A DNA stretch of 48,626 nt from Rhodobacterales bacterium RIFCSPHIGHO2_02_FULL_62_130 (lineage in GTDB: Bacteria; Pseudomonadota; Alphaproteobacteria; Rhodobacterales; Rhodobacteraceae), in assembly GCA_001828855.1 (NCBI GenBank), contig MHZT01000002.1, positions 1-48,626 on the forward strand. The letters are read 5' to 3'. The notes under the pieces were generated by a model, which saw only the letters and a list, made by a program, of their open reading frames with translations, searched no databases and was not told the origin of the DNA. The position numbers and the translations under genes were made by a program. Of this stretch, positions 1 to 48,626 are shown piece by piece; within the stretch, counting starts at the first letter, position 1; every line of letters starts with the position of its first letter.

Positions 1-35
1 CTTTGATCCGCGCAGTGCGGACGGCGGGGTCCCTC

Positions 36-179
36 CTATGGACTATCGCTACCCTTGGCGCCAAGAAAATCCTTGCCTGTCCAGGTAACATCTAACCAGT
101 TATGCACGCCGACGAAATCCTCGACCGTGCCGCCCCATTTCTTCACCGAGGAGAGGGCGTGGTGATAGGGATGTGCCAT
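36..179 (-). pseudogene. DUF6915 family protein, 3'-truncated
   Basis: The first 32 or so residues (MAHPYHHALSSVKKWGG onward, then VHNWLD) match the N-terminus of the DUF6915 family, small proteins of unknown function found next to DUF6878 genes on alphaproteobacterial plasmids. Family members run to about 100 residues. Here the similarity stops after VHNWLD and the frame closes 17 residues later, so the gene has lost its 3' part, probably by a rearrangement near position 80. A perfect Shine-Dalgarno AGGAGGTGG lies just before the ATG at 179, so the start is firm. It lies 10 bp downstream of the DUF6878 gene. The family name is from memory of the conserved N-terminus. Confidence 0.6.
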
Positions 180-189
180 CGCCACCTCC

Positions 190-681
190 TCAGAAATCAT
201 GGGTGAAGAGTTCGGACGAGGTGAAACGCTCGTTGAACTCGAGATGGATGCAGCGGGCCGCGGCGTCGAAGCAGAACTCGCCCCAGGCGCCGTCGTTGTT
301 CTCCCAGCCGCCATGGGTATCGGAGAGGAAGTCGTAGGCCAGCTGTTCGACGAAATCCTCCAGCGACAGGCTGCGCATTTCGACCTCGGGGTCGTCCCAG
401 GTGAGCGCGGCGTATTCGATCTCGGTCGCGGGGAACTCGACCACAGTTTCGCCGGACCAAGCGCCGATGCCTCCGATCTGGCCGCTGTCCCCGGCACCGT
501 CAAAGGTCACGGTGACATGGGTGATGCCGGCGGCCATGAGGCCATCGAAGAGGCGGTCCTTGTTGCTGGGGCGCAGCGCTTCGATCCGGGCAGCTCGATC
601 GGCATGAGCGGCGAAGATCTGCGCCATGTCGACGGTCGAGGGTGCGATCGGGGGCGCGAGGGTGGGTTCAGTCAAGTTCAT
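190..681 (-). CDS. DUF6878 family protein
   Basis: This 163-residue soluble protein of unknown function has the hallmarks of DUF6878: the segment VTVTFDGAGDSGQI near residue 57, then LAYDFLSDTHGGWENNDGAW near residue 114 and a C-terminal LEFNERFTSSELFTHDF. The length is normal for the family. These genes are common in plasmid accessory blocks of Rhodobacterales and rhizobia beside RadC, DUF932 and ParB-like genes, as here. The leader upstream of the ATG is GC-rich and can pair CTCCG with the CGGAG of the ribosome site, which suggests translational control. The biochemical role is not known. Confidence 0.75.
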   Translation of the reverse strand: MNLTEPTLAPPIAPSTVDMAQIFAAHADRAARIEALRPSNKDRLFDGLMAAGITHVTVTFDGAGDSGQIGGIGAWSGETVVEFPATEIEYAALTWDDPEVEMRSLSLEDFVEQLAYDFLSDTHGGWENNDGAWGEFCFDAAARCIHLEFNERFTSSELFTHDF

Positions 682-783
682 CGGGGTTCTCCGGTAGCGG
701 GAAGGGATCGGAGCCGGCCCGGGCGATCTCTCTCCCCCGGGACAAGCTCCAAATCCCCCCTGCCCTTCTCTGCCTCTCGGGCG

Positions 784-1302
784 TCACGCCGCGACCTGCA
801 GCGCCCGGGCGGCGAAGGCGCGCCAGAGCGGGTCGACGAGACGCCCGTCCAGAAGATCGGCACGGTGGCGCAGCCGCTGAGCCAGATCGGTCTCGCGCCA
901 ATCGGCGGCACGAACCGCCTGCGCGCGCAGCTGGCTCGCCTCGGTCACCACGCCCCGCGCCTCGGCCGCGCTCATCACCGGGTGGCACCAGGCGACGGCG
1001 TGGTCGCTGGCGGCCCCGGCCAACACGACGCGGTCGTCGCGATCGAGGATCGCCAGAAGCTGGGGCGCGGCATCCATGACCATCCCCTCGGCATGGTCGA
1101 TGGCGCCCTGCATGGCCTCGACCAGCGTTGCGAAACGGGCGAGGACCAGCGGGGCGGCACGGCCCGACATAAGGTCGGCCGGTGCGCGGCGCGACAGGGT
1201 CAGGGCGAAGGGATGATTGGGATCGGTGTCGCCCAAAGGAAAACGCGGCGGGACGCCCCGCGCGTAGGCAGTCGGGTGGATGGGCAAGGGCAGGTCGAAC
1301 AT
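784..1302 (-). CDS. Conserved plasmid-block hypothetical protein
   Basis: A 172-residue protein starting MFDLPLPIHP, from an ATG preceded by GGAG. It has no recognisable domain, signal peptide or membrane segment. After a proline-rich N-terminus the sequence looks mostly helical and rich in Ala and Arg, with a moderately conserved-looking stretch around residues 60-110 (LATLVEAMQ-type helices, then CHPVMSAAEARG). It lies between DUF6878 and RadC on the same strand. Its leader carries the same nested hairpin seen in front of the DUF932 and ParB-like genes, which supports it as a real gene regulated together with them. I do not recognise a function. Confidence 0.6.
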   Translation of the reverse strand: MFDLPLPIHPTAYARGVPPRFPLGDTDPNHPFALTLSRRAPADLMSGRAAPLVLARFATLVEAMQGAIDHAEGMVMDAAPQLLAILDRDDRVVLAGAASDHAVAWCHPVMSAAEARGVVTEASQLRAQAVRAADWRETDLAQRLRHRADLLDGRLVDPLWRAFAARALQVAA

Positions 1303-1352
1303 GGGAGTATCTCCGACGGCGCGGGAAGCCTCTCTCCCCGCCTCATCCGCCA
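1303..1352 (-). promoter_or_regulatory. radC-motif-like leader RNA, copy 1
   Basis: Read on the minus strand, the 50 bases before the ATG at 1302 can form an outer stem GGCG/CGCC (1349-1352 with 1317-1320) and an inner stem GGGGAG/CTTCCC (1334-1339 with 1323-1328, one G-U pair) closed by the loop AGAGG. GTCGGAGA with the ribosome site follows. The same layout occurs at copies 2 and 3. The outer stem here is shorter than in those copies. Confidence 0.45.
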
Positions 1353-1411
1353 AAGATCAAACCGCCGCCCTCTTCCTCGAAGGGGCGGCGGTGCCAAGTC
1401 GGAAAGACGCG

Positions 1412-1852
1412 TCAGAGCTTGCCGAGGGTCCGCAGGCTCAGCTCGGTCCCGGCCCCGACGATGATGTGGTCGTGCAGCGTCAAGCCGAGATACCTGCACC
1501 CTTTCTGGACCTCCTTGGTCATGCTGAGATCGGCCTCCGAGGGCGTCGGATCGCCTGACGGGTGGTTGTGGATCAGGATCAAGGCGCTGGCGTTCAGCAT
1601 CAGCGCCCGCTTGATCACCTCGCGCGGATAGACCGGGACATGGTCGACCGTGCCGGTCGAGAGAAGCTCATCGGAGATGATGCGGTTCTTGCGGTCGAGA
1701 TAGAGGACGTGGAATCGCTCGATCGGGCCGCGGACGGTCAGCGCGCAGTAGTCCAGAAGCGCCTGCCAGCTGCTGATGACCGGGTTCTGGCTGAGGTAGC
1801 GGCCGAGGATGTCACGGGCCTCGAGGATGATGGTTTCTTCTTGGGGAGTCAT
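1412..1852 (-). CDS. radC: RadC family JAB/MPN-domain protein
   Basis: A 146-residue protein that is almost entirely the RadC-type MPN (JAB) domain. The JAMM metal-binding signature is visible as HNHPSGDPTPSEAD around residues 97-110, with an upstream conserved ERFHVLYLDRKN segment and a closing GxxxHDHIIVG segment. It lacks the N-terminal helix-hairpin-helix part of chromosomal RadC, as many plasmid and phage copies do. Despite the old name, RadC is not a proven recombination protein. MPN domains of this class are presumed metallohydrolases or scaffolds and are typical of mobile elements. I chose the ATG at 1852 (MTPQEE), because the upstream extension is Arg/Ser-rich and not family-like. 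Confidence 0.9.
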   Translation of the reverse strand: MTPQEETIILEARDILGRYLSQNPVISSWQALLDYCALTVRGPIERFHVLYLDRKNRIISDELLSTGTVDHVPVYPREVIKRALMLNASALILIHNHPSGDPTPSEADLSMTKEVQKGCRYLGLTLHDHIIVGAGTELSLRTLGKL

Positions 1853-1976
1853 GGGGATCTCGCAGAACTGCGCGCGTCGAGGCCCCCGGCCACTTCTGGG
1901 CAGGTCCATTCGGGCGCTTGTCGAAAGGGAAAGTGCGACCGCCGCGCATGCAGGCGGTCGCAGTGGCGGGCCGGTG

Positions 1977-3176
1977 TCAGCCGACCCGGTCGAGGAGCTT
2001 CTTGGCGCGCCCCTCCATGTCGAGGCGGGCGTCCTGCTGGGTCTTGTCGCGCGCAAGCCGCGTGATGCCCTGCACGAAATCGAAGATGCTTTCGGGCGGG
2101 CGGCCCTCTTCCATCAGCACCTTCTCGATGATCCTGCCCGACTCCGCCTTCGAGAAACCGCGCTTGCGCAGGAAGTCATCCCGGTCCTCGTCCGTCCGCG
2201 CCACGATCTGCTGCCGCGCCGCTTTGATGCCGTTCACGAAGCCCTGCGGCGAGGAATTGGCAAACCGCGTGAGAGCGGGTGCCGCCTCATGGGCAAAGCG
2301 CGAGGCAGCGTATTTCGAGTGGCGGATCTTGATTTCCTGGAAATCCTCGACACCCCAGAGATTCCTATTTTGACACACGGCCCGCAGGTAGAAGCTCGCC
2401 ATGCCAAGGGTCTTGGCCCCTACCTCGGAGTTCCAGCAATAAAAGCCCCGGAAATAGAGGTCGGGAGAGCCGTCCGCCAACTTGCCCGCCTCGATCGGGT
2501 TGCGGTCATCGACCAGGAACAGGAAGACGTCCCGGTCCGAGGCATAGAGCGTGGTCGTGTCGCGGCTGATTTCGACATCGGGGTTGTAGACCCCGGTAGA
2601 CCAGTCGAGCACACCCGGTACCTTCCAACGCGTGTCGCCCGTGCCATTGCCCGCGATGCGCTGCACCGCCTCGACCAGCTCGTGGTCATGGATGCGGCCA
2701 TAGTCGGGGCCGGTCACCGCGCGAAGTTCGGTACGGCCGTCTTCCGTCTCGAAGGTCTTCACCTGCTCGGCGCGGTGGTTGGTCAGGCCGTACTGTAGGT
2801 TGATCCCCGCCAGCGGCGCGGGCAGCTGCCGCAGGTAGGAGGCCGGAGCGCCGACGATGCTGGCAAGCTGGCCGAAAGCCCAATGCGTGGGCGCGACCGG
2901 CTCCTGCGCTTTCGGCAGCATCACGTGCAACCGCTCGGGGTTGTCCCGCGCGGCCTCGATGCGGATATCCGCCGTCTGCACCACCCGGCTGCGGCTGCGC
3001 TCAGAGCGACCCTTCACCGATGCCCAGAGATCGTCGAGCGACAGATACCGCTCATCATCGGGCCGGTTGAACCATTCGGACGACACCCGCCCGTTCCGCT
3101 CGCCCCGGCTTACATCCACTTTCCAGCCACCCGCCCGCGTCGGTGCGACCGGGTCCAGAACTTCCACAACGCCCAT
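1977..3176 (-). CDS. DUF932 domain-containing protein
   Basis: A 399-residue protein matching the DUF932 family, which is widespread on plasmids and phages and whose function is unproven. Recognisable segments include WFNRPDDERYLSLDDLW near residue 36, the central FGQLASIVGAPASYLRQLP with NLQYGLTNHR, and the YGRIHDHELVEAVQRI region. The length is normal. The ATG at 3176 is preceded by AGGAG. Upstream is a strong nested-hairpin leader (copy 2). It sits between RadC and the IetAS unit and shares its leader type with the ParB-like gene 9.7 kb away, so these genes probably answer to the same signal. An anti-restriction or DNA-processing role is often guessed from context only. Confidence 0.85.
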   Translation of the reverse strand: MGVVEVLDPVAPTRAGGWKVDVSRGERNGRVSSEWFNRPDDERYLSLDDLWASVKGRSERSRSRVVQTADIRIEAARDNPERLHVMLPKAQEPVAPTHWAFGQLASIVGAPASYLRQLPAPLAGINLQYGLTNHRAEQVKTFETEDGRTELRAVTGPDYGRIHDHELVEAVQRIAGNGTGDTRWKVPGVLDWSTGVYNPDVEISRDTTTLYASDRDVFLFLVDDRNPIEAGKLADGSPDLYFRGFYCWNSEVGAKTLGMASFYLRAVCQNRNLWGVEDFQEIKIRHSKYAASRFAHEAAPALTRFANSSPQGFVNGIKAARQQIVARTDEDRDDFLRKRGFSKAESGRIIEKVLMEEGRPPESIFDFVQGITRLARDKTQQDARLDMEGRAKKLLDRVG

Positions 3177-3230
3177 CGGCTATCTCCTGCGACGGGCACC
3201 GGGAGCCATTCTCCCAGCCCTCAACCCGTC
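3177..3230 (-). promoter_or_regulatory. radC-motif-like leader RNA, copy 2
   Basis: On the minus strand an outer stem GACGGG/CCCGTC (3225-3230 with 3191-3196) encloses an inner stem GGGAG/CTCCC (3211-3215 with 3201-3205) with loop AATGG, and a GGTG linker. AGGAG and the ATG of the DUF932 gene follow at once. Copy 3 has the same stems, loop size and linker with a compensating wobble pair, which argues for a conserved RNA structure. The radC RNA motif is a published structure in leaders of DNA-processing genes; assignment to it is by resemblance. Confidence 0.6.
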
Positions 3231-3316
3231 ACTGGGAAACCGGCCTGTCTCTAGCTCTTAAGCCGCAATGGACGGATCGGAGGGCTTCATCCGGCGAAAT
3301 CGCTAGGGCGCAAGCA

Positions 3317-5776
3317 CTAAACGTCAACTTGGACTGCGTTACGGTTTGCGATTGCCATCTGAAGTTCCGTATAGAGATCAGCCTCGACATCTCCGGTATC
3401 CAGTTCGATGACGAGAGCAAAGCGCGCCGTCTTCTGACCGACGTTCTGGGTCGATTTCGACTTCCACCACCCTGCCACTGGATGGACAGCAAGCATGTTT
3501 CTCTGCGCGAGGTCCGAGGCAGCGCACCGCAACTCGTCGATGTGCAAACTCCCTACATCGCGTCGATTCCGCCCATAGGCCCATCCATCATTGTCCCCTA
3601 CTACTTCCGCATCGGGGTCATCCGCCAGCCTGTTAATCCGAGCCTTGAACTGCTCCTGGTTCTCATTGGCTCGGTTAAGCTTGAAACGAAGATTGTGCGA
3701 TGCGTAGCGGAACTTTGATCCGCGTGCCGCTTCCGAGGGATTTGGCTCGATGAACGTGCTCAGTGTAACTCGCAGCGTTACTTCAGCGGCGCCGAGCGCC
3801 CTGAGGGCATTGCGAGGCCAAGGAAGCTCGAAAAACTTCATTTGATTGTGGACAGGGTCAGCCCCGGCCGTGGTGCTAGGCCGATATGGGATGATCGTGT
3901 CTTGGACTATCAGAGACAACGCATTTGCTGCGCTGCGCCGAGCACGCGCTTGATCTGGGACGCCGTAACCGTACCTTCGAAACAGCTTCGCGAAGTCGCC
4001 TTTTGAGGGATTTGCTGGTAGATGCGCCTTCATTTGCTGGGTCCATCGAGCCGAAGCGACGAAAATCGCACGTATCGTCTCTGGCCATAGGGCGGGGTAA
4101 TCCTCCCAGAGCTCCGTGACGGCCTTTGCGGCCAGAGCTGATGCCGCGCTGGTGTCTGCAGTCGTCGTTAGTGACCGCATTGGATACTGATGATCGGTCG
4201 TGAGCAGCGAGAGCGCGGGGTGCTTCATCGGGGGCGGAAGGCGATCCTGTACCCAATTGCCTCCTTCCATCACAACGTCGGGCTTTATTGGCCAGTGCCT
4301 CCACCAGCTTGCTGTACGCGACGAAGGCGAAAGGTCGCCGATGGGGGCAACGGGCTGGCCGGGCAAGCCAGCAGGCAACCTGACCTTGTCTGTGCAGGCT
4401 CCTACGCAAATTGGATTCCATGCTTGCGCAGGCGACTCAATCTCGTGATCGGGATCGTCGCAAATTGAAAGGTAGTCAGCGCCGCGAAAGCGGTTCTGGT
4501 CGGTGTTTCCCGCCGAAATTACGAACAGTCTCTGACGTTTCTGATTGCCAGAGACGCCCGCCGTGAGTTGGTCGATCTCGCTCGACCATGAAGTCGGTGC
4601 GCCGTCATGAGGCGTATCCTCGTCTGTCGTGCTGGCCATCGAGAAGGTTCTGCCCCGCGCCGCATTCCCTTCGACCGCGTTAATTGCCTTAAGAACGACG
4701 GCACCAAGCAGGTGGTGAGGATTCTGACCAACATCAGGGATGATCTTTACGGACTCGAGCCGGTGCCGTACCTGCACCGGCATGTTGCTTTGGATGACCG
4801 GGAGCAGATCCCCATAGAGCGAAATGCCTGCAAGCTGGGTGCCATGCCCCCTCGTGTCGTCCAAACCCCATCCCAACTGCGCCGCGTGTCGATCAGCTGG
4901 ATCCAGAAAAGGACGAATAAGGGGATGGTTCAGTCCCACGCCACTGTCGAGGAGCGTAATGTATCTTGGGTCCGCTTCCGCGGGCGGCTGTAAGAGGCCT
5001 TCCATGGCTCTTGCCCACTCAGCCTGTTCTTCTGGCGGCAACCCTTCGAAATAGTCAGAGAGGACAGTGGGGGCGGCAAGGGCTTTGACCGTCCCGAAGT
5101 TTCGGACAGCTTCGGCGATTTGGGCATGCGTTCCGTGACCAACGACGACAATGTCTTCCGGAAACTCTAAGCGCCCGCCTTCCGCTTGTGCTTCACCGCC
5201 TTCAAAGCGGATCCCAAGACCGCGTGCGTGTACAATGAAATGGTCAGCTCCGGGCCGGTCCAGCCAGATTTCCCAGGGATGTGTTGCTCCGTCGTCTGCG
5301 GGGAATTTTCCTGATGGGCTCCGCCAAAGCGCGCGCAGTCCTGCCTCGACGATGGCCCTTATGCTCTGCACAAGATCGGCATTCTTGGGCCGCCCTTTTT
5401 GCGTGTCCTCATCCTGAAAGGCTTCGACCTTGTTCCGCAACTTGGCCATCCCGTCAGGCGATGCAAAAACAGTAGCGCGGGCGGGAGCCGCACCGTTCTC
5501 GACGGCAGCGTCGACTCTGAGCAGATGCAGGCCGCTAGCATCGAGGCTCTTGGTCACGAACGGTTCGTTTGGTCGCGCCTCAATCTCGAGGTATACACCC
5601 GGCCGTCCCTGCGCCGCCGGGTCACCAATTCCATCAATCGCTCGCAGGAGCGCCTGTGCATGTGCTCGCCGGTTCGGGACGTCACTTGGTCGCTTTGTCT
5701 GACCGCCGCCCTTGGCTTGAAACGCGACTGCCTGTCCGGGCCTGTTTAGGATCAGATGGGGGCGATTGCGTTCCAT
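3317..5776 (-). CDS. ietS: IetS-like subtilisin (S8) serine protease toxin
   Basis: An 819-residue protease with the S8 triad visible: Asp277 in LLDSGV, His311 in DTRGHGTQLAG and Ser543 in ADTSAASA, with oxyanion Asn424 in ISAGN. A roughly 270-residue N-terminal extension precedes the catalytic domain and a roughly 220-residue C-terminal part follows it. There is no signal peptide, so it acts in the cytoplasm. It lies just downstream of, and overlaps by 95 bp, an AAA ATPase. This pair matches IetA/IetS of pTiC58, where the protease is the toxin and the ATPase the antitoxin, giving plasmid stability and incompatibility; ietAS has also been reported as a phage-defence module. Function here is inferred from domain pairing and order. 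The start (ATG 5776) has only a weak GGAAC site. Confidence 0.85.
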   Translation of the reverse strand: MERNRPHLILNRPGQAVAFQAKGGGQTKRPSDVPNRRAHAQALLRAIDGIGDPAAQGRPGVYLEIEARPNEPFVTKSLDASGLHLLRVDAAVENGAAPARATVFASPDGMAKLRNKVEAFQDEDTQKGRPKNADLVQSIRAIVEAGLRALWRSPSGKFPADDGATHPWEIWLDRPGADHFIVHARGLGIRFEGGEAQAEGGRLEFPEDIVVVGHGTHAQIAEAVRNFGTVKALAAPTVLSDYFEGLPPEEQAEWARAMEGLLQPPAEADPRYITLLDSGVGLNHPLIRPFLDPADRHAAQLGWGLDDTRGHGTQLAGISLYGDLLPVIQSNMPVQVRHRLESVKIIPDVGQNPHHLLGAVVLKAINAVEGNAARGRTFSMASTTDEDTPHDGAPTSWSSEIDQLTAGVSGNQKRQRLFVISAGNTDQNRFRGADYLSICDDPDHEIESPAQAWNPICVGACTDKVRLPAGLPGQPVAPIGDLSPSSRTASWWRHWPIKPDVVMEGGNWVQDRLPPPMKHPALSLLTTDHQYPMRSLTTTADTSAASALAAKAVTELWEDYPALWPETIRAIFVASARWTQQMKAHLPANPSKGDFAKLFRRYGYGVPDQARARRSAANALSLIVQDTIIPYRPSTTAGADPVHNQMKFFELPWPRNALRALGAAEVTLRVTLSTFIEPNPSEAARGSKFRYASHNLRFKLNRANENQEQFKARINRLADDPDAEVVGDNDGWAYGRNRRDVGSLHIDELRCAASDLAQRNMLAVHPVAGWWKSKSTQNVGQKTARFALVIELDTGDVEADLYTELQMAIANRNAVQVDV

Positions 5777-6764
5777 TCAGCGATGTTCCAAGTCCATGCA
5801 ACGAACGCCGACGCTCCATTGATGCGACAAGCGTATCCGTCAAAATCCTATCCGATGAGGACAAGACAGCGCGTCGCCCGGCATCTTCCCCCGCAGCAAC
5901 AACATCTGCGGTTGAAAGACCTTCCGCAACCCTCGACACAACATCCCAGTCCACATCTGTGACGCTGAAACCGATCAAGCGCCGCCGCAACGCCTTTTGA
6001 ACTGCCTCTTTGGAAGGTAGCTCGTACGGCAGCACGAGATCGAAGCGCCGAAGAACTGCCCTATCCAAAATCTCGGGGATGTTCGTGGTGGCGACAACGA
6101 TGGACGGGCCGGTATCTTCATCTAGGAACTGGAGGAACGAGTTCAGAATTCGCCGAGCTTCTCCAACGTCATTTTCATTTCCGCGAGACGCCGCGAGCGC
6201 GTCGATTTCGTCGAACAGGTAAACGCCACGAGTTGTGCGGATCGCATCGAAGATCAGGCGCAACTTCTGCGCGGTCTCTCCCATGAACTTCGTGATCAGC
6301 CCATGAAGCAGAACTGTGAATAAGGGGAACTTGAGTTCGCCTGCCAAGGCTTCAGCGCTCAGGGTTTTTCCTGTGCCTGGAGGGCCAGAAAAGAGAAGTC
6401 GTCGACGAGGCTGCAGCCCCTTCTCTTCAAGAAGATCGCGTTTCCGGGTTTCTACAACGATTTGACTCAGCTCGTCGGAGAGGTGATCCGGCAAAATCAG
6501 GTCGTTGAGCATTGTTGTCGGATACCGTGCGCCCAAGATACCCGCGAGATCGCCCCGCGGAGCTGCCAGCGGTGTCAACTTCGCAGTCGCAGCGGTCTTC
6601 GGTGTCTTTGATGCCTCAGCCCACTGTCGCAGCTGCTCGGCCAGTCGGGTATGGCCGCGCTGTTCTTCCGCGGCGGCAAGCTGCATCGCGAGATCGAAGA
6701 AGCGTTCTTCGTCCCCCTCTGCGTGGCTCTTTACGAGCCCAATAAGTTGCTGTGCCGACGCCAT
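5682..6764 (-). CDS. ietA: IetA-like AAA+ ATPase antitoxin
   Basis: A 360-residue AAA+ protein. Walker A is GPPGTGKT (127-134), Walker B VYLFDEID (181-188), sensor-1 Asn228 in ATTN, and an arginine-finger RRFD near 239. The N-terminal 60 residues (MASAQQLIGLVKSHAEGDEE) form a helical domain typical of this ATPase subgroup paired with subtilases. The C-terminal tail of about 40 residues is basic and low in complexity, and its DNA also encodes the start of ietS in another frame. By analogy with pTiC58 IetA it should restrain the protease. The ATG at 6764 fits the family best; an ATG at 6782 is also possible, and neither has a strong ribosome site. Confidence 0.85.
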   Translation of the reverse strand: MASAQQLIGLVKSHAEGDEERFFDLAMQLAAAEEQRGHTRLAEQLRQWAEASKTPKTAATAKLTPLAAPRGDLAGILGARYPTTMLNDLILPDHLSDELSQIVVETRKRDLLEEKGLQPRRRLLFSGPPGTGKTLSAEALAGELKFPLFTVLLHGLITKFMGETAQKLRLIFDAIRTTRGVYLFDEIDALAASRGNENDVGEARRILNSFLQFLDEDTGPSIVVATTNIPEILDRAVLRRFDLVLPYELPSKEAVQKALRRRLIGFSVTDVDWDVVSRVAEGLSTADVVAAGEDAGRRAVLSSSDRILTDTLVASMERRRSLHGLGTSLNGTQSPPSDPKQARTGSRVSSQGRRSDKATK

Positions 6765-6977
6765 GTTCGTACTCTTGCGCATCTTTCGCTTCTGCGGAGG
6801 ACACCGTCTCCACTGAGAAGAATCCTGCAACTTTGCGGACCAAAAGACCAGTCAATATGGCCCTCCTTTCAAGTAAATGCTCCTTCGTTGCCAGAGGGAC
6901 TCAATGTTCTTGGCACTCAGCTCTGTCACAGCGAGTGACCGATCGTTCACGCGTTGAAAGCTTCATGTATACCAGAA

Positions 6978-6999
6978 CCCGGCGGGTTTCCCCGCCGGG
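6978..6999 (-). terminator. GC-rich hairpin after ssb
   Basis: A perfect 9-bp stem CCCGGCGGG/CCCGCCGGG closes on a four-base loop (GAAA on the minus strand). It lies 25 bp past the ssb stop codon. There is no long T-run, so intrinsic termination is only probable. The core matches the hairpin after the ParB-like gene. Confidence 0.5.
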
Positions 7000-7023
7000 C
7001 CCGAGGGGGAGACCCCGTTCTTT

Positions 7024-7428
7024 TCAGAAAGGGATCTCGTCGTCGCGGTCGACTAGCTCGGGGTTTTCATTCTCGGCCGATTTCGGGCGGCTCAGGAAGT
7101 CGACCTTCTCGGCGATGATCTCGCAGCCATAGCGGTCGGTGCCGGTGGCGTCGGTCCACTTCGTGTAGTGGATGCGGCCGTGGACGAGGACCTTCATGCC
7201 CTTTTCGCAGTGCTCTGCGACCGTCTTGCCGAGACCGTTGAAGCAGGTGATGCGATGCCATTCGGTGTCCATGACCCGGTAGCCGTTCTCGTCGCGCATC
7301 ACGCGACCTTCCGAGAGGCGCGGCCGCGAGGTGGCCAGTGTGAAGTTGGTGATCTTCGTGCCGCTTTGGGTCGAGCGCACTTCCGGCTTTTGACCGATGT
7401 TGCCGGCGAGGATGACGATGTTTTGCAT
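7024..7428 (-). CDS. ssb: Single-stranded DNA-binding protein
   Basis: A 134-residue SSB. The OB fold begins MQNIVILAGNIGQKPEVR, continues with ITNFTLATSRP and the usual WHRITCFNGLGKTVAEHCEKG block, and ends with an acidic tip DRDDEIPF that matches the conserved SSB C-terminus used to recruit DNA-metabolism proteins. It is shorter than chromosomal SSB (about 165-180 residues) because the linker is short, a common state in plasmid SSBs. Such copies support plasmid replication and entry of single-stranded DNA during conjugation. AGGAG lies 7 bases before the ATG. Upstream is a long non-coding leader rather than an operon partner. Confidence 0.93.
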   Translation of the reverse strand: MQNIVILAGNIGQKPEVRSTQSGTKITNFTLATSRPRLSEGRVMRDENGYRVMDTEWHRITCFNGLGKTVAEHCEKGMKVLVHGRIHYTKWTDATGTDRYGCEIIAEKVDFLSRPKSAENENPELVDRDDEIPF

Positions 7429-7866
7429 GCTAAGCTCCTGTGTTTCCTGTCCCTGGGACCGTCCCTTCGACAAGACCCGGAAAAAGCCTGTCGGCTGAGG
7501 CGTGCACGGGAGACGGAACGGCGACCGGAAACCTCCAGAGGGCCGGGGTGGAGCGGGCAGGTGACGCGTTTCTTCAGAAACGCTAGCCAACACGGCCCGG
7601 ACTGACGCGGGGTTGCGCGCCAGAGGCCGAACAGGCTTAGGGGATTGTCAGTCGAAGGGATGGCACCGGGGATAGGAGCGGCCTGGGGCTCTCGCAGAAC
7701 TCGGCCTTCCTCACCAAGGCAACCGGGTTGAAGCAGTTGTGAAACCGCCGACCCGGCAGCTCAAGCCAACCTCATCCCCCTGCCCTATCGCGGCGTCCTC
7801 CGTGGGAGTTGCGATGTTGCAGCCTGACGGCTATCCCGGACGCATCATTCAGGACACGAGGGCCCA
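7429..7866. other. Non-coding region between ssb and the H-NS-like gene
   Basis: 438 bp without a supported gene, separating two divergent genes. It holds the ssb leader, in which GGGAC and GTCCC can form a small hairpin near 7455-7470, and a perfect 7-bp stem GCGTTTC/GAAACGC with loop TTCA at 7566-7583 that lacks a T-run. A CCCTGCCC octamer lies at 7778. No clear promoter pair was found on either strand. Confidence 0.4.
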
Positions 7867-8184
7867 ATGGCTGATTTCAATCTCGAGGCGATGTCGCTCA
7901 AGGCACTGCGGCAATTGCAGAAGGACCTCGCCAAGGCGATTTCCACCTATGAGGACCGTCATAAGGCCGAAGCCCGCACCAAGCTGGAAGCCATCGCCAA
8001 GGAGATGGGCTACTCCCTCGCCGAACTGATCGGTATTGAGGTGAAAGCCACCCGTGCGCCGGCCCTCGCGAAGTATAGGCACCCTGAGAACGCGGCCCTC
8101 ACCTGGTCGGGCCGGGGCCGGAAACCGCAGTGGTTCGCAGACCACATCAACGCCGGCAAGGACCCGAGCGCTCTGGCGGTCTGA
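7867..8184 (+). CDS. H-NS family nucleoid-associated protein
   Basis: A 105-residue protein with the layout of H-NS-like proteins. Residues 5-60 form an N-terminal coiled-coil oligomerisation part (LKALRQLQKDLAKAI). The C-terminal DNA-binding part (KYRHPENAALTWSGRGRKP near 76-94) carries the GRGRKP loop that inserts into the minor groove of AT-rich DNA. Plasmid copies are thought to silence newly acquired DNA and soften the fitness cost of the plasmid. It is a single gene; GAGGG precedes the ATG. The Fic gene follows 120 bp later on the same strand but has its own upstream inverted repeat. Confidence 0.88.
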   Translation: MADFNLEAMSLKALRQLQKDLAKAISTYEDRHKAEARTKLEAIAKEMGYSLAELIGIEVKATRAPALAKYRHPENAALTWSGRGRKPQWFADHINAGKDPSALAV

Positions 8185-8263
8185 CGGAGTTGGGTGACCC
8201 CGCCCGGGCGAAGCATGGCCCAAGTTAAGGAAACCGGTTTTTGCTGACATGACTGTTCGATCA

Positions 8264-8290
8264 TGTTAGAAAAACGACGATTTCTTAACA
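8264..8290. promoter_or_regulatory. Inverted repeat in front of the Fic gene
   Basis: TGTTAGAAA (8264-8272) and TTTCTTAACA (8281-8290) form a near-perfect inverted repeat in a short AT-rich stretch, and CATGTTAA recurs at the Fic start codon. The Fic protein ends in a winged helix, so autoregulation through this site is plausible. This is inference only. Confidence 0.35.
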
Positions 8291-8303
8291 CGACGCGGAG
8301 CAC

Positions 8304-9398
8304 ATGTTAAAGCCGACCTATGCCATTCCCGCCTTGCCACCCCCGGCCGAGATCGAAACCGTTCCGGTCCTGAAGGCGCTCGCTCGCGCCAGCCGCGCGC
8401 TTGCGGATCTGAAGGGTCAGGCCAAGACCATTCCGAACCAAGGCATCCTGATCGACACGCTGGCTCTTCAGGAAGCCAAAGCTTCGTCGGAAGTCGAAAA
8501 CATCGTCACAACGCAGGATGAACTGTTTCAGGCGGATGTTTTCCCTGACGATCCGCAGTCCCCGGCGGCCAAAGAAGTAGCGCTGTATCGCGACGCTCTG
8601 CGGCTCGGATACGCACGCTTGGGCGAAACCGGCGGCCTGATCCCAAATTCGGCGCTCATCGACATGTTCCGCTTGCTGAAGGGCCGCAGCGATGGATTTC
8701 GAGTGACACCGGGTACTGCCCTCAAGAACGAGCAAACAGGGGAGATCGTCTTCGTCCCCCCCCAGGATGCGCACGAAATTGTCCGCCACATGACGGCGCT
8801 CGAACGGTTCATCAACGACGATGAACTCAGCGATCTCGATCCGCTCATCAAGATGGCTTTGATCCATCATCAGTTCGAAAGCATCCACCCGTTTCCGGAT
8901 GGCAACGGACGTATCGGGCGCATCCTCAACGTACTTTATCTGACCAGAACGGGGTTGCTCGACATCCCGGTGCTCTACCTGTCGCGGTTCATCACCCGTA
9001 ACAAAGCGGACTACTACAGGCACCTTCAGGCGGTGCGCGACACGGGCGATTGGGAACCCTGGGTCATCTACATGCTGGAGGCCGTTGCAGAGACTTCTGC
9101 CACAACAGTCGAGATCGTCACCGGCATCCGACAGCAAATGGCGGACGTGAAGCATCGGCTACGTGAAGACTTGCCGAAGATTTACAGCCAGGAACTTCTG
9201 AACAACTTGTTTCGCCACCCCTATACCCGGATCGAATATCTGCAGAACGATCTGAATGTCAGTCGGCAGACGGCCGCGAAGTATCTCGACACCTTGGCCG
9301 AGCACGGCTTTGTCGAAAAGCACCGCTCTGGAAAGCACAACTACTTCATCAACGTCGCCCTGGTGAAACTCTTCCTCGACGTGTCGGGCGGACCGTAA
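8304..9398 (+). CDS. Fic family protein (AMP-transferase-like) with C-terminal winged helix
   Basis: A 364-residue Fic protein. The active-site motif HPFPDGNGRIGR is complete (His195 to Arg206), so NMP transfer from ATP to a target hydroxyl is expected. An N-terminal inhibitory motif SxxxEN (Ser61 to Asn66, ASSEVENI) marks it as self-inhibited. Residues 300-355 form a winged helix (RIEYLQNDLNVSRQTAAKYL), typical of the Fic/DUF4172-like and SO_4266-type group. No separate antitoxin gene is visible, which fits internal inhibition. It is on the plus strand in a mainly minus-strand block. The ATG at 8304 overlaps a CATGTTAA repeat. The target is unknown. Confidence 0.92.
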   Translation: MLKPTYAIPALPPPAEIETVPVLKALARASRALADLKGQAKTIPNQGILIDTLALQEAKASSEVENIVTTQDELFQADVFPDDPQSPAAKEVALYRDALRLGYARLGETGGLIPNSALIDMFRLLKGRSDGFRVTPGTALKNEQTGEIVFVPPQDAHEIVRHMTALERFINDDELSDLDPLIKMALIHHQFESIHPFPDGNGRIGRILNVLYLTRTGLLDIPVLYLSRFITRNKADYYRHLQAVRDTGDWEPWVIYMLEAVAETSATTVEIVTGIRQQMADVKHRLREDLPKIYSQELLNNLFRHPYTRIEYLQNDLNVSRQTAAKYLDTLAEHGFVEKHRSGKHNYFINVALVKLFLDVSGGP

Positions 9399-9407
9399 GC
9401 CCGACAC
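9381..9407 (+). terminator. Hairpin across the Fic stop codon
   Basis: A perfect 9-bp stem GTGTCGGGC/GCCCGACAC with a 9-base loop spans the stop codon of the Fic gene. There is no T-run, so it may end or stabilise the transcript. Confidence 0.4.
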
Positions 9408-9544
9408 CGGGCATTCGGCTCCTTAGGCGGACGTGCCGACCTCCGCGTCGGCTCAGATTTCCGGGCCAAAGAGAGGTATGAAAGCCGAACGGCCCGGATC
9501 GGGGCCCCTGCCCCGATGCCGAGCCCTCGGCAAAAGCGTGGGCA

Positions 9545-9709
9545 TTATGCCCACGGGTCGACCTCCGCGACCACCTGAACCTCGTCGCCGTCGATTTCAT
9601 CGGCGGGGACAGCGCCGAAGGTTCCATCCCCTGCCTGAAAGACGACGATCGAGACCATGAGCGTGGCGGCGAGAGAGGCTGCGAAGGCGTGAGCATCTTT
9701 GCGGGACAT
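9545..9709 (-). CDS. Small membrane-anchored protein
   Basis: A 54-residue protein starting MSRKDAHAFAASLAATLMV. Residues 8-28 are hydrophobic and could be a membrane anchor or signal peptide; the rest is acidic (DEIDGDEVQVVAEVD). AGGAG lies upstream of the ATG at good spacing, and a nested hairpin in the leader could mask it, which favours a real gene. No family is recognised. It stands alone between the convergent Fic gene and a non-coding stretch. Confidence 0.55.
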   Translation of the reverse strand: MSRKDAHAFAASLAATLMVSIVVFQAGDGTFGAVPADEIDGDEVQVVAEVDPWA

Positions 9710-9718
9710 CTGTTTGGC

Positions 9719-9759
9719 TCCTGTCTGGGAGGCGGGGGACCATCCCCCGCGCGACAGGA
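9719..9759 (-). promoter_or_regulatory. Nested hairpin masking the ribosome site of the 54-residue gene
   Basis: On the minus strand TCCTGTC pairs with GACAGGA (9753-9759 with 9719-9725), enclosing a second perfect stem GGGGGA/TCCCCC with loop TGG. GACAGGA contains most of the AGGAG ribosome site, so folding would block translation. The layout resembles the leaders at 1303, 3177 and 12858 but the sequence differs. Confidence 0.45.
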
Positions 9760-10112
9760 CCCCGCAGGCCCGAAGACTGGCTGACATCACCGGGTGCGTT
9801 CGGCCCCCATCTTCAAACGGGGCCGAATCCGCCCGGCGGCACGGGCTTGCCCGTAGTCCGACCCCTCGCGGGTTGATCTCAAAGACAGGATTCGGGGCAA
9901 GGAAGGGAATGGCGAGCGGGGGATGGTGCCCCAACGTCAGGAGCCGATTGTCCCGTTAATGCTTGGAACGCCGCCCGCCTCCCGGGCAGGCTCTTGCTTC
10001 AAGACCTCCGTCTTTGGGGGATGGATGCTCTGGCGCTCCGCGATTTCGCGGGACGAGGGCGTGGTCGGTGAGAGGCCCGCCCGTGGGTGGGCCCCTCACG
10101 CATTGTCAAGGC
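9760..10112. other. Non-coding region with two strong hairpins
   Basis: About 350 bp without a supported gene. A perfect 9-bp stem TTCGGCCCC/GGGGCCGAA lies at 9799-9827 in the leader of the 54-residue gene. A 13-bp stem at 10068-10099 (GTGAG...CTCAC with one mismatch and one wobble) lies just past the stop of the next gene upstream and may end its transcript. Nothing else was recognised. Confidence 0.4.
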
Positions 10113-10586
10113 TCAGGCGGCCAAGTCCGCGCCCCATGCCCTCTCGCCGTCCTCGGCACCGACGATATCGAGCCTCGCGTTGCGATAGCCTTCCCGTGCA
10201 ATCCAGAGCTCGGCCGCGGTGATGGATTCCGCGAGATGCAGCAGCTCAGTGTTGCCACTGAAGTCCAGAAGCACGCGCACCTGTCCGGACTTGGGTTCCT
10301 CGGCCACATCGAAGATCAACCGGCTGTCCGCCGAATGGCTGCGCATGATGGTGACGAGAATGACCCCATCCGAGGAGAAGTTGCCCTCATGCAGCGTGAA
10401 GGAGGCCGGTGCCGTCCAGGTCGGATAGACCCGGGGTGGCTCCTTCTTCACAAGACGGCCGATTCCGTTTGAGCGCTCCCAGGCCGCGAGCTTCTTCGTG
10501 AACCGTGCCGGCGGCTTGGGACTGCCGTCGGTGTAGCGAATGAGCGCCCCGAGGGGAGCTGTGTCGATGATGGTTGTTGCAGACAT
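10113..10586 (-). CDS. Conserved hypothetical protein
   Basis: A 157-residue soluble protein starting MSATTIIDTAPLGALIRY. A basic segment follows (KPPARFTKKLAAWERSNG, residues 24-41), then a probable beta-rich part (FTLHEGNFSSDGVILVTI) and a helical tail containing AELWIAREGYRNARLDIVG. The N-terminus looks like a conserved plasmid protein of Rhodobacterales, but I do not know its role. It is a single gene in the same orientation as the ParB-like gene upstream, separated by 100 bp that holds a hairpin terminator and an AT-rich promoter-like stretch. A GAGTGCG/CGCATTC hairpin lies just before its ribosome site. Confidence 0.6.
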   Translation of the reverse strand: MSATTIIDTAPLGALIRYTDGSPKPPARFTKKLAAWERSNGIGRLVKKEPPRVYPTWTAPASFTLHEGNFSSDGVILVTIMRSHSADSRLIFDVAEEPKSGQVRVLLDFSGNTELLHLAESITAAELWIAREGYRNARLDIVGAEDGERAWGADLAA

Positions 10587-10651
10587 GATTCCTCATCTCG
10601 AATGCGAGTATCCGCACTCATCATATTGATATTGCTGTATTTTGCGAGATT

Positions 10652-10671
10652 GGGGCGGGTTTCCCCGCCCC
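10652..10671 (-). terminator. GC-rich hairpin after the ParB-like gene
   Basis: A perfect 8-bp stem GGGGCGGG/CCCGCCCC with a GAAA-type loop on the minus strand, 15 bp past the ParB-like stop codon. It shares its core with the hairpin after ssb. No T-run follows. Confidence 0.5.
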
Positions 10672-10685
10672 CCGGATAGCTCAGA

Positions 10686-12857
10686 TCACTCCGCTGCCAT
10701 CATCGACGCATCGCTGTCCGGCAGATCAGCCGTCAGGAAGGCCGGGAGATCGACCTGTTCGGGATGACCAGCGTCCTCCCCCTGCCCTTCTCCGACCGCC
10801 TCGCCGTCGAGCGCCACCAGATCGGCCCGGCGCAGGACCTCGGGCAACCAGCCGCTGCCTTTGAGGAGCCGCTCGGCTTCCGTGGCCATCTCACCCTTCT
10901 TCAGATGGTCGAGCAGCTGCGCGGTGCCCTCCCCCCTTGCCTCGCGCACAGCCTCGAGGATTCGGGCCTTCGGCACGCGGTTGAGGTAGCCATCGACCGT
11001 CGGCTCCCAGCCTGCCTCGACCATGTCGAGATCGACAGCACGCGCCACCAGATCGGCATGCGCCATGCGGCGGGTCAGGCCGCCGGCCGAGATGCCTGCA
11101 CCATAGGAGTTCACCTTCTCATGAAGCGCATTGATGCCGAAGCTGAGGCAATGCGCCAGAAGCGCCAGACGGCTGCTTTGGTCGAGGACCGTCAGATAGT
11201 CCCAGAGCGCGGCATCGTCTCCGAGGGGCAGATCGACCTCCCAGGCCGCATGACGTTCGTCGACCAGCTTGGCCACCACGCTGTCCTTCAGATCGGGCGC
11301 CTGCGCCGACATGTAGACATGACGCACCGAAGCCTCGAGGCAGCTGCCCGAGGCGGAGGAGGTGCGGAAGGTATCCGTCACGAGCTTCAGGAGCAGGAGC
11401 GTCAGCGCCACATCCGGCGAACGCCCGATGGCCTCGCGCAGCGCAAGGGTCCTGTGGGCAGTCAGTTCCATGACCAACCGCTCAGGCAGCGGCTTCAGCG
11501 CGCCGTCGTCTTCCTCCTCGGACGCATCCACGCCGATCGGCTGACCACCCGAGGTGATGACAGTGCCGCCAGCCGGACTGGTCGACGGGTTCCATCTGGA
11601 ACCAGCGCCCTCACCCCCCTGCCCCATGCCGTCCGCGCCATCGCCATCCTGGACCGCGGTCTCCTCGCCTGGCTCATCCTCAGGCCGGACATAGCCGCGA
11701 TAAACGGCGAGCGCGCCTTCCCGATCAAGCGTGACGAAGACGCCCGCGCGCCCGACCTCGGCCGGATCGTAGATCAGCGGCCGCTGCTCGAGCTCTTCCA
11801 TCGCCGTCTCGAGCTGACCAAGCCGGGCGTCGATCTCCTCGGGGTATTCGTCCTGGCCGGAGTATTCCTCTTCCAGCGCACGATACTCGGCGAGGAGCGT
11901 CGCATGGGCCGCGCTGTCTTCGTCGGTCAGCGGAGCGGGATCACCGGCCAGACGCCGCAGACCGTGGCTGTAGCCATAGGGCAGATCGGTCGCTACCTCG
12001 ATCCACTTCCAGCCTTCGGCGACCAGCGCCTCGGCTTCGGCCTGAAGCTTCTCGGCCACCAGCCGATCAAGCAGGGCAGGGTCCTCGAGCCAGCCGCCGT
12101 CATCACCTTGGAAGAGGTCGCGCAGGACAACACCGCCCGCCGCCTCGTAGGCATCGATACCGACGAAGACAGCGCGGCGATCCGAGGCCCGGACCGAGGT
12201 TTCCGTCAGAATGCGCCGGATGGCGTAGGGCTCTTTGTTCCAGGAGTTCTTCACAGCCTCCCAGACGTGAACCTGACGCGCGTGGTCCGGGTTCACCGTG
12301 AAGGCCATCAGCTGTTCCAGCGTCATGCCATCCTCGGCATAGACCTCGAGGAGGGCAGGGGCCACGGAGGCGAGCTTGAGGCGCTGCTTGACGATCTGCG
12401 GCGTGACGAAGAAGGCCGCCGCGATCGCCTCCTCGCCCTGACCCTTCTCGCGCAGAGCCACGAAGGCGCGGAACTGATCCAGCGGATGCAGGGCAACGCG
12501 CTGCATGTTCTCTGCCAGCGAGTCGTCCTCGGCGAGGATCTCCGACGCGGCATCCCGTACGATGCAGGGGATCGGCGCGGTCTTGGCCAACCGCTTCTGC
12601 TTCACCAGCAGCGACAGCGCCTGGAAGCGACGACCACCGGCGGGGATCTCGAACATGCCGGTCTCGACACCATCGGCATCGACAACAGGCCGGACGTTCA
12701 ATCCCTGCAGGAGCCCGCGGCGGGCGATGTCTTCGGCCAATTCCTCGACCGAGATGCCGGCCTTGATGCGCCGCACGTTGGACTGGCTCAGCATGAGCTT
12801 GTTGAAGGGGATGTCCCGCGATGGGGACAGGACAACGTTCTGGGCTGCTTTCGCCAT
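10686..12857 (-). CDS. Large ParB/Spo0J-like nuclease-domain protein
   Basis: A 723-residue protein. Residues 15-125 form a ParB N-terminal domain (IPFNKLMLSQSNVRR, then EIPAGGRRFQALSLLVKQK and a DDSLAENMQR motif), followed by a helix-turn-helix region (AAAFFVTPQIVKQRLKLASV, about 145-165). The remaining 550 residues are long, acidic and family-specific. It is distinct from RepB, the partition protein at 14301-15230. Such large ParB-like proteins are typical of Rhodobacterales and rhizobial plasmid accessory blocks and are not shown to partition plasmids. I chose the ATG at 12857 (MAKAAQ) because GGAGAAG precedes it and a conserved leader RNA lies directly upstream. The polarity of GGGCAGGG octamers switches within this gene. 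Confidence 0.88.
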   Translation of the reverse strand: MAKAAQNVVLSPSRDIPFNKLMLSQSNVRRIKAGISVEELAEDIARRGLLQGLNVRPVVDADGVETGMFEIPAGGRRFQALSLLVKQKRLAKTAPIPCIVRDAASEILAEDDSLAENMQRVALHPLDQFRAFVALREKGQGEEAIAAAFFVTPQIVKQRLKLASVAPALLEVYAEDGMTLEQLMAFTVNPDHARQVHVWEAVKNSWNKEPYAIRRILTETSVRASDRRAVFVGIDAYEAAGGVVLRDLFQGDDGGWLEDPALLDRLVAEKLQAEAEALVAEGWKWIEVATDLPYGYSHGLRRLAGDPAPLTDEDSAAHATLLAEYRALEEEYSGQDEYPEEIDARLGQLETAMEELEQRPLIYDPAEVGRAGVFVTLDREGALAVYRGYVRPEDEPGEETAVQDGDGADGMGQGGEGAGSRWNPSTSPAGGTVITSGGQPIGVDASEEEDDGALKPLPERLVMELTAHRTLALREAIGRSPDVALTLLLLKLVTDTFRTSSASGSCLEASVRHVYMSAQAPDLKDSVVAKLVDERHAAWEVDLPLGDDAALWDYLTVLDQSSRLALLAHCLSFGINALHEKVNSYGAGISAGGLTRRMAHADLVARAVDLDMVEAGWEPTVDGYLNRVPKARILEAVREARGEGTAQLLDHLKKGEMATEAERLLKGSGWLPEVLRRADLVALDGEAVGEGQGEDAGHPEQVDLPAFLTADLPDSDASMMAAE

Positions 12858-12912
12858 CAGATCTTCTCCACGACGGGCATCGGAAGCCACTCTCCCGATC
12901 TCACTTCCCGTC
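12858..12912 (-). promoter_or_regulatory. radC-motif-like leader RNA, copy 3
   Basis: Outer stem GACGGG/CCCGTC (12907-12912 with 12872-12877), inner stem GGGAG/CTTCC (12892-12896 with 12882-12886, one G-U pair), loop AGTGG, linker GATG, then GGAGAAG and the ATG of the ParB-like gene. Compared with copy 2 the stems agree, the loops are both five bases of the form ARTGG-like, and the inner stem changes C to T while still pairing. Confidence 0.6.
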
Positions 12913-12948
12913 ACCCATCAAACCCCCAACCTTTCTCTCTCTTCTGCG

Positions 12949-12968
12949 TTCTTGACCGCGGTCAAGAA
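12949..12968. promoter_or_regulatory. parS: parS-like centromere palindrome 1
   Basis: A perfect 20-bp palindrome with core CTTGACCGCGGTCAAG, 17 bp beyond the repC stop codon. Two more copies flank the repB-repC junction. RepABC plasmids carry palindromic parS sites of this kind bound by RepB. Confidence 0.8.
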
Positions 12969-12984
12969 GTCCAAGCTGCTTGTT

Positions 12985-14097
12985 CTATGCGCCCAGGATC
13001 GTTTCAAAGTATGCCTCGGGCTGCCTGATCGTTTCTCCTTTTCCCAACAGGTAATCTAAGATCACTAGAAGCCGTCCAGCGCCGGTTTTCTGGAGGCCAC
13101 GCATCAGCTTTTCCTGGCGTATTCTAAGCAATCGCCCGATATCGAAGAGAACACGGTTGAGGGCTTCTCCTGTTCGAGGTGGGTCTGGAAAGAAGTCAGA
13201 GACATGTGTGAAGTCTGTCCATGACATTTTTGCAGGGTCTCGGTTCATGGAAGGCCCCGCACTGTTTTGGTCAGCGCCGGTCTGCTTTGCCTGCTCGTCT
13301 TTCTTAAAAGATTCTTTTTTTATGGACTCTATCTGCCGGTCATTTTGTCCGTTTCTGGCGGACATTTCGCGCATGCTAGCATCGCTGTGGGCTTGGTCGT
13401 GTGCAGGGACATCGTCTATGGGCACGCTTGAACTCTCGCACTCTCCGTAGCTCTGCGCGGCCTTGGCTCCGAGTTCGCGGAGATCAGCGATGATCTGCAA
13501 GATTGCATCAACCGTGAGGGTTGCTCGTCGAAGGATGTTCCTGATCGTTCCGAGTGAGGACAATCGCGCTTCGTCGAGGCGCTGGTCCTGAAGGAGGGAT
13601 GCGCGCAGTGCTAGTGCTTCTGCCCTGAGGGAGCGAAGGCGTTCACGCTTCTCCGCAACCTTCAACGCTTCGGCCGCCAGTGCGTCGTGGTTCTGTATCA
13701 GTGGGTTCAAGTCGATCCCAAACGCGTCCCGGATGATGCCGCCATACCTCAGGGGGAAGCGTTTGCCGTTTGCCGAGTTCTTCCGGTCGATGAGGCCGGC
13801 TGCGTCAAGACGGCCCAAGCAGCGACGTAGGGTCCTCTCATCGACGCCGTTTGCGCGCTCAGACAAGGAGGCGTTGGATGGGAACACAACGGTAAGTTTG
13901 GGTGTGGTCTCACCATTTGTGGTTTGTCGATCACGGGGAAGAAAGCTGATCAGGGCCGTCAAGACTGTGATGTCGTTGCTCGTCAGGCCAAGTTCTTTCC
14001 GCAGGGCGCGTACCGGTCCCAGAAGTTCGTAGATAGTAGGGCAGGCAATAGCTCTCGGTTCCGCCATGGCGGTTCGTGTTTGGGTTACATGTCTCAT
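12985..14097 (-). CDS. repC: RepC replication initiator
   Basis: About 370 residues from the ATG at 14097. Residues 15-130 hold the conserved initiator winged-helix part (ELLGPVRALRKELGLTSND, VFPSNASLSERANGVDERTL, DAAGLIDRKNSANGKRFPLR), characteristic of RepC. A variable linker and a C-terminal RQPEAYFETIL-type end follow. RepC binds the origin inside its own gene and limits copy number. It is the third gene of a repA-repB-repC order. An in-frame TTG at 14169 would extend it, but it lies inside the antisense RNA promoter, so 14097 is preferred even though its ribosome site is weak. Expression should be limited by the antisense RNA. Confidence 0.9.
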   Translation of the reverse strand: MRHVTQTRTAMAEPRAIACPTIYELLGPVRALRKELGLTSNDITVLTALISFLPRDRQTTNGETTPKLTVVFPSNASLSERANGVDERTLRRCLGRLDAAGLIDRKNSANGKRFPLRYGGIIRDAFGIDLNPLIQNHDALAAEALKVAEKRERLRSLRAEALALRASLLQDQRLDEARLSSLGTIRNILRRATLTVDAILQIIADLRELGAKAAQSYGECESSSVPIDDVPAHDQAHSDASMREMSARNGQNDRQIESIKKESFKKDEQAKQTGADQNSAGPSMNRDPAKMSWTDFTHVSDFFPDPPRTGEALNRVLFDIGRLLRIRQEKLMRGLQKTGAGRLLVILDYLLGKGETIRQPEAYFETILGA

Positions 14098-14140
14098 GGT
14101 GTTTCGGAAGAAAAAGCTTCCCCGGTCACCGCGAGCGGTG

Positions 14141-14169
14141 TTGAACTCGATTCGTTTTGAGGGTATCAA
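14141..14169 (+). promoter_or_regulatory. Promoter of the antisense ctRNA
   Basis: TTGAAC (14141-14146) and TATCAA (14164-14169) are separated by exactly 17 bp on the plus strand, opposite to repC. Transcription would start near 14176 and meet the terminator at 14193-14231. Confidence 0.65.
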
Positions 14170-14175
14170 TCAGGT

Positions 14176-14231
14176 GTCGAGACTGATTGAGGCCCTTCGG
14201 AAGCACCGCTTTCGGGGGGTCTTTCCTTTTC
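14176..14231 (+). ncRNA. Counter-transcribed RNA (IncA/ctRNA) of repABC
   Basis: A transcript of about 55 bases is predicted from the promoter just upstream to an intrinsic terminator whose 12-bp stem (14193-14204 with 14208-14219, loop ACC, some wobbles) is followed by TCTTTCCTTTTCT. It is complementary to the repC leader, 80 bases before the repC ATG. Position between repB and repC, size and single terminator stem all match the small antisense RNAs that control repC translation and incompatibility in repABC plasmids. A perfect 7-bp stem CAATCAG/CTGATTG (14167-14189) in the target leader may take part in the switch. Confidence 0.75.
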
Positions 14232-14270
14232 TAGCCGGTCCTCCTTTCGTTTTCTGCTCGTTGCTCTTGA

Positions 14271-14292
14271 TGTCTTGACCGCGGTCAAGACA
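14271..14292. promoter_or_regulatory. parS: parS-like centromere palindrome 2
   Basis: A perfect 22-bp palindrome with core CTTGACCGCGGTCAAG, in the repB-repC spacer, 8 bp from the repB stop codon. Confidence 0.8.
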
Positions 14293-14300
14293 CGGGGTCG

Positions 14301-15230
14301 TCACTCTGGGCCATCTTGACCGCGGTCAAGAAGCTCGCTGATCAGCTTCCGGATGGCGTCTTCAACGCGCGGGGCAAGGTCAGGGTCCACATCGATGGTG
14401 ATGCGATTGCCTTTGCGGCCGATCTTCACGCGCTCACCTTGCTCAACCTTGGGTGTAGTTGCCTTGGTGGCCGTAAGCAGCGTAACCGCTGCGTCAAGTC
14501 GGTCTGGGCCTGGCAAGTTGCGGGGGATTTCACGGGCAACTTCTCTGGCTCTCGCGACGTCCTTCTCGCACAGCCTGAAAAGCTTCTCCCAGACTCGCCG
14601 ACCAACGCCGTGTGCAGGTCCGATAGCTTGGATCAGCTCCATCGGAATGCCGGTTGCGATACGGTTCATCCGCGAGACGAGCGACTCGTCGATCTGAAGT
14701 GCCCGATAGGCGATGGTCTGTGCGTTCTTGCGTGTCTCGTCAGTTTTACCAAGTTCCCGAATGATCCCAGCGACGAACAGGGCCCTCTCGATAAACGAGG
14801 GGTCTTGGCGGGCATTGTTTTCCACGCCTTGAGCGATCAGAGCTTCCTCTTCGGTCATCTCCATGACCGTCGCACGCACCTTCTGACCAAGCTCACGACA
14901 GGCGAGAAGACGGCGGCGCCCATAGACGATCTCAAGTGCTCCGTCCTGGGTTCGGCGGACAAGAATGGGAACCTTTTGCCCATGTTCCCGGATTGAGGAG
15001 ACAAGTTCTTCTAGGCCATCGCTCGGATCGATACGGTCCATGACCGCGGACATCCGCACGGTGCTCGGGTCAATCAGGCGCGTGGCGTGTTTGTCTTCTT
15101 CGAGCACAGATGCCTGCGCACGAGCGACTGTCGGGCTCGTGCGCTTCAGATCGAGATCCGCACCTTCGTCCGGCGTTGCGGTATTGCCCATCGCGTTCTT
15201 GAGTGAGTCCCCGAAGACCTTACGCGCCAT
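14301..15230 (-). CDS. repB: RepB plasmid partition protein
   Basis: A 309-residue RepB/ParB. After a basic N-terminus (MARKVFGDSLKNAM), residues 60-140 contain the ParB domain with GLEELVSSIREHGQKVPILV and the box YGRRRLLACRELG, followed by an ENNARQDPSFIERALF segment and a helix-turn-helix around 165-205. It binds parS and is recruited by RepA for plasmid segregation. The start overlaps the end of repA by 11 bp, so the two are translationally coupled. Its last codons contain one of the three parS-like palindromes. Length and order are normal for repABC. Confidence 0.93.
   Translation of the reverse strand: MARKVFGDSLKNAMGNTATPDEGADLDLKRTSPTVARAQASVLEEDKHATRLIDPSTVRMSAVMDRIDPSDGLEELVSSIREHGQKVPILVRRTQDGALEIVYGRRRLLACRELGQKVRATVMEMTEEEALIAQGVENNARQDPSFIERALFVAGIIRELGKTDETRKNAQTIAYRALQIDESLVSRMNRIATGIPMELIQAIGPAHGVGRRVWEKLFRLCEKDVARAREVAREIPRNLPGPDRLDAAVTLLTATKATTPKVEQGERVKIGRKGNRITIDVDPDLAPRVEDAIRKLISELLDRGQDGPE
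14314..14331. promoter_or_regulatory. parS: parS-like centromere palindrome 3, inside repB
   Basis: An 18-bp perfect palindrome with core CTTGACCGCGGTCAAG within the 3' end of the repB coding sequence, 40 bp from copy 2. Confidence 0.75.
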
Positions 15231-16401
15231 GGCTACGCCCCCACGCCTTGAGGATTTCGCGTTCGACTTCGTCGGTCACGCGCGAAACGGACTCGATCGC
15301 ACGCTCGTAGGTTCTGCGGTTCACGTCGCGAGGTTCGACCTCAAAGATGCTCTGCTGGGTGTTTGCGGCATCACCTACCGCTGTCGACTTCAGGAACTCG
15401 GCAGGGAGGACCGCATCGCCAAGGACCGTCCGAAGCAGAGACGAGATCTGGACCTGTGGACCGTCGGTGTTCTCGTAGCGGGTGATCAGCACCCGCACGA
15501 AGTTCAGGCCGTGCTCGGGAGCATGCGCCTCGACGACGCCCATCAGGTTGCTCGCCATGCCGAGAAAGCTTGCCAGAGACATGACGTCAAGCATGGATGC
15601 GTTGAGCGGGATCAGGACCCCAGTGGAAGCAAAGAGGGCGGAGATCACCGAGAAGTTCAGCTGCGGCGGCGTGTCGAAGATCACCACATCATATCGGTTC
15701 AAGACAGGCTCAAGCGCTTCACGGATCCGACTGTGGAACGTGGTGGCACCGTGTCTGAAGCTCAAAGCGACCTCAAACTCGTACTCCATGATGTCCATGG
15801 ATGCCGGAATCAGATCCACTGTCGGGAAGTTCGTTTTTCGAATGATATCTGAGGCGGGCAGGGGCCCCTCGGATCGGATCAGATCGTAGGAGGTCGGCAT
15901 GTCCGGATCGAGTTCAGGGGTAACCCCGAACAGGTTTGTCAGACTTGCCTGGCTGTCGAGGTCGATAAGCAGGACCCGATAGCCGCGCAGGCCCAGAAGC
16001 TGACCAACATGAGCAACGGTCGATGTTTTCGCGCTGCCGCCCTTCAGGTTGAAGATCGTCACGACCTGGCACGGTTCGCCGGCTCTTCTGTGAGGGTGCT
16101 CATCGGGCTTGATCCTACCCGTCTCAAGAAGGACGCGTTGGGCTTCGACCATGTCCTCGGCAGAGAAGCTGCGGCGGTTGCCACCCTCGAGCAGGCCTTC
16201 CGGAAAACCTTCGAGATTTGACACATGATGGCGGAAGGTGTTCTGGTTGATCCGAAGCAGATCGGCTGCTTCCCGCATCGCGAAGCGACGGAGACCCTTC
16301 TGGGCATCCGGTGGGAACGTCTCCTGCGCATGTTCACGCAACCGGCTACCGAGCCGCTTGGACATTACATCGAATCTTTGGGAGGCCCGTATCCCGCTCA
16401 T
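15220..16401 (-). CDS. repA: RepA (ParA-type) partition ATPase
   Basis: A 393-residue ParA-family ATPase from the ATG at 16401 (MSGIRASQRF), which has GAGGG in front. The N-terminal part (about 35-80) is a DNA-binding helix-turn-helix (REAADLLRINQNTFRHHV). The deviant Walker A box KGGSAKTS is at about 120-127, followed by LLIDLDSQASLTNLFG and DVVIFDTPPQLNFSV. RepA with ADP normally represses the repABC promoter, and with ATP moves plasmid copies together with RepB. It is the first gene of the operon. The 257 bp upstream should hold the operon promoter; I could not settle its -35 and -10 boxes. Confidence 0.94.
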   Translation of the reverse strand: MSGIRASQRFDVMSKRLGSRLREHAQETFPPDAQKGLRRFAMREAADLLRINQNTFRHHVSNLEGFPEGLLEGGNRRSFSAEDMVEAQRVLLETGRIKPDEHPHRRAGEPCQVVTIFNLKGGSAKTSTVAHVGQLLGLRGYRVLLIDLDSQASLTNLFGVTPELDPDMPTSYDLIRSEGPLPASDIIRKTNFPTVDLIPASMDIMEYEFEVALSFRHGATTFHSRIREALEPVLNRYDVVIFDTPPQLNFSVISALFASTGVLIPLNASMLDVMSLASFLGMASNLMGVVEAHAPEHGLNFVRVLITRYENTDGPQVQISSLLRTVLGDAVLPAEFLKSTAVGDAANTQQSIFEVEPRDVNRRTYERAIESVSRVTDEVEREILKAWGRSHGA

Positions 16402-16658
16402 CACTGCCCTCAAGTCTTTATTGTTTTGTAGACCTTAACAGTTTTGGTGAGTAAATCCAGTCCAAACCGTTGAGCGGCCTAGGGGCGTTGAGACGGCGAA
16501 TTTCTGACGAGAAAAAACCTTGAAGTATCAGCGTCTTGGGCAACCTTGTTCGTAGAGCACTTCAACAGTTCGTAGCCCGCGATGTCGTGGCCACAACATG
16601 TATTGTCGACGCCTACGTAACGCAGATCTTCAGAATCGTGCGACCGATTCCCGCGACT

Positions 16659-17543
16659 TCACTCTAGCAGCCCCAGCCTCTCGGCACGCTCTAGCAGCAT
16701 CTTCACGGATGACGGCTGCCAGCTTGTCCGCCCGCGGGGCGTGCGCTCGCGCATCGCCTCCAGCCGGGAGCAGATCGCCTGAAGCGTGATGTCGGGGTCC
16801 GCGCCCTTGATGGCGGCGACGATGGCGGGCAGGCGGTCGTCGGTCTCGCGGCGGTCGGCGCGGGCGAGCACGCTCTCGGGCAGAAAGCCGTCGCGGACGT
16901 AGGCGCTAACGGCGCGCAAAAGCCGGCTTTGCGTCCATTGGCGCTCGCGGGGCAGGGGGCCGTTGACGATGCGCACCACGTCTTCCCAGGCCAAGTTGGG
17001 GCGCAGGCGACGGACATGGGGAACCCAGTCCTGCGCCGTCTCATTCAGCCGCTCCATGTAGCCGTCCTGCCGGGCCAGCCTCACCTTGCGCAGCGCCGCC
17101 GGATCCCGCGCGCGCAGGCCCGGATTGCCGCCAACCCGGCCTTTAGTCTTTGCACTGGTTAGCCCGGCTTTGGTGCGTTCGCGAATCAGGGCCCGCTCGA
17201 ACTCGGCCGCAGCACCCAGAACCTGCAGGGTGAACTTGCCCTGCGGCGAGGACGTGTCGATCGGGTCCATGAGCGATCGGAAGAAGGCGCCTCTGGCTTC
17301 CAGCCGTTCGATCACCTCGAGGAGGTGCGACAGCGACCGCGCCAGACGGTCGATGCGCACGACAACCAGCGTGTCGCCCTTGCTAATCCGCTCGAGCACG
17401 CGGGCCAGCACGGGCCGCGCGCGGTTCCCTCCCGATGCTTGCTCTTCATGGATCTCTGCGCAGCCCGCGGATTTCAGGGCCTGCGACTGGGGCAGGGGGG
17501 TCTGATCCTCGGTCGAGACGCGCGCATAGCCGATCAGGTGCAT
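16659..17543 (-). CDS. Serine recombinase (resolvase/invertase family)
   Basis: About 294 residues. The catalytic domain spans 1-140 and starts MHLIGYARVSTEDQ, with nucleophile Ser10; LVVVRIDRLARSLSHLLEVI supplies the conserved Arg residues and FTLQVLGAAAEFERALIRERT the long dimer helix. A KTKGRVGGNP hinge follows. The C-terminal 140 residues are longer than the usual HTH of Tn3-type resolvases and contain WEDVVRIVNG and TLQAICSRLEAM segments, as in larger plasmid recombinases. It probably resolves plasmid multimers. It is divergent from the DUF1612 gene, and the AT-rich gap between them could hold its res site. Confidence 0.9.
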   Translation of the reverse strand: MHLIGYARVSTEDQTPLPQSQALKSAGCAEIHEEQASGGNRARPVLARVLERISKGDTLVVVRIDRLARSLSHLLEVIERLEARGAFFRSLMDPIDTSSPQGKFTLQVLGAAAEFERALIRERTKAGLTSAKTKGRVGGNPGLRARDPAALRKVRLARQDGYMERLNETAQDWVPHVRRLRPNLAWEDVVRIVNGPLPRERQWTQSRLLRAVSAYVRDGFLPESVLARADRRETDDRLPAIVAAIKGADPDITLQAICSRLEAMRERTPRGRTSWQPSSVKMLLERAERLGLLE

Positions 17544-17781
17544 CAAAACAGGCCGTTTGCAATTTCATATACTACTAATAAACGACCGTTTGTGAACGTG
17601 CGCAAGGGGCGTTTCCCTCGTCGCGCTGAGTTCGGGAAGCGTTGTATCTATGGGCTGAAGCCCATTAGAGGCACTCCATCGCTCTCGAGAAGACACGATC
17701 CTCGAGCGCCTATATAGTAAAGAGAAACGCAGGCTATCAAAGTCCATCGTCAAGCGCGCATAATGGTCATATAATGAGCGC
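17544..17781. promoter_or_regulatory. Candidate res site and divergent promoter region
   Basis: A 238-bp AT-rich gap between the divergent recombinase and DUF1612 genes. It holds the palindrome AAACGACCGTTT (17580-17591), and CCGTTTG recurs at 17553 and 17587. Resolvases commonly act at sites just upstream of their gene. The repeats are too few to define subsites. Confidence 0.35.
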
Positions 17782-18996
17782 ATGAGCCGAAATCACCTAA
17801 CAAACATGGACGATGACAGGGTGCCTTTTGAAGACACGGAGGTGACCGAAAACCGGGATGACGCTGATCTCTGGTTCTTGCCCGGGCAGCTCGAGGACGA
17901 ACCGGATTACCTGCCACCCGGACCTGTGCATGAGGCGAAGGAATCCGATGTCGTCGATGCCTGGCGCGCGGCCGAGGCCGGGCAGGCGGCACAGCTTGCT
18001 CGCGTCGCGGCCCGGCTGGGGATCCTCGATGAACGCCTGCGCCGGGGCCCGGCCGGCTGGCGGCAACGGCTCGCCCTGATCGAGGCTGCGGACCTGAGCT
18101 GGCTCACGCAGGACCGGATCGGCCTCGACCGGTTGTCGCTCTACGTGGCGCTGAGGGTTTCGACTGTAACGGATGATGCACAGGCCTTGTACCGGATCGG
18201 CTGGACCGTGCGGCGGCTGACCGGCGGACCTGCGCCGTTGGCGCGTCGCTCGGGTGTCGGTGATCTCGAGACCTTCCTTGATCGGCGCGACCGTACGGGG
18301 CAGGGGGAGCGCTTCGAAGAAGACAAGGCGCCATTCCGCGTGCTCGAAATGGCGGAGCGTGGAGCCTTCGAGCAGCGGGCTGCCGGATGGCTCGCGATGA
18401 TGGATCAGGCGGAAGACCTCCACCCCGTTACGCGGGCCTGCATGGGCTTCCATCTCTGGCATGTCGCGGAGCTTTCGCCGGTCGATGACCCACTGGAGGC
18501 TGCGGTGACGGCTGCGCGTGTCGCGATCGCCGATCTCGCGCCGTCGGGGAGCGCTCCGGGCGCAATCTTCGCACCCATCGCCATGGGCGGGGGAGGGGGC
18601 TTCCGCGCGATCGGGGACCCGCCCGCCCGATTGGCGCGCTGGCTGAACGCGATGGAGAGCGCGGCATTCGCAGCCCTGCGCAAGCTGGAGGAGATTGAGG
18701 CTTGGGCGGCAGCGGCGGAGCGAACAATGGCGCCGCTCTCGGGCAAGACTCCACCGATGCTGCGGGACCTATTCACAAGCTGGCCGCTGGTTTCAGTACA
18801 GCTGGCCAGAAAACTGACAGGCGCGCATCGGGCAACGGTTCAGCGCAACATCGACTGGTTGGAGGAACGAGGCCTGATCCGGGAAGTCACGGGGCAGGGG
18901 CGCTATCGCATGTGGCAGATCGTCGAGACACGCGCGACAGAAGCCAGGTCGACCTCTGATCGGAATGATGGGTTGATGGTCGAGGCGCTCTCGTGA
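17782..18996 (+). CDS. RHE_PE00001 family (DUF1612 and HTH) protein
   Basis: A 404-residue protein matching the plasmid family with a DUF1612 domain (roughly residues 70-300, including AAPIAMGGGGGFRAIGDPPAR-like text near 265) and a C-terminal winged helix (SWPLVSVQLARKLTGAHRAT, then LEERGLIREVTGQGRYRMW). The family is found close to repABC genes in rhizobia and Rhodobacterales and its function is unproven; DNA binding is likely from the winged helix. The ATG at 17782 lacks a clear ribosome site, and an ATG at 17806 is possible. Two GGGCAGGG octamers lie inside it. Confidence 0.75.
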   Translation: MSRNHLTNMDDDRVPFEDTEVTENRDDADLWFLPGQLEDEPDYLPPGPVHEAKESDVVDAWRAAEAGQAAQLARVAARLGILDERLRRGPAGWRQRLALIEAADLSWLTQDRIGLDRLSLYVALRVSTVTDDAQALYRIGWTVRRLTGGPAPLARRSGVGDLETFLDRRDRTGQGERFEEDKAPFRVLEMAERGAFEQRAAGWLAMMDQAEDLHPVTRACMGFHLWHVAELSPVDDPLEAAVTAARVAIADLAPSGSAPGAIFAPIAMGGGGGFRAIGDPPARLARWLNAMESAAFAALRKLEEIEAWAAAAERTMAPLSGKTPPMLRDLFTSWPLVSVQLARKLTGAHRATVQRNIDWLEERGLIREVTGQGRYRMWQIVETRATEARSTSDRNDGLMVEALS

Positions 18997-19158
18997 CCAA
19001 CTTGTTCCTCAGTACTGCCTTCCACTCCTCCGAATGGATCTCAACATCAAACCGTGGGATCAAGCATCTAACCATCATGTCCTACATGATGTAGTCTGCG
19101 CCTTACGAGACGCTGATTGAAGTGCTATCTCTGTTATGTGGAAGGTACGGGTCATAGC

Positions 19159-19635
19159 GTGAACAAGAAGATTACTGCCAGTCAACGAATGGGCGAAATC
19201 GGGGAGAAGGCGGTTAATCTTCAATTCTTGCGAATTGGGTTTCAATTTGATGGGCGGTCACGGCTGGAAGCAGGGATAGACGGCATCGCTGAGGTGATGG
19301 ACGATGACCAGCCGACAGCGAAGATGATTGCTGTCCAGGTAAAGGCTACAGAGCGTGGCGGCTATGTCGGCGAAACAGGCACCGAATTTACCTATCGTGT
19401 CCGCGCTTCAGATTTCGACTACTGGCGGGGTTCCAACCTACCCGTGATCCTAGTTCTCTACAGGCAATCGGATGACACGTACTTTTGGAAGTCGCTCGAT
19501 AACCTCGTTGGAGAGGCCAACCGCACATTGCACTTCGACAAGGAGCGTGACGTCTTGGACGGACGCGCGAAGGACCGCCTCGCTGCCCTGACGGTCGCCA
19601 AACAAGGGCACGGTTACTACGTCCCGCCACTTGGG
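19159..19635 (+). pseudogene. DUF4365 domain protein, cut by an ISL3 insertion
   Basis: From a GTG at 19159 (then NKKITASQRMGEIGEKAVNL) the frame shows the DUF4365 N-terminal domain: LRIGFQFDGRSRLEAGIDGI and MIAVQVKATERGGY, which resemble restriction-endonuclease-like folds (Asp, then Gln-x-Lys). It continues with FDYWRGSNLPVILVLYRQSDDTYFW. After about 160 residues it runs into the left inverted repeat of the insertion sequence, so the protein is truncated. Family members can be part of anti-invader nuclease systems, but that is context knowledge, not shown here. A TTG at 19117 would be an alternative start. Confidence 0.7.
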
Positions 19636-19676
19636 TGTCGCGTAGCCCTTAAATGGGGTCATCCTCAATTTGTGTG
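19636..19676. repeat. Left inverted repeat of the ISL3 element
   Basis: Begins TGTCGCGTAGCCC and includes GGGTCATCCTCAATTTGTG. It pairs with 21326-21366 with two mismatches. Confidence 0.8.
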
Positions 19677-19717
19677 TCACGGTCTGACCGAGTTTCACAG
19701 ATTGAAGGGATCAGGCC

Positions 19718-21337
19718 GTGGTATCGAAGAAGCATTGGGCTCCAACCGCCAGCGTCGAGGTTGGTGAGGTCCGCCAGTCTGAGACGGGTGCATGGGTCGT
19801 ATGTGGCAGACTGGCTCCGAATGGCACCTGCCCTGAGTGCGGGACGTCCTCAAGACAACGACATGGTTGGCGGCGCCGGCGGATCGAGGATTTTCCTGCT
19901 CAGGGCCAAGCGGTTTGGATCGAGCTCAGGGTTTGTCGATGGCGATGTTTGAACTCGGATTGCCGCCGCCGCACGTTCTCCGATCGCGAGGGGGCGGTGG
20001 CGACCCCTTATGCGCGCCGGACGTCGCGACAGGCACAACTCTTAGGCCATGTGGCGCACGCCGCTGGCGGCACCCCAGCTGAACGGCTCTTGCGGCGACT
20101 GGGTATCCGGGTCAGTGACGATACTATTCTCCGACAGTTGCTACGCGCAGCTCAAGTTGTTCCACCACGCGCACGGATCATCGGGATCGATGATTGGAGT
20201 TGGCGAAAGTCGCAGAACTACGGGACGATCATCATCGACCTCGAGCGTCGCGCCGTCATCGATGTTCTCGAAGATCGTGATGTCGTCACATGCACCGACT
20301 GGCTAAGGCGTCATCCTGAGGTGGAAGTCATAAGCCGGGATCGCTGCGGTCTCTACGCCCAAGCCGCCCGAAAAGGAGCGCCGCAGGCGGAACAGGTCGC
20401 CGACCGGTTTCATATCGTGCAGAACCTTCGCATGGCAATCGAGGAGCAAATGAACTTGCACGGTCGCGCGACTGGCAGAGCATTGCTCTCCGATGCAGAC
20501 AACATCAGCACAGCTCAGAACCTTCTGAAATCACGTCTTGCCCATCGCAAATCCCGAGAAGAGATTTTCAAGACCATTTCGGTACTTAGGCAGCAAGGGC
20601 TGACGTGCAGCGAGATCGGACGGCGAACGGGGTTTCCCCGGCGTAGCGTCGCGAAATGGCTGCAGTTCGAAACGCCACCTGACCGAAAGCGCGCCGTCCT
20701 CAAGCGCTCCTCCGCATGGTATTTTGAAGAGTACCTGAAGCAACGCTGGGAGAACGGTATTCGCAGCGGCAATGCGCTGCTCCCTTTGATCCAAGAACGT
20801 GGTTATGAGGGCAGCCTGTCAAACTTGCAGCGGCTCTTGGCCGGATGGCGCAGAGCCGAAAAAGAGGAACAGGAGGGACCCACCAAGGAAGATCAGGTCC
20901 TTGCACCGGTCCGGGACCCGGAAACGGGGCACGCGATTTCCCCGGTTATAGCGGCCGCACTCTGCATCAAACCAAGAGGAAAGTTCACCTTGGAACAGGC
21001 GAGAAAAGTCGAAGTTCTCAAGGAAGGCTCGCCTGCCTTCACAACAATGCGGCGCCTCGCCATGCGTTTCAATGGCATCTTGCGTGGTCGAAAAGCAGAC
21101 CCGCTGCCCGCCTGGATCGACGATGCGATCGAAACGGACCTGGCGCCCATCGTGCGGTTCGCCCGAACCTTGAACAGAGACATTGATGCGGTCAGGAATG
21201 CGATCGAAATGGAGTGGAGCAATGGTCAAGCCGAAGGCCAGATCAACCGATTGAAGACCTTGAAGCGCGCGATGTATGGGCGAGCCGGCCCGAACTTGCT
21301 CAGGGCCCGAATGCTTCCTCTGCACCACACAAATTGA
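19718..21337 (+). CDS. tnp: ISL3 family transposase
   Basis: A 539-residue transposase from a GTG preceded by AAGG. The N-terminal zinc finger (CPECGTSSRQRHGW and CLNSDCRRRTF) is typical of ISL3. The DDE residues are likely Asp in GIDDWSWRK, Asp in VISRDRCGLYAQA and Glu in MEWSNGQAEGQINRLK. An inserted helix-turn-helix (LTCSEIGRRTGFPRRSVAKW) lies in the middle. The frame is intact and the stop codon sits inside the right inverted repeat, so the element may still be active. Confidence 0.93.
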   Translation: MVSKKHWAPTASVEVGEVRQSETGAWVVCGRLAPNGTCPECGTSSRQRHGWRRRRIEDFPAQGQAVWIELRVCRWRCLNSDCRRRTFSDREGAVATPYARRTSRQAQLLGHVAHAAGGTPAERLLRRLGIRVSDDTILRQLLRAAQVVPPRARIIGIDDWSWRKSQNYGTIIIDLERRAVIDVLEDRDVVTCTDWLRRHPEVEVISRDRCGLYAQAARKGAPQAEQVADRFHIVQNLRMAIEEQMNLHGRATGRALLSDADNISTAQNLLKSRLAHRKSREEIFKTISVLRQQGLTCSEIGRRTGFPRRSVAKWLQFETPPDRKRAVLKRSSAWYFEEYLKQRWENGIRSGNALLPLIQERGYEGSLSNLQRLLAGWRRAEKEEQEGPTKEDQVLAPVRDPETGHAISPVIAAALCIKPRGKFTLEQARKVEVLKEGSPAFTTMRRLAMRFNGILRGRKADPLPAWIDDAIETDLAPIVRFARTLNRDIDAVRNAIEMEWSNGQAEGQINRLKTLKRAMYGRAGPNLLRARMLPLHHTN

Positions 21338-21366
21338 GGATGACCCAATTTAAGGGCAACGCGACA
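21326..21366. repeat. Right inverted repeat of the ISL3 element
   Basis: Mirror of the left repeat; it holds the transposase stop codon and ends in AAGGGCAACGCGACA. Confidence 0.8.
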
Positions 21367-21477
21367 ACTGGAGAAGATTCTTACTCGATACACACGCTGA
21401 ATACCCAAGCGCGGCTGCGGTGTTCAAACTTTGCGCCGAGTTTTTCTGCGTAAGGTATCGCGAGCGACGTTGATGCC

Positions 21478-22362
21478 TCATCGGCCGACCGTGAAGGAGG
21501 GTGGGGCCGCCTTGGCTGCCTCTAGGTGCTTTCGCATTATGTTAGCCGCGTAGGTGCGGTCGCCCGCATGCAGCGCATCTAGGATTTCGACATGCTCTTG
21601 GCATGAGCTGTTCAAACGGCCAGTATCGATCAGGGATGCATATTCCAGAAGCCGTCTCAGCCTGTTCTGCTGAGCAACGGCCTGTACGACGAACCCGTTG
21701 CGTGAACAGCCTGCGATAAACAGGTGAAACTCCTCGTCCAGCCGAAACAGTTCGGCTAGGTTGTGCTCCTCGTCGCTCAGGATACGATTGTGGCGAGCGC
21801 GGATCGCCGCAGCACCCGCCGCATCGAAAACGAAGCTCGGCTGTAGTATCGCGCCTGGTTCGATGAGCAGCCGGAAGTCATAGCTCGCGTCGTTGGATTC
21901 TAGCGTGTTTAGCGTCGGTTCGAACTGCCAGCCGTATCCCGGCATCCGCGAGATGATCCCTTCGTCCGACAGAGCCGTTAGGACCCGGGTCAAAGTCATC
22001 TTTCCTAAGTTGTACCGCAACCGGAATGACTTTTCTGAGATCTCCCGCGGAACGCGGCCCTCGAACCAGTCTTTCGCGATCTGCTCCCGAATCTGGTCTT
22101 CATCCTCTAGCGGCAAGTTCTCCAACGTAGTCCGCGCTGAGCCACTGTCGAGCGCTACCTGCATGCCGCGACTGCCCCCGCGAGCCGCCGCGCCAAGACC
22201 GGCAAGCTGAGACAGGGCAGCTCGCACCGGGCTCCGTGACACGCCGAACTGCGACGAAAGCTCCACTTCCCTGAGGGGGTCGCCCAGTTTCAGCGTACCG
22301 TCCACAATCAGCTCAAGCACCTGGCGGACCAGCCTCAGTTGCAGGTCGCTCTTGGCCTCCAT
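21478..22362 (-). CDS. GntR-family regulator with two winged helices and FCD domain
   Basis: A 294-residue regulator. Residues 10-70 form a GntR winged helix (GDPLREVELSSQFGVSRSP), and residues 88-148 form a second one (RLRYNLGKMTLTRVLTALSD, then MPGYGWQF). Residues 155-285 are a FCD-type all-helical ligand domain (RLLIEPGAI, LDEEFHLFIAG, SCQEHVEILDALHAGD, IMRKHLEAA). Normal FadR-type regulators have only one winged helix. It is the last gene downstream of the dimethylformamidase-like genes on the same strand, with a 44-bp gap. It most likely binds the twin palindromes at 28998 and 34460 and answers to a substrate or product of the pathway; that link is inference. Confidence 0.88.
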   Translation of the reverse strand: MEAKSDLQLRLVRQVLELIVDGTLKLGDPLREVELSSQFGVSRSPVRAALSQLAGLGAAARGGSRGMQVALDSGSARTTLENLPLEDEDQIREQIAKDWFEGRVPREISEKSFRLRYNLGKMTLTRVLTALSDEGIISRMPGYGWQFEPTLNTLESNDASYDFRLLIEPGAILQPSFVFDAAGAAAIRARHNRILSDEEHNLAELFRLDEEFHLFIAGCSRNGFVVQAVAQQNRLRRLLEYASLIDTGRLNSSCQEHVEILDALHAGDRTYAANIMRKHLEAAKAAPPSFTVGR

Positions 22363-22406
22363 CGTTACATCCTGATGATTGTGTCGCGGCGTCGGGCTAC
22401 TCTCTG

Positions 22407-24644
22407 TCAGGTTTGTTTGTCCACTGGAATCTCAAAACGAACTGGATCGTTGAATCGGCGCAAGACGTTTGCCGTGATTGCGGCAATCTCATTGTGGTAG
22501 CCGTTCCAGGCCATAGAACCCGCCCAAGCGATCGAGCCGGTCGAGAACACTGCCCCGCCTCCCTCCGTCTCGAAGAAGGTGAGGTCGGCGCGGATGATCT
22601 CGGCCTGAGTTCCCGACCATTCGGGCGTCGGGTCAAGAAGATCCTCCGGCGTCATCAGGTATATGTCCGTATGCCGGACCGACGATGCCACGACCAACGC
22701 ATGAGCGGGCGTTCCCTGCGTAGCATCCGCCCGGTCGACTTCCAGTCCCGCCGCGCCCCCGCCGGCAAGGCCGAAGGCACCGATGCTCGTACCACAGTCC
22801 ACTCCTTCGAAGATGAAGGCTGCGCGCGGGTTGGATGCGCTTGGGGTCAGCATGTATGGCTCCGAGATGTCGAACCCCTGCGAAGTCATCCCGACGCCGC
22901 ACAACGCGTTCGGCGGCCGACCGTTGCGACGCCAGAGCCCGCCGTACTCGCCCGTGAAGGCATGGAAGAACTGGCCGTGACCGGGCTCCCACGGTCGGAT
23001 GCCGGCTTCCGACCTCCGGCACTCCATGATACCCGGCATGTCCTCGTTGAAACTGACCACCCAGTAGAACCCGTTCCCCCCCAGATACATCAGTCGCCCG
23101 CCACGGTCAGTGAAGCCCTGAAGCGCCTCGATCATCTGGCGCGTGTGGTACTCCGGATGGGTGCCGGTAATCACCACATTGTAGCGCTGGAGAAGTCGCA
23201 GGCCCTCTGCATGCAGATCCTCGTCCGTAATGACGTCATAGTCCTGGTCAATAAAGTCGAGCCAACCCAGGATGTGCGTATCCGCATTGAACTGCCAGAC
23301 GTTTGATCCGAACCCGCCTAGGAATGACTTGACCTTCGGCTGAAGGTCGACGATCGGACGCAGGCGCGAACTGTGGAAGACGCCGCTGCCGTCCCCGTGC
23401 ACTTCGTAGACCGAAAACCCGATGCCAGGGTTGGATTGCAGAAATATGTGGTGACGGTCCATTTCAACCACGCGACCCATCCCGATCTCAGTTCCCGGCA
23501 CGTCCATCCCCAGTCGGTGGTTGGCATAGGCCAAGTAGGAACAGGTTGGAAAGAGAAAGGCTACCGAGTTACCTGTGAGCCGATCTCGTGGGGGGCGCAG
23601 CGCAAAGACGCAGTAGTACGCATCCTCTTCAATCCCGTCCGGGATAAGCCTAATGGCGTAGACTCCGCTTTTCAGGTCTCCGGGCAGCGCAACGCTGAAA
23701 TCGACTTCCCAGCCTGCATCGTAGAGGTCAGTCGAATGGAAATGGATAGCCGAATAGAGATCAGGCCGCTTTTTCCAATCAAGTTCCTGACCGCGCCATT
23801 GCCAACCTGTCATTGCACGGGCCGGGGCGTTGTGGATGCGCCCGTGCAGTTGGAACGGCGAGACGTCGTAGATAACTTCAGTCGTCATGCGGCGCGAGAA
23901 ATCCCAGGCCGCGCGCAGGCCCGGATGACGTGACTGGGGCTCGAAATCCATCAGCAGCGCCCGGACCGTCGCATGGGGCAGGGCAGTCGCGAAAAGGGCA
24001 GGGCGGTCGATCTTGCCGTCGAAGAACGCGACCGGCTGGCCGTCGGCACCTCGGTTGGCCGCGATCAGAACCTCGTCAGCCGCACACGCGGCCAAGACCG
24101 CCTTGCCGCGAACGACCGAGGCCTTCATGGAGCCGCCCGATGAGGTGCTGTCGCATTCCATCGACAGTACCAAATCGCCCGCTTCCGATGCGGCAAAGGT
24201 CACGACTTGCCACGTATTTACCCTGGCGGGAATCTCAGCCTCAAGACGGACACCAAAGGCTTCCCCGAAGATCCTGCCCGACGGCTCGATCCCGATGCGT
24301 GCAAAGCCCGGCAAGGCGATCACGCAGCGCTCTCGCCCGTCAAGGAGCGTGGGATAAATGGCTGCGGCCAATGTGAAGGCGCTCAGGTCCGCCAGCATTC
24401 CCTGACCGGGAATGATCACGCAGGAACCGGGATGGAACCCCTTCGCCACAGCATTGCGAACTCCCCCCAGATCGAGGGCGATCGGCTCGTCGCGGTAACC
24501 CGGCCCCTCGGGATTGGTGTCGCCCTGGATGATCCGACGAAGGTCGGCGACATACTGGCGCGCACCGAAGGCGCCGACCATGACGGAAATGGACTCACCT
24601 GCTGCGACAGTTAGCTTATCGGTGTATGCAACGATCGGAAGCAT
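22407..24644 (-). CDS. dmfA2: N,N-dimethylformamidase-like amidohydrolase, large subunit
   Basis: A 745-residue protein matching the beta (large) subunit of N,N-dimethylformamidase. Residues 60-250 form a LamG/concanavalin-like domain ending AAWDFSRRM. The catalytic part follows (NSVAFLFPTCSYLAYANHR, NPGIGFSVYEVHGDG, VVITGTHPEYHT, YLGGNGFYW). The known enzyme has a mononuclear iron held by two Tyr and one Glu; here Tyr373, Tyr413 and Glu498 (in HPEY) have similar spacing and are the best candidates. The reaction is amide hydrolysis to an amine and a carboxylate. It lies 10 bp after its small subunit. GAGG precedes the ATG at 24644. The true substrate need not be dimethylformamide. Confidence 0.85.
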   Translation of the reverse strand: MLPIVAYTDKLTVAAGESISVMVGAFGARQYVADLRRIIQGDTNPEGPGYRDEPIALDLGGVRNAVAKGFHPGSCVIIPGQGMLADLSAFTLAAAIYPTLLDGRERCVIALPGFARIGIEPSGRIFGEAFGVRLEAEIPARVNTWQVVTFAASEAGDLVLSMECDSTSSGGSMKASVVRGKAVLAACAADEVLIAANRGADGQPVAFFDGKIDRPALFATALPHATVRALLMDFEPQSRHPGLRAAWDFSRRMTTEVIYDVSPFQLHGRIHNAPARAMTGWQWRGQELDWKKRPDLYSAIHFHSTDLYDAGWEVDFSVALPGDLKSGVYAIRLIPDGIEEDAYYCVFALRPPRDRLTGNSVAFLFPTCSYLAYANHRLGMDVPGTEIGMGRVVEMDRHHIFLQSNPGIGFSVYEVHGDGSGVFHSSRLRPIVDLQPKVKSFLGGFGSNVWQFNADTHILGWLDFIDQDYDVITDEDLHAEGLRLLQRYNVVITGTHPEYHTRQMIEALQGFTDRGGRLMYLGGNGFYWVVSFNEDMPGIMECRRSEAGIRPWEPGHGQFFHAFTGEYGGLWRRNGRPPNALCGVGMTSQGFDISEPYMLTPSASNPRAAFIFEGVDCGTSIGAFGLAGGGAAGLEVDRADATQGTPAHALVVASSVRHTDIYLMTPEDLLDPTPEWSGTQAEIIRADLTFFETEGGGAVFSTGSIAWAGSMAWNGYHNEIAAITANVLRRFNDPVRFEIPVDKQT

Positions 24645-24654
24645 CACTTGGTCC

Positions 24655-24996
24655 TCATGCTTGCGAAAGGGCTTTGTCGAGGTCCTCTCCCGTCAGATCT
24701 CGCCAGCGGCGACGGAACACGTCTCGCTCGGCCTCGATCAAGTCGGTGTAGATGATATCGTCGACCAGCTCGACCGGCACTCCACGCTCCAGGGGCAGGC
24801 GTCCCAGCCGCCATCTTCCGTGACGATCCTCGACGACGAGCACGTACTTGTAGCGATCTCCGGTTGCATCGGCGATACCGGATCCTCGCATCACGTTCAG
24901 CACGCGTTGCAATCCGGGGCTGTGATAACCAATGGGATCGGCAAGGAACTCCCGCGCGAATGGAAGATCGGATGTGTCGATGCGGTAGCGGCTCAT
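24655..24996 (-). CDS. dmfA1: N,N-dimethylformamidase-like small subunit
   Basis: A 113-residue protein, a little shorter than the roughly 130-residue alpha subunit of dimethylformamidase. Shared features are the FLADPIGYHSPGLQRVLNVMR segment (compare the NPFGYRKHPSPYLQRV pattern of the known subunit), the RYKYVLVVEDRHGRWRLGRL strand pair and the terminal AERDVFRRRWRDL helix. The small subunit packs on the large one in an alpha2-beta2 or larger assembly and is needed for activity. It follows potD by 55 bp, with a hairpin between, so amidase and transporter genes form one unit. Confidence 0.78.
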   Translation of the reverse strand: MSRYRIDTSDLPFAREFLADPIGYHSPGLQRVLNVMRGSGIADATGDRYKYVLVVEDRHGRWRLGRLPLERGVPVELVDDIIYTDLIEAERDVFRRRWRDLTGEDLDKALSQA

Positions 24997-25017
24997 CTTT
25001 GTCCCCTAATAACGGAC

Positions 25018-25033
25018 GGGGCGACGCCGCCCC
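25018..25033 (-). other. Hairpin between potD-like and dmfA1-like genes
   Basis: A perfect 6-bp stem GGGGCG/CGCCCC with a four-base loop lies in the 55-bp gap. Without a T-run it more likely tunes mRNA stability, giving more binding protein than enzyme, than ends transcription. Confidence 0.4.
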
Positions 25034-25051
25034 GCCACCCGCCTCTTCAGA

Positions 25052-26092
25052 TCAATTGGTCTTGATCCGGTCCCAGGCCTTCGTGTACAGCCGCAGGTCC
25101 TTTCCCAGGTCCTCGAAAATCTGCAGCTTGGCGCGCACTTCTGCGGGAGGATTGATCGACGGGTTGCTCCGCAGGTTTTCCGGAAGGAGGTCGAGTGCCG
25201 CCGTATTTACTGTCCCGTTGGTCAAGCGCTCGGCATTCTTGGCAGCGCTCTCCGGCCGCATCATGAACTGCATGAAGAGCTTGGCATTCTCGACGTTTGG
25301 GGCGGAGGCCAGCATGCAGATGTCTTCCTGGTACATCGTCGCACCTTCTGCAGGGATTACGTAGCCGAGGTTTTCGGGGTCCTGCAGAACATTCAGCACG
25401 GCACCTACGTAGTAGTGGCCTGCCGCGATGTCACCCGAGGTCACCAGCGGGATCACATCGTAGCGAAAGGCGCCGATGTTCGGTACCTGTTCGGCGATGA
25501 AGGCCTCAGCCTTGGCGATCTCATCAGGATTGCGCGAGTTGACTGACGACCCGGTCATGATCAGTCCGACGCCGAGCGTTTCGCGCAGGTCGTCAAGCAT
25601 CGTCACTTTCCCGGGGTTCGCATTTGCATAGGCGAAAAACTCATCCCAGCTCTTCAACTCCGGGATCAGCTTCTTGTTGTAGAAGATGCCGACCGCGCCC
25701 CAGGCATAGGGCATGCAGTAATCGCCGTTGGGGTCGGCCTGCGACCGCAGGGCGGCCGGATCGATATTCTCCCAGCCCGGCATCTGGTTGGGATTGGCCG
25801 GCTGCAAAAGGCCCAGCTGCTGCATGATGTCGTGCATGTGGACCGACGGCCAGACCAGGTCGTAGCCTGCGGCGCCTGCCTGAATGCGGGCAAGCATCTC
25901 CTCGTTGGTCGAATATGTGTCCAGCGTCACCTCGACTCCGAATTCCTTGCTGAATGCGTCGATCAGCTCCGGGTTGATATAATCGCCCCAGTTGTAGAGG
26001 TTCAGCTTGCCTTCCGCGGCTGCCCCTTGACTCATCAGCGCAAGCATCGCGGCCGAGCCGAGTGTCCGAATAGCCTTCGATGTCAGTGTCAT
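25052..26092 (-). CDS. PotD/PotF-like periplasmic substrate-binding protein
   Basis: About 346 residues. A classic signal peptide (MTLTSKAIRTLGSAAMLALM, cleaved after GAAA) is followed by KLNLYNWGDYINPELIDAFS, the hallmark start of polyamine-type binding proteins, and by YDLVWPSVHMHDIMQQLGLL, DYCMPYAWGAVGIFYN and SGDIAAGHYYVGA. It should capture the solute in the periplasm for the PotBC permease. The ATG at 26092 has GGGAGAG in front; an ATG at 26125 overlaps the potC stop and would add 11 residues. Family members bind polyamines and other cationic or amide solutes, so specificity cannot be read from sequence. Confidence 0.88.
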   Translation of the reverse strand: MTLTSKAIRTLGSAAMLALMSQGAAAEGKLNLYNWGDYINPELIDAFSKEFGVEVTLDTYSTNEEMLARIQAGAAGYDLVWPSVHMHDIMQQLGLLQPANPNQMPGWENIDPAALRSQADPNGDYCMPYAWGAVGIFYNKKLIPELKSWDEFFAYANANPGKVTMLDDLRETLGVGLIMTGSSVNSRNPDEIAKAEAFIAEQVPNIGAFRYDVIPLVTSGDIAAGHYYVGAVLNVLQDPENLGYVIPAEGATMYQEDICMLASAPNVENAKLFMQFMMRPESAAKNAERLTNGTVNTAALDLLPENLRSNPSINPPAEVRAKLQIFEDLGKDLRLYTKAWDRIKTN

Positions 26093-26121
26093 GCAGGTCT
26101 CTCCCGTGTTGGTGTTGGTTT

Positions 26122-26958
26122 TCATGGTTTGCGATTGCGCAGGATCAGGCCGATGCTGGCGACGATCAGCGAGAACAGCAGGATCAAGACGGCAAGTGCC
26201 GTGATCTGCGGCCGCAGGCCCCGCCGCATCATCGCCAAGATGAACAGTGGCAGTGTTTGCGAGCCGACGCCCGCGATGAAGTAGGTGATCACCACGTCGT
26301 CGAGCGAGATGATGAAGGCCAGAAGGAAACCGCCCACCACGCCTGGCATAATCTGCGGCAGCGTCACGCGCCGGAACGTTGTGAGCGGTCCGGCACCCAG
26401 ATCGGCCGAGGCCTGCTCCAACGTGGTGTCCATGCCCGCCAGCCGTGCCGACACGACGACGAAGACATAGCTTGATAGAAAGGTCACATGGCCAATGATG
26501 ATTGTCATCAGGCCAAGCTCGATCCCGACGCCGACGAAAAAGATCAGCAGGGCGATCCCCAGCACGATGTCCGGGACAAGCATCGGCAGCAACAGCAACG
26601 CCTGATAGAACCGCTTGCCGAAGAACTTGTGCCGCGCAAGCGCAAGCGCCGTCGCAGTGCCGATCACCGTCGCCGCACTAGCCGCCGACAGGGCGACGAC
26701 AAAGCTGGTCCGGATCACGTCGAAGATGCGCTCGGGCGATTCCGTAAAGGCGGCATCGAAGTTGCCCTCGACGCTCGCTCCCTGAAAGATCGTAGCATAC
26801 CAGTCCAGCGTGAAGCCGGTCCATTCGGCGACGTTGATCGGGTTGGCGTTGAACGAGAAGGCGACGATCAAGCCCAGCGGCAGGTAAAGGAAGACGAGGA
26901 AGAGGACCCCGTAACCCTTCAGCAAAGCCGACCACAACATCTGGCGCTTGTTCTTCAT
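26122..26958 (-). CDS. PotC-like ABC transporter permease
   Basis: A 278-residue inner-membrane permease with about six membrane segments, starting MKNKRQMLWSALLKGYGVLF. The EAA loop that contacts the ATPase reads EQASADLGAGPLTTFRRVTL. The ATG overlaps the TGA of the potB-like gene, giving tight coupling. It pairs with that permease to form the transport channel. The true start is 26958, not the long upstream extension in the same frame, which overlaps potB. Confidence 0.9.
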   Translation of the reverse strand: MKNKRQMLWSALLKGYGVLFLVFLYLPLGLIVAFSFNANPINVAEWTGFTLDWYATIFQGASVEGNFDAAFTESPERIFDVIRTSFVVALSAASAATVIGTATALALARHKFFGKRFYQALLLLPMLVPDIVLGIALLIFFVGVGIELGLMTIIIGHVTFLSSYVFVVVSARLAGMDTTLEQASADLGAGPLTTFRRVTLPQIMPGVVGGFLLAFIISLDDVVITYFIAGVGSQTLPLFILAMMRRGLRPQITALAVLILLFSLIVASIGLILRNRKP

Positions 26959-27860
26959 GCTGGTCTCCCGCCCTTTGCGCGACCGGCTTTGACGGTCTGG
27001 ATCATCAGCACCACGACGACCGATGCCATGATCAGCAGTGCCAACGCCGAGCCGAATGGCCAGTCCCGCGACTGAAGGAAGGAGCGCTCGATGAGGTTGC
27101 CGGTCATCTGGACCTTTGCCCCACCCAGAAGAGAGGGCACGATGAAGTTTCCAAGGGCAGGGATGAATACGATGATCGAACCCGCGACCATCCCGGGTGC
27201 AGTCAGCGGCAGAATGACACGCAGAAAGGTCTGGATTGGGCTTGCCCCGAGGTCCTGCGACGCCCGCACCAGCGAGAAGTCGAGCTTTTCCACGTTCGCG
27301 TAGATCGGAAGGAACATGAACGGCGTGAAGATGTAGACCATGCCCAGAACCACTGCCGTGCCCGAGAACAGCAGATCGAGCGGTTGGGAAATGATTCCTG
27401 CAGCTTCCAGCGCCGTGTTCACAAAGCCGGTCGGTCGTAGAAGCAGCAGCCACGCATAAATCCGAATGAGCAGGCTGGCGAAGAAGGGCAAGGTGATCAG
27501 GAAAAGGACGAACCCCTTCCAGCGTTCGCTTCTGCGGCTAACCCAGAACGCCGCCGGGTAGCAGATCAGCAGCGAGAACACGACCGTCATCAAGGCATAT
27601 TTCAGCGACGTGGCGAATATCTTCAGGTAGATCGGGTCGAATTCCTCATAATCGTTTAGCGGCCATCCCAGAATGCGACCGTAATTATAGGGATACCAGG
27701 TCCACTCCACGCCCCCGTAAAGTCCCGGCTCCAGAAAGCTGTAGACAACGACGATTCCCAGCGGGATCAAAAAGAATATCCCCAGAATGATCGAGATGGG
27801 CGCGAGCAGTAGGAGAAGCGCGTTCCGCTTCCGCGCCGCCATGAAACGATCGCCCGCCAT
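26955..27860 (-). CDS. PotB-like ABC transporter permease
   Basis: A 301-residue inner-membrane permease with about six membrane segments (first: NALLLLLAPISIILGIFFLI). The EAA loop reads VRASQDLGASPIQTFLRVIL. It starts one base after the potA-like stop codon and overlaps potC by 4 bp. It has the long first periplasmic loop (YGGVEWTWYPYNYGRILGWP) typical of PotB. Together with PotC it forms the channel for the imported amine or amide. Confidence 0.9.
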   Translation of the reverse strand: MAGDRFMAARKRNALLLLLAPISIILGIFFLIPLGIVVVYSFLEPGLYGGVEWTWYPYNYGRILGWPLNDYEEFDPIYLKIFATSLKYALMTVVFSLLICYPAAFWVSRRSERWKGFVLFLITLPFFASLLIRIYAWLLLLRPTGFVNTALEAAGIISQPLDLLFSGTAVVLGMVYIFTPFMFLPIYANVEKLDFSLVRASQDLGASPIQTFLRVILPLTAPGMVAGSIIVFIPALGNFIVPSLLGGAKVQMTGNLIERSFLQSRDWPFGSALALLIMASVVVVLMIQTVKAGRAKGGRPA

Positions 27861-27861
27861 G

Positions 27862-28968
27862 TCAAGCGCTCCGCATCGGAATCAGGTGGCCGGACGCCGC
27901 CGAGTAGCCGATGCGGACCTCGGCACCCGGAGCGATGTCGCTGGACCCGCGCCGGGTATGCGGATGCGAAACAAGCGCTGTACGTCCGTGCCCGATGTCG
28001 GCGTGGACCTGCATTGTCGAGCCCACGAAGACTGTCTCCCTGACCCGGCCTTCGATTGCCGGAACGTCGGCATCGCCCGTTTCGTCCCGGGCCAGGATCG
28101 TCAGATGTTCGGGCCGCAGAACAAGCCTTACCTGGTCACCGACCCGAAACGCCGTGCTGGTTGCCGCCAGCCGCCGCCCGTTCCCAGTCTCCAGGATCAC
28201 CCGGTCGCCGCTTATGGACGCGACGGTGCCCGCGAACATGTTCGACGTCCCGACAAAATTCGCAACGAATTCGTTTGCAGGCTTGTCGTAAACCTCGGTC
28301 GGGGTATCCAGTTGCTGAAGCCGTCCCTGCGCAAGCACCGCAATTCGGTCGGACATCGCAAGCGCTTCTTCCTGATCGTGCGTTACGAAGACGAATGTGA
28401 TCCCCACGGCATGCTGCAGGTTCTTTAGCTCGATCTGCATGGTCTCGCGCATCTTTCGGTCCAGCGCCGACAGAGGCTCGTCTAGGAGAAGGACCTTCGG
28501 CTTCAAGACCAGCGACCGGGCAAGTGCGACGCGTTGTTGCTGGCCACCCGACAGTTGCGTCGGACGTCGTCCTCCAAACCCCGAGAGCCCCACCAAGTCC
28601 AGCGCCTCGCCCGCGCGGCGGTCACGCTCGACCTTAGATACACCAGCCACTTCCATCCCATAGGCCACGTTCTGTTCGACCGTCATGTGCGGGAACAGTG
28701 CATAATTCTGAAAGACCGTGTTGAACGGCCGCTTGTGCGGTGGCACGCTCCGCAGACTTTTGCTGTCCAGGATTAGATCACCACCGTCCAAATCCTCGAA
28801 ACCAGCAATGCACTTCAACAAGGTGGTCTTGCCGCAACCGGACGGACCTAGCAGCGTGAGAAATTCATTGTTCCTTATGTTGATAGTAACATCGTCAAGT
28901 GCCTGAACCGATGAGCCTTCGGGTGTCTGGTACACTTTGCGGGCAGAAAGGATCTGCAGGAACCCCAT
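27862..28968 (-). CDS. PotA-like ABC transporter ATPase
   Basis: A 368-residue ATPase. Walker A is GPSGCGKTT (41-49), the signature LSGGQQQR, Walker B VLLLDEPLSALD, and the H-loop VTHDQEEAL. The last 120 residues form a TOBE regulatory domain (VRLVLRPEHL). It is the first gene of the potA-B-C-D-dmfA1-dmfA2 unit, reading away from the palindrome at 28998. GGGGAGCG precedes the ATG at 28968 (MGFLQILSARKV); longer in-frame starts run into the divergent peptidase gene and are rejected. Confidence 0.92.
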   Translation of the reverse strand: MGFLQILSARKVYQTPEGSSVQALDDVTINIRNNEFLTLLGPSGCGKTTLLKCIAGFEDLDGGDLILDSKSLRSVPPHKRPFNTVFQNYALFPHMTVEQNVAYGMEVAGVSKVERDRRAGEALDLVGLSGFGGRRPTQLSGGQQQRVALARSLVLKPKVLLLDEPLSALDRKMRETMQIELKNLQHAVGITFVFVTHDQEEALAMSDRIAVLAQGRLQQLDTPTEVYDKPANEFVANFVGTSNMFAGTVASISGDRVILETGNGRRLAATSTAFRVGDQVRLVLRPEHLTILARDETGDADVPAIEGRVRETVFVGSTMQVHADIGHGRTALVSHPHTRRGSSDIAPGAEVRIGYSAASGHLIPMRSA

Positions 28969-28997
28969 ATGGTCAACGCTCCCCGATGAGTCGTTCT

Positions 28998-29022
28998 TGT
29001 TTTTTGCTATAATCAAAATACA
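28998..29022. promoter_or_regulatory. Operator A, GntR-type palindrome
   Basis: A 25-bp palindrome TGTTTTTTGC-N6-CAAAATACA between the divergent potA-like and S58 peptidase genes. Its centre on the plus strand is TATAAT, so it overlaps a likely -10 box. The two arms are identical to those of operator B at 34460. Confidence 0.7.
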
Positions 29023-29085
29023 TAAGATCCGGAGTCTGGCAAGAAGTTTAGCGAACTCACGCCAAGCAAGTGAAGGAATGCCGAA

Positions 29086-30168
29086 ATGATGCGCAAACGT
29101 GCTCGCGAACTGGGCTGGAAGTTGACAGGAAGGACGGGGCCATCGAACGCAATAACCGATGTTGCAGGAGTTCTGGTGGGCATGACGACGCTCCTTCAGC
29201 CCGAAGGAAAAGTGCGAACCGGCGTTACCGCGATCTTGCCGTTCGGCCACAATCCCGTGCCACAGATTGCCCACGCCGGTCTGCATGTTCTGAACGGAAA
29301 CGGCGAAATGACCGGGGCGCACTGGATCAGGGACGCCGGACATTTCCTGGGCCCGATCTGCATCACCAACACTCATGCCGTCGGAACGGCGCACCACGCC
29401 GCGACTAGGTGGATCGTTTCGCACTACGGCGAGGCATTCCGTGACAATCACCTCTGGGCCATGCCGGTCATCGCCGAAACATACGACGGCGTTTTGAATG
29501 ATATCAACGGCTTCCACGTTTCGGCCGACCACGTTCTTTCGGCAATCACCGGCGCACGCGGAGGCCCTGTGACGGAAGGCAACTCTGGCGGCGGGACCGG
29601 AATGATCTGCTACGAGTTCAAGGGTGGCACCGGCACATCGTCGCGCCTAGTTCGGATCGGCGACCGTGAGCTCACCTTCGGGGTCCTTGTCCAGGCCAAC
29701 CACGGCAGACGGGAATGGCTTACAATCCTTGGCGAACCCGTGGGCACAATTCTGACCGAGGATGCGTTTCTGGGTCAGGAACGCGGATCGATCATCGTCA
29801 TCGTCGCCACCGATGCGCCCCTGCGGCCAGACCAGCTTTCCAGACTTGCACGCCGCGCCGCAATCGGGATCAGCCGGTCCGGAACGCCGGGAGGCAACAG
29901 CTCAGGCGACATCTTCCTCGCCTTTAGCACGGCGAACGGACGGCCGTTGCCGCAGTTCGATACCACCGTTCAGACATTCCGGCACCTGAATGACGAACAA
30001 ATGGACCCGGCATACGAAGCCGTAGTGCAGGCCACTGACGAGGCGATCCTGAACGCGATGCTGGCGGCAGAGCCGCTGACCTCGATAAAGCCTGCCGGGC
30101 TCGTCTGCCGCGCGCTCGACGGTCCTGCCGTTACCGAAGTCCTGCGCCGGGCTGGAAAAGCTGACTGA
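29086..30168 (+). CDS. P1/S58 family aminopeptidase (DmpA/BapA-like)
   Basis: A 360-residue hydrolase of the N-terminal-nucleophile class. The family's self-cleavage and catalytic region is visible as GGNSSGDIFLAFST, with Ser273 before GD as probable nucleophile; the N-terminal GPSNAITDVAGVLVGM and the EGNSGGGTGM segments are also typical. Known members are L-aminopeptidase/D-amidase or beta-peptidyl aminopeptidases that open unusual amide bonds. It has no signal peptide. It is divergent from potA and shares operator A, so it probably hydrolyses an amide bond in the imported solute or an intermediate. GAAGGA lies 7 bases before the ATG. Confidence 0.88.
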   Translation: MMRKRARELGWKLTGRTGPSNAITDVAGVLVGMTTLLQPEGKVRTGVTAILPFGHNPVPQIAHAGLHVLNGNGEMTGAHWIRDAGHFLGPICITNTHAVGTAHHAATRWIVSHYGEAFRDNHLWAMPVIAETYDGVLNDINGFHVSADHVLSAITGARGGPVTEGNSGGGTGMICYEFKGGTGTSSRLVRIGDRELTFGVLVQANHGRREWLTILGEPVGTILTEDAFLGQERGSIIVIVATDAPLRPDQLSRLARRAAIGISRSGTPGGNSSGDIFLAFSTANGRPLPQFDTTVQTFRHLNDEQMDPAYEAVVQATDEAILNAMLAAEPLTSIKPAGLVCRALDGPAVTEVLRRAGKAD

Positions 30169-30192
30169 TCCGGGCTGGCCCGACGCGCCTCT

Positions 30193-31587
30193 TCAATCCG
30201 GCTGTGTCCTGAAATGGTAGGACTTCAGTCGCGTCAGGTGAGCGTAGGCATGCGTTGACAGCGAACACCCACGCCCGGTGTCCTTGACGCCAGTCCAGGC
30301 AAGGCCCGGATCAAGGTAGTCGCAACGATTGGCAAAGCATGTCCCAGTTTCCATCCGACGCGAGATTGTCTCGGCAACCGCAAGGTCCCTCGTCCAGATG
30401 GAGGTGGTCAGGCCATACCGGCTTTCGTTCATCAGCCGCACCGCCTCGTCGTCGCTGTCCACCGCCATGATACCGACTACAGGGCCAAAACTCTCTTCCG
30501 TCATCACCCGCATCCCGTGCGTCACGTCGACCAGAACTTGCGGCGCGAGATAGGGCGTACCCTCTTTGCTCGCCGGAAAGTCGGCTGGCGCGATTAGTGC
30601 CCGCGCACCTTGTGCTACGGCGTCGGTGATCTGGCCCCGCACGAAGTCCGCTGCCTTCGTGCTGACAACCGGGCCCAGCGTCACATTCGGGTCGGTCGGA
30701 TTGCCCAGCCGATAGGCCCTGACAATAGCGACCACTTTGGCGACGAAATCCTCATAGACAGCCTTGTGCACGTAGACGCGTTCGATCCCGCAGCATGACT
30801 GACCGGAATTGAAGAACGCCCCATCCACGATCTGCTCTGCCGCGAAGGCGACATTCGCATCGGCGCGGACATAGGCCGGATCTTTTCCGCCAAGTTCCAG
30901 ATCAATGCCGCTGAAACTTCCCGCGTTTGCCTTCTGCAAGTCACGCCCGACCTCAACCGAGCCGGTGAAGACGGCATGATCGTGATGCGCCTCCCCGATC
31001 AGCCGGGTGGTGTCGCCGTTGGTCGTCATCAGCAACTGGAAGACCCCCTCCGGCATCCCGGCTGCGGCAAAGGCCGCTGCAAACCGCTCTCCGCAAAGCA
31101 GCGTCTGTGCCGAATGCTTCAAGATCACTGCGTTCCCCGCAGCAAGGGCCGGGAAGATCGCATTCGTCGCGGTCAGCAGCGGAAAGTTCCAGGGCGCGAT
31201 CACCAGGACGGTTCCTAGCGCCTCACGACGGATCGTCCTAAGCGCCAGGCCGTTCAGTGGAAGTTCATCCTGGGCCAGCGCCTGTCGCGCGATGCCAAGC
31301 ATATAGCGCGCGCGCTCCTCCAGCCCCCTAATTTCCCCCACCGCCTGCGAGACCGGGCGACCCATCTGCCAGGAGATCTCAAGCGCGATCGCGTCCTGGT
31401 GCGCGACGAAATAGTCCACTGCCCTGCCGAGCATCGCGGTCCTTTCCGCAAGCGGTATCGTTTCCCAGCCAGCCTGCGCGGCTTTGGCCCGGGCAAAACT
31501 CTCCCGTCCTTGTTCGAGGGACATCGCGGTCCGCTCTACATGGACGCTACCGTCGACAGGGGACACGCATTGGATGATGGCATTCAT
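30193..31587 (-). CDS. NAD(P)-dependent aldehyde dehydrogenase
   Basis: A 464-residue ALDH-superfamily enzyme. Catalytic Cys265 is in FFNSGQSCC, the general base Glu231 in LELGGKDP, and the oxyanion Asn in APWNFP. It would oxidise an amino- or amido-aldehyde from the aminotransferase to the acid, as PuuC does in the putrescine pathway; overall it resembles succinate-semialdehyde-type enzymes. The ATG at 31587 (MNAIIQCVSP) has GGAG in front. It is the last gene of the aminotransferase-GS-ALDH unit, convergent with the S58 gene with a 24-bp gap. Confidence 0.9.
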   Translation of the reverse strand: MNAIIQCVSPVDGSVHVERTAMSLEQGRESFARAKAAQAGWETIPLAERTAMLGRAVDYFVAHQDAIALEISWQMGRPVSQAVGEIRGLEERARYMLGIARQALAQDELPLNGLALRTIRREALGTVLVIAPWNFPLLTATNAIFPALAAGNAVILKHSAQTLLCGERFAAAFAAAGMPEGVFQLLMTTNGDTTRLIGEAHHDHAVFTGSVEVGRDLQKANAGSFSGIDLELGGKDPAYVRADANVAFAAEQIVDGAFFNSGQSCCGIERVYVHKAVYEDFVAKVVAIVRAYRLGNPTDPNVTLGPVVSTKAADFVRGQITDAVAQGARALIAPADFPASKEGTPYLAPQVLVDVTHGMRVMTEESFGPVVGIMAVDSDDEAVRLMNESRYGLTTSIWTRDLAVAETISRRMETGTCFANRCDYLDPGLAWTGVKDTGRGCSLSTHAYAHLTRLKSYHFRTQPD

Positions 31588-31622
31588 TCGTCGCTCCAGT
31601 TTGCTTAGTCCTGCCACTTCGG

Positions 31623-32996
31623 TCAGAGGATCTCGAAATAGCGCTTCAGCTCCCAATCCGTGACCGCACGGGCGTATTGGCGTGCCTCGAACAGGCGGGA
31701 GTCCGAGAAGTGGCGCACGAAGGCCGGGCCGAATAGATCGATGGCCGCCTCGGACTGCTGAAGCAGTACAGCCGACGTCTCCAAGTTTCCAGGCAGGCGC
31801 CGAGATTCGGGGATGTCCTGGGCGTAGGCGTTTCCGACGGACCTTGCTCCTGGATCGATGCCTCGCTCGATCCCCAGAAGCCCCGATCCGATCGCGGCGG
31901 CCATTGACAAGTAGGGGTTCACGTCAGATCCCGGAACACGGTACTCTAGCCTCTGCGACTTAGGCGAGCCGGGGATGACCCTGATCCCGACGGTCCGGTT
32001 GTCGATGCCCCAGGTCGCTGCCGTCGGCGCCCAGTAGCCGGGCGTCAGGCGCGAATAGCTGTTGATGTTCGGCGCAACCATCGCGGCGAACTCACGTAAG
32101 TAGGCAAGCTGCCCGCCGAGGAAAAGCCGCATCGTCTCGCTCATCCCGTCGGGCGCCGCGGGGTCGTGGAACAGAGGCAGGCCTGCTGTCGACCAAAGCG
32201 ACATATGTGTGTGGCCGCTCTGACCCGAAAGGGTCTCGTTCCATTTCGCCATGAAGGTCGCCATCAAGCCCCGCTTCTGGGCCAGTACCTTCATGAACGC
32301 CTTGAAGATCGAGGCTTTGTCGGCCATCGCCATCGCCTCGTCCACAGCGATGGCGGTTTCCACCACGCCCGGGCCGGTTTCGGCGTGCAGACCTTCCAGC
32401 GAAATGCCGATGGATCCGAAAGTGTCCAGGATTTCCTGATAGAGCCCCTCCTGCACCATCGACCGAAGAAGGGAATAACTGAAACTTCCCGGAGACAGCG
32501 TCTGGAGATCCCGGAAATCCTTCGCCTTCAGCGTGTCTGGGGTCTCTTGGAACATAAAGAACTCGAACTCCATCGCCGCACGGACCGAAAAGCCCATGCT
32601 TTCTGCCCGCGCCAGCACGCGGCGCAGAACGCCCCTCGGGCAGATGGCTTCGGCCGTGCCGGCGAACTCGCTCGCGAAGAACAGCGTCTCGTTTTCGAAC
32701 GGCAGGACCATCGCGCTTTTGGGCAGAATCCGCAGGGTCACGTCTGGATATCCACTGTGCCAACCGGTAAAGACCGAATTGTCATAAAGGGTGTCGCTGA
32801 CGTCCCAGCCCAGCAGGGCGTTGCAGAACCCGAAACCGTCATCGAGCGCCGACAGGAACTTGTCGCGGGCGATGTACTTGCCGCGCAGCACACCGTCCAC
32901 GTCGAAGACCCCCACCTTCACATGGGCCGGATTACGTTCCCTCACCAGCGCGCGGGCTTCCTCGATGGTCGAGACGTTCAGCTTCTCTCCCGGCAT
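31623..32996 (-). CDS. Type III glutamine synthetase, gamma-glutamyl-polyamine synthetase-like
   Basis: A 457-residue glutamine-synthetase fold enzyme of the PuuA/GlnA3 group. Segments include VGVFDVDGVLRGKYI near residue 30, the metal ligands in AAMEFEFFMF, HAETGPGVVE, the SGHTHMSLW loop, and NRTVGIRVIP with LEYRVPGSDVNPYL. The N-terminus is shorter than in ammonia-assimilating GlnA, and there is no adenylylation loop Tyr motif. Members join glutamate to an amine with ATP, protecting the amine before oxidation. Flanking ALDH and aminotransferase genes fit a gamma-glutamylation route for an amine released by the amidases. GGAG precedes the ATG. Confidence 0.85.
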   Translation of the reverse strand: MPGEKLNVSTIEEARALVRERNPAHVKVGVFDVDGVLRGKYIARDKFLSALDDGFGFCNALLGWDVSDTLYDNSVFTGWHSGYPDVTLRILPKSAMVLPFENETLFFASEFAGTAEAICPRGVLRRVLARAESMGFSVRAAMEFEFFMFQETPDTLKAKDFRDLQTLSPGSFSYSLLRSMVQEGLYQEILDTFGSIGISLEGLHAETGPGVVETAIAVDEAMAMADKASIFKAFMKVLAQKRGLMATFMAKWNETLSGQSGHTHMSLWSTAGLPLFHDPAAPDGMSETMRLFLGGQLAYLREFAAMVAPNINSYSRLTPGYWAPTAATWGIDNRTVGIRVIPGSPKSQRLEYRVPGSDVNPYLSMAAAIGSGLLGIERGIDPGARSVGNAYAQDIPESRRLPGNLETSAVLLQQSEAAIDLFGPAFVRHFSDSRLFEARQYARAVTDWELKRYFEIL

Positions 32997-33030
32997 TCGG
33001 GCACTCCATCAGACATAAATCGGAGGCGTT

Positions 33031-33050
33031 CCCCGGCTGTCACGCCGGGG
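33031..33050 (-). other. Hairpin between aminotransferase and GS-like genes
   Basis: A perfect 7-bp stem CCCCGGC/GCCGGGG with a six-base loop in the 78-bp gap. No T-run; probable mRNA stability or partial termination element. Confidence 0.4.
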
Positions 33051-33074
33051 CTCGGGCAGTCCGCGGCAGCTTGG

Positions 33075-34445
33075 TCAGAGACCGACTTCGGCGAACACTT
33101 CGGTCATGGTGTCGGCAAGAATGGCGAACATCCGGTCCATTTCCACCTCGGTCATCACGAAGGGGGGGCCAAGGACGATGGCCTGGCCAAGTGGACGGCA
33201 AATCAAGCCTTTCTCCAGCGCCTTGTTCGCGATCCGCTCTGAAATCTGGTACGACCCGTCCAGCGCAACCTTCGTCGCCTTGTCGGCCACCAGCTCCACC
33301 GCGCCCATGAAGCCAACGCCCCGAGCTTCGCCGGCATACTTGTGCTCGCCCAGCTGGCGAAGTCCCGACATGAAACGCCCACTCAGCCGGTTCACGTTCT
33401 CCAAGAGCCCCTCGGTTTCAAGCACCTCCAGCGCCTTCAGCGCGACCGCACTGCCCAGCGGGTTACCCCCTGCAGTAAAACCGTGCGGGAATTCCTCGGC
33501 CTTCTCGGACACAGCAGTCAGTGCAGCGCAGAGATCGGGGCCGAGAAGCACCGCGCCCATCGGGAAGTAGCCTGCCGTAATGCATTTCGAGGCGACGATG
33601 GCGTCGGGTTGGACATTGTACTTGTCGCTGCCCCACATCGCTCCGGTCCTGCCGAAGCCGGTGATTACCTCGTCCGCAATCAGCGGGATGCCATACTTGC
33701 GCAGGATCGGACGAATGGCCTCGAAGTAGCCTTCTGAGGGCGGTATCACCCCACCGGCACCCTGGACCGGCTCGGCGAACATGCCAGCGATGGTGTCGGG
33801 GCCCTCCTTGATGATCAACTCTTCCAGATTGCGCGCCAGCCGTTGCGAGAACTCTATCTCCGTCTCGCCGGCGCGTCCAAACCGCCAGAAGTGCGGGCAG
33901 TCTGCGTGCAGGAAGCCCGGAAGCGGCAGGCCGAACTCCGCGTTGTAGGCCTTGCCAGTCATGGAGGCGGTCGCGACAGTCACGCCGTGGTAAGCGTTCA
34001 CGCGCGAGATGATCTTGCGACGTTGCGGCTGGCCGTTGCGGCGATGCAGCATCCACAGCATCTTGACGACGGTGTCGTTCGCTTCCGAGCCGGAGTTGGT
34101 GTAGTAGACCTTGCCGCTTGGGAATGGCGAAATCTCGATCAGCTTTTCCGACAGAGCGACGGTCGTGTCCGCGATACGACCGAAGAAAGCATGGTAGCCG
34201 GGAAACCTTCGCGCCTGATCGCAAAGGGCTTCGATTATCCCCCGGTGGTTGAAGCCCGCGACGTTGTTCCACAGGCCCGAGTTGGCATCCATGTAGCTCT
34301 TTCCGTGAACATCGAAGACATGAATTCCCTCGCCATGCGTTAGCACCACCGGGCCATTGCGATTCAGAGTATCAAGGTCGGTGAACCCGTGGAACACGTT
34401 GTGCATGTCGCGCTGTTCCCAGGAATTGCTAGTCTGATCCTTCAT
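33075..34445 (-). CDS. Class III PLP-dependent aminotransferase (SpuC-like)
   Basis: A 456-residue aminotransferase. PLP-lysine Lys287 lies in DAIVASKCITAGYFPMGA, Asp258 in ADEVITGFGRTG, and the phosphate loop in NSGSEANDTV. The WNNVAGF and YHAFFGR segments and the MKDQTSNSWEQRD N-terminus fit the omega-amino acid and polyamine:pyruvate group. It would turn a primary amine into an aldehyde for the ALDH. It is the first gene of its unit and has GGAG before the ATG at 34445. Operator B lies 15 bp upstream. Whether the donor is free or gamma-glutamylated amine is open. Confidence 0.88.
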   Translation of the reverse strand: MKDQTSNSWEQRDMHNVFHGFTDLDTLNRNGPVVLTHGEGIHVFDVHGKSYMDANSGLWNNVAGFNHRGIIEALCDQARRFPGYHAFFGRIADTTVALSEKLIEISPFPSGKVYYTNSGSEANDTVVKMLWMLHRRNGQPQRRKIISRVNAYHGVTVATASMTGKAYNAEFGLPLPGFLHADCPHFWRFGRAGETEIEFSQRLARNLEELIIKEGPDTIAGMFAEPVQGAGGVIPPSEGYFEAIRPILRKYGIPLIADEVITGFGRTGAMWGSDKYNVQPDAIVASKCITAGYFPMGAVLLGPDLCAALTAVSEKAEEFPHGFTAGGNPLGSAVALKALEVLETEGLLENVNRLSGRFMSGLRQLGEHKYAGEARGVGFMGAVELVADKATKVALDGSYQISERIANKALEKGLICRPLGQAIVLGPPFVMTEVEMDRMFAILADTMTEVFAEVGL

Positions 34446-34459
34446 CTTGGGCTCCGGTA

Positions 34460-34484
34460 TGTTTTTTGCATCATGCAAAATACA
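34460..34484. promoter_or_regulatory. Operator B, GntR-type palindrome
   Basis: A 25-bp palindrome TGTTTTTTGC-N6-CAAAATACA, 15 bp before the aminotransferase ATG. Arms identical to operator A; only the six central bases differ (ATCATG here, TATAAT there). Confidence 0.7.
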
Positions 34485-34592
34485 TCCCACGCGAGGAGGA
34501 GTCGGTCAAGATGAAAGTTTTCAAGCGCGCAGGTACTCGCAGGCCCATCCGACACGCGCGATACAGCTACACTTAATAGAGTGTACAGGCCG

Positions 34593-35432
34593 CTATCTCG
34601 TGATTTGCCCATTCTGTACCGCCCGTCCGTGTACCGCGAGGGTCGCAGCGAACCGCTGACATCTGAACCGTTGGACGACATCGAGCACTTGGGCATCATA
34701 GGCGGCTTGGCCGATCAGTTTGCACAAATCTGATGCATGAAACTGCCAGTTCTTGCTGGGAGCAGCGGCAATAAGTCGATGCAGCTCCAGTTCTTCCGGC
34801 GTGGACCGCTTCGGTACCGCAAGCACATTTGGTTTCGCAGCAGAGTCGGGCGAAGTCCGCCACCGGCGCATGAAGCCCAGAAGAAACCCCGCGGGCACAG
34901 CTGTATTCCCCCGAGCTCTGTTGAAAGCAAGGAAGCGCTCCCAGATGACCTGCGTATCGACGTTCCAGCAGGCGAGCGACGCTTTCGCAGCTTTGATCAG
35001 ATCCGCCCAAGGTGTGCGATACACGTTGGTCCCTGCATCAATCTCGATCCTTTCTGCAAAGATATTTTTGTTTTTAGACTCTCTAGATAGTGATGTGTCG
35101 CCTGAGGCTGACACGACATCTGGCAGGGCATCGGCATCAGCGGTTCCTCCGAACCGGAAGAGCCACGGCGCGAACTTACCGTTCGGCTTCCACCGGGCAA
35201 GTGCCAGGCTTGACGCAGCGAGCTCGACCAGTAGCGCCGTCAAATGCTGCCGTGACACCCCCATCTTTTCGGCAAGGCTGCCCAGCGTGAACGCGGCCGT
35301 TCCGCGCTCGAGCCCGTTGTAGCCATCCTTCCAGGCGATGCCGTCGAGGATGATCGTCGCGAGCTTGTGCGCCGCCGTGGAGAGCGGCGTTTCCGTGATG
35401 CGGCGCAGAATGGCGCCGGTCGTGAGTTCCAT
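34593..35432 (-). CDS. HTH-containing hypothetical protein
   Basis: About 279 residues from the ATG at 35432 (MELTTGAILRRITE). Residues 15-90 contain a winged-helix-like part (TLGSLAEKMGVSRQHLTALL), with a wing near LARWKPNGKFAPWLF. The middle is polar and the C-terminal part has a repeat of helical segments (WERFLAFNRARG, WQFHASDLCKLIGQAAYDAQ). No signal peptide. It may bind DNA in transfer or replication control; it resembles no family I can name with confidence. It lies downstream of and convergent to nothing, between the catabolic island and the transfer region. An ATG at 35501 would add 23 residues. Confidence 0.6.
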   Translation of the reverse strand: MELTTGAILRRITETPLSTAAHKLATIILDGIAWKDGYNGLERGTAAFTLGSLAEKMGVSRQHLTALLVELAASSLALARWKPNGKFAPWLFRFGGTADADALPDVVSASGDTSLSRESKNKNIFAERIEIDAGTNVYRTPWADLIKAAKASLACWNVDTQVIWERFLAFNRARGNTAVPAGFLLGFMRRWRTSPDSAAKPNVLAVPKRSTPEELELHRLIAAAPSKNWQFHASDLCKLIGQAAYDAQVLDVVQRFRCQRFAATLAVHGRAVQNGQITR

Positions 35433-35649
35433 GATGTGTCGTTCCGTCTTTGGGCGACACCAGACCGTGAGGTGTGCGAAATTTCGTTCCGGCAAAGGCA
35501 TTTGCCGGTTGAACGGACCCAAAGCTCGCGCTAAATTCCCACTACCACGAGGAAATCAGTGCGGCGTCGGGCCTATGGTCTGGCGTCGTTTCTGTTTTTG
35601 GGGGCCTTAGTCTTTCGATCGTTTGAGATCAGGCTGGCACGTCAGGTCA

Positions 35650-36294
35650 TCAGTAGCGCACCTCCTCGAAGCCGTAGGTGCCCTCGTAGTCGGTCCAGTC
35701 GACGAAGACGCCGCGGAACCAATAGTCAGAGCAGCTAGTCCCCGGGCGGAACGCTGAAGCGGACGGAACCCGGGCCGGCGTGGACCGCGCCCAGGCGAAG
35801 TCACCCTGTTCGCCGTAGGTCCCCTCGCGGATTGTCGACCAGGTGTTGCAGTCACCGTCCCTGTTGCGATGTCGCCGGTATTCGACCTGGAAGACATGGA
35901 TTGAGCGCACGAAGTCGTAAGCCGGATCGGAAATGTCGACGTCCGCCCGGTCTTGGACCAGATAAAGCTCGGCAGGGCTCTCGCCCCAGGACTCGTGAAG
36001 TTGCTCTCTTCCCTCACGCAGCGCGATCTCGAACAGCCGCTCCATGGGGGCTTTCTCGCGGTTCAAAGATGCCCGCATCGGGCAGTTCCAGATCTGCAGC
36101 GGCGGCTCGACCGGCCAAGGCGTGATCCGAGCGATGAAGACAGCACGGGCGTGGGCACATTCCGCTGAAGCCGGCCAGCCGCCTGCAAGGCAGAGAAGGA
36201 TTGCACAATCGACGGGATAGGCGGCAACCGGCGCCGCAAGCGATAGGGAGACTGCGGTCGCTGCGACGGCGGCCGCGGCTCGTAGAGAGTTCAT
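35650..36294 (-). CDS. Exported Cys-rich protein, TrbM-like N-terminus
   Basis: A 214-residue protein with a clear signal peptide (MNSLRAAAAVAATAVSLSLA, cleaved after VAA). The mature start VDCAILLCLAGGWPASAEC followed by RITPWPVEPPLQIWNCPM recalls the Cys motif of TrbM/KikA conjugation proteins and suggests disulphide bonds in the periplasm. The C-terminal half is aromatic and acidic (YWFRGVFVDWTDYEGTYG). AAGGAAA precedes the ATG. It reads away from the virB operon and is 60 bp from the next small exported gene on the same strand. The role in transfer is inferred from context. Confidence 0.6.
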   Translation of the reverse strand: MNSLRAAAAVAATAVSLSLAAPVAAYPVDCAILLCLAGGWPASAECAHARAVFIARITPWPVEPPLQIWNCPMRASLNREKAPMERLFEIALREGREQLHESWGESPAELYLVQDRADVDISDPAYDFVRSIHVFQVEYRRHRNRDGDCNTWSTIREGTYGEQGDFAWARSTPARVPSASAFRPGTSCSDYWFRGVFVDWTDYEGTYGFEEVRY

Positions 36295-36354
36295 TACTGG
36301 TTTCCTTGTGAAAGAGCCTGAAGGGAAGGAGCAGGGAGGCTTGTTTTGGCGAGG

Positions 36355-36657
36355 TCAACCGTCGGGCTCGGTGCCGAGCGCCTGATAGTCGCGGATCGCG
36401 CGGTTGATCTCTTCGGACACTTCTGCTCGCGCGGCATCCAGACAGCGCAGATAGGCCTGCGCCTCATCGAAATAGGCCGTGAACTCCTGCCCGAGCTCCA
36501 CGCGAAACTCGGCACGCGTGGCGGCATCCATGACCGGCGCGGGCGGGACAGGCGGCAGGCAGTCCAGTGCCGTCGCAGCATGAGCGACCCCGCAGACAGG
36601 GATTGTGAGCAGGGCGGCGGCGACGAGGCGTGTTCGGCTTGAGGTGAGAGGTGGCAT
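36355..36657 (-). CDS. Small exported protein near the virB operon
   Basis: About 100 residues from the ATG at 36657 (MPPLTSSRTRLVAAALLTIP), with a signal peptide ending AHA. The mature part is helical and acidic with two Cys (LDCLPP and LRCLDAARAEVSEEI), so one disulphide is possible. It is in one direction with the TrbM-like gene and divergent from the virB operon. No family recognised. Start chosen for the signal peptide; the ribosome site is weak. Confidence 0.5.
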   Translation of the reverse strand: MPPLTSSRTRLVAAALLTIPVCGVAHAATALDCLPPVPPAPVMDAATRAEFRVELGQEFTAYFDEAQAYLRCLDAARAEVSEEINRAIRDYQALGTEPDG

Positions 36658-36704
36658 CCGCGGTCCGGAGATTTCAAAACATGTGCATGAATTGCAAAAC
36701 ACCG

Positions 36705-36719
36705 CTATTGACGCAATAG
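36705..36719. promoter_or_regulatory. Palindrome between divergent transfer genes
   Basis: CTATTG-ACG-CAATAG is a perfect inverted repeat in the 170-bp gap between the divergent small exported gene and the virB operon. It overlaps a TTGACG that could serve as a -35 box. A regulator of transfer may bind here. Confidence 0.4.
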
Positions 36720-36826
36720 TATTCTACCGCTAGTGGTGCCGTCACGTTGCGCGACGACATGTTTCTCATCAGCGCGACATGCACTATGTTCTGCCGTGAG
36801 CGTGTTGCTTCGGAAGGTGCCAACCC

Positions 36827-37147
36827 ATGAGGAACTTGACCCCGGTGATCTTGCAGGCCGGACTGAAGGAGGCCCTGACCGAAGGCGGCATCGTCGAAGC
36901 CCTCTGTGTCGAGGACGCAAAGAAGGTTCTCAATGTCTGGCAAGGCACCTGGCGCATCCAGTTGCGCCTTGGCGACCAGACAGCCCTTCTTGTAATCTCG
37001 CGCGGGCTCGAACCACGGGAATTCAAGACCGTCACCGGTCTCATCTCCTTCGCGGTCGAGTTGGGTCTGACCACGGTTCCCGTTCCTTTGAAGAAGGGCG
37101 AGAAGGCGACCTGGACCCATGACACGGAGGCGGACCCTAACTCGTGA
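36827..37147 (+). CDS. Hypothetical protein at the head of the virB operon
   Basis: A 106-residue soluble protein (MRNLTPVILQAGLKEALTEG) with no signal peptide. It has a likely alpha/beta layout (WRIQLRLGDQTALLVIS, then EFKTVTGLISFAVELG). GGAAGG precedes the ATG, and its 3' end overlaps the virB1-like gene by 29 bp, so it belongs to the operon. I do not recognise a family; a regulatory or chaperone role is possible. Confidence 0.55.
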   Translation: MRNLTPVILQAGLKEALTEGGIVEALCVEDAKKVLNVWQGTWRIQLRLGDQTALLVISRGLEPREFKTVTGLISFAVELGLTTVPVPLKKGEKATWTHDTEADPNS

Positions 37148-37829
37148 TCTGACCCTCTGCGGCGGGCTGGCGCTCTGGCTTGTTGCCGCACAAGGCGCAG
37201 TCGCCGAGGTCATTGACCTGGGGGCAGGATCAGAGGACCTACGGGTTCGGGCCAGCGTTCTCGATTTTGGCAAAGCGCTTCCCAAACGCGGCGATCTGAA
37301 CGGCGCTAGGTTCACAGATGATGTTGAGACTGATGCAGCTGATGAAGGTCTCGTTGTGCTTGCGTCCTATGGCACAACCCAGAAAGGGAGGGGTCCGCGT
37401 GGCACGGCCGAGATCGAGGACCTCGTACTCGACGTTGGTGACGACTACCTCCGCCATCCGGCGCTGAAAGCGGCGGGACTTTCCGGCACGGAATGGCTCG
37501 CGCTCTTCCGGGCCAACATCGCCGTGGAATCCGCTTTCAATCCGAATGCGCGCTCATCGGTCGGGGCCATCGGGCTTGGGCAACTGATGCCCGGAACCGC
37601 TGATCTGCTCGGCGTCGATCCCCATGATCCTGAAGACAACCTGCACGGCTCGGCCCGCTATCTCCTCGCGCAGCTTGAGGACTTCGGCGCTACTGATCTT
37701 GCACTCGCTGCCTACAACGCCGGACCCGAAGCGGTCCGCGATTACGGCGGCATTCCCCCTTATGCCGAAACCGAGGGCCATGTGGCCAAGGTTCTACGGC
37801 TGACCAACGCAACCCTCAGTTCGGAGTAA
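37119..37829 (+). CDS. virB1: VirB1-like lytic transglycosylase
   Basis: A 236-residue exported protein. The signal peptide (LCGGLALWLVAAQGAVAE) is followed by a variable stretch and a SLT domain at about 105-215. Catalytic Glu137 is in AVESAFNPNA, then GAIGLGQLMPGTADLLGVD and ALAAYNAGP. It cuts peptidoglycan to let the secretion channel be built. The active site is in family form. A second SLT domain is found in the gene at 41071, so this operon has two such enzymes. Confidence 0.88.
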   Translation: MTRRRTLTRDLTLCGGLALWLVAAQGAVAEVIDLGAGSEDLRVRASVLDFGKALPKRGDLNGARFTDDVETDAADEGLVVLASYGTTQKGRGPRGTAEIEDLVLDVGDDYLRHPALKAAGLSGTEWLALFRANIAVESAFNPNARSSVGAIGLGQLMPGTADLLGVDPHDPEDNLHGSARYLLAQLEDFGATDLALAAYNAGPEAVRDYGGIPPYAETEGHVAKVLRLTNATLSSE

Positions 37830-37834
37830 TCCAC

Positions 37835-38149
37835 ATGTTCCGCAATTTTTTCGGCGCGCGCTTGCCGCGCCTGGCTTTGCACACCCTTTTGCTGGCCCTG
37901 CCCTTCGCGGCGATCCTCGCGGAGCCTGCCCTCGCACAGAACCTCGACCCGCTGGAAAACATGCTCCAGGTCGTGGTGGACGGCCTTACCGGTCCGATCG
38001 GGCGGCTGATCGCGATCCTCGCTGTCGTGGCGGCAGGCTACATGATGTTCACCGGACGCCTGAACTGGCCGTTGTTCCTCGCGATCTTCTTCGGTGTGGT
38101 CCTCGTCTTCTCGGCCGCGACCATCATCGACGGCTTTGCGGCCCCTTGA
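37835..38149 (+). CDS. virB2: VirB2-like major pilin
   Basis: A 104-residue prepilin: a long signal peptide (HTLLLALPFAAILAEPALA), then two hydrophobic helices (LIAILAVVAAGYMMFTGRL and a second near 80-100), the usual VirB2 layout. GGAG lies before the ATG, 5 bp after virB1. It forms the pilus shaft. Confidence 0.85.
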   Translation: MFRNFFGARLPRLALHTLLLALPFAAILAEPALAQNLDPLENMLQVVVDGLTGPIGRLIAILAVVAAGYMMFTGRLNWPLFLAIFFGVVLVFSAATIIDGFAAP

Positions 38150-38206
38150 CGCGGGATCGGCGACAGGTCGGGTGGCATCGCACACCCGGCTTGGCCAATC
38201 CCCCGG

Positions 38207-38491
38207 ATGTTCCCCATGCATGACGCGCCTCTGTTTCTCGGTCTCACCCGGCCGCCGAAGATCTTCGGCCTGCCCATCGGCTACTTCGTGAGCCTGATGC
38301 TGGGCTCGGTCATCCCGTTCGTGGGCGCAAACGACTGGCGGTTTCTGCTGATCGGTGTCGTTGGCTATCCGGTCTTGTGGTTCGTGGCAGACCGCAATCC
38401 GAACCTCTTCGAGACGGTCGCGGTGGTCTTTTCCCGGACCCCGCGCACGCGAGGCAAGTCGGCCTTTGCCGGAGATCGCCATGTCAGCTGA
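38207..38491 (+). CDS. virB3: VirB3-like inner-membrane protein
   Basis: About 94 residues with the VirB3 start APLFLGLTRPPKIFGLPIGY and one or two hydrophobic stretches. It associates with VirB4 in the inner membrane. The 3' end overlaps virB4 by 11 bp. An ATG at 38216 has a slightly better GGA site and would drop three residues. Confidence 0.85.
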   Translation: MFPMHDAPLFLGLTRPPKIFGLPIGYFVSLMLGSVIPFVGANDWRFLLIGVVGYPVLWFVADRNPNLFETVAVVFSRTPRTRGKSAFAGDRHVS

Positions 38492-40859
38492 TCTCAAATC
38501 CCTCTTCCCGGCCACTCCGGCGCTTCGATCTGTCTTGCGGCCTGAGGATCTCGCAGCCGAGACCCTCGCCCGGCACTTGCCCTGGCTCTCCGCACCTGCG
38601 GACAATCTGATCCTGACCCGGCAAGGTGACCTGATCGCCTCTGCCGTGGTCGAGGGGCAGGACAGTTTCACGACGGAAGAGGGGGACCTCTCGCTCGCGA
38701 CCACCTCACTTGCGCGGCTGATCGGCCAGTTGGGCGAAGACTTTGGGTTCCATGTCTCCAAGCTGACCCTGCCGGACGCACCCCAGCTGAAGCCCTTCGA
38801 TGGTAAGGGCACTGGGACCGAATTCGCGGCCATGGTCGATACCCGCTGGCAAGGGCATCTTCGCGCACGCACGCTGAAGCGGCGGGCGCTGGTGGTGTCC
38901 CTCATCCTGCGCCCCACGGCGCTGAAACGTGCCCCCCTTATAGGTGCACTTTTCAAGGCGGCCTTCACAGGCGATCTCGGTCAGCGGATCGAACGCCTGA
39001 ATGAAGCGATGGGGCTTTTGGCCGGAGCTTGCCAGGGTCTGGGCTTCCGGCGGCTGACCGTTTCCTCCGGGGAATGGCTCGGTCTCCTGGGCGTCCTCCT
39101 CGGACAGCCGATGGCCAAGGTCCTACCGATGCGCGGCCAGTTTCTGAGTGCGGCTATAGCATCGTCGCAGATGACGTTTGCTGGCAAGCGGGTGGAAATC
39201 GATACCGGTGCCGGGCAGCACTTCGGGACGATCTTCGGCGTGAAATCCTATCCGGCCCGCACCTGGGCGCGGATGCTCGATGCGCTGGAACTGCCCTACG
39301 ACATCGTCATCACCAACAGCTTCACGCCCGCCCGCAACAACGAGATCGAAGAGCGCATCAAGCGCACGGCACGTCAGATGCGCGCCTCTGAGGACGCCGC
39401 CGAAACCCTGCGACAGGAGCTTTACGAGGCCGCAGACAATGTCGCCTCGGGCAGACAGGTCTTCGGCAAGCATCACCTGACCGTAATGGTCACGGGCAAA
39501 ACCCCGGAACAGCTGGAAGAGGCCGCCTCCGAAGTCTGGCGGGCGGGGCAGGATTGCGGGGCGACCCTCGTGCGCGAGAGCTTCGCGGCCCGCGCGGCCT
39601 GGTTTGCCCAAGCCCCAGGCAACTGGGCCTACCGCCCGCGCACCGCCCTTCTGTCGGCCCAGAACTTTGCCCACCTCGCGGCCCTGCATCGGGTGACCGA
39701 GGGCCGCCCGAAGGTGCAATCGCCCTGGGGCGAGACGATCACGGCGCTGCCGACGGTGACCTCGAGCCTTTACCGTTTCAATTTCCACGACAAAGGCGAG
39801 CGGGGAGCCGAGCCGAGCGCTGGCCACACGCTGGTTCTCGGCCGAACCGGATCTGGCAAGACTCTCGGCACGGCTTTCCTCATGGCGCAGGCCCGGCGGG
39901 TGCATGCCCGCATCCTCGTCATTGACAAGGACCGGGGCCTCGAGATGGCCGTGCGCGCCTTGGGTGGAAGCTACTCTGCGATCAGGATCGGCGAGGCGAC
40001 CGGCCTCAATCCGTTCCAGACCGAGACCGATGAGCGCGGGGCGGCCTGGCTCACCGACTGGCTTGGTGACATCCTTGCAGGGTCGCGCCCCTTCGAGACC
40101 GCCCAAACCGTCAGCCTGAACGCCGCTGTCCGTCAGATTGTCACGGCCGATCCGCGGCTCAGGACGTTCGATGGCCTCGCCACCCTCGTCGCGTCAACAG
40201 ACGACGAGGGCGATCTTGTGGGCCGGGTCCGGGAATGGGGGCAGGGAGGCCGACATGGCTGGCTCTTTGGGCCCGGAGCCACATCCCAGATCAGCCTATC
40301 CGAGGATGTGGTCGGCATCGACATGTCGGAGATCCTCGATCTTGGGACCGAGCGCTCGGCACTTCTCGCCTATCTCTTCCGCCGCATCGAGCGGGTGATC
40401 GAGGATCGCCGTCCGACCCTCATCGTCATCGATGAAGCCTGGAAGATGCTTGACGATCCGATCTTCGAGAAGCGCCTGCACGATTGGCTTGTCACCATGC
40501 GGAAGAAGAACGCCGTGGTGATGATGCTGACTCAGACACCCACCCATCTGACCCGAGTCAAGGTTGGGCAGATCATCGCAGAAAGCGTGGTGACGCAACT
40601 GCTCTACCCGAACCCGCGTGCCAACCCAGAGGATTACCGGATCCTGCGGCTGAACGAGAAAGAGGCCGAGTTTCTCTGCACGCCCACCGGTGGCCTGCGC
40701 CTCGCTCTCCTGCGCTCAGCCGGAGACTCGGTCTTCGTGAACATGGATCTCGCGGCCCTCGGACCTGCACTCACCGTTCTCGGCGGCGGCCGATCCGGCG
40801 AAGACCGCGCCCCCTATGCCTGGCGCGATGCCCCTGATTTCTGGAAGGACATGACGTGA
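38481..40859 (+). CDS. virB4: VirB4-like transfer ATPase
   Basis: A 792-residue ATPase. Walker A GRTGSGKT lies near 454, Walker [14 protein letters not shown] near 649, and a Gln-rich [10 protein letters not shown] segment follows. The N-terminal third carries the usual VirB4 CagE/TrbE part. It powers pilus assembly and substrate transfer from the inner-membrane face. GGAG precedes the ATG at 38481. The stop overlaps the GTG of the lipoprotein gene. Confidence 0.93.
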
Positions 40860-41062
40860 CCCGACACGACCGCCTGATCCCTCTCTCCCTTCTCGGGATC
40901 ACTCTCCTTTCCGCCTGCGCCGGCGTCGAGACGGGGGCCGTTTCCCCCTGCCACGGCCAGTTCCGGGCCGAGGGCAAATACTTCGCGGCGCGGGAGCAAA
41001 GCGACGGCACGACAGTCATTGTCTCGACGATGAACGCGCCCGACACGCTCTGCGGGAACTGA
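40856..41062 (+). CDS. VirB7-like small lipoprotein
   Basis: A 68-residue protein from a GTG that overlaps the virB4 stop. The N-terminus ends in a lipobox LLSAC (Cys about 21), so the mature form is a lipid-anchored protein of about 48 residues with one more Cys pair. Size and place in the operon fit VirB7, which anchors VirB9 in the outer membrane, but sequence similarity cannot be claimed. Confidence 0.6.
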
Positions 41063-41070
41063 GCCACCGC

Positions 41071-42180
41071 ATGCGTCGCGCACCCCTCCTTCTCGGGCTT
41101 CTCCTGGGCACTGCGCTGCCCGTGGGCCTCATGGCCCAAGGCGTGCCAATCATCGACGGTTCGCGGCTCTCGAACTTCATCTCGCGACTTGCCGAACAGG
41201 CTGCAGACGCCGTGAAGCAGGGAGAGAAACTCGCCACGCGCTCCGAGCTCAGCGAGATCGAAGACGACCAGCTGGCGGCCTATGAGCGTTTCCTCGCGGA
41301 TACGACCGGCGTGACCGACCTCAGCGGCTTTGAGATGGGGTCGGGCTCCTTTCCGCCTGCCGATGAAGTCTATCCTCTTGAGGAGACCAGCCCGGAAAGC
41401 CAGCGGCTCTTCGGGGAAGGTGAGACGGTCGAGGCGATGATCATCGCGACAGCCGCGCGCTATGAGACGCACCCCGGTGTCGTGAAAGTCGGGCTCACGC
41501 CCACGACCTGGCGCATTCTTTTCCAGTCGCTGGTGAAGCAGGAAAGCGGGTTTTCCAACGCGGCGATCAGCCCGGTCGGTGCCATGGGGTTTTGCCAGTT
41601 GATGCCGGGCACTGCCGCCGATCTCGGCGTCGATCCAACCGATCCGCTGCAGAACCTCGATGGTGGCGCGCGCTACCTCGCGACCCAGCTCAACAGCTTT
41701 GGCCGGATCGACTTCGCGCTCGCGGCCTATAACGCCGGGCCCGGCAACGTCCAGAAATACGGTGGGATCCCACCTTTCGAGGAAACCCAGAACTATGTCC
41801 GCCGGATCTCGGGTTACTACGACGCCTATCTCTCGGTGATCACCGGGGCGGACGTGACAGGCACTTTGGCGGGGGTGGAGGGTGCGAGTGCCGAGTGGGG
41901 CAACATCTCCTCGGCCTTCATCGGCTATTCCGGCCAGCAGTCGGGGCAGATCGAGTCGGCAATGGCGCGGATCAAGGGCTTCCTTGAAGAGGCCAAGCCC
42001 CTGACCCCGAAAGAAGCAGTCGACCAGAACACTTACATGCTCGCCGAACGCGCGCGTCTCATGGCCCTCACGCTCCGGTTGCGCGCGGGGGCGGTCAAAG
42101 TCGAGGCGGCGCGTGGGCTCTCGGACGCCGCGCAAGCCCTGCAATACACGACATTCTGGGAGTATTCGGATGCACCGTAA
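41071..42180 (+). CDS. VirB5-like protein with an embedded lytic transglycosylase domain
   Basis: A 369-residue exported protein. After the signal peptide, residues 23-86 ([15 protein letters not shown], then VTDLSGF) match the start of the VirB5 protein encoded next ([22 protein letters not shown]). Residues 143-250 are a SLT domain with catalytic Glu158 in [30 protein letters not shown] and [11 protein letters not shown]. Residues 285-369 again match VirB5 ([23 protein letters not shown], ending FWEYSDAP against FFDYSGAE). So a SLT domain seems to sit inside a VirB5 paralogue. It may place wall cutting at the pilus base or tip. Overlaps virB5 by 11 bp. Confidence 0.82.
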
Positions 42181-42967
42181 CCTCACGGCCGCGACAGCGG
42201 CGCTGTGTTTTGCCCTTCTCGGGTCAGCAGCCTTTGCACAGGGCGTGCCTGTCATCGACGGCACCAACCTCGCCAAGAACATCGAGCAGTTGCAAGCAGC
42301 CCTTCGCGATGCGGAAAACCAGATCGCGCAGATCGAGGAGTTGAAGAAGCAGGTCGAGACCGGTCTCGAACAGCTGACCAACCTCGAAGGCATCCTCGGA
42401 TCGATCTCAGGCCTGAACGAGATCGCGAGCCTTTACAATTCGGTGGAGGACCTGCGTTCGCGGGCGGCCAAGATCACAGACCTTTCCGGCTTCCAGGATG
42501 CGCTGACCATCGGGGATTTCGACGGGCTCCTGGACAGCCTGCTTGATGGCGACGTGACCATGGGCGACAAGATGGCCGCCGAGTACATGCGCGACACGCT
42601 GGAAGGGGCCGGGCTGACCTCTGAGACCCTGGCCGGCCTTTCGTCATCAGAGAACCCGCAGGACAAGCTCATCGCAACGACCGCGGCCACGAGTGCCACG
42701 GCGATGGGCGTGGCGCAGCTCTCCTACGAGGAAGCCGCCCAAAGCCTCGCCCGGATCGACGGCCTTGTTGATGAGATCGCGAACCAGGACACGCTCAAGG
42801 AAAGCATCGACCTCAACACCCGGATGGCCGCCGAGACCAACTACATGCTCGGCCAGATGTGGCGGCTGAACGCGGCTGCGGGTCTCGCGGCCGGGCAGAC
42901 TGGCGTCAACTGGGCCGCAGAACAAGCCAAGGAAAAGAGCTTCTTCGACTATTCGGGGGCCGAATGA
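42170..42967 (+). CDS. virB5: VirB5-like minor pilin
   Basis: A 265-residue exported protein. The signal peptide ends AFA; the mature form begins [14 protein letters not shown] and is nearly all helical ([20 protein letters not shown], then the C-terminal [20 protein letters not shown]). This is the VirB5/TrbJ-like pattern of pilus-tip proteins. GGGAG lies 7 bases before the ATG at 42170. Its paralogue lies directly upstream. Confidence 0.82.
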
Positions 42968-43470
42968 TGCGGCGGGCTTCTTACCATGTCACGGCGATTG
43001 CTGTCCTGGTCTGCTTTGCCAGCTTCGCTGCGGCAGAAGACATCGCCACTTTCAGCGACGTTCAGCTAATCGAAGAGACCCGGGAAGCGGTAGGCGCGCA
43101 GGATGCGGAGGCCGCGCTGGACCTCCTGACCGAAATGCAGCGACGCGGGACCGGTATCTTTGCCGGGGCGGAGAGGAGTTCTTGCGGCGAGGTGATCGAC
43201 CTCCCCGAGGGGATCACCGACTGGCGCTTCAAAGGTGCCGCGCGGCAGGCTTACATTACAGCAGCGAAGACGAAGGCCCTGGAGGCGGGGACATGCGCTT
43301 GCCTCTTCGATGGCTTCAGCTTCGACATGTTCACGTCGGAAGTCCTGGGCAAGTCGTCTGTCGATCTCGTCAACGATGACCGGGCAGAGCTCGAGGCCTA
43401 TCTCAAGCAGCACCAACGCGAGACCGAGGCGCGCTATCGCGACCTCGAGACCGTCTGCCGGTCCATGTGA
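42964..43470 (+). CDS. Exported T4SS-associated protein of unknown function
   Basis: A 168-residue protein with a signal peptide (HVTAIAVLVCFASFAAAED). The mature part has four Cys (SSCGEV, GTCACLF, VCRSM), which suggests disulphides, and a central WRFKGAARQAYITAAKTKAL. The ATG overlaps the virB5 stop (ATGATG). It lies between virB5 and virB6, a slot often used for entry-exclusion or minor channel proteins. No family recognised. Confidence 0.6.
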   Translation: MMRRASYHVTAIAVLVCFASFAAAEDIATFSDVQLIEETREAVGAQDAEAALDLLTEMQRRGTGIFAGAERSSCGEVIDLPEGITDWRFKGAARQAYITAAKTKALEAGTCACLFDGFSFDMFTSEVLGKSSVDLVNDDRAELEAYLKQHQRETEARYRDLETVCRSM

Positions 43471-43473
43471 TTC

Positions 43474-44493
43474 ATGGCCATCATCGCCGACATCCTGACC
43501 CAGGTCGACGCCGCCGCAACTGCGGTTGGCGCTACGGCATTCGACGCCGTTGCTGCCGAAATCGTGCCGGTCTTCCGGGTCGGGTCGGTCCTGGTGGTGG
43601 CGCTGGTCGGCGTCAACCTGATGGCGCAGGCCGCGCCGATGACCCTGCGCAATGGTCTCGGCCTGATGGTGCGGATCGCGGTTGCGTCGGCCTTCTTGTC
43701 GTCCTGGACGAACTTCAATGCAGTCTATGGAGTCCTGACCAATGCCCCGAGCGAGATCGGGGCCGTCGTCCTTGAGGCCTTCGGCGGTGGATCGGGCAAC
43801 CTCTATGAAGGTCTCGACTCGCTCTACCTTCAGGCCCTCGATGTCGGGCAGGCGATTAGCCAGAACGGCAGCTATATCACCGGTGCCCTCGCCGGCCTTC
43901 TGATGTTTCTCGTGGCTGCCCTGATGGCGACGGTGTCGATCATCGTGATCTCCGCCGCGAAGATCATGATCGGCGTTCTCGTGATCTTCGCGCCGATCGC
44001 GATTGCCTGCACGCTTTTCAAGGTGACCGCCCCGCTCTTCGATCGGTGGGTGCACCTTGCCCTCGGCTTTGCTTTCTACCCGATGCTCACCTCGGGCATG
44101 GCGGCCTTCACCATCGCGATCGCCCGCGACCTGACGCCCGCCTCGCTCGCCTCGGTGGAAACCATCGGCGATGTCCTGAGCTTCGTCGTAGTCATGATGC
44201 TCGGCACCGGGCTCATGGCCATGGTGCCCACGATCGCACAGTCCCTCGCCTCGACCGCGACCGGTCTCGGCAGCGTCGCAGCCTCGACCTTCCGCACCGC
44301 CGACAGCGTCAAGGGTTACGGCCGCACCGGCATCGCGTCCGGGATCGGTGCGGGCCGAGGAGCGGCTGGTCTTGATGCAGGCGGTCGCCGTCCCTCGGAT
44401 GCGCGCCTGAACGGCAATACCGCCGGACAGATCGGGCGGTCCGCCGTGCAGACAGCGTTGCGGCTCGCGAGCCGGACACCCGGCAAAAGCTGA
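43474..44493 (+). CDS. virB6: VirB6/TrbL-like polytopic channel protein
   Basis: A 339-residue inner-membrane protein with about six to seven hydrophobic segments (VFRVGSVLVVALVGVNLM; GLLMFLVAALMATVSIIVIS; GVLVIFAPIAIACTLF). The Gly/Arg-rich tail (GRTGIASGIGAGRGAAGLDA) is cytoplasmic. It forms part of the DNA path. The stop overlaps the next gene's upstream start. Confidence 0.86.
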   Translation: MAIIADILTQVDAAATAVGATAFDAVAAEIVPVFRVGSVLVVALVGVNLMAQAAPMTLRNGLGLMVRIAVASAFLSSWTNFNAVYGVLTNAPSEIGAVVLEAFGGGSGNLYEGLDSLYLQALDVGQAISQNGSYITGALAGLLMFLVAALMATVSIIVISAAKIMIGVLVIFAPIAIACTLFKVTAPLFDRWVHLALGFAFYPMLTSGMAAFTIAIARDLTPASLASVETIGDVLSFVVVMMLGTGLMAMVPTIAQSLASTATGLGSVAASTFRTADSVKGYGRTGIASGIGAGRGAAGLDAGGRRPSDARLNGNTAGQIGRSAVQTALRLASRTPGKS

Positions 44494-44525
44494 TGCCCAA
44501 GAACTCGAGAAGTGGAGGACCGCCC

Positions 44526-45185
44526 ATGGAGGCGCATGGATTTGATGTCGATCTCGTTCTGGAGCCCCGCCTCTCGGCCCGGCGTGCCTGGATTGTCGCG
44601 AGTGCCGCAGGCGGGCTGAGCCTGATCCTTGCGACCGCCTTGGTCCTCGTTCTGCCCTTGCGGGAAACCCAAGTCTTCACCGTCCTCGTCGATCGTCAGA
44701 CCGGTGACGCCGAAAACATCCTGCAGGTCGCTCCGACCGGGATCGAGGATCAGGAGGCACTGAAGCAAAGCCTCCTTGTGGCTTACGTCTCAGATCGTGA
44801 AGGCTATTTCCTCGCGGGCATCCAAGCCCGGCTTGAAAGTGTCCAGCGGCGCTCGACAGGTAGTGCCGAAGAGAGCCTGCGGCTTCTCTGGTCGAAAGGC
44901 GGGGGCAACAAGGCCTATCCGCCGGATGTCTACGGCCCAGGTGCGGAAGTCACGGTGACCGTGCGCCGGATCACGTTCCTTTCGCCGAACGTCGCCCAGA
45001 TCCGTTTCCTGAAAACCCTGCGCAAGACGAAGCAGGAGCCGGTGACGCAGCCCTTTGTCGCGACGGTCGAGTTCGCCTTCGAGCCGAAGACCGAACGCTC
45101 CCTCGCCCATGTCTGGGAAAACCCGCTCGGCTTCACCGTCTCGGCCTACCGCGTCGACGCCGAAACCCTGGAGACCAATCCATGA
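44526..45185 (+). CDS. virB8: VirB8-like bitopic assembly factor
   Basis: About 219 residues. A single membrane segment (IVASAAGGLSLILATALVLV) is followed by the periplasmic NTF2-like VirB8 fold (YVSDREGYFLAGI and VAQIRFLKTLRK to FVATVEFAFEP). I chose the ATG at 44526 (MEAHGFDVDL), which has GGAGG in front; an ATG at 44493 overlaps the virB6 stop and adds 11 residues. Confidence 0.88.
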   Translation: MEAHGFDVDLVLEPRLSARRAWIVASAAGGLSLILATALVLVLPLRETQVFTVLVDRQTGDAENILQVAPTGIEDQEALKQSLLVAYVSDREGYFLAGIQARLESVQRRSTGSAEESLRLLWSKGGGNKAYPPDVYGPGAEVTVTVRRITFLSPNVAQIRFLKTLRKTKQEPVTQPFVATVEFAFEPKTERSLAHVWENPLGFTVSAYRVDAETLETNP

Positions 45186-45931
45186 CCCGTTCTCTCCTCC
45201 TCCCGGGACTTGCCTTCGCCTGCGCCCTCGGCTTCGCGACTGTTACCTCCGCCGAAGTCGCCCCCGCATCGATGGGTGCCGACGCGCGCGTCCGGTCGGT
45301 CCTCTACAACCCCGTCGATGTCATCCAGCTCGACACGCATCTCCGCGTGAACACCGCCATCGAACTGGGCGCCGGAGAGCGGATCGACTCGGTCCTTCTC
45401 GGCGACAGTGAAGCCTTCGAGGTCGAGGTGCTCTCGAACCGGACCACGGTTTCCGTGAAACCCCTGATCGCCGGGGCCGAGACCAACATGACGATCTATA
45501 CTGGGCGGCGCACGATCTCGCTGTCGATCAGCGAGGGTAGGTCTCGTAACCCGACCTATCGGCTCGTCCTGCGCTATCCTGAGACGGGCACGAGCCGGAC
45601 CGCCCGCAGCACGGTGGCCGCAGGCTCACGCGACATCGGGTATGCCTGGTCTGGCGATGAGACCCTGAAACCCCTGCACATCTGGAATGATGGGCAAGCG
45701 ACCTACTTCGCCTTCGCCCCGGGCCTTCGTCCCTCGATCTTCGGCGTCGATGCGACGGGACGCGAAGTGACGCTGAACTCCGGCACGCGGGGCAGCATCG
45801 TCCGCGTCTCGGGCCTGCGCTCCGCCTATTCGATCCGGATCGGCGGCCAGGTTCTGTGCATCGAGCGGGTAGATGGGGGCATGACCACCGATCCGGCCCT
45901 GCTCGCCAAGCTTCAGGGATGGGAGTTCTGA
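45182..45931 (+). CDS. virB9: VirB9-like outer-membrane core protein
   Basis: A 249-residue exported protein. The signal peptide ends SAEVAP; then the VirB9 N-terminal pattern RSVLYNPVDVIQLDTHLRVNT, FEVEVLSNRTTVSVKP and TNMTIYTGRRT, and the C-terminal domain near 150-245. It forms the outer-membrane ring with VirB7 and VirB10. Overlaps virB8 by 4 bp. Confidence 0.9.
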   Translation: MTRSLLLPGLAFACALGFATVTSAEVAPASMGADARVRSVLYNPVDVIQLDTHLRVNTAIELGAGERIDSVLLGDSEAFEVEVLSNRTTVSVKPLIAGAETNMTIYTGRRTISLSISEGRSRNPTYRLVLRYPETGTSRTARSTVAAGSRDIGYAWSGDETLKPLHIWNDGQATYFAFAPGLRPSIFGVDATGREVTLNSGTRGSIVRVSGLRSAYSIRIGGQVLCIERVDGGMTTDPALLAKLQGWEF

Positions 45932-45932
45932 C

Positions 45933-47255
45933 ATGGCGCAACCGGAAATGACCGATCCGCAGAAGGGCACTGAGCCGGACTACAAGGTCGAGCGACCCAA
46001 GCCGAAGATGACCCGGCAGCAGCGACTTGGAATGGGTGCGCTGCTGGCAGGAGCGAGCCTTGCGGCGCTCTGGACAGTCTGGCCCTCCAGCCGCGCCATC
46101 CCCGATGTGGAAACCTCCGCCGTCGAGGAATTCCAGGATCAGGTGGGCGGCTCGCCCTTCGGAGCGATTGAGCCCGGACCGGACGCGAAACCCGCAAGCG
46201 ATGGGTTCTCCGATGTCGAAGGGGAACTGGCCTCACAGCGGGAAGACCTCGAAGCGCGGAACGCCACACTCCAGTCAGAGGTAGAGCGGCTGCAGCGCGA
46301 GCTGGGTGATCTTGCCGACAGGGCAGATGCCGAGAAGGACCAGACCGCCAAGGAACTGGCGCTCGCCCTCGAAGAGGCGCAGTCGCAAAACCTTGCCCTC
46401 ATGGAAGACATGCGGCGGCAGTTCGATCAGGAAATCGCCGTCCTGAAGGCAAGCGCCGATACAGCTAGTGCCGCCGATGCCGCACGAGAAGCCGATCTGG
46501 CCGCCAAACGTGCCGAGCGCGAGGCTCAGCTTGCGGCCCGCGTGGCCTCGCCTTCGGTCGTCTTCGACGATGGCCAAAAGGGTGGGGCAGGGGATGCCGT
46601 TATGGGGATGTCCGAAGCCCCTGCCGAGGGTCGAGATGCTGCGGGTCGGGATTTCGTGCAGTCGGTGCGGGAAGCCACCGCCACCGAGGTGAGCCAGGTT
46701 ATCGCCAATCCTTCGAACACCGTCCTGCAAGGCACGATGATCGAAGCGACGCTTGAGAATGCGGTCGATTCGAGCCTGCCTGGCCAGATCACAGCGATCG
46801 TGACCCGACCGGTCTGGTCCTTCGATCAGGCGCAAATCCTGATCCCCGCCGGCGCGCGCCTTTTCGGCGATTATTCCTCGGACGTGGCCATCGGTCAGGG
46901 CCGCATTCTTGTGGCCTGGACGCGGCTCGTCACCCCGGACGGGCAGTCCGTGCAGATGGAAGCCTTCGGTGGCGATGCCCAAGGTCGCTCCGGCATCACG
47001 GGCAGGGTCAACACCCGGTTTGGTGCGAGGTTCGGGTCGGCTGCACTCATTTCCCTTCTCGGGGCCGCCCCCGCCGTCGCCGCCGCGAAATACACCGACG
47101 AGGTTAGTTCCGACACGGCCGAGAGCATGGGCGAGGATCTGAGCGCGGCCATGGGTTCCGCGGTCGAAGCCTATACGAGCCTGCCGCCGATCATCACCGT
47201 CGCCCCCGGGGCCGCAATCACGGTCATGGTCGACCGCGACTTGGAAATCTGGTGA
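45933..47255 (+). CDS. virB10: VirB10-like channel protein with coiled-coil stalk
   Basis: A 440-residue inner-membrane-anchored protein. Membrane segment near 32-52 (LGMGALLAGASLAALWTVW). Residues 85-195 are a long acidic coiled coil (EREAQLAARV, QREDLEARNATLQSEVERL) in place of the proline-rich linker of classical VirB10. The C-terminal beta-barrel part (from about 250) has GTMIEATLENAVDSSLPGQI, IVTRPVW and GARLFGDY, typical of VirB10/TrbI. It spans the envelope and gates the outer pore. Confidence 0.9.
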   Translation: MAQPEMTDPQKGTEPDYKVERPKPKMTRQQRLGMGALLAGASLAALWTVWPSSRAIPDVETSAVEEFQDQVGGSPFGAIEPGPDAKPASDGFSDVEGELASQREDLEARNATLQSEVERLQRELGDLADRADAEKDQTAKELALALEEAQSQNLALMEDMRRQFDQEIAVLKASADTASAADAAREADLAAKRAEREAQLAARVASPSVVFDDGQKGGAGDAVMGMSEAPAEGRDAAGRDFVQSVREATATEVSQVIANPSNTVLQGTMIEATLENAVDSSLPGQITAIVTRPVWSFDQAQILIPAGARLFGDYSSDVAIGQGRILVAWTRLVTPDGQSVQMEAFGGDAQGRSGITGRVNTRFGARFGSAALISLLGAAPAVAAAKYTDEVSSDTAESMGEDLSAAMGSAVEAYTSLPPIITVAPGAAITVMVDRDLEIW

Positions 47256-48229
47256 TGGATGATCGGCCAAGTTTCCTCGGGACTTACCTCACGCCGATCG
47301 CGCCCTTGTTCATGCGGGACGATCTGGTCGAGGTGGCGATCAACCCGGACGGAAAGGTCTGGATCGAGCGAAAGGGCGCGACGCACATGGAGCGGGTCGC
47401 GCATCTGTCCATCGATCGGGTCCTGTCTAACAACCTTGGGCAGGCAATAGCTTCTGCCGTTGGCGTGCAGTTCTCCGACAAGAAGCCGACCGTTTCGGGA
47501 AAGATCGTCTTGGGCGATATGGCGATCCGGGCGCAGGTTGTGGCGCCGCCCATAGTGGAAGGCGGGATGGCTATCACGTTCCGGCCATTCAAGGTTTCCG
47601 CCGATCAGCTGATCGAGCCGCGCCTCTTACACGGTTGTCTCGTCGATCTCGACGCCAAGCGTCGGGAAAGGGCAGGGGAGGCGATGAAGCTGGCTCAGGC
47701 CGGGCAAGTTGTCGATGCCATGCGGCTTTGCGTCGAGGAGCGCATGAACATCCTGATCTCAGGCGGCACCTCGACCGGCAAGACGACATTCGCTCGGTCT
47801 TTGTTGTCGATGGTGGACCCGGGGGAGCGGATACTGACCATCGAGGATGCCTACGAGCTGTTCCCCCAACAGGAAAACGCCGTGGCACTCAAGGCGGATC
47901 GCAGCGCCCTAGGTGAACGCACGCCTGCGCGGCTGCTGGAAGCCTCGCTCCGGATGCGGCCGGACCGGATCATCCTAGGCGAGTTGCGCGGCGAGGAAAG
48001 CCGAACCTTCCTCGAAGCGATCAACACCGGGCACGGCGGGTCGTTCACAACCATCCATGCCGACACCGCCCGGAAAGCCATCGATCGGTTGGCGATCATG
48101 GTCATGGCCGCCGGGCTCGGCATGGGGTTCGAGGAGGTGAAGCGGTACTGCGAGGGGAGCGTGGATTTGGTGGTGCAGCTTTCGCGGCAGGGCGGGCTGC
48201 GCGGGGTGGCGGAGATACTGTGCCTTTGA
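47255..48229 (+). CDS. virB11: VirB11-like secretion ATPase
   Basis: A 324-residue ATPase. Walker A GGTSTGKTTF near 170, Asp box IEDAYELF, Walker B RIILGELRGEE and His box GHGGSFTTIHAD are complete. It is a hexameric traffic ATPase that works with VirB4. The ATG overlaps the virB10 TGA; a GTG one codon earlier is possible. It is the last gene of the operon. Confidence 0.93.
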   Translation: MDDRPSFLGTYLTPIAPLFMRDDLVEVAINPDGKVWIERKGATHMERVAHLSIDRVLSNNLGQAIASAVGVQFSDKKPTVSGKIVLGDMAIRAQVVAPPIVEGGMAITFRPFKVSADQLIEPRLLHGCLVDLDAKRRERAGEAMKLAQAGQVVDAMRLCVEERMNILISGGTSTGKTTFARSLLSMVDPGERILTIEDAYELFPQQENAVALKADRSALGERTPARLLEASLRMRPDRIILGELRGEESRTFLEAINTGHGGSFTTIHADTARKAIDRLAIMVMAAGLGMGFEEVKRYCEGSVDLVVQLSRQGGLRGVAEILCL

Positions 48230-48266
48230 GGATCGCGAACGGCCCAAAGCAGTCATTGGCCGCAAA

Positions 48267-48554
48267 TCAATTTGCATAGGACAATTCTTCAAAGCAGTCA
48301 CTCTGAGGTGCTTGATCCCAGGACTTGATGCAGTGATCCTTTCCGATGAATGGACGACGCTTTGGGTCAGGTTCATCGCTATAGCACAACGACCACATGC
48401 GCCGTCGTGCCAATATTACAGGGGCGCAGTCTTCGTTCGCGCATTCAGGCTGGGAGCGGGCATCTACCCAAAGACGGTGGCGGTTGATGAGATAATGAAC
48501 GTGTCTACATAGCAGCGATCTACGGTTTTGACGTAAGCGTTTCCTGGGCGGCAC
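48267..48554 (-). CDS. Possible small Cys-rich protein
   Basis: An open frame of 95 codons on the minus strand. The last 75 residues look coding (VHYLINRHRLWVDARS, CANEDCAPVI, CYSDEP, GKDHCIKSWD) with four or five Cys and mixed codon use lower in GC than the virB genes. No ATG starts it; a GTG at 48554 has a poor ribosome site, so the true start is unclear. It faces the end of virB11. No family recognised. Confidence 0.35.
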   Translation of the reverse strand: MPPRKRLRQNRRSLLCRHVHYLINRHRLWVDARSQPECANEDCAPVILARRRMWSLCYSDEPDPKRRPFIGKDHCIKSWDQAPQSDCFEELSYAN

Positions 48555-48616
48555 CTTCCCAGTTTTTGTCTGACCTGCGACTCCGCCTGTGATGGAGATT
48601 TGCGGGGAGTTTCGCG

Positions 48617-48626
48617 ATGGCGACTA
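48617..48626 (+). CDS. Start of a gene cut by the window edge
   Basis: An ATG at 48617 after GGGGAG at good spacing opens a frame of three codons (Met-Ala-Thr) before the sequence ends. The identity cannot be told. Confidence 0.25.

Follow-up and report, generated by a model that had tools for sequence, protein, structure and literature searches.

The dimethylformamidase (DMFase) family is represented among solved proteins by DmfA1A2 of Paracoccus (6lvb), which acts on a man-made solvent, and by N-acetyl-(R)-beta-phenylalanine acylase (8huy), which acts on an N-acetyl amino acid and which we take to be a Burkholderia enzyme. Yet a single genome scan returned at least 574 confirmed relatives, leaving room for natural roles. 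Literature searches yielded nothing that joined beta-phenylalanine acylase with dimethylformamidase, that dealt with a phenylalanine acylase of Burkholderia, or that combined dimethylformamidase, an ABC transporter and polyamine. To our knowledge, the natural substrates of S58 amidases are also unclear, and no literature linking a beta-aminopeptidase with an ABC transporter was found. With respect to polyamines, excerpts of PMC8998196 describe the ammonium-site residues of GlnA2 and GlnA3 as changed, and acetylspermidine as perhaps not metabolised further.

The window, the whole 48,626-nucleotide stretch analysed here, belongs to a Tabrizicola-type plasmid contig and carries a regulated gene set with a DMFase-family enzyme at positions 21478-34445. 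Every gene that a sequence-only reading had named was found at this location by Pfam, NCBIfam or profile matches; the end it had given, 34484, sits within the second operator, and the aminotransferase probably starts at 34445. In our best reading, on which we are evenly balanced, the set would be a plasmid-borne, GntR-controlled regulon for an imported cationic amide, likeliest an N-acyl or aminoacyl derivative of a diamine or short polyamine, with import, cleavage, transamination, oxidation and optional gamma-glutamylation. The features are as follows.

21478-22362, minus strand: GntR/FCD regulator, candidate owner of the shared operator (PF00392 and PF07729)
22407-24647, minus strand: A2, large subunit of a DMFase-family iron amidohydrolase (PF20254)
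24655-24996, minus strand: A1, small subunit (profile match to 6lvb_B)
25052-26092, minus strand: PotD-like binding protein with altered pocket signature (start picked by a GGGAG ribosome site)
26122-26958, minus strand: PotC-like permease (PF00528; PotC model 210 bits, below the cut-off of 326)
26955-27860, minus strand: PotB-like permease (PF00528)
27862-28968, minus strand: PotA-like ATPase (TIGR01187, 394 bits, above cut-off; likely start inside a longer ORF)
28998-29023, unstranded: palindromic operator, PotA/DmpA divergent promoter (operator scan)
29086-30168, plus strand: DmpA-type S58 amidase/aminopeptidase (PF03576; 1b65, 410 bits)
30193-31587, minus strand: aldehyde dehydrogenase, ALDH (PF00171, Aldedh)
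31623-32996, minus strand: predicted glutamine-synthetase-like gamma-glutamyl-amine ligase, GS (PF00120, Gln-synt_C)
33075-34445, minus strand: class III aminotransferase, AT, predicted pyruvate type (PF00202, Aminotran_3)
34460-34485, unstranded: palindromic operator, aminotransferase promoter (operator scan)

A2 matched PF20254 (DMFA2_C) with an E-value of 3.3e-85 and 287 bits, against a Pfam cut-off of 27. Its best match among solved proteins was 8huy (452 bits), in a near full-length alignment spanning 2-733, followed by 6lvb (416 bits). Residue roles and numbering of the DMFase iron site were taken from the accessible part of PMC7686228. The iron ligands Y399, Y440 and E521, together with E657, occurred in all 118 aligned A2 rows, and N547 occurred in 117 of them; 6lvb and 8huy were included in both counts. 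The window A2 has all five, that is, two tyrosine ligands and one glutamate ligand plus the catalytic Glu657 and Asn547. A1 matched no Pfam family, but a profile of seven A1 homologues matched the DMFase small subunit, 6lvb_B (E 5.9e-13), and the A1 gene adjoins the A2 gene as in the DMFase small/large subunit pair.

Nineteen of the 118 A2 proteins in our tree formed one clade with a support of 0.997. DMFase 6lvb, entered without its unaligned middle part, fell outside it in another supported clade (0.994), as did 8huy, which grouped with L100 and L106 (0.988). The tree and alignment indicate that the window A2 clade is a third clade beside those of DMFase and the acylase, with a full iron site. 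Our literature searches turned up no assay of any enzyme from this clade. The enzyme had been called dimethylformamidase-like; this holds for the family, but A2 lies outside the DMFase clade, scores higher against the acylase and groups with neither. Use of N,N-dimethylformamide (DMF) or similar formamides, known from Paracoccus DMF strains, would fit the family to which A2 belongs, the shared iron site and the related small subunit, yet it is highly improbable: 6lvb sits in its own clade, dimethylamine is not a substrate of class III aminotransferases, and a binding protein with amine-holding acids would be needless for DMF. Moreover, the island regulator is a GntR protein, whereas the available part of PMC4543880 gives a LuxR-type DmfR for pAMI2 and describes a related dmfA1-dmfA2 pair of pAMI5 without a link to DMF use. 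In our view, formamides, which the sequence-only reading had named first for testing, are the least likely substrates.

The A2 relatives were the best 80 of at least 574 from the genome scan, with close relatives over-represented, and of 79 plasmid records that matched A2, seven entered the comparison. Loci L096-L121, whole-genome loci with flanks of ~1.5 kb, were used in the A2 tree and excluded from the neighbourhood counts, as were seven of 70 outside loci with less than 5 kb on both sides. The same gene set, sought in other genomes, did co-occur, so the refuting case of no co-occurrence elsewhere fails. AT lay near A2 in 18 of 19 clade loci and in 1 of 63 loci outside the clade, PotD in 13/19 versus 0/63, and DmpA in 12/19 versus 1/63; the score cut-offs were chosen by us after the hits were known, the loci are mutually related, and Fisher values on these counts are descriptive. 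Within the fetched stretches, DmpA was absent from seven and Pot from six of the 19 loci, and GS and ALDH, present in six and four, respectively, are add-ons to the set. The fetched locus of Chelativorans multitrophicus DSM 9103, for instance, has no GS, whereas Ruegeria spongiae has GS and gave no DmpA match. No AT was found in the 19.9 kb searched at L141. Three of the six Pot-less loci (L007, L008 and L017) had an amino-acid-type permease.

Other neighbours varied between loci. A racemase and a D-amino acid dehydrogenase were encoded near the cluster in L005 and L008, a D-amino acid dehydrogenase in L007 and an alanine dehydrogenase in L006; these alanine-handling genes near four relatives fit a pyruvate-dependent AT. 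Acyl-CoA ligases were considered as pointers to the acyl group and rejected, an acetate-CoA ligase occurring in L007 only and the ligases of L020 and L021 matching other types. The AS amidase of L012 passed the GatA model and was set aside as housekeeping. Single-locus neighbours, given little weight, were an agmatine-deiminase-like gene near L025 (below the NCBIfam cut-off), a histone-deacetylase-type gene near L015 and a decarboxylase-type gene near L016.

The shared operators of the sequence-only reading were confirmed at two sites in the window, 28998-29023 and 34460-34485. Both are imperfect palindromes of 26 nt, 81% identical to each other, with the motif TGTATTTTG-N6/7-CAAAATACA. The first lies at the divergent promoter of PotA and DmpA, the second at the AT promoter; A1 and GS in the window showed no such site (promoter-window scores of 8 and 11 of 18). 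The best promoter-window score was 14-17 of 18 in all 11 clade loci with a GntR homologue and 9-13 in all eight without. Shuffled motifs reached the observed sum in 2 of 300 cases (ten loci, window excluded), in a test that was not blind, the half-site having been fixed after the hits in the same loci were known; by our arithmetic the motif letters can be arranged in 252 different ways, and a shuffle may return the real motif itself. Shuffled whole loci reached maxima of up to 15, and L007 and L013, which score 14, are therefore weak. Both the AT and PotA promoters carried the operator at a score of at least 14 in five loci and at least 13 in seven; in L014 the operator lay on the Pot/GntR side and the AT side scored only 8. 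These data suggest that the operator and the GntR homologue go together across the clade loci, making GntR the candidate owner. A FadR-type operator, TNGTNNNACNA, was dropped, having no site in the island. Matches to sigma-70 promoters (3 found versus 2.7 expected) were also discarded.

The binding protein departs from PotD and PotF in its pocket. The acids E36/D, D168 and E171, which we take to hold the amine in PotD/PotF, were kept in 17 of 17 binding proteins, three of them (L014-L016) from loci without a DmpA match. In the same 17, Y85, S211, W229, W255, M256, D257 and Y293 were replaced by H, Y, Y/F, Y, Q, E and N. The presumed tryptophan cage, W229/W255 with D257, reads Y, Y and E in the protein of the window, and with this cage lost ordinary polyamines are not an obvious ligand. 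The polyamine-type import proposed earlier stands as regards the amine-holding acids, but not the aromatic cage. The changed signature was absent from six other Pot-type binding proteins of the same genome, in which W229 was present in six and W255 and D257 in five each; among these, L183 matched only weakly (41 bits). In Agrobacterium C58 (L151), a binding protein of the Pot type encoded close to an S58 gene lacked the signature and did not match the window PotD, so the signature is not universal among S58-plus-ABC loci. The ABC genes beside the S58 gene of P. pantotrophus (L150) include a longer binding protein.

Genes for RpiR, Pot and DmpA stand together without A1A2 elsewhere in the same genome (C27) and in Thioclava, Aminobacter and Shinella, and the pocket signature is identical with or without A1A2. 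Together with the loci lacking DmpA or Pot, this would suit two loosely coupled, merely co-regulated systems, Pot and DmpA serving their own peptide-like compound and A1A2 and AT another. We consider such a split unlikely: Pot, DmpA, AT, A1 and A2 lie on one strand in L020-L022, Pot-DmpA-AT is divergent from A1-A2 in L025, A1-A2 come after Pot and share its direction in the window, L005 and L006, and the operator is shared by the AT and PotA promoters. The earlier idea of one regulated island for import, amide hydrolysis and amine removal is supported, and the island is conserved elsewhere, but the enzyme clade, the place of gamma-glutamylation and the polyamine pocket need change.

The DmpA-type protein matched Peptidase_S58 (PF03576) with 369 bits, and its best solved relative was 1b65, presumably DmpA itself, at 410 bits. 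A beta-peptidyl aminopeptidase, 3n2w, is also related (262 bits). A beta-amino-acid route, with A1A2 as an N-acyl-beta-amino-acid acylase, DmpA as a beta-peptidyl aminopeptidase and AT removing the beta-amino group, could draw on this relative, on the top score of A2 against 8huy and on L006 and L023, where a CoA-acylating methylmalonate-semialdehyde dehydrogenase encoded close to the cluster fits a beta-alanine end product. However, 8huy lies outside the A2 clade, the S58 protein is nearer DmpA, and the Pot acids and the GS/ALDH add-on would fit an amine better; we regard this route as unlikely.

AT scored 655 bits against 4grx, which we take to be a Paracoccus protein, 649 bits against the 'pyruvate transaminase' 4e3q and 329 bits against the putrescine aminotransferase 6gwi; the neighbours of a relative in Paracoccus ferrooxidans (61%) were uninformative. 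None of the 25 NCBIfam models listed for ALDH passed its own cut-off. The GS-like ligase is not PuuA proper, scoring 170 bits against a cut-off of 650 for the PuuA model NF045547. Aligned with the GlnA-like L129 of the same genome, it has S for the ammonium-site N264 and, by eye, W for E327 (PGFEAP in L129 versus PGYWAP). Judged on these two positions, the D50/S53 region being unaligned, the ammonium-site residues of true GS are replaced, which fits a gamma-glutamyl-amine ligase in the broad sense. Of the GS relatives at 50-55%, two loci (50-52%) were compared; in both, an ALDH gene comes after GS, and a gene of the gamma-glutamyl-GABA-hydrolase or class I GATase type lies close by. The B. vietnamiensis GS-relative locus also has a histone-deacetylase-type gene.

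The gamma-glutamylation route read from this ligase is thus present in the window, but optional in the clade, as its GS and ALDH counts beside that of AT show. No island protein matched the PuuD or FGase families of Pfam or NCBIfam. With GS, AT and ALDH in the same island, A1A2 might stand in for PuuD as the last-step hydrolase of a gamma-glutamyl pathway. This is very unlikely, since 13 of the 19 clade loci have no such GS within the fetched stretch and M382 and CB3171 carry A1A2 together with an FGase; in M382, AT, FGase, GS and ALDH are consecutive. A literature search on FGase, glutamine synthetase and polyamine gave no support for FGase as a gamma-glutamyl hydrolase, nor was any work found joining gamma-glutamyl, aminotransferase, polyamine and P1 family peptidase.

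Under the cationic-amide regulon that we prefer, we infer the following course. The PotABCD-type importer with its specialised pocket would take up the amide, and A1A2, plus the DmpA-type amidase where present, would cleave its amide bonds. AT would move the amino group of the freed primary amine to pyruvate, giving alanine and an aldehyde, which ALDH would oxidise. In loci with the GS-like ligase, one amine may first be capped as a gamma-glutamyl amide; a PuuD-type hydrolase, or an FGase as putative gamma-glutamyl hydrolase, encoded elsewhere in the genome would remove the cap. GntR probably represses both promoters through the operator until substrate or product appears. The neighbourhood counts, the complete A2 catalytic residues, the kept PotD acids and the operator-regulator pairing support this reading, as do the alanine-handling genes, the consecutive genes of M382, the two GS-relative loci and the permeases of three Pot-less loci. 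It is weakened because the solved protein that scores highest against A2 takes its name from an N-acetyl beta-amino acid rather than a diamine; because the binding protein has lost the tryptophan cage; because GS and ALDH, the strongest diamine hints, occur in a minority of loci; and because DmpA is missing from seven of 19 loci, AT from L141 and the AT-side operator from L014.

With its transporter, regulator, mapped operator and near-constant AT partner, the window A2 clade makes a natural substrate of the DMFase family testable, and the wider Pot-DmpA import module with its distinctive pocket gives S58 amidases a transport context. More tentatively, and with less confidence than an even balance, the locus may encode an undescribed pathway for acylated or aminoacylated polyamines, in which these compounds would be imported through Pot binding proteins of a new class (Y-Q-E...N pocket) and deacylated by a new clade of DMFase-family iron amidohydrolases, feeding AT or the gamma-glutamyl route. 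If so, acetylpolyamines would gain a bacterial fate independent of histone-deacetylase-type enzymes, and some members of the DMFase family, known chiefly for acting on a synthetic solvent, would have a natural role.

Compared with described systems, the island shares with DmfA1A2 of Paracoccus the two-subunit arrangement, PF20254, the 2-Tyr-1-Glu iron ligands, Glu657 and Asn547, but differs in clade, regulator, neighbours and probable substrate. The N-acetyl-(R)-beta-phenylalanine acylase has the same catalytic residues and aligns over nearly its full length with A2, yet belongs to a separate clade. Like the Puu/Pau gamma-glutamylation pathway, the island has a GS-like ligase, an ALDH and an amine importer, with ammonium-site residues changed as excerpts of PMC8998196 describe for GlnA2/GlnA3; by contrast, it has an AT, an optional GS and added amide hydrolases, and no PuuB/PuuD-type gene was identified in it. 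The pyruvate-type class III AT and the ALDH recall the PatA/SpuC polyamine aminotransferase pathway, as far as the available part of PMC9397018 describes it, but here an amidase step would stand in front and AT is nearer 4grx and 4e3q than 6gwi. Finally, the four-component architecture and the acids E36/D, D168 and E171 are those of the PotABCD/PotFGHI polyamine importers, whereas seven pocket positions are replaced in every one of the 17 binding proteins.

The island occupies positions 21478-34445 of the window. Its genes were delimited as open frames with family assignments, the likely starts being chosen separately, and from gene order three transcription units should be expected. These units and the two operators are as follows:

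minus strand, AT-GS-ALDH: class III aminotransferase (AT), glutamine-synthetase-like ligase (GS), aldehyde dehydrogenase (ALDH)
minus strand, PotA-PotB-PotC-PotD-A1-A2-GntR: Pot-type importer, small (A1) and large (A2) subunits of an N,N-dimethylformamidase (DMFase)-family iron amidohydrolase, GntR/FCD regulator
plus strand, DmpA: DmpA-type S58 amidase, divergent from PotA
28998-29023: operator 1, inside the island
34460-34485: operator 2, just upstream of the island's last gene

Both flanks match plasmids of Tabrizicola, Neotabrizicola and Fuscovulum, the right with 97% coverage and 89-90% identity (type IV secretion genes) and the left with 43-55% coverage and 89-91% identity (replication and partition genes). 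Because of these matches, and because an ISL3-like transposase frame, read by eye from the sequence, adjoins GntR, the island is cargo carried by a plasmid-type contig. The stretch that separates the island from the plasmid replication block (17782-21337) contains an ISL3-like transposase frame, identified by eye, and two frames with no assigned role.

We then searched for the gene set in other genomes and found closely similar plasmid-borne sets in Pseudorhizobium flavum (L005) and Rhodobacteraceae bacterium M382 (L006), and partial sets in Rhizobium CB3171 (L007) and on Burkholderia vietnamiensis pBVIE01 (L008). Together with three more distant loci, these represent seven of the 79 plasmid records that matched A2. 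Genome contigs were scanned using an alignment of eight A2 proteins, and the best 80 of 574 loci were kept. In gammaproteobacterial MAGs (L020-L022), the order is PotD-PotA-PotB-PotC-DmpA-AT-A1-A2 on a single strand; in a marine MAG (L025), PotD-PotA-PotB-PotC-DmpA-AT lie on one strand and A1-A2 are divergent. Among 394 sampled genomes of the window's family, A2 occurred at E 1e-100 or better in 33 and at 69% identity or higher in four, including the window's own.

In a tree of 118 A2 proteins that included solved DMFase (6lvb, partial) and N-acetyl-(R)-beta-phenylalanine acylase (8huy), one clade of 19 had support of 0.997; it comprises the window, 13 loci from the scan, four from plasmids and a chromosomal copy (L141). 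We compared their neighbourhoods with those of 63 of 70 outside loci, namely those flanked by 5 kb or more on at least one side. AT was present in 18/19 clade loci versus 1/63 outside, where several loci hold weaker AT-like matches; the corresponding counts were 13 and 0 for PotD, 12 and 1 for DmpA, 11 and 0 for the GntR homologue, 6 and 0 for GS, and 4 and 1 for ALDH. As the cut-offs were our own and the loci are related, these counts are descriptive. The near-constant pair is the amidohydrolase and AT. GS and ALDH are additions within the clade, and the gamma-glutamylation proposed in the sequence-only reading is an add-on. In L141 (7633-9135), a D-alanyl-D-alanine carboxypeptidase-family (S11) gene adjoins DmpA in AT's place. 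The window's own genome encodes two further DMFase-family large subunits (G000:C48:253072-255306 and G000:C51:561-1835), the former falling outside the island's clade.

The shared operators proposed from sequence alone were borne out: TGTATTTTG-N6/7-CAAAATACA is present at both window promoters. With a half-site defined with the same clade loci in view, all 11 clade loci that carry a GntR homologue reached a best promoter-window score of 14-17 of 18, and all eight that lack one stayed at 9-13. The AT and PotA promoters both carry a site in five loci at 14 or higher and in seven at 13 or higher; L014 has the operator on the Pot/GntR side only. A score of 14 falls within the range from shuffled whole loci, so the weakest loci, L007 and L013, carry little weight. 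An RpiR-type regulator gene replaces GntR in L020 (by family call), L022 and L025 (both by clustering).

We also compared 17 binding proteins, 13 from A2-clade loci, of which three (L014-L016) lack a DmpA match, and four stand-alone. The PotD residues concerned were located by motif in 7xjm. E36/D, D168 and E171 are kept in 17/17, which agrees with polyamine-type import, but the aromatic cage is replaced in 17/17 by one constant signature, in which Y stands for W229 in 14 proteins and F in three. The signature set was found in none of the genome's six other Pot-type binding proteins, in which single changes do occur, nor in that of Agrobacterium C58 (L151). The simplest reading is that these importers share one ligand class, an amine other than plain putrescine or spermidine. 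Groups of Pot and DmpA genes that adjoin an RpiR-type regulator but lack A1A2 also occur in the window's own genome and on Thioclava, Aminobacter and Shinella plasmids. The genome's copy, its second PotDABC-DmpA set (L144, G000:C27:44000-57000, at 3459-9313), has a sulfatase-family gene and a TRAP permease gene among its neighbours. A search of 149 genomes of the family listed 20 more S58 relatives with E values of 1e-60 or better, and eight of these have island-type PotC- and PotB-like genes within about 1.5 kb. The genome's third S58/DmpA-type gene (L173, G000:C51:68421-69464) has no island-type Pot permease within 1.5 kb.

A2 aligned with 8huy over 2-733 (452 bits) and with 6lvb over 174-732 and a short stretch at the N-terminus (416 bits). 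Iron ligands Y399, Y440 and E521 and catalytic E657 are conserved in 118/118 aligned rows, and catalytic N547 in 117/118, both solved enzymes included throughout; these roles follow PMC7686228. A profile from seven A1 homologues matches the DMFase small subunit. The S58 protein is closest to 1b65, and AT to 4grx and the pyruvate transaminase 4e3q. The GS-like protein scores far under the GlnA and gamma-glutamylputrescine synthetase cut-offs of NCBIfam and lacks N264 (aligned) and E327 (by eye against L129), named as part of the GS ammonium site in PMC8998196. In two GS relatives at 50-52% identity (L147, L148), ALDH follows GS; nearby are a gamma-glutamyl-GABA-hydrolase-type gene below its NCBIfam cut-off (L147), and a class I GATase and a histone-deacetylase-type gene (L148).

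In the proposed route, a cationic amide would be imported and hydrolysed by A1A2 and DmpA, followed by predicted transamination with pyruvate and oxidation of the aldehyde, with gamma-glutamyl capping as a predicted optional step. Alanine-handling genes near four relatives are consistent with transamination. L006 and L023 both have a CoA-acylating methylmalonate-semialdehyde dehydrogenase nearby, and L023 a succinate-semialdehyde dehydrogenase as well; these agree weakly with beta-alanine and GABA as end products. As the genome has six FGase and ten GS-like matches (the island's GS counted), with GS and FGase adjacent at contigs C51 and C13, an uncapping hydrolase could be coded elsewhere. ALDH adjoins the pair at C51 (L143), and an aminotransferase-like gene that at C13 (L145). 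The recurrence of such pairs suggests that GS and FGase form a general amine module, its hydrolase being related to N-formylglutamate amidohydrolase. On pBVIE01 of B. vietnamiensis G4, A1A2, AT, D-amino acid dehydrogenase and alanine racemase genes (L008) and histone-deacetylase-type, GS, ALDH and GATase genes (L148) lie at two separate places, as though each half of the route formed a module of its own. The cluster also occurs in Chelativorans multitrophicus DSM 9103 (L013), GS being absent from the fetched stretch. This strain degrades EDTA; its handling of ethylenediamine may be of interest.

We found no description of the island's gene set in the open-licence literature. The available sections of PMC9397018 and PMC8998196 list five bacterial polyamine routes, and PMC8998196 notes that acetylspermidine is perhaps not metabolized further. 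None of the routes described in those sections includes a DMFase-family deacylase. The island would represent amine catabolism to which a new front end has been added.
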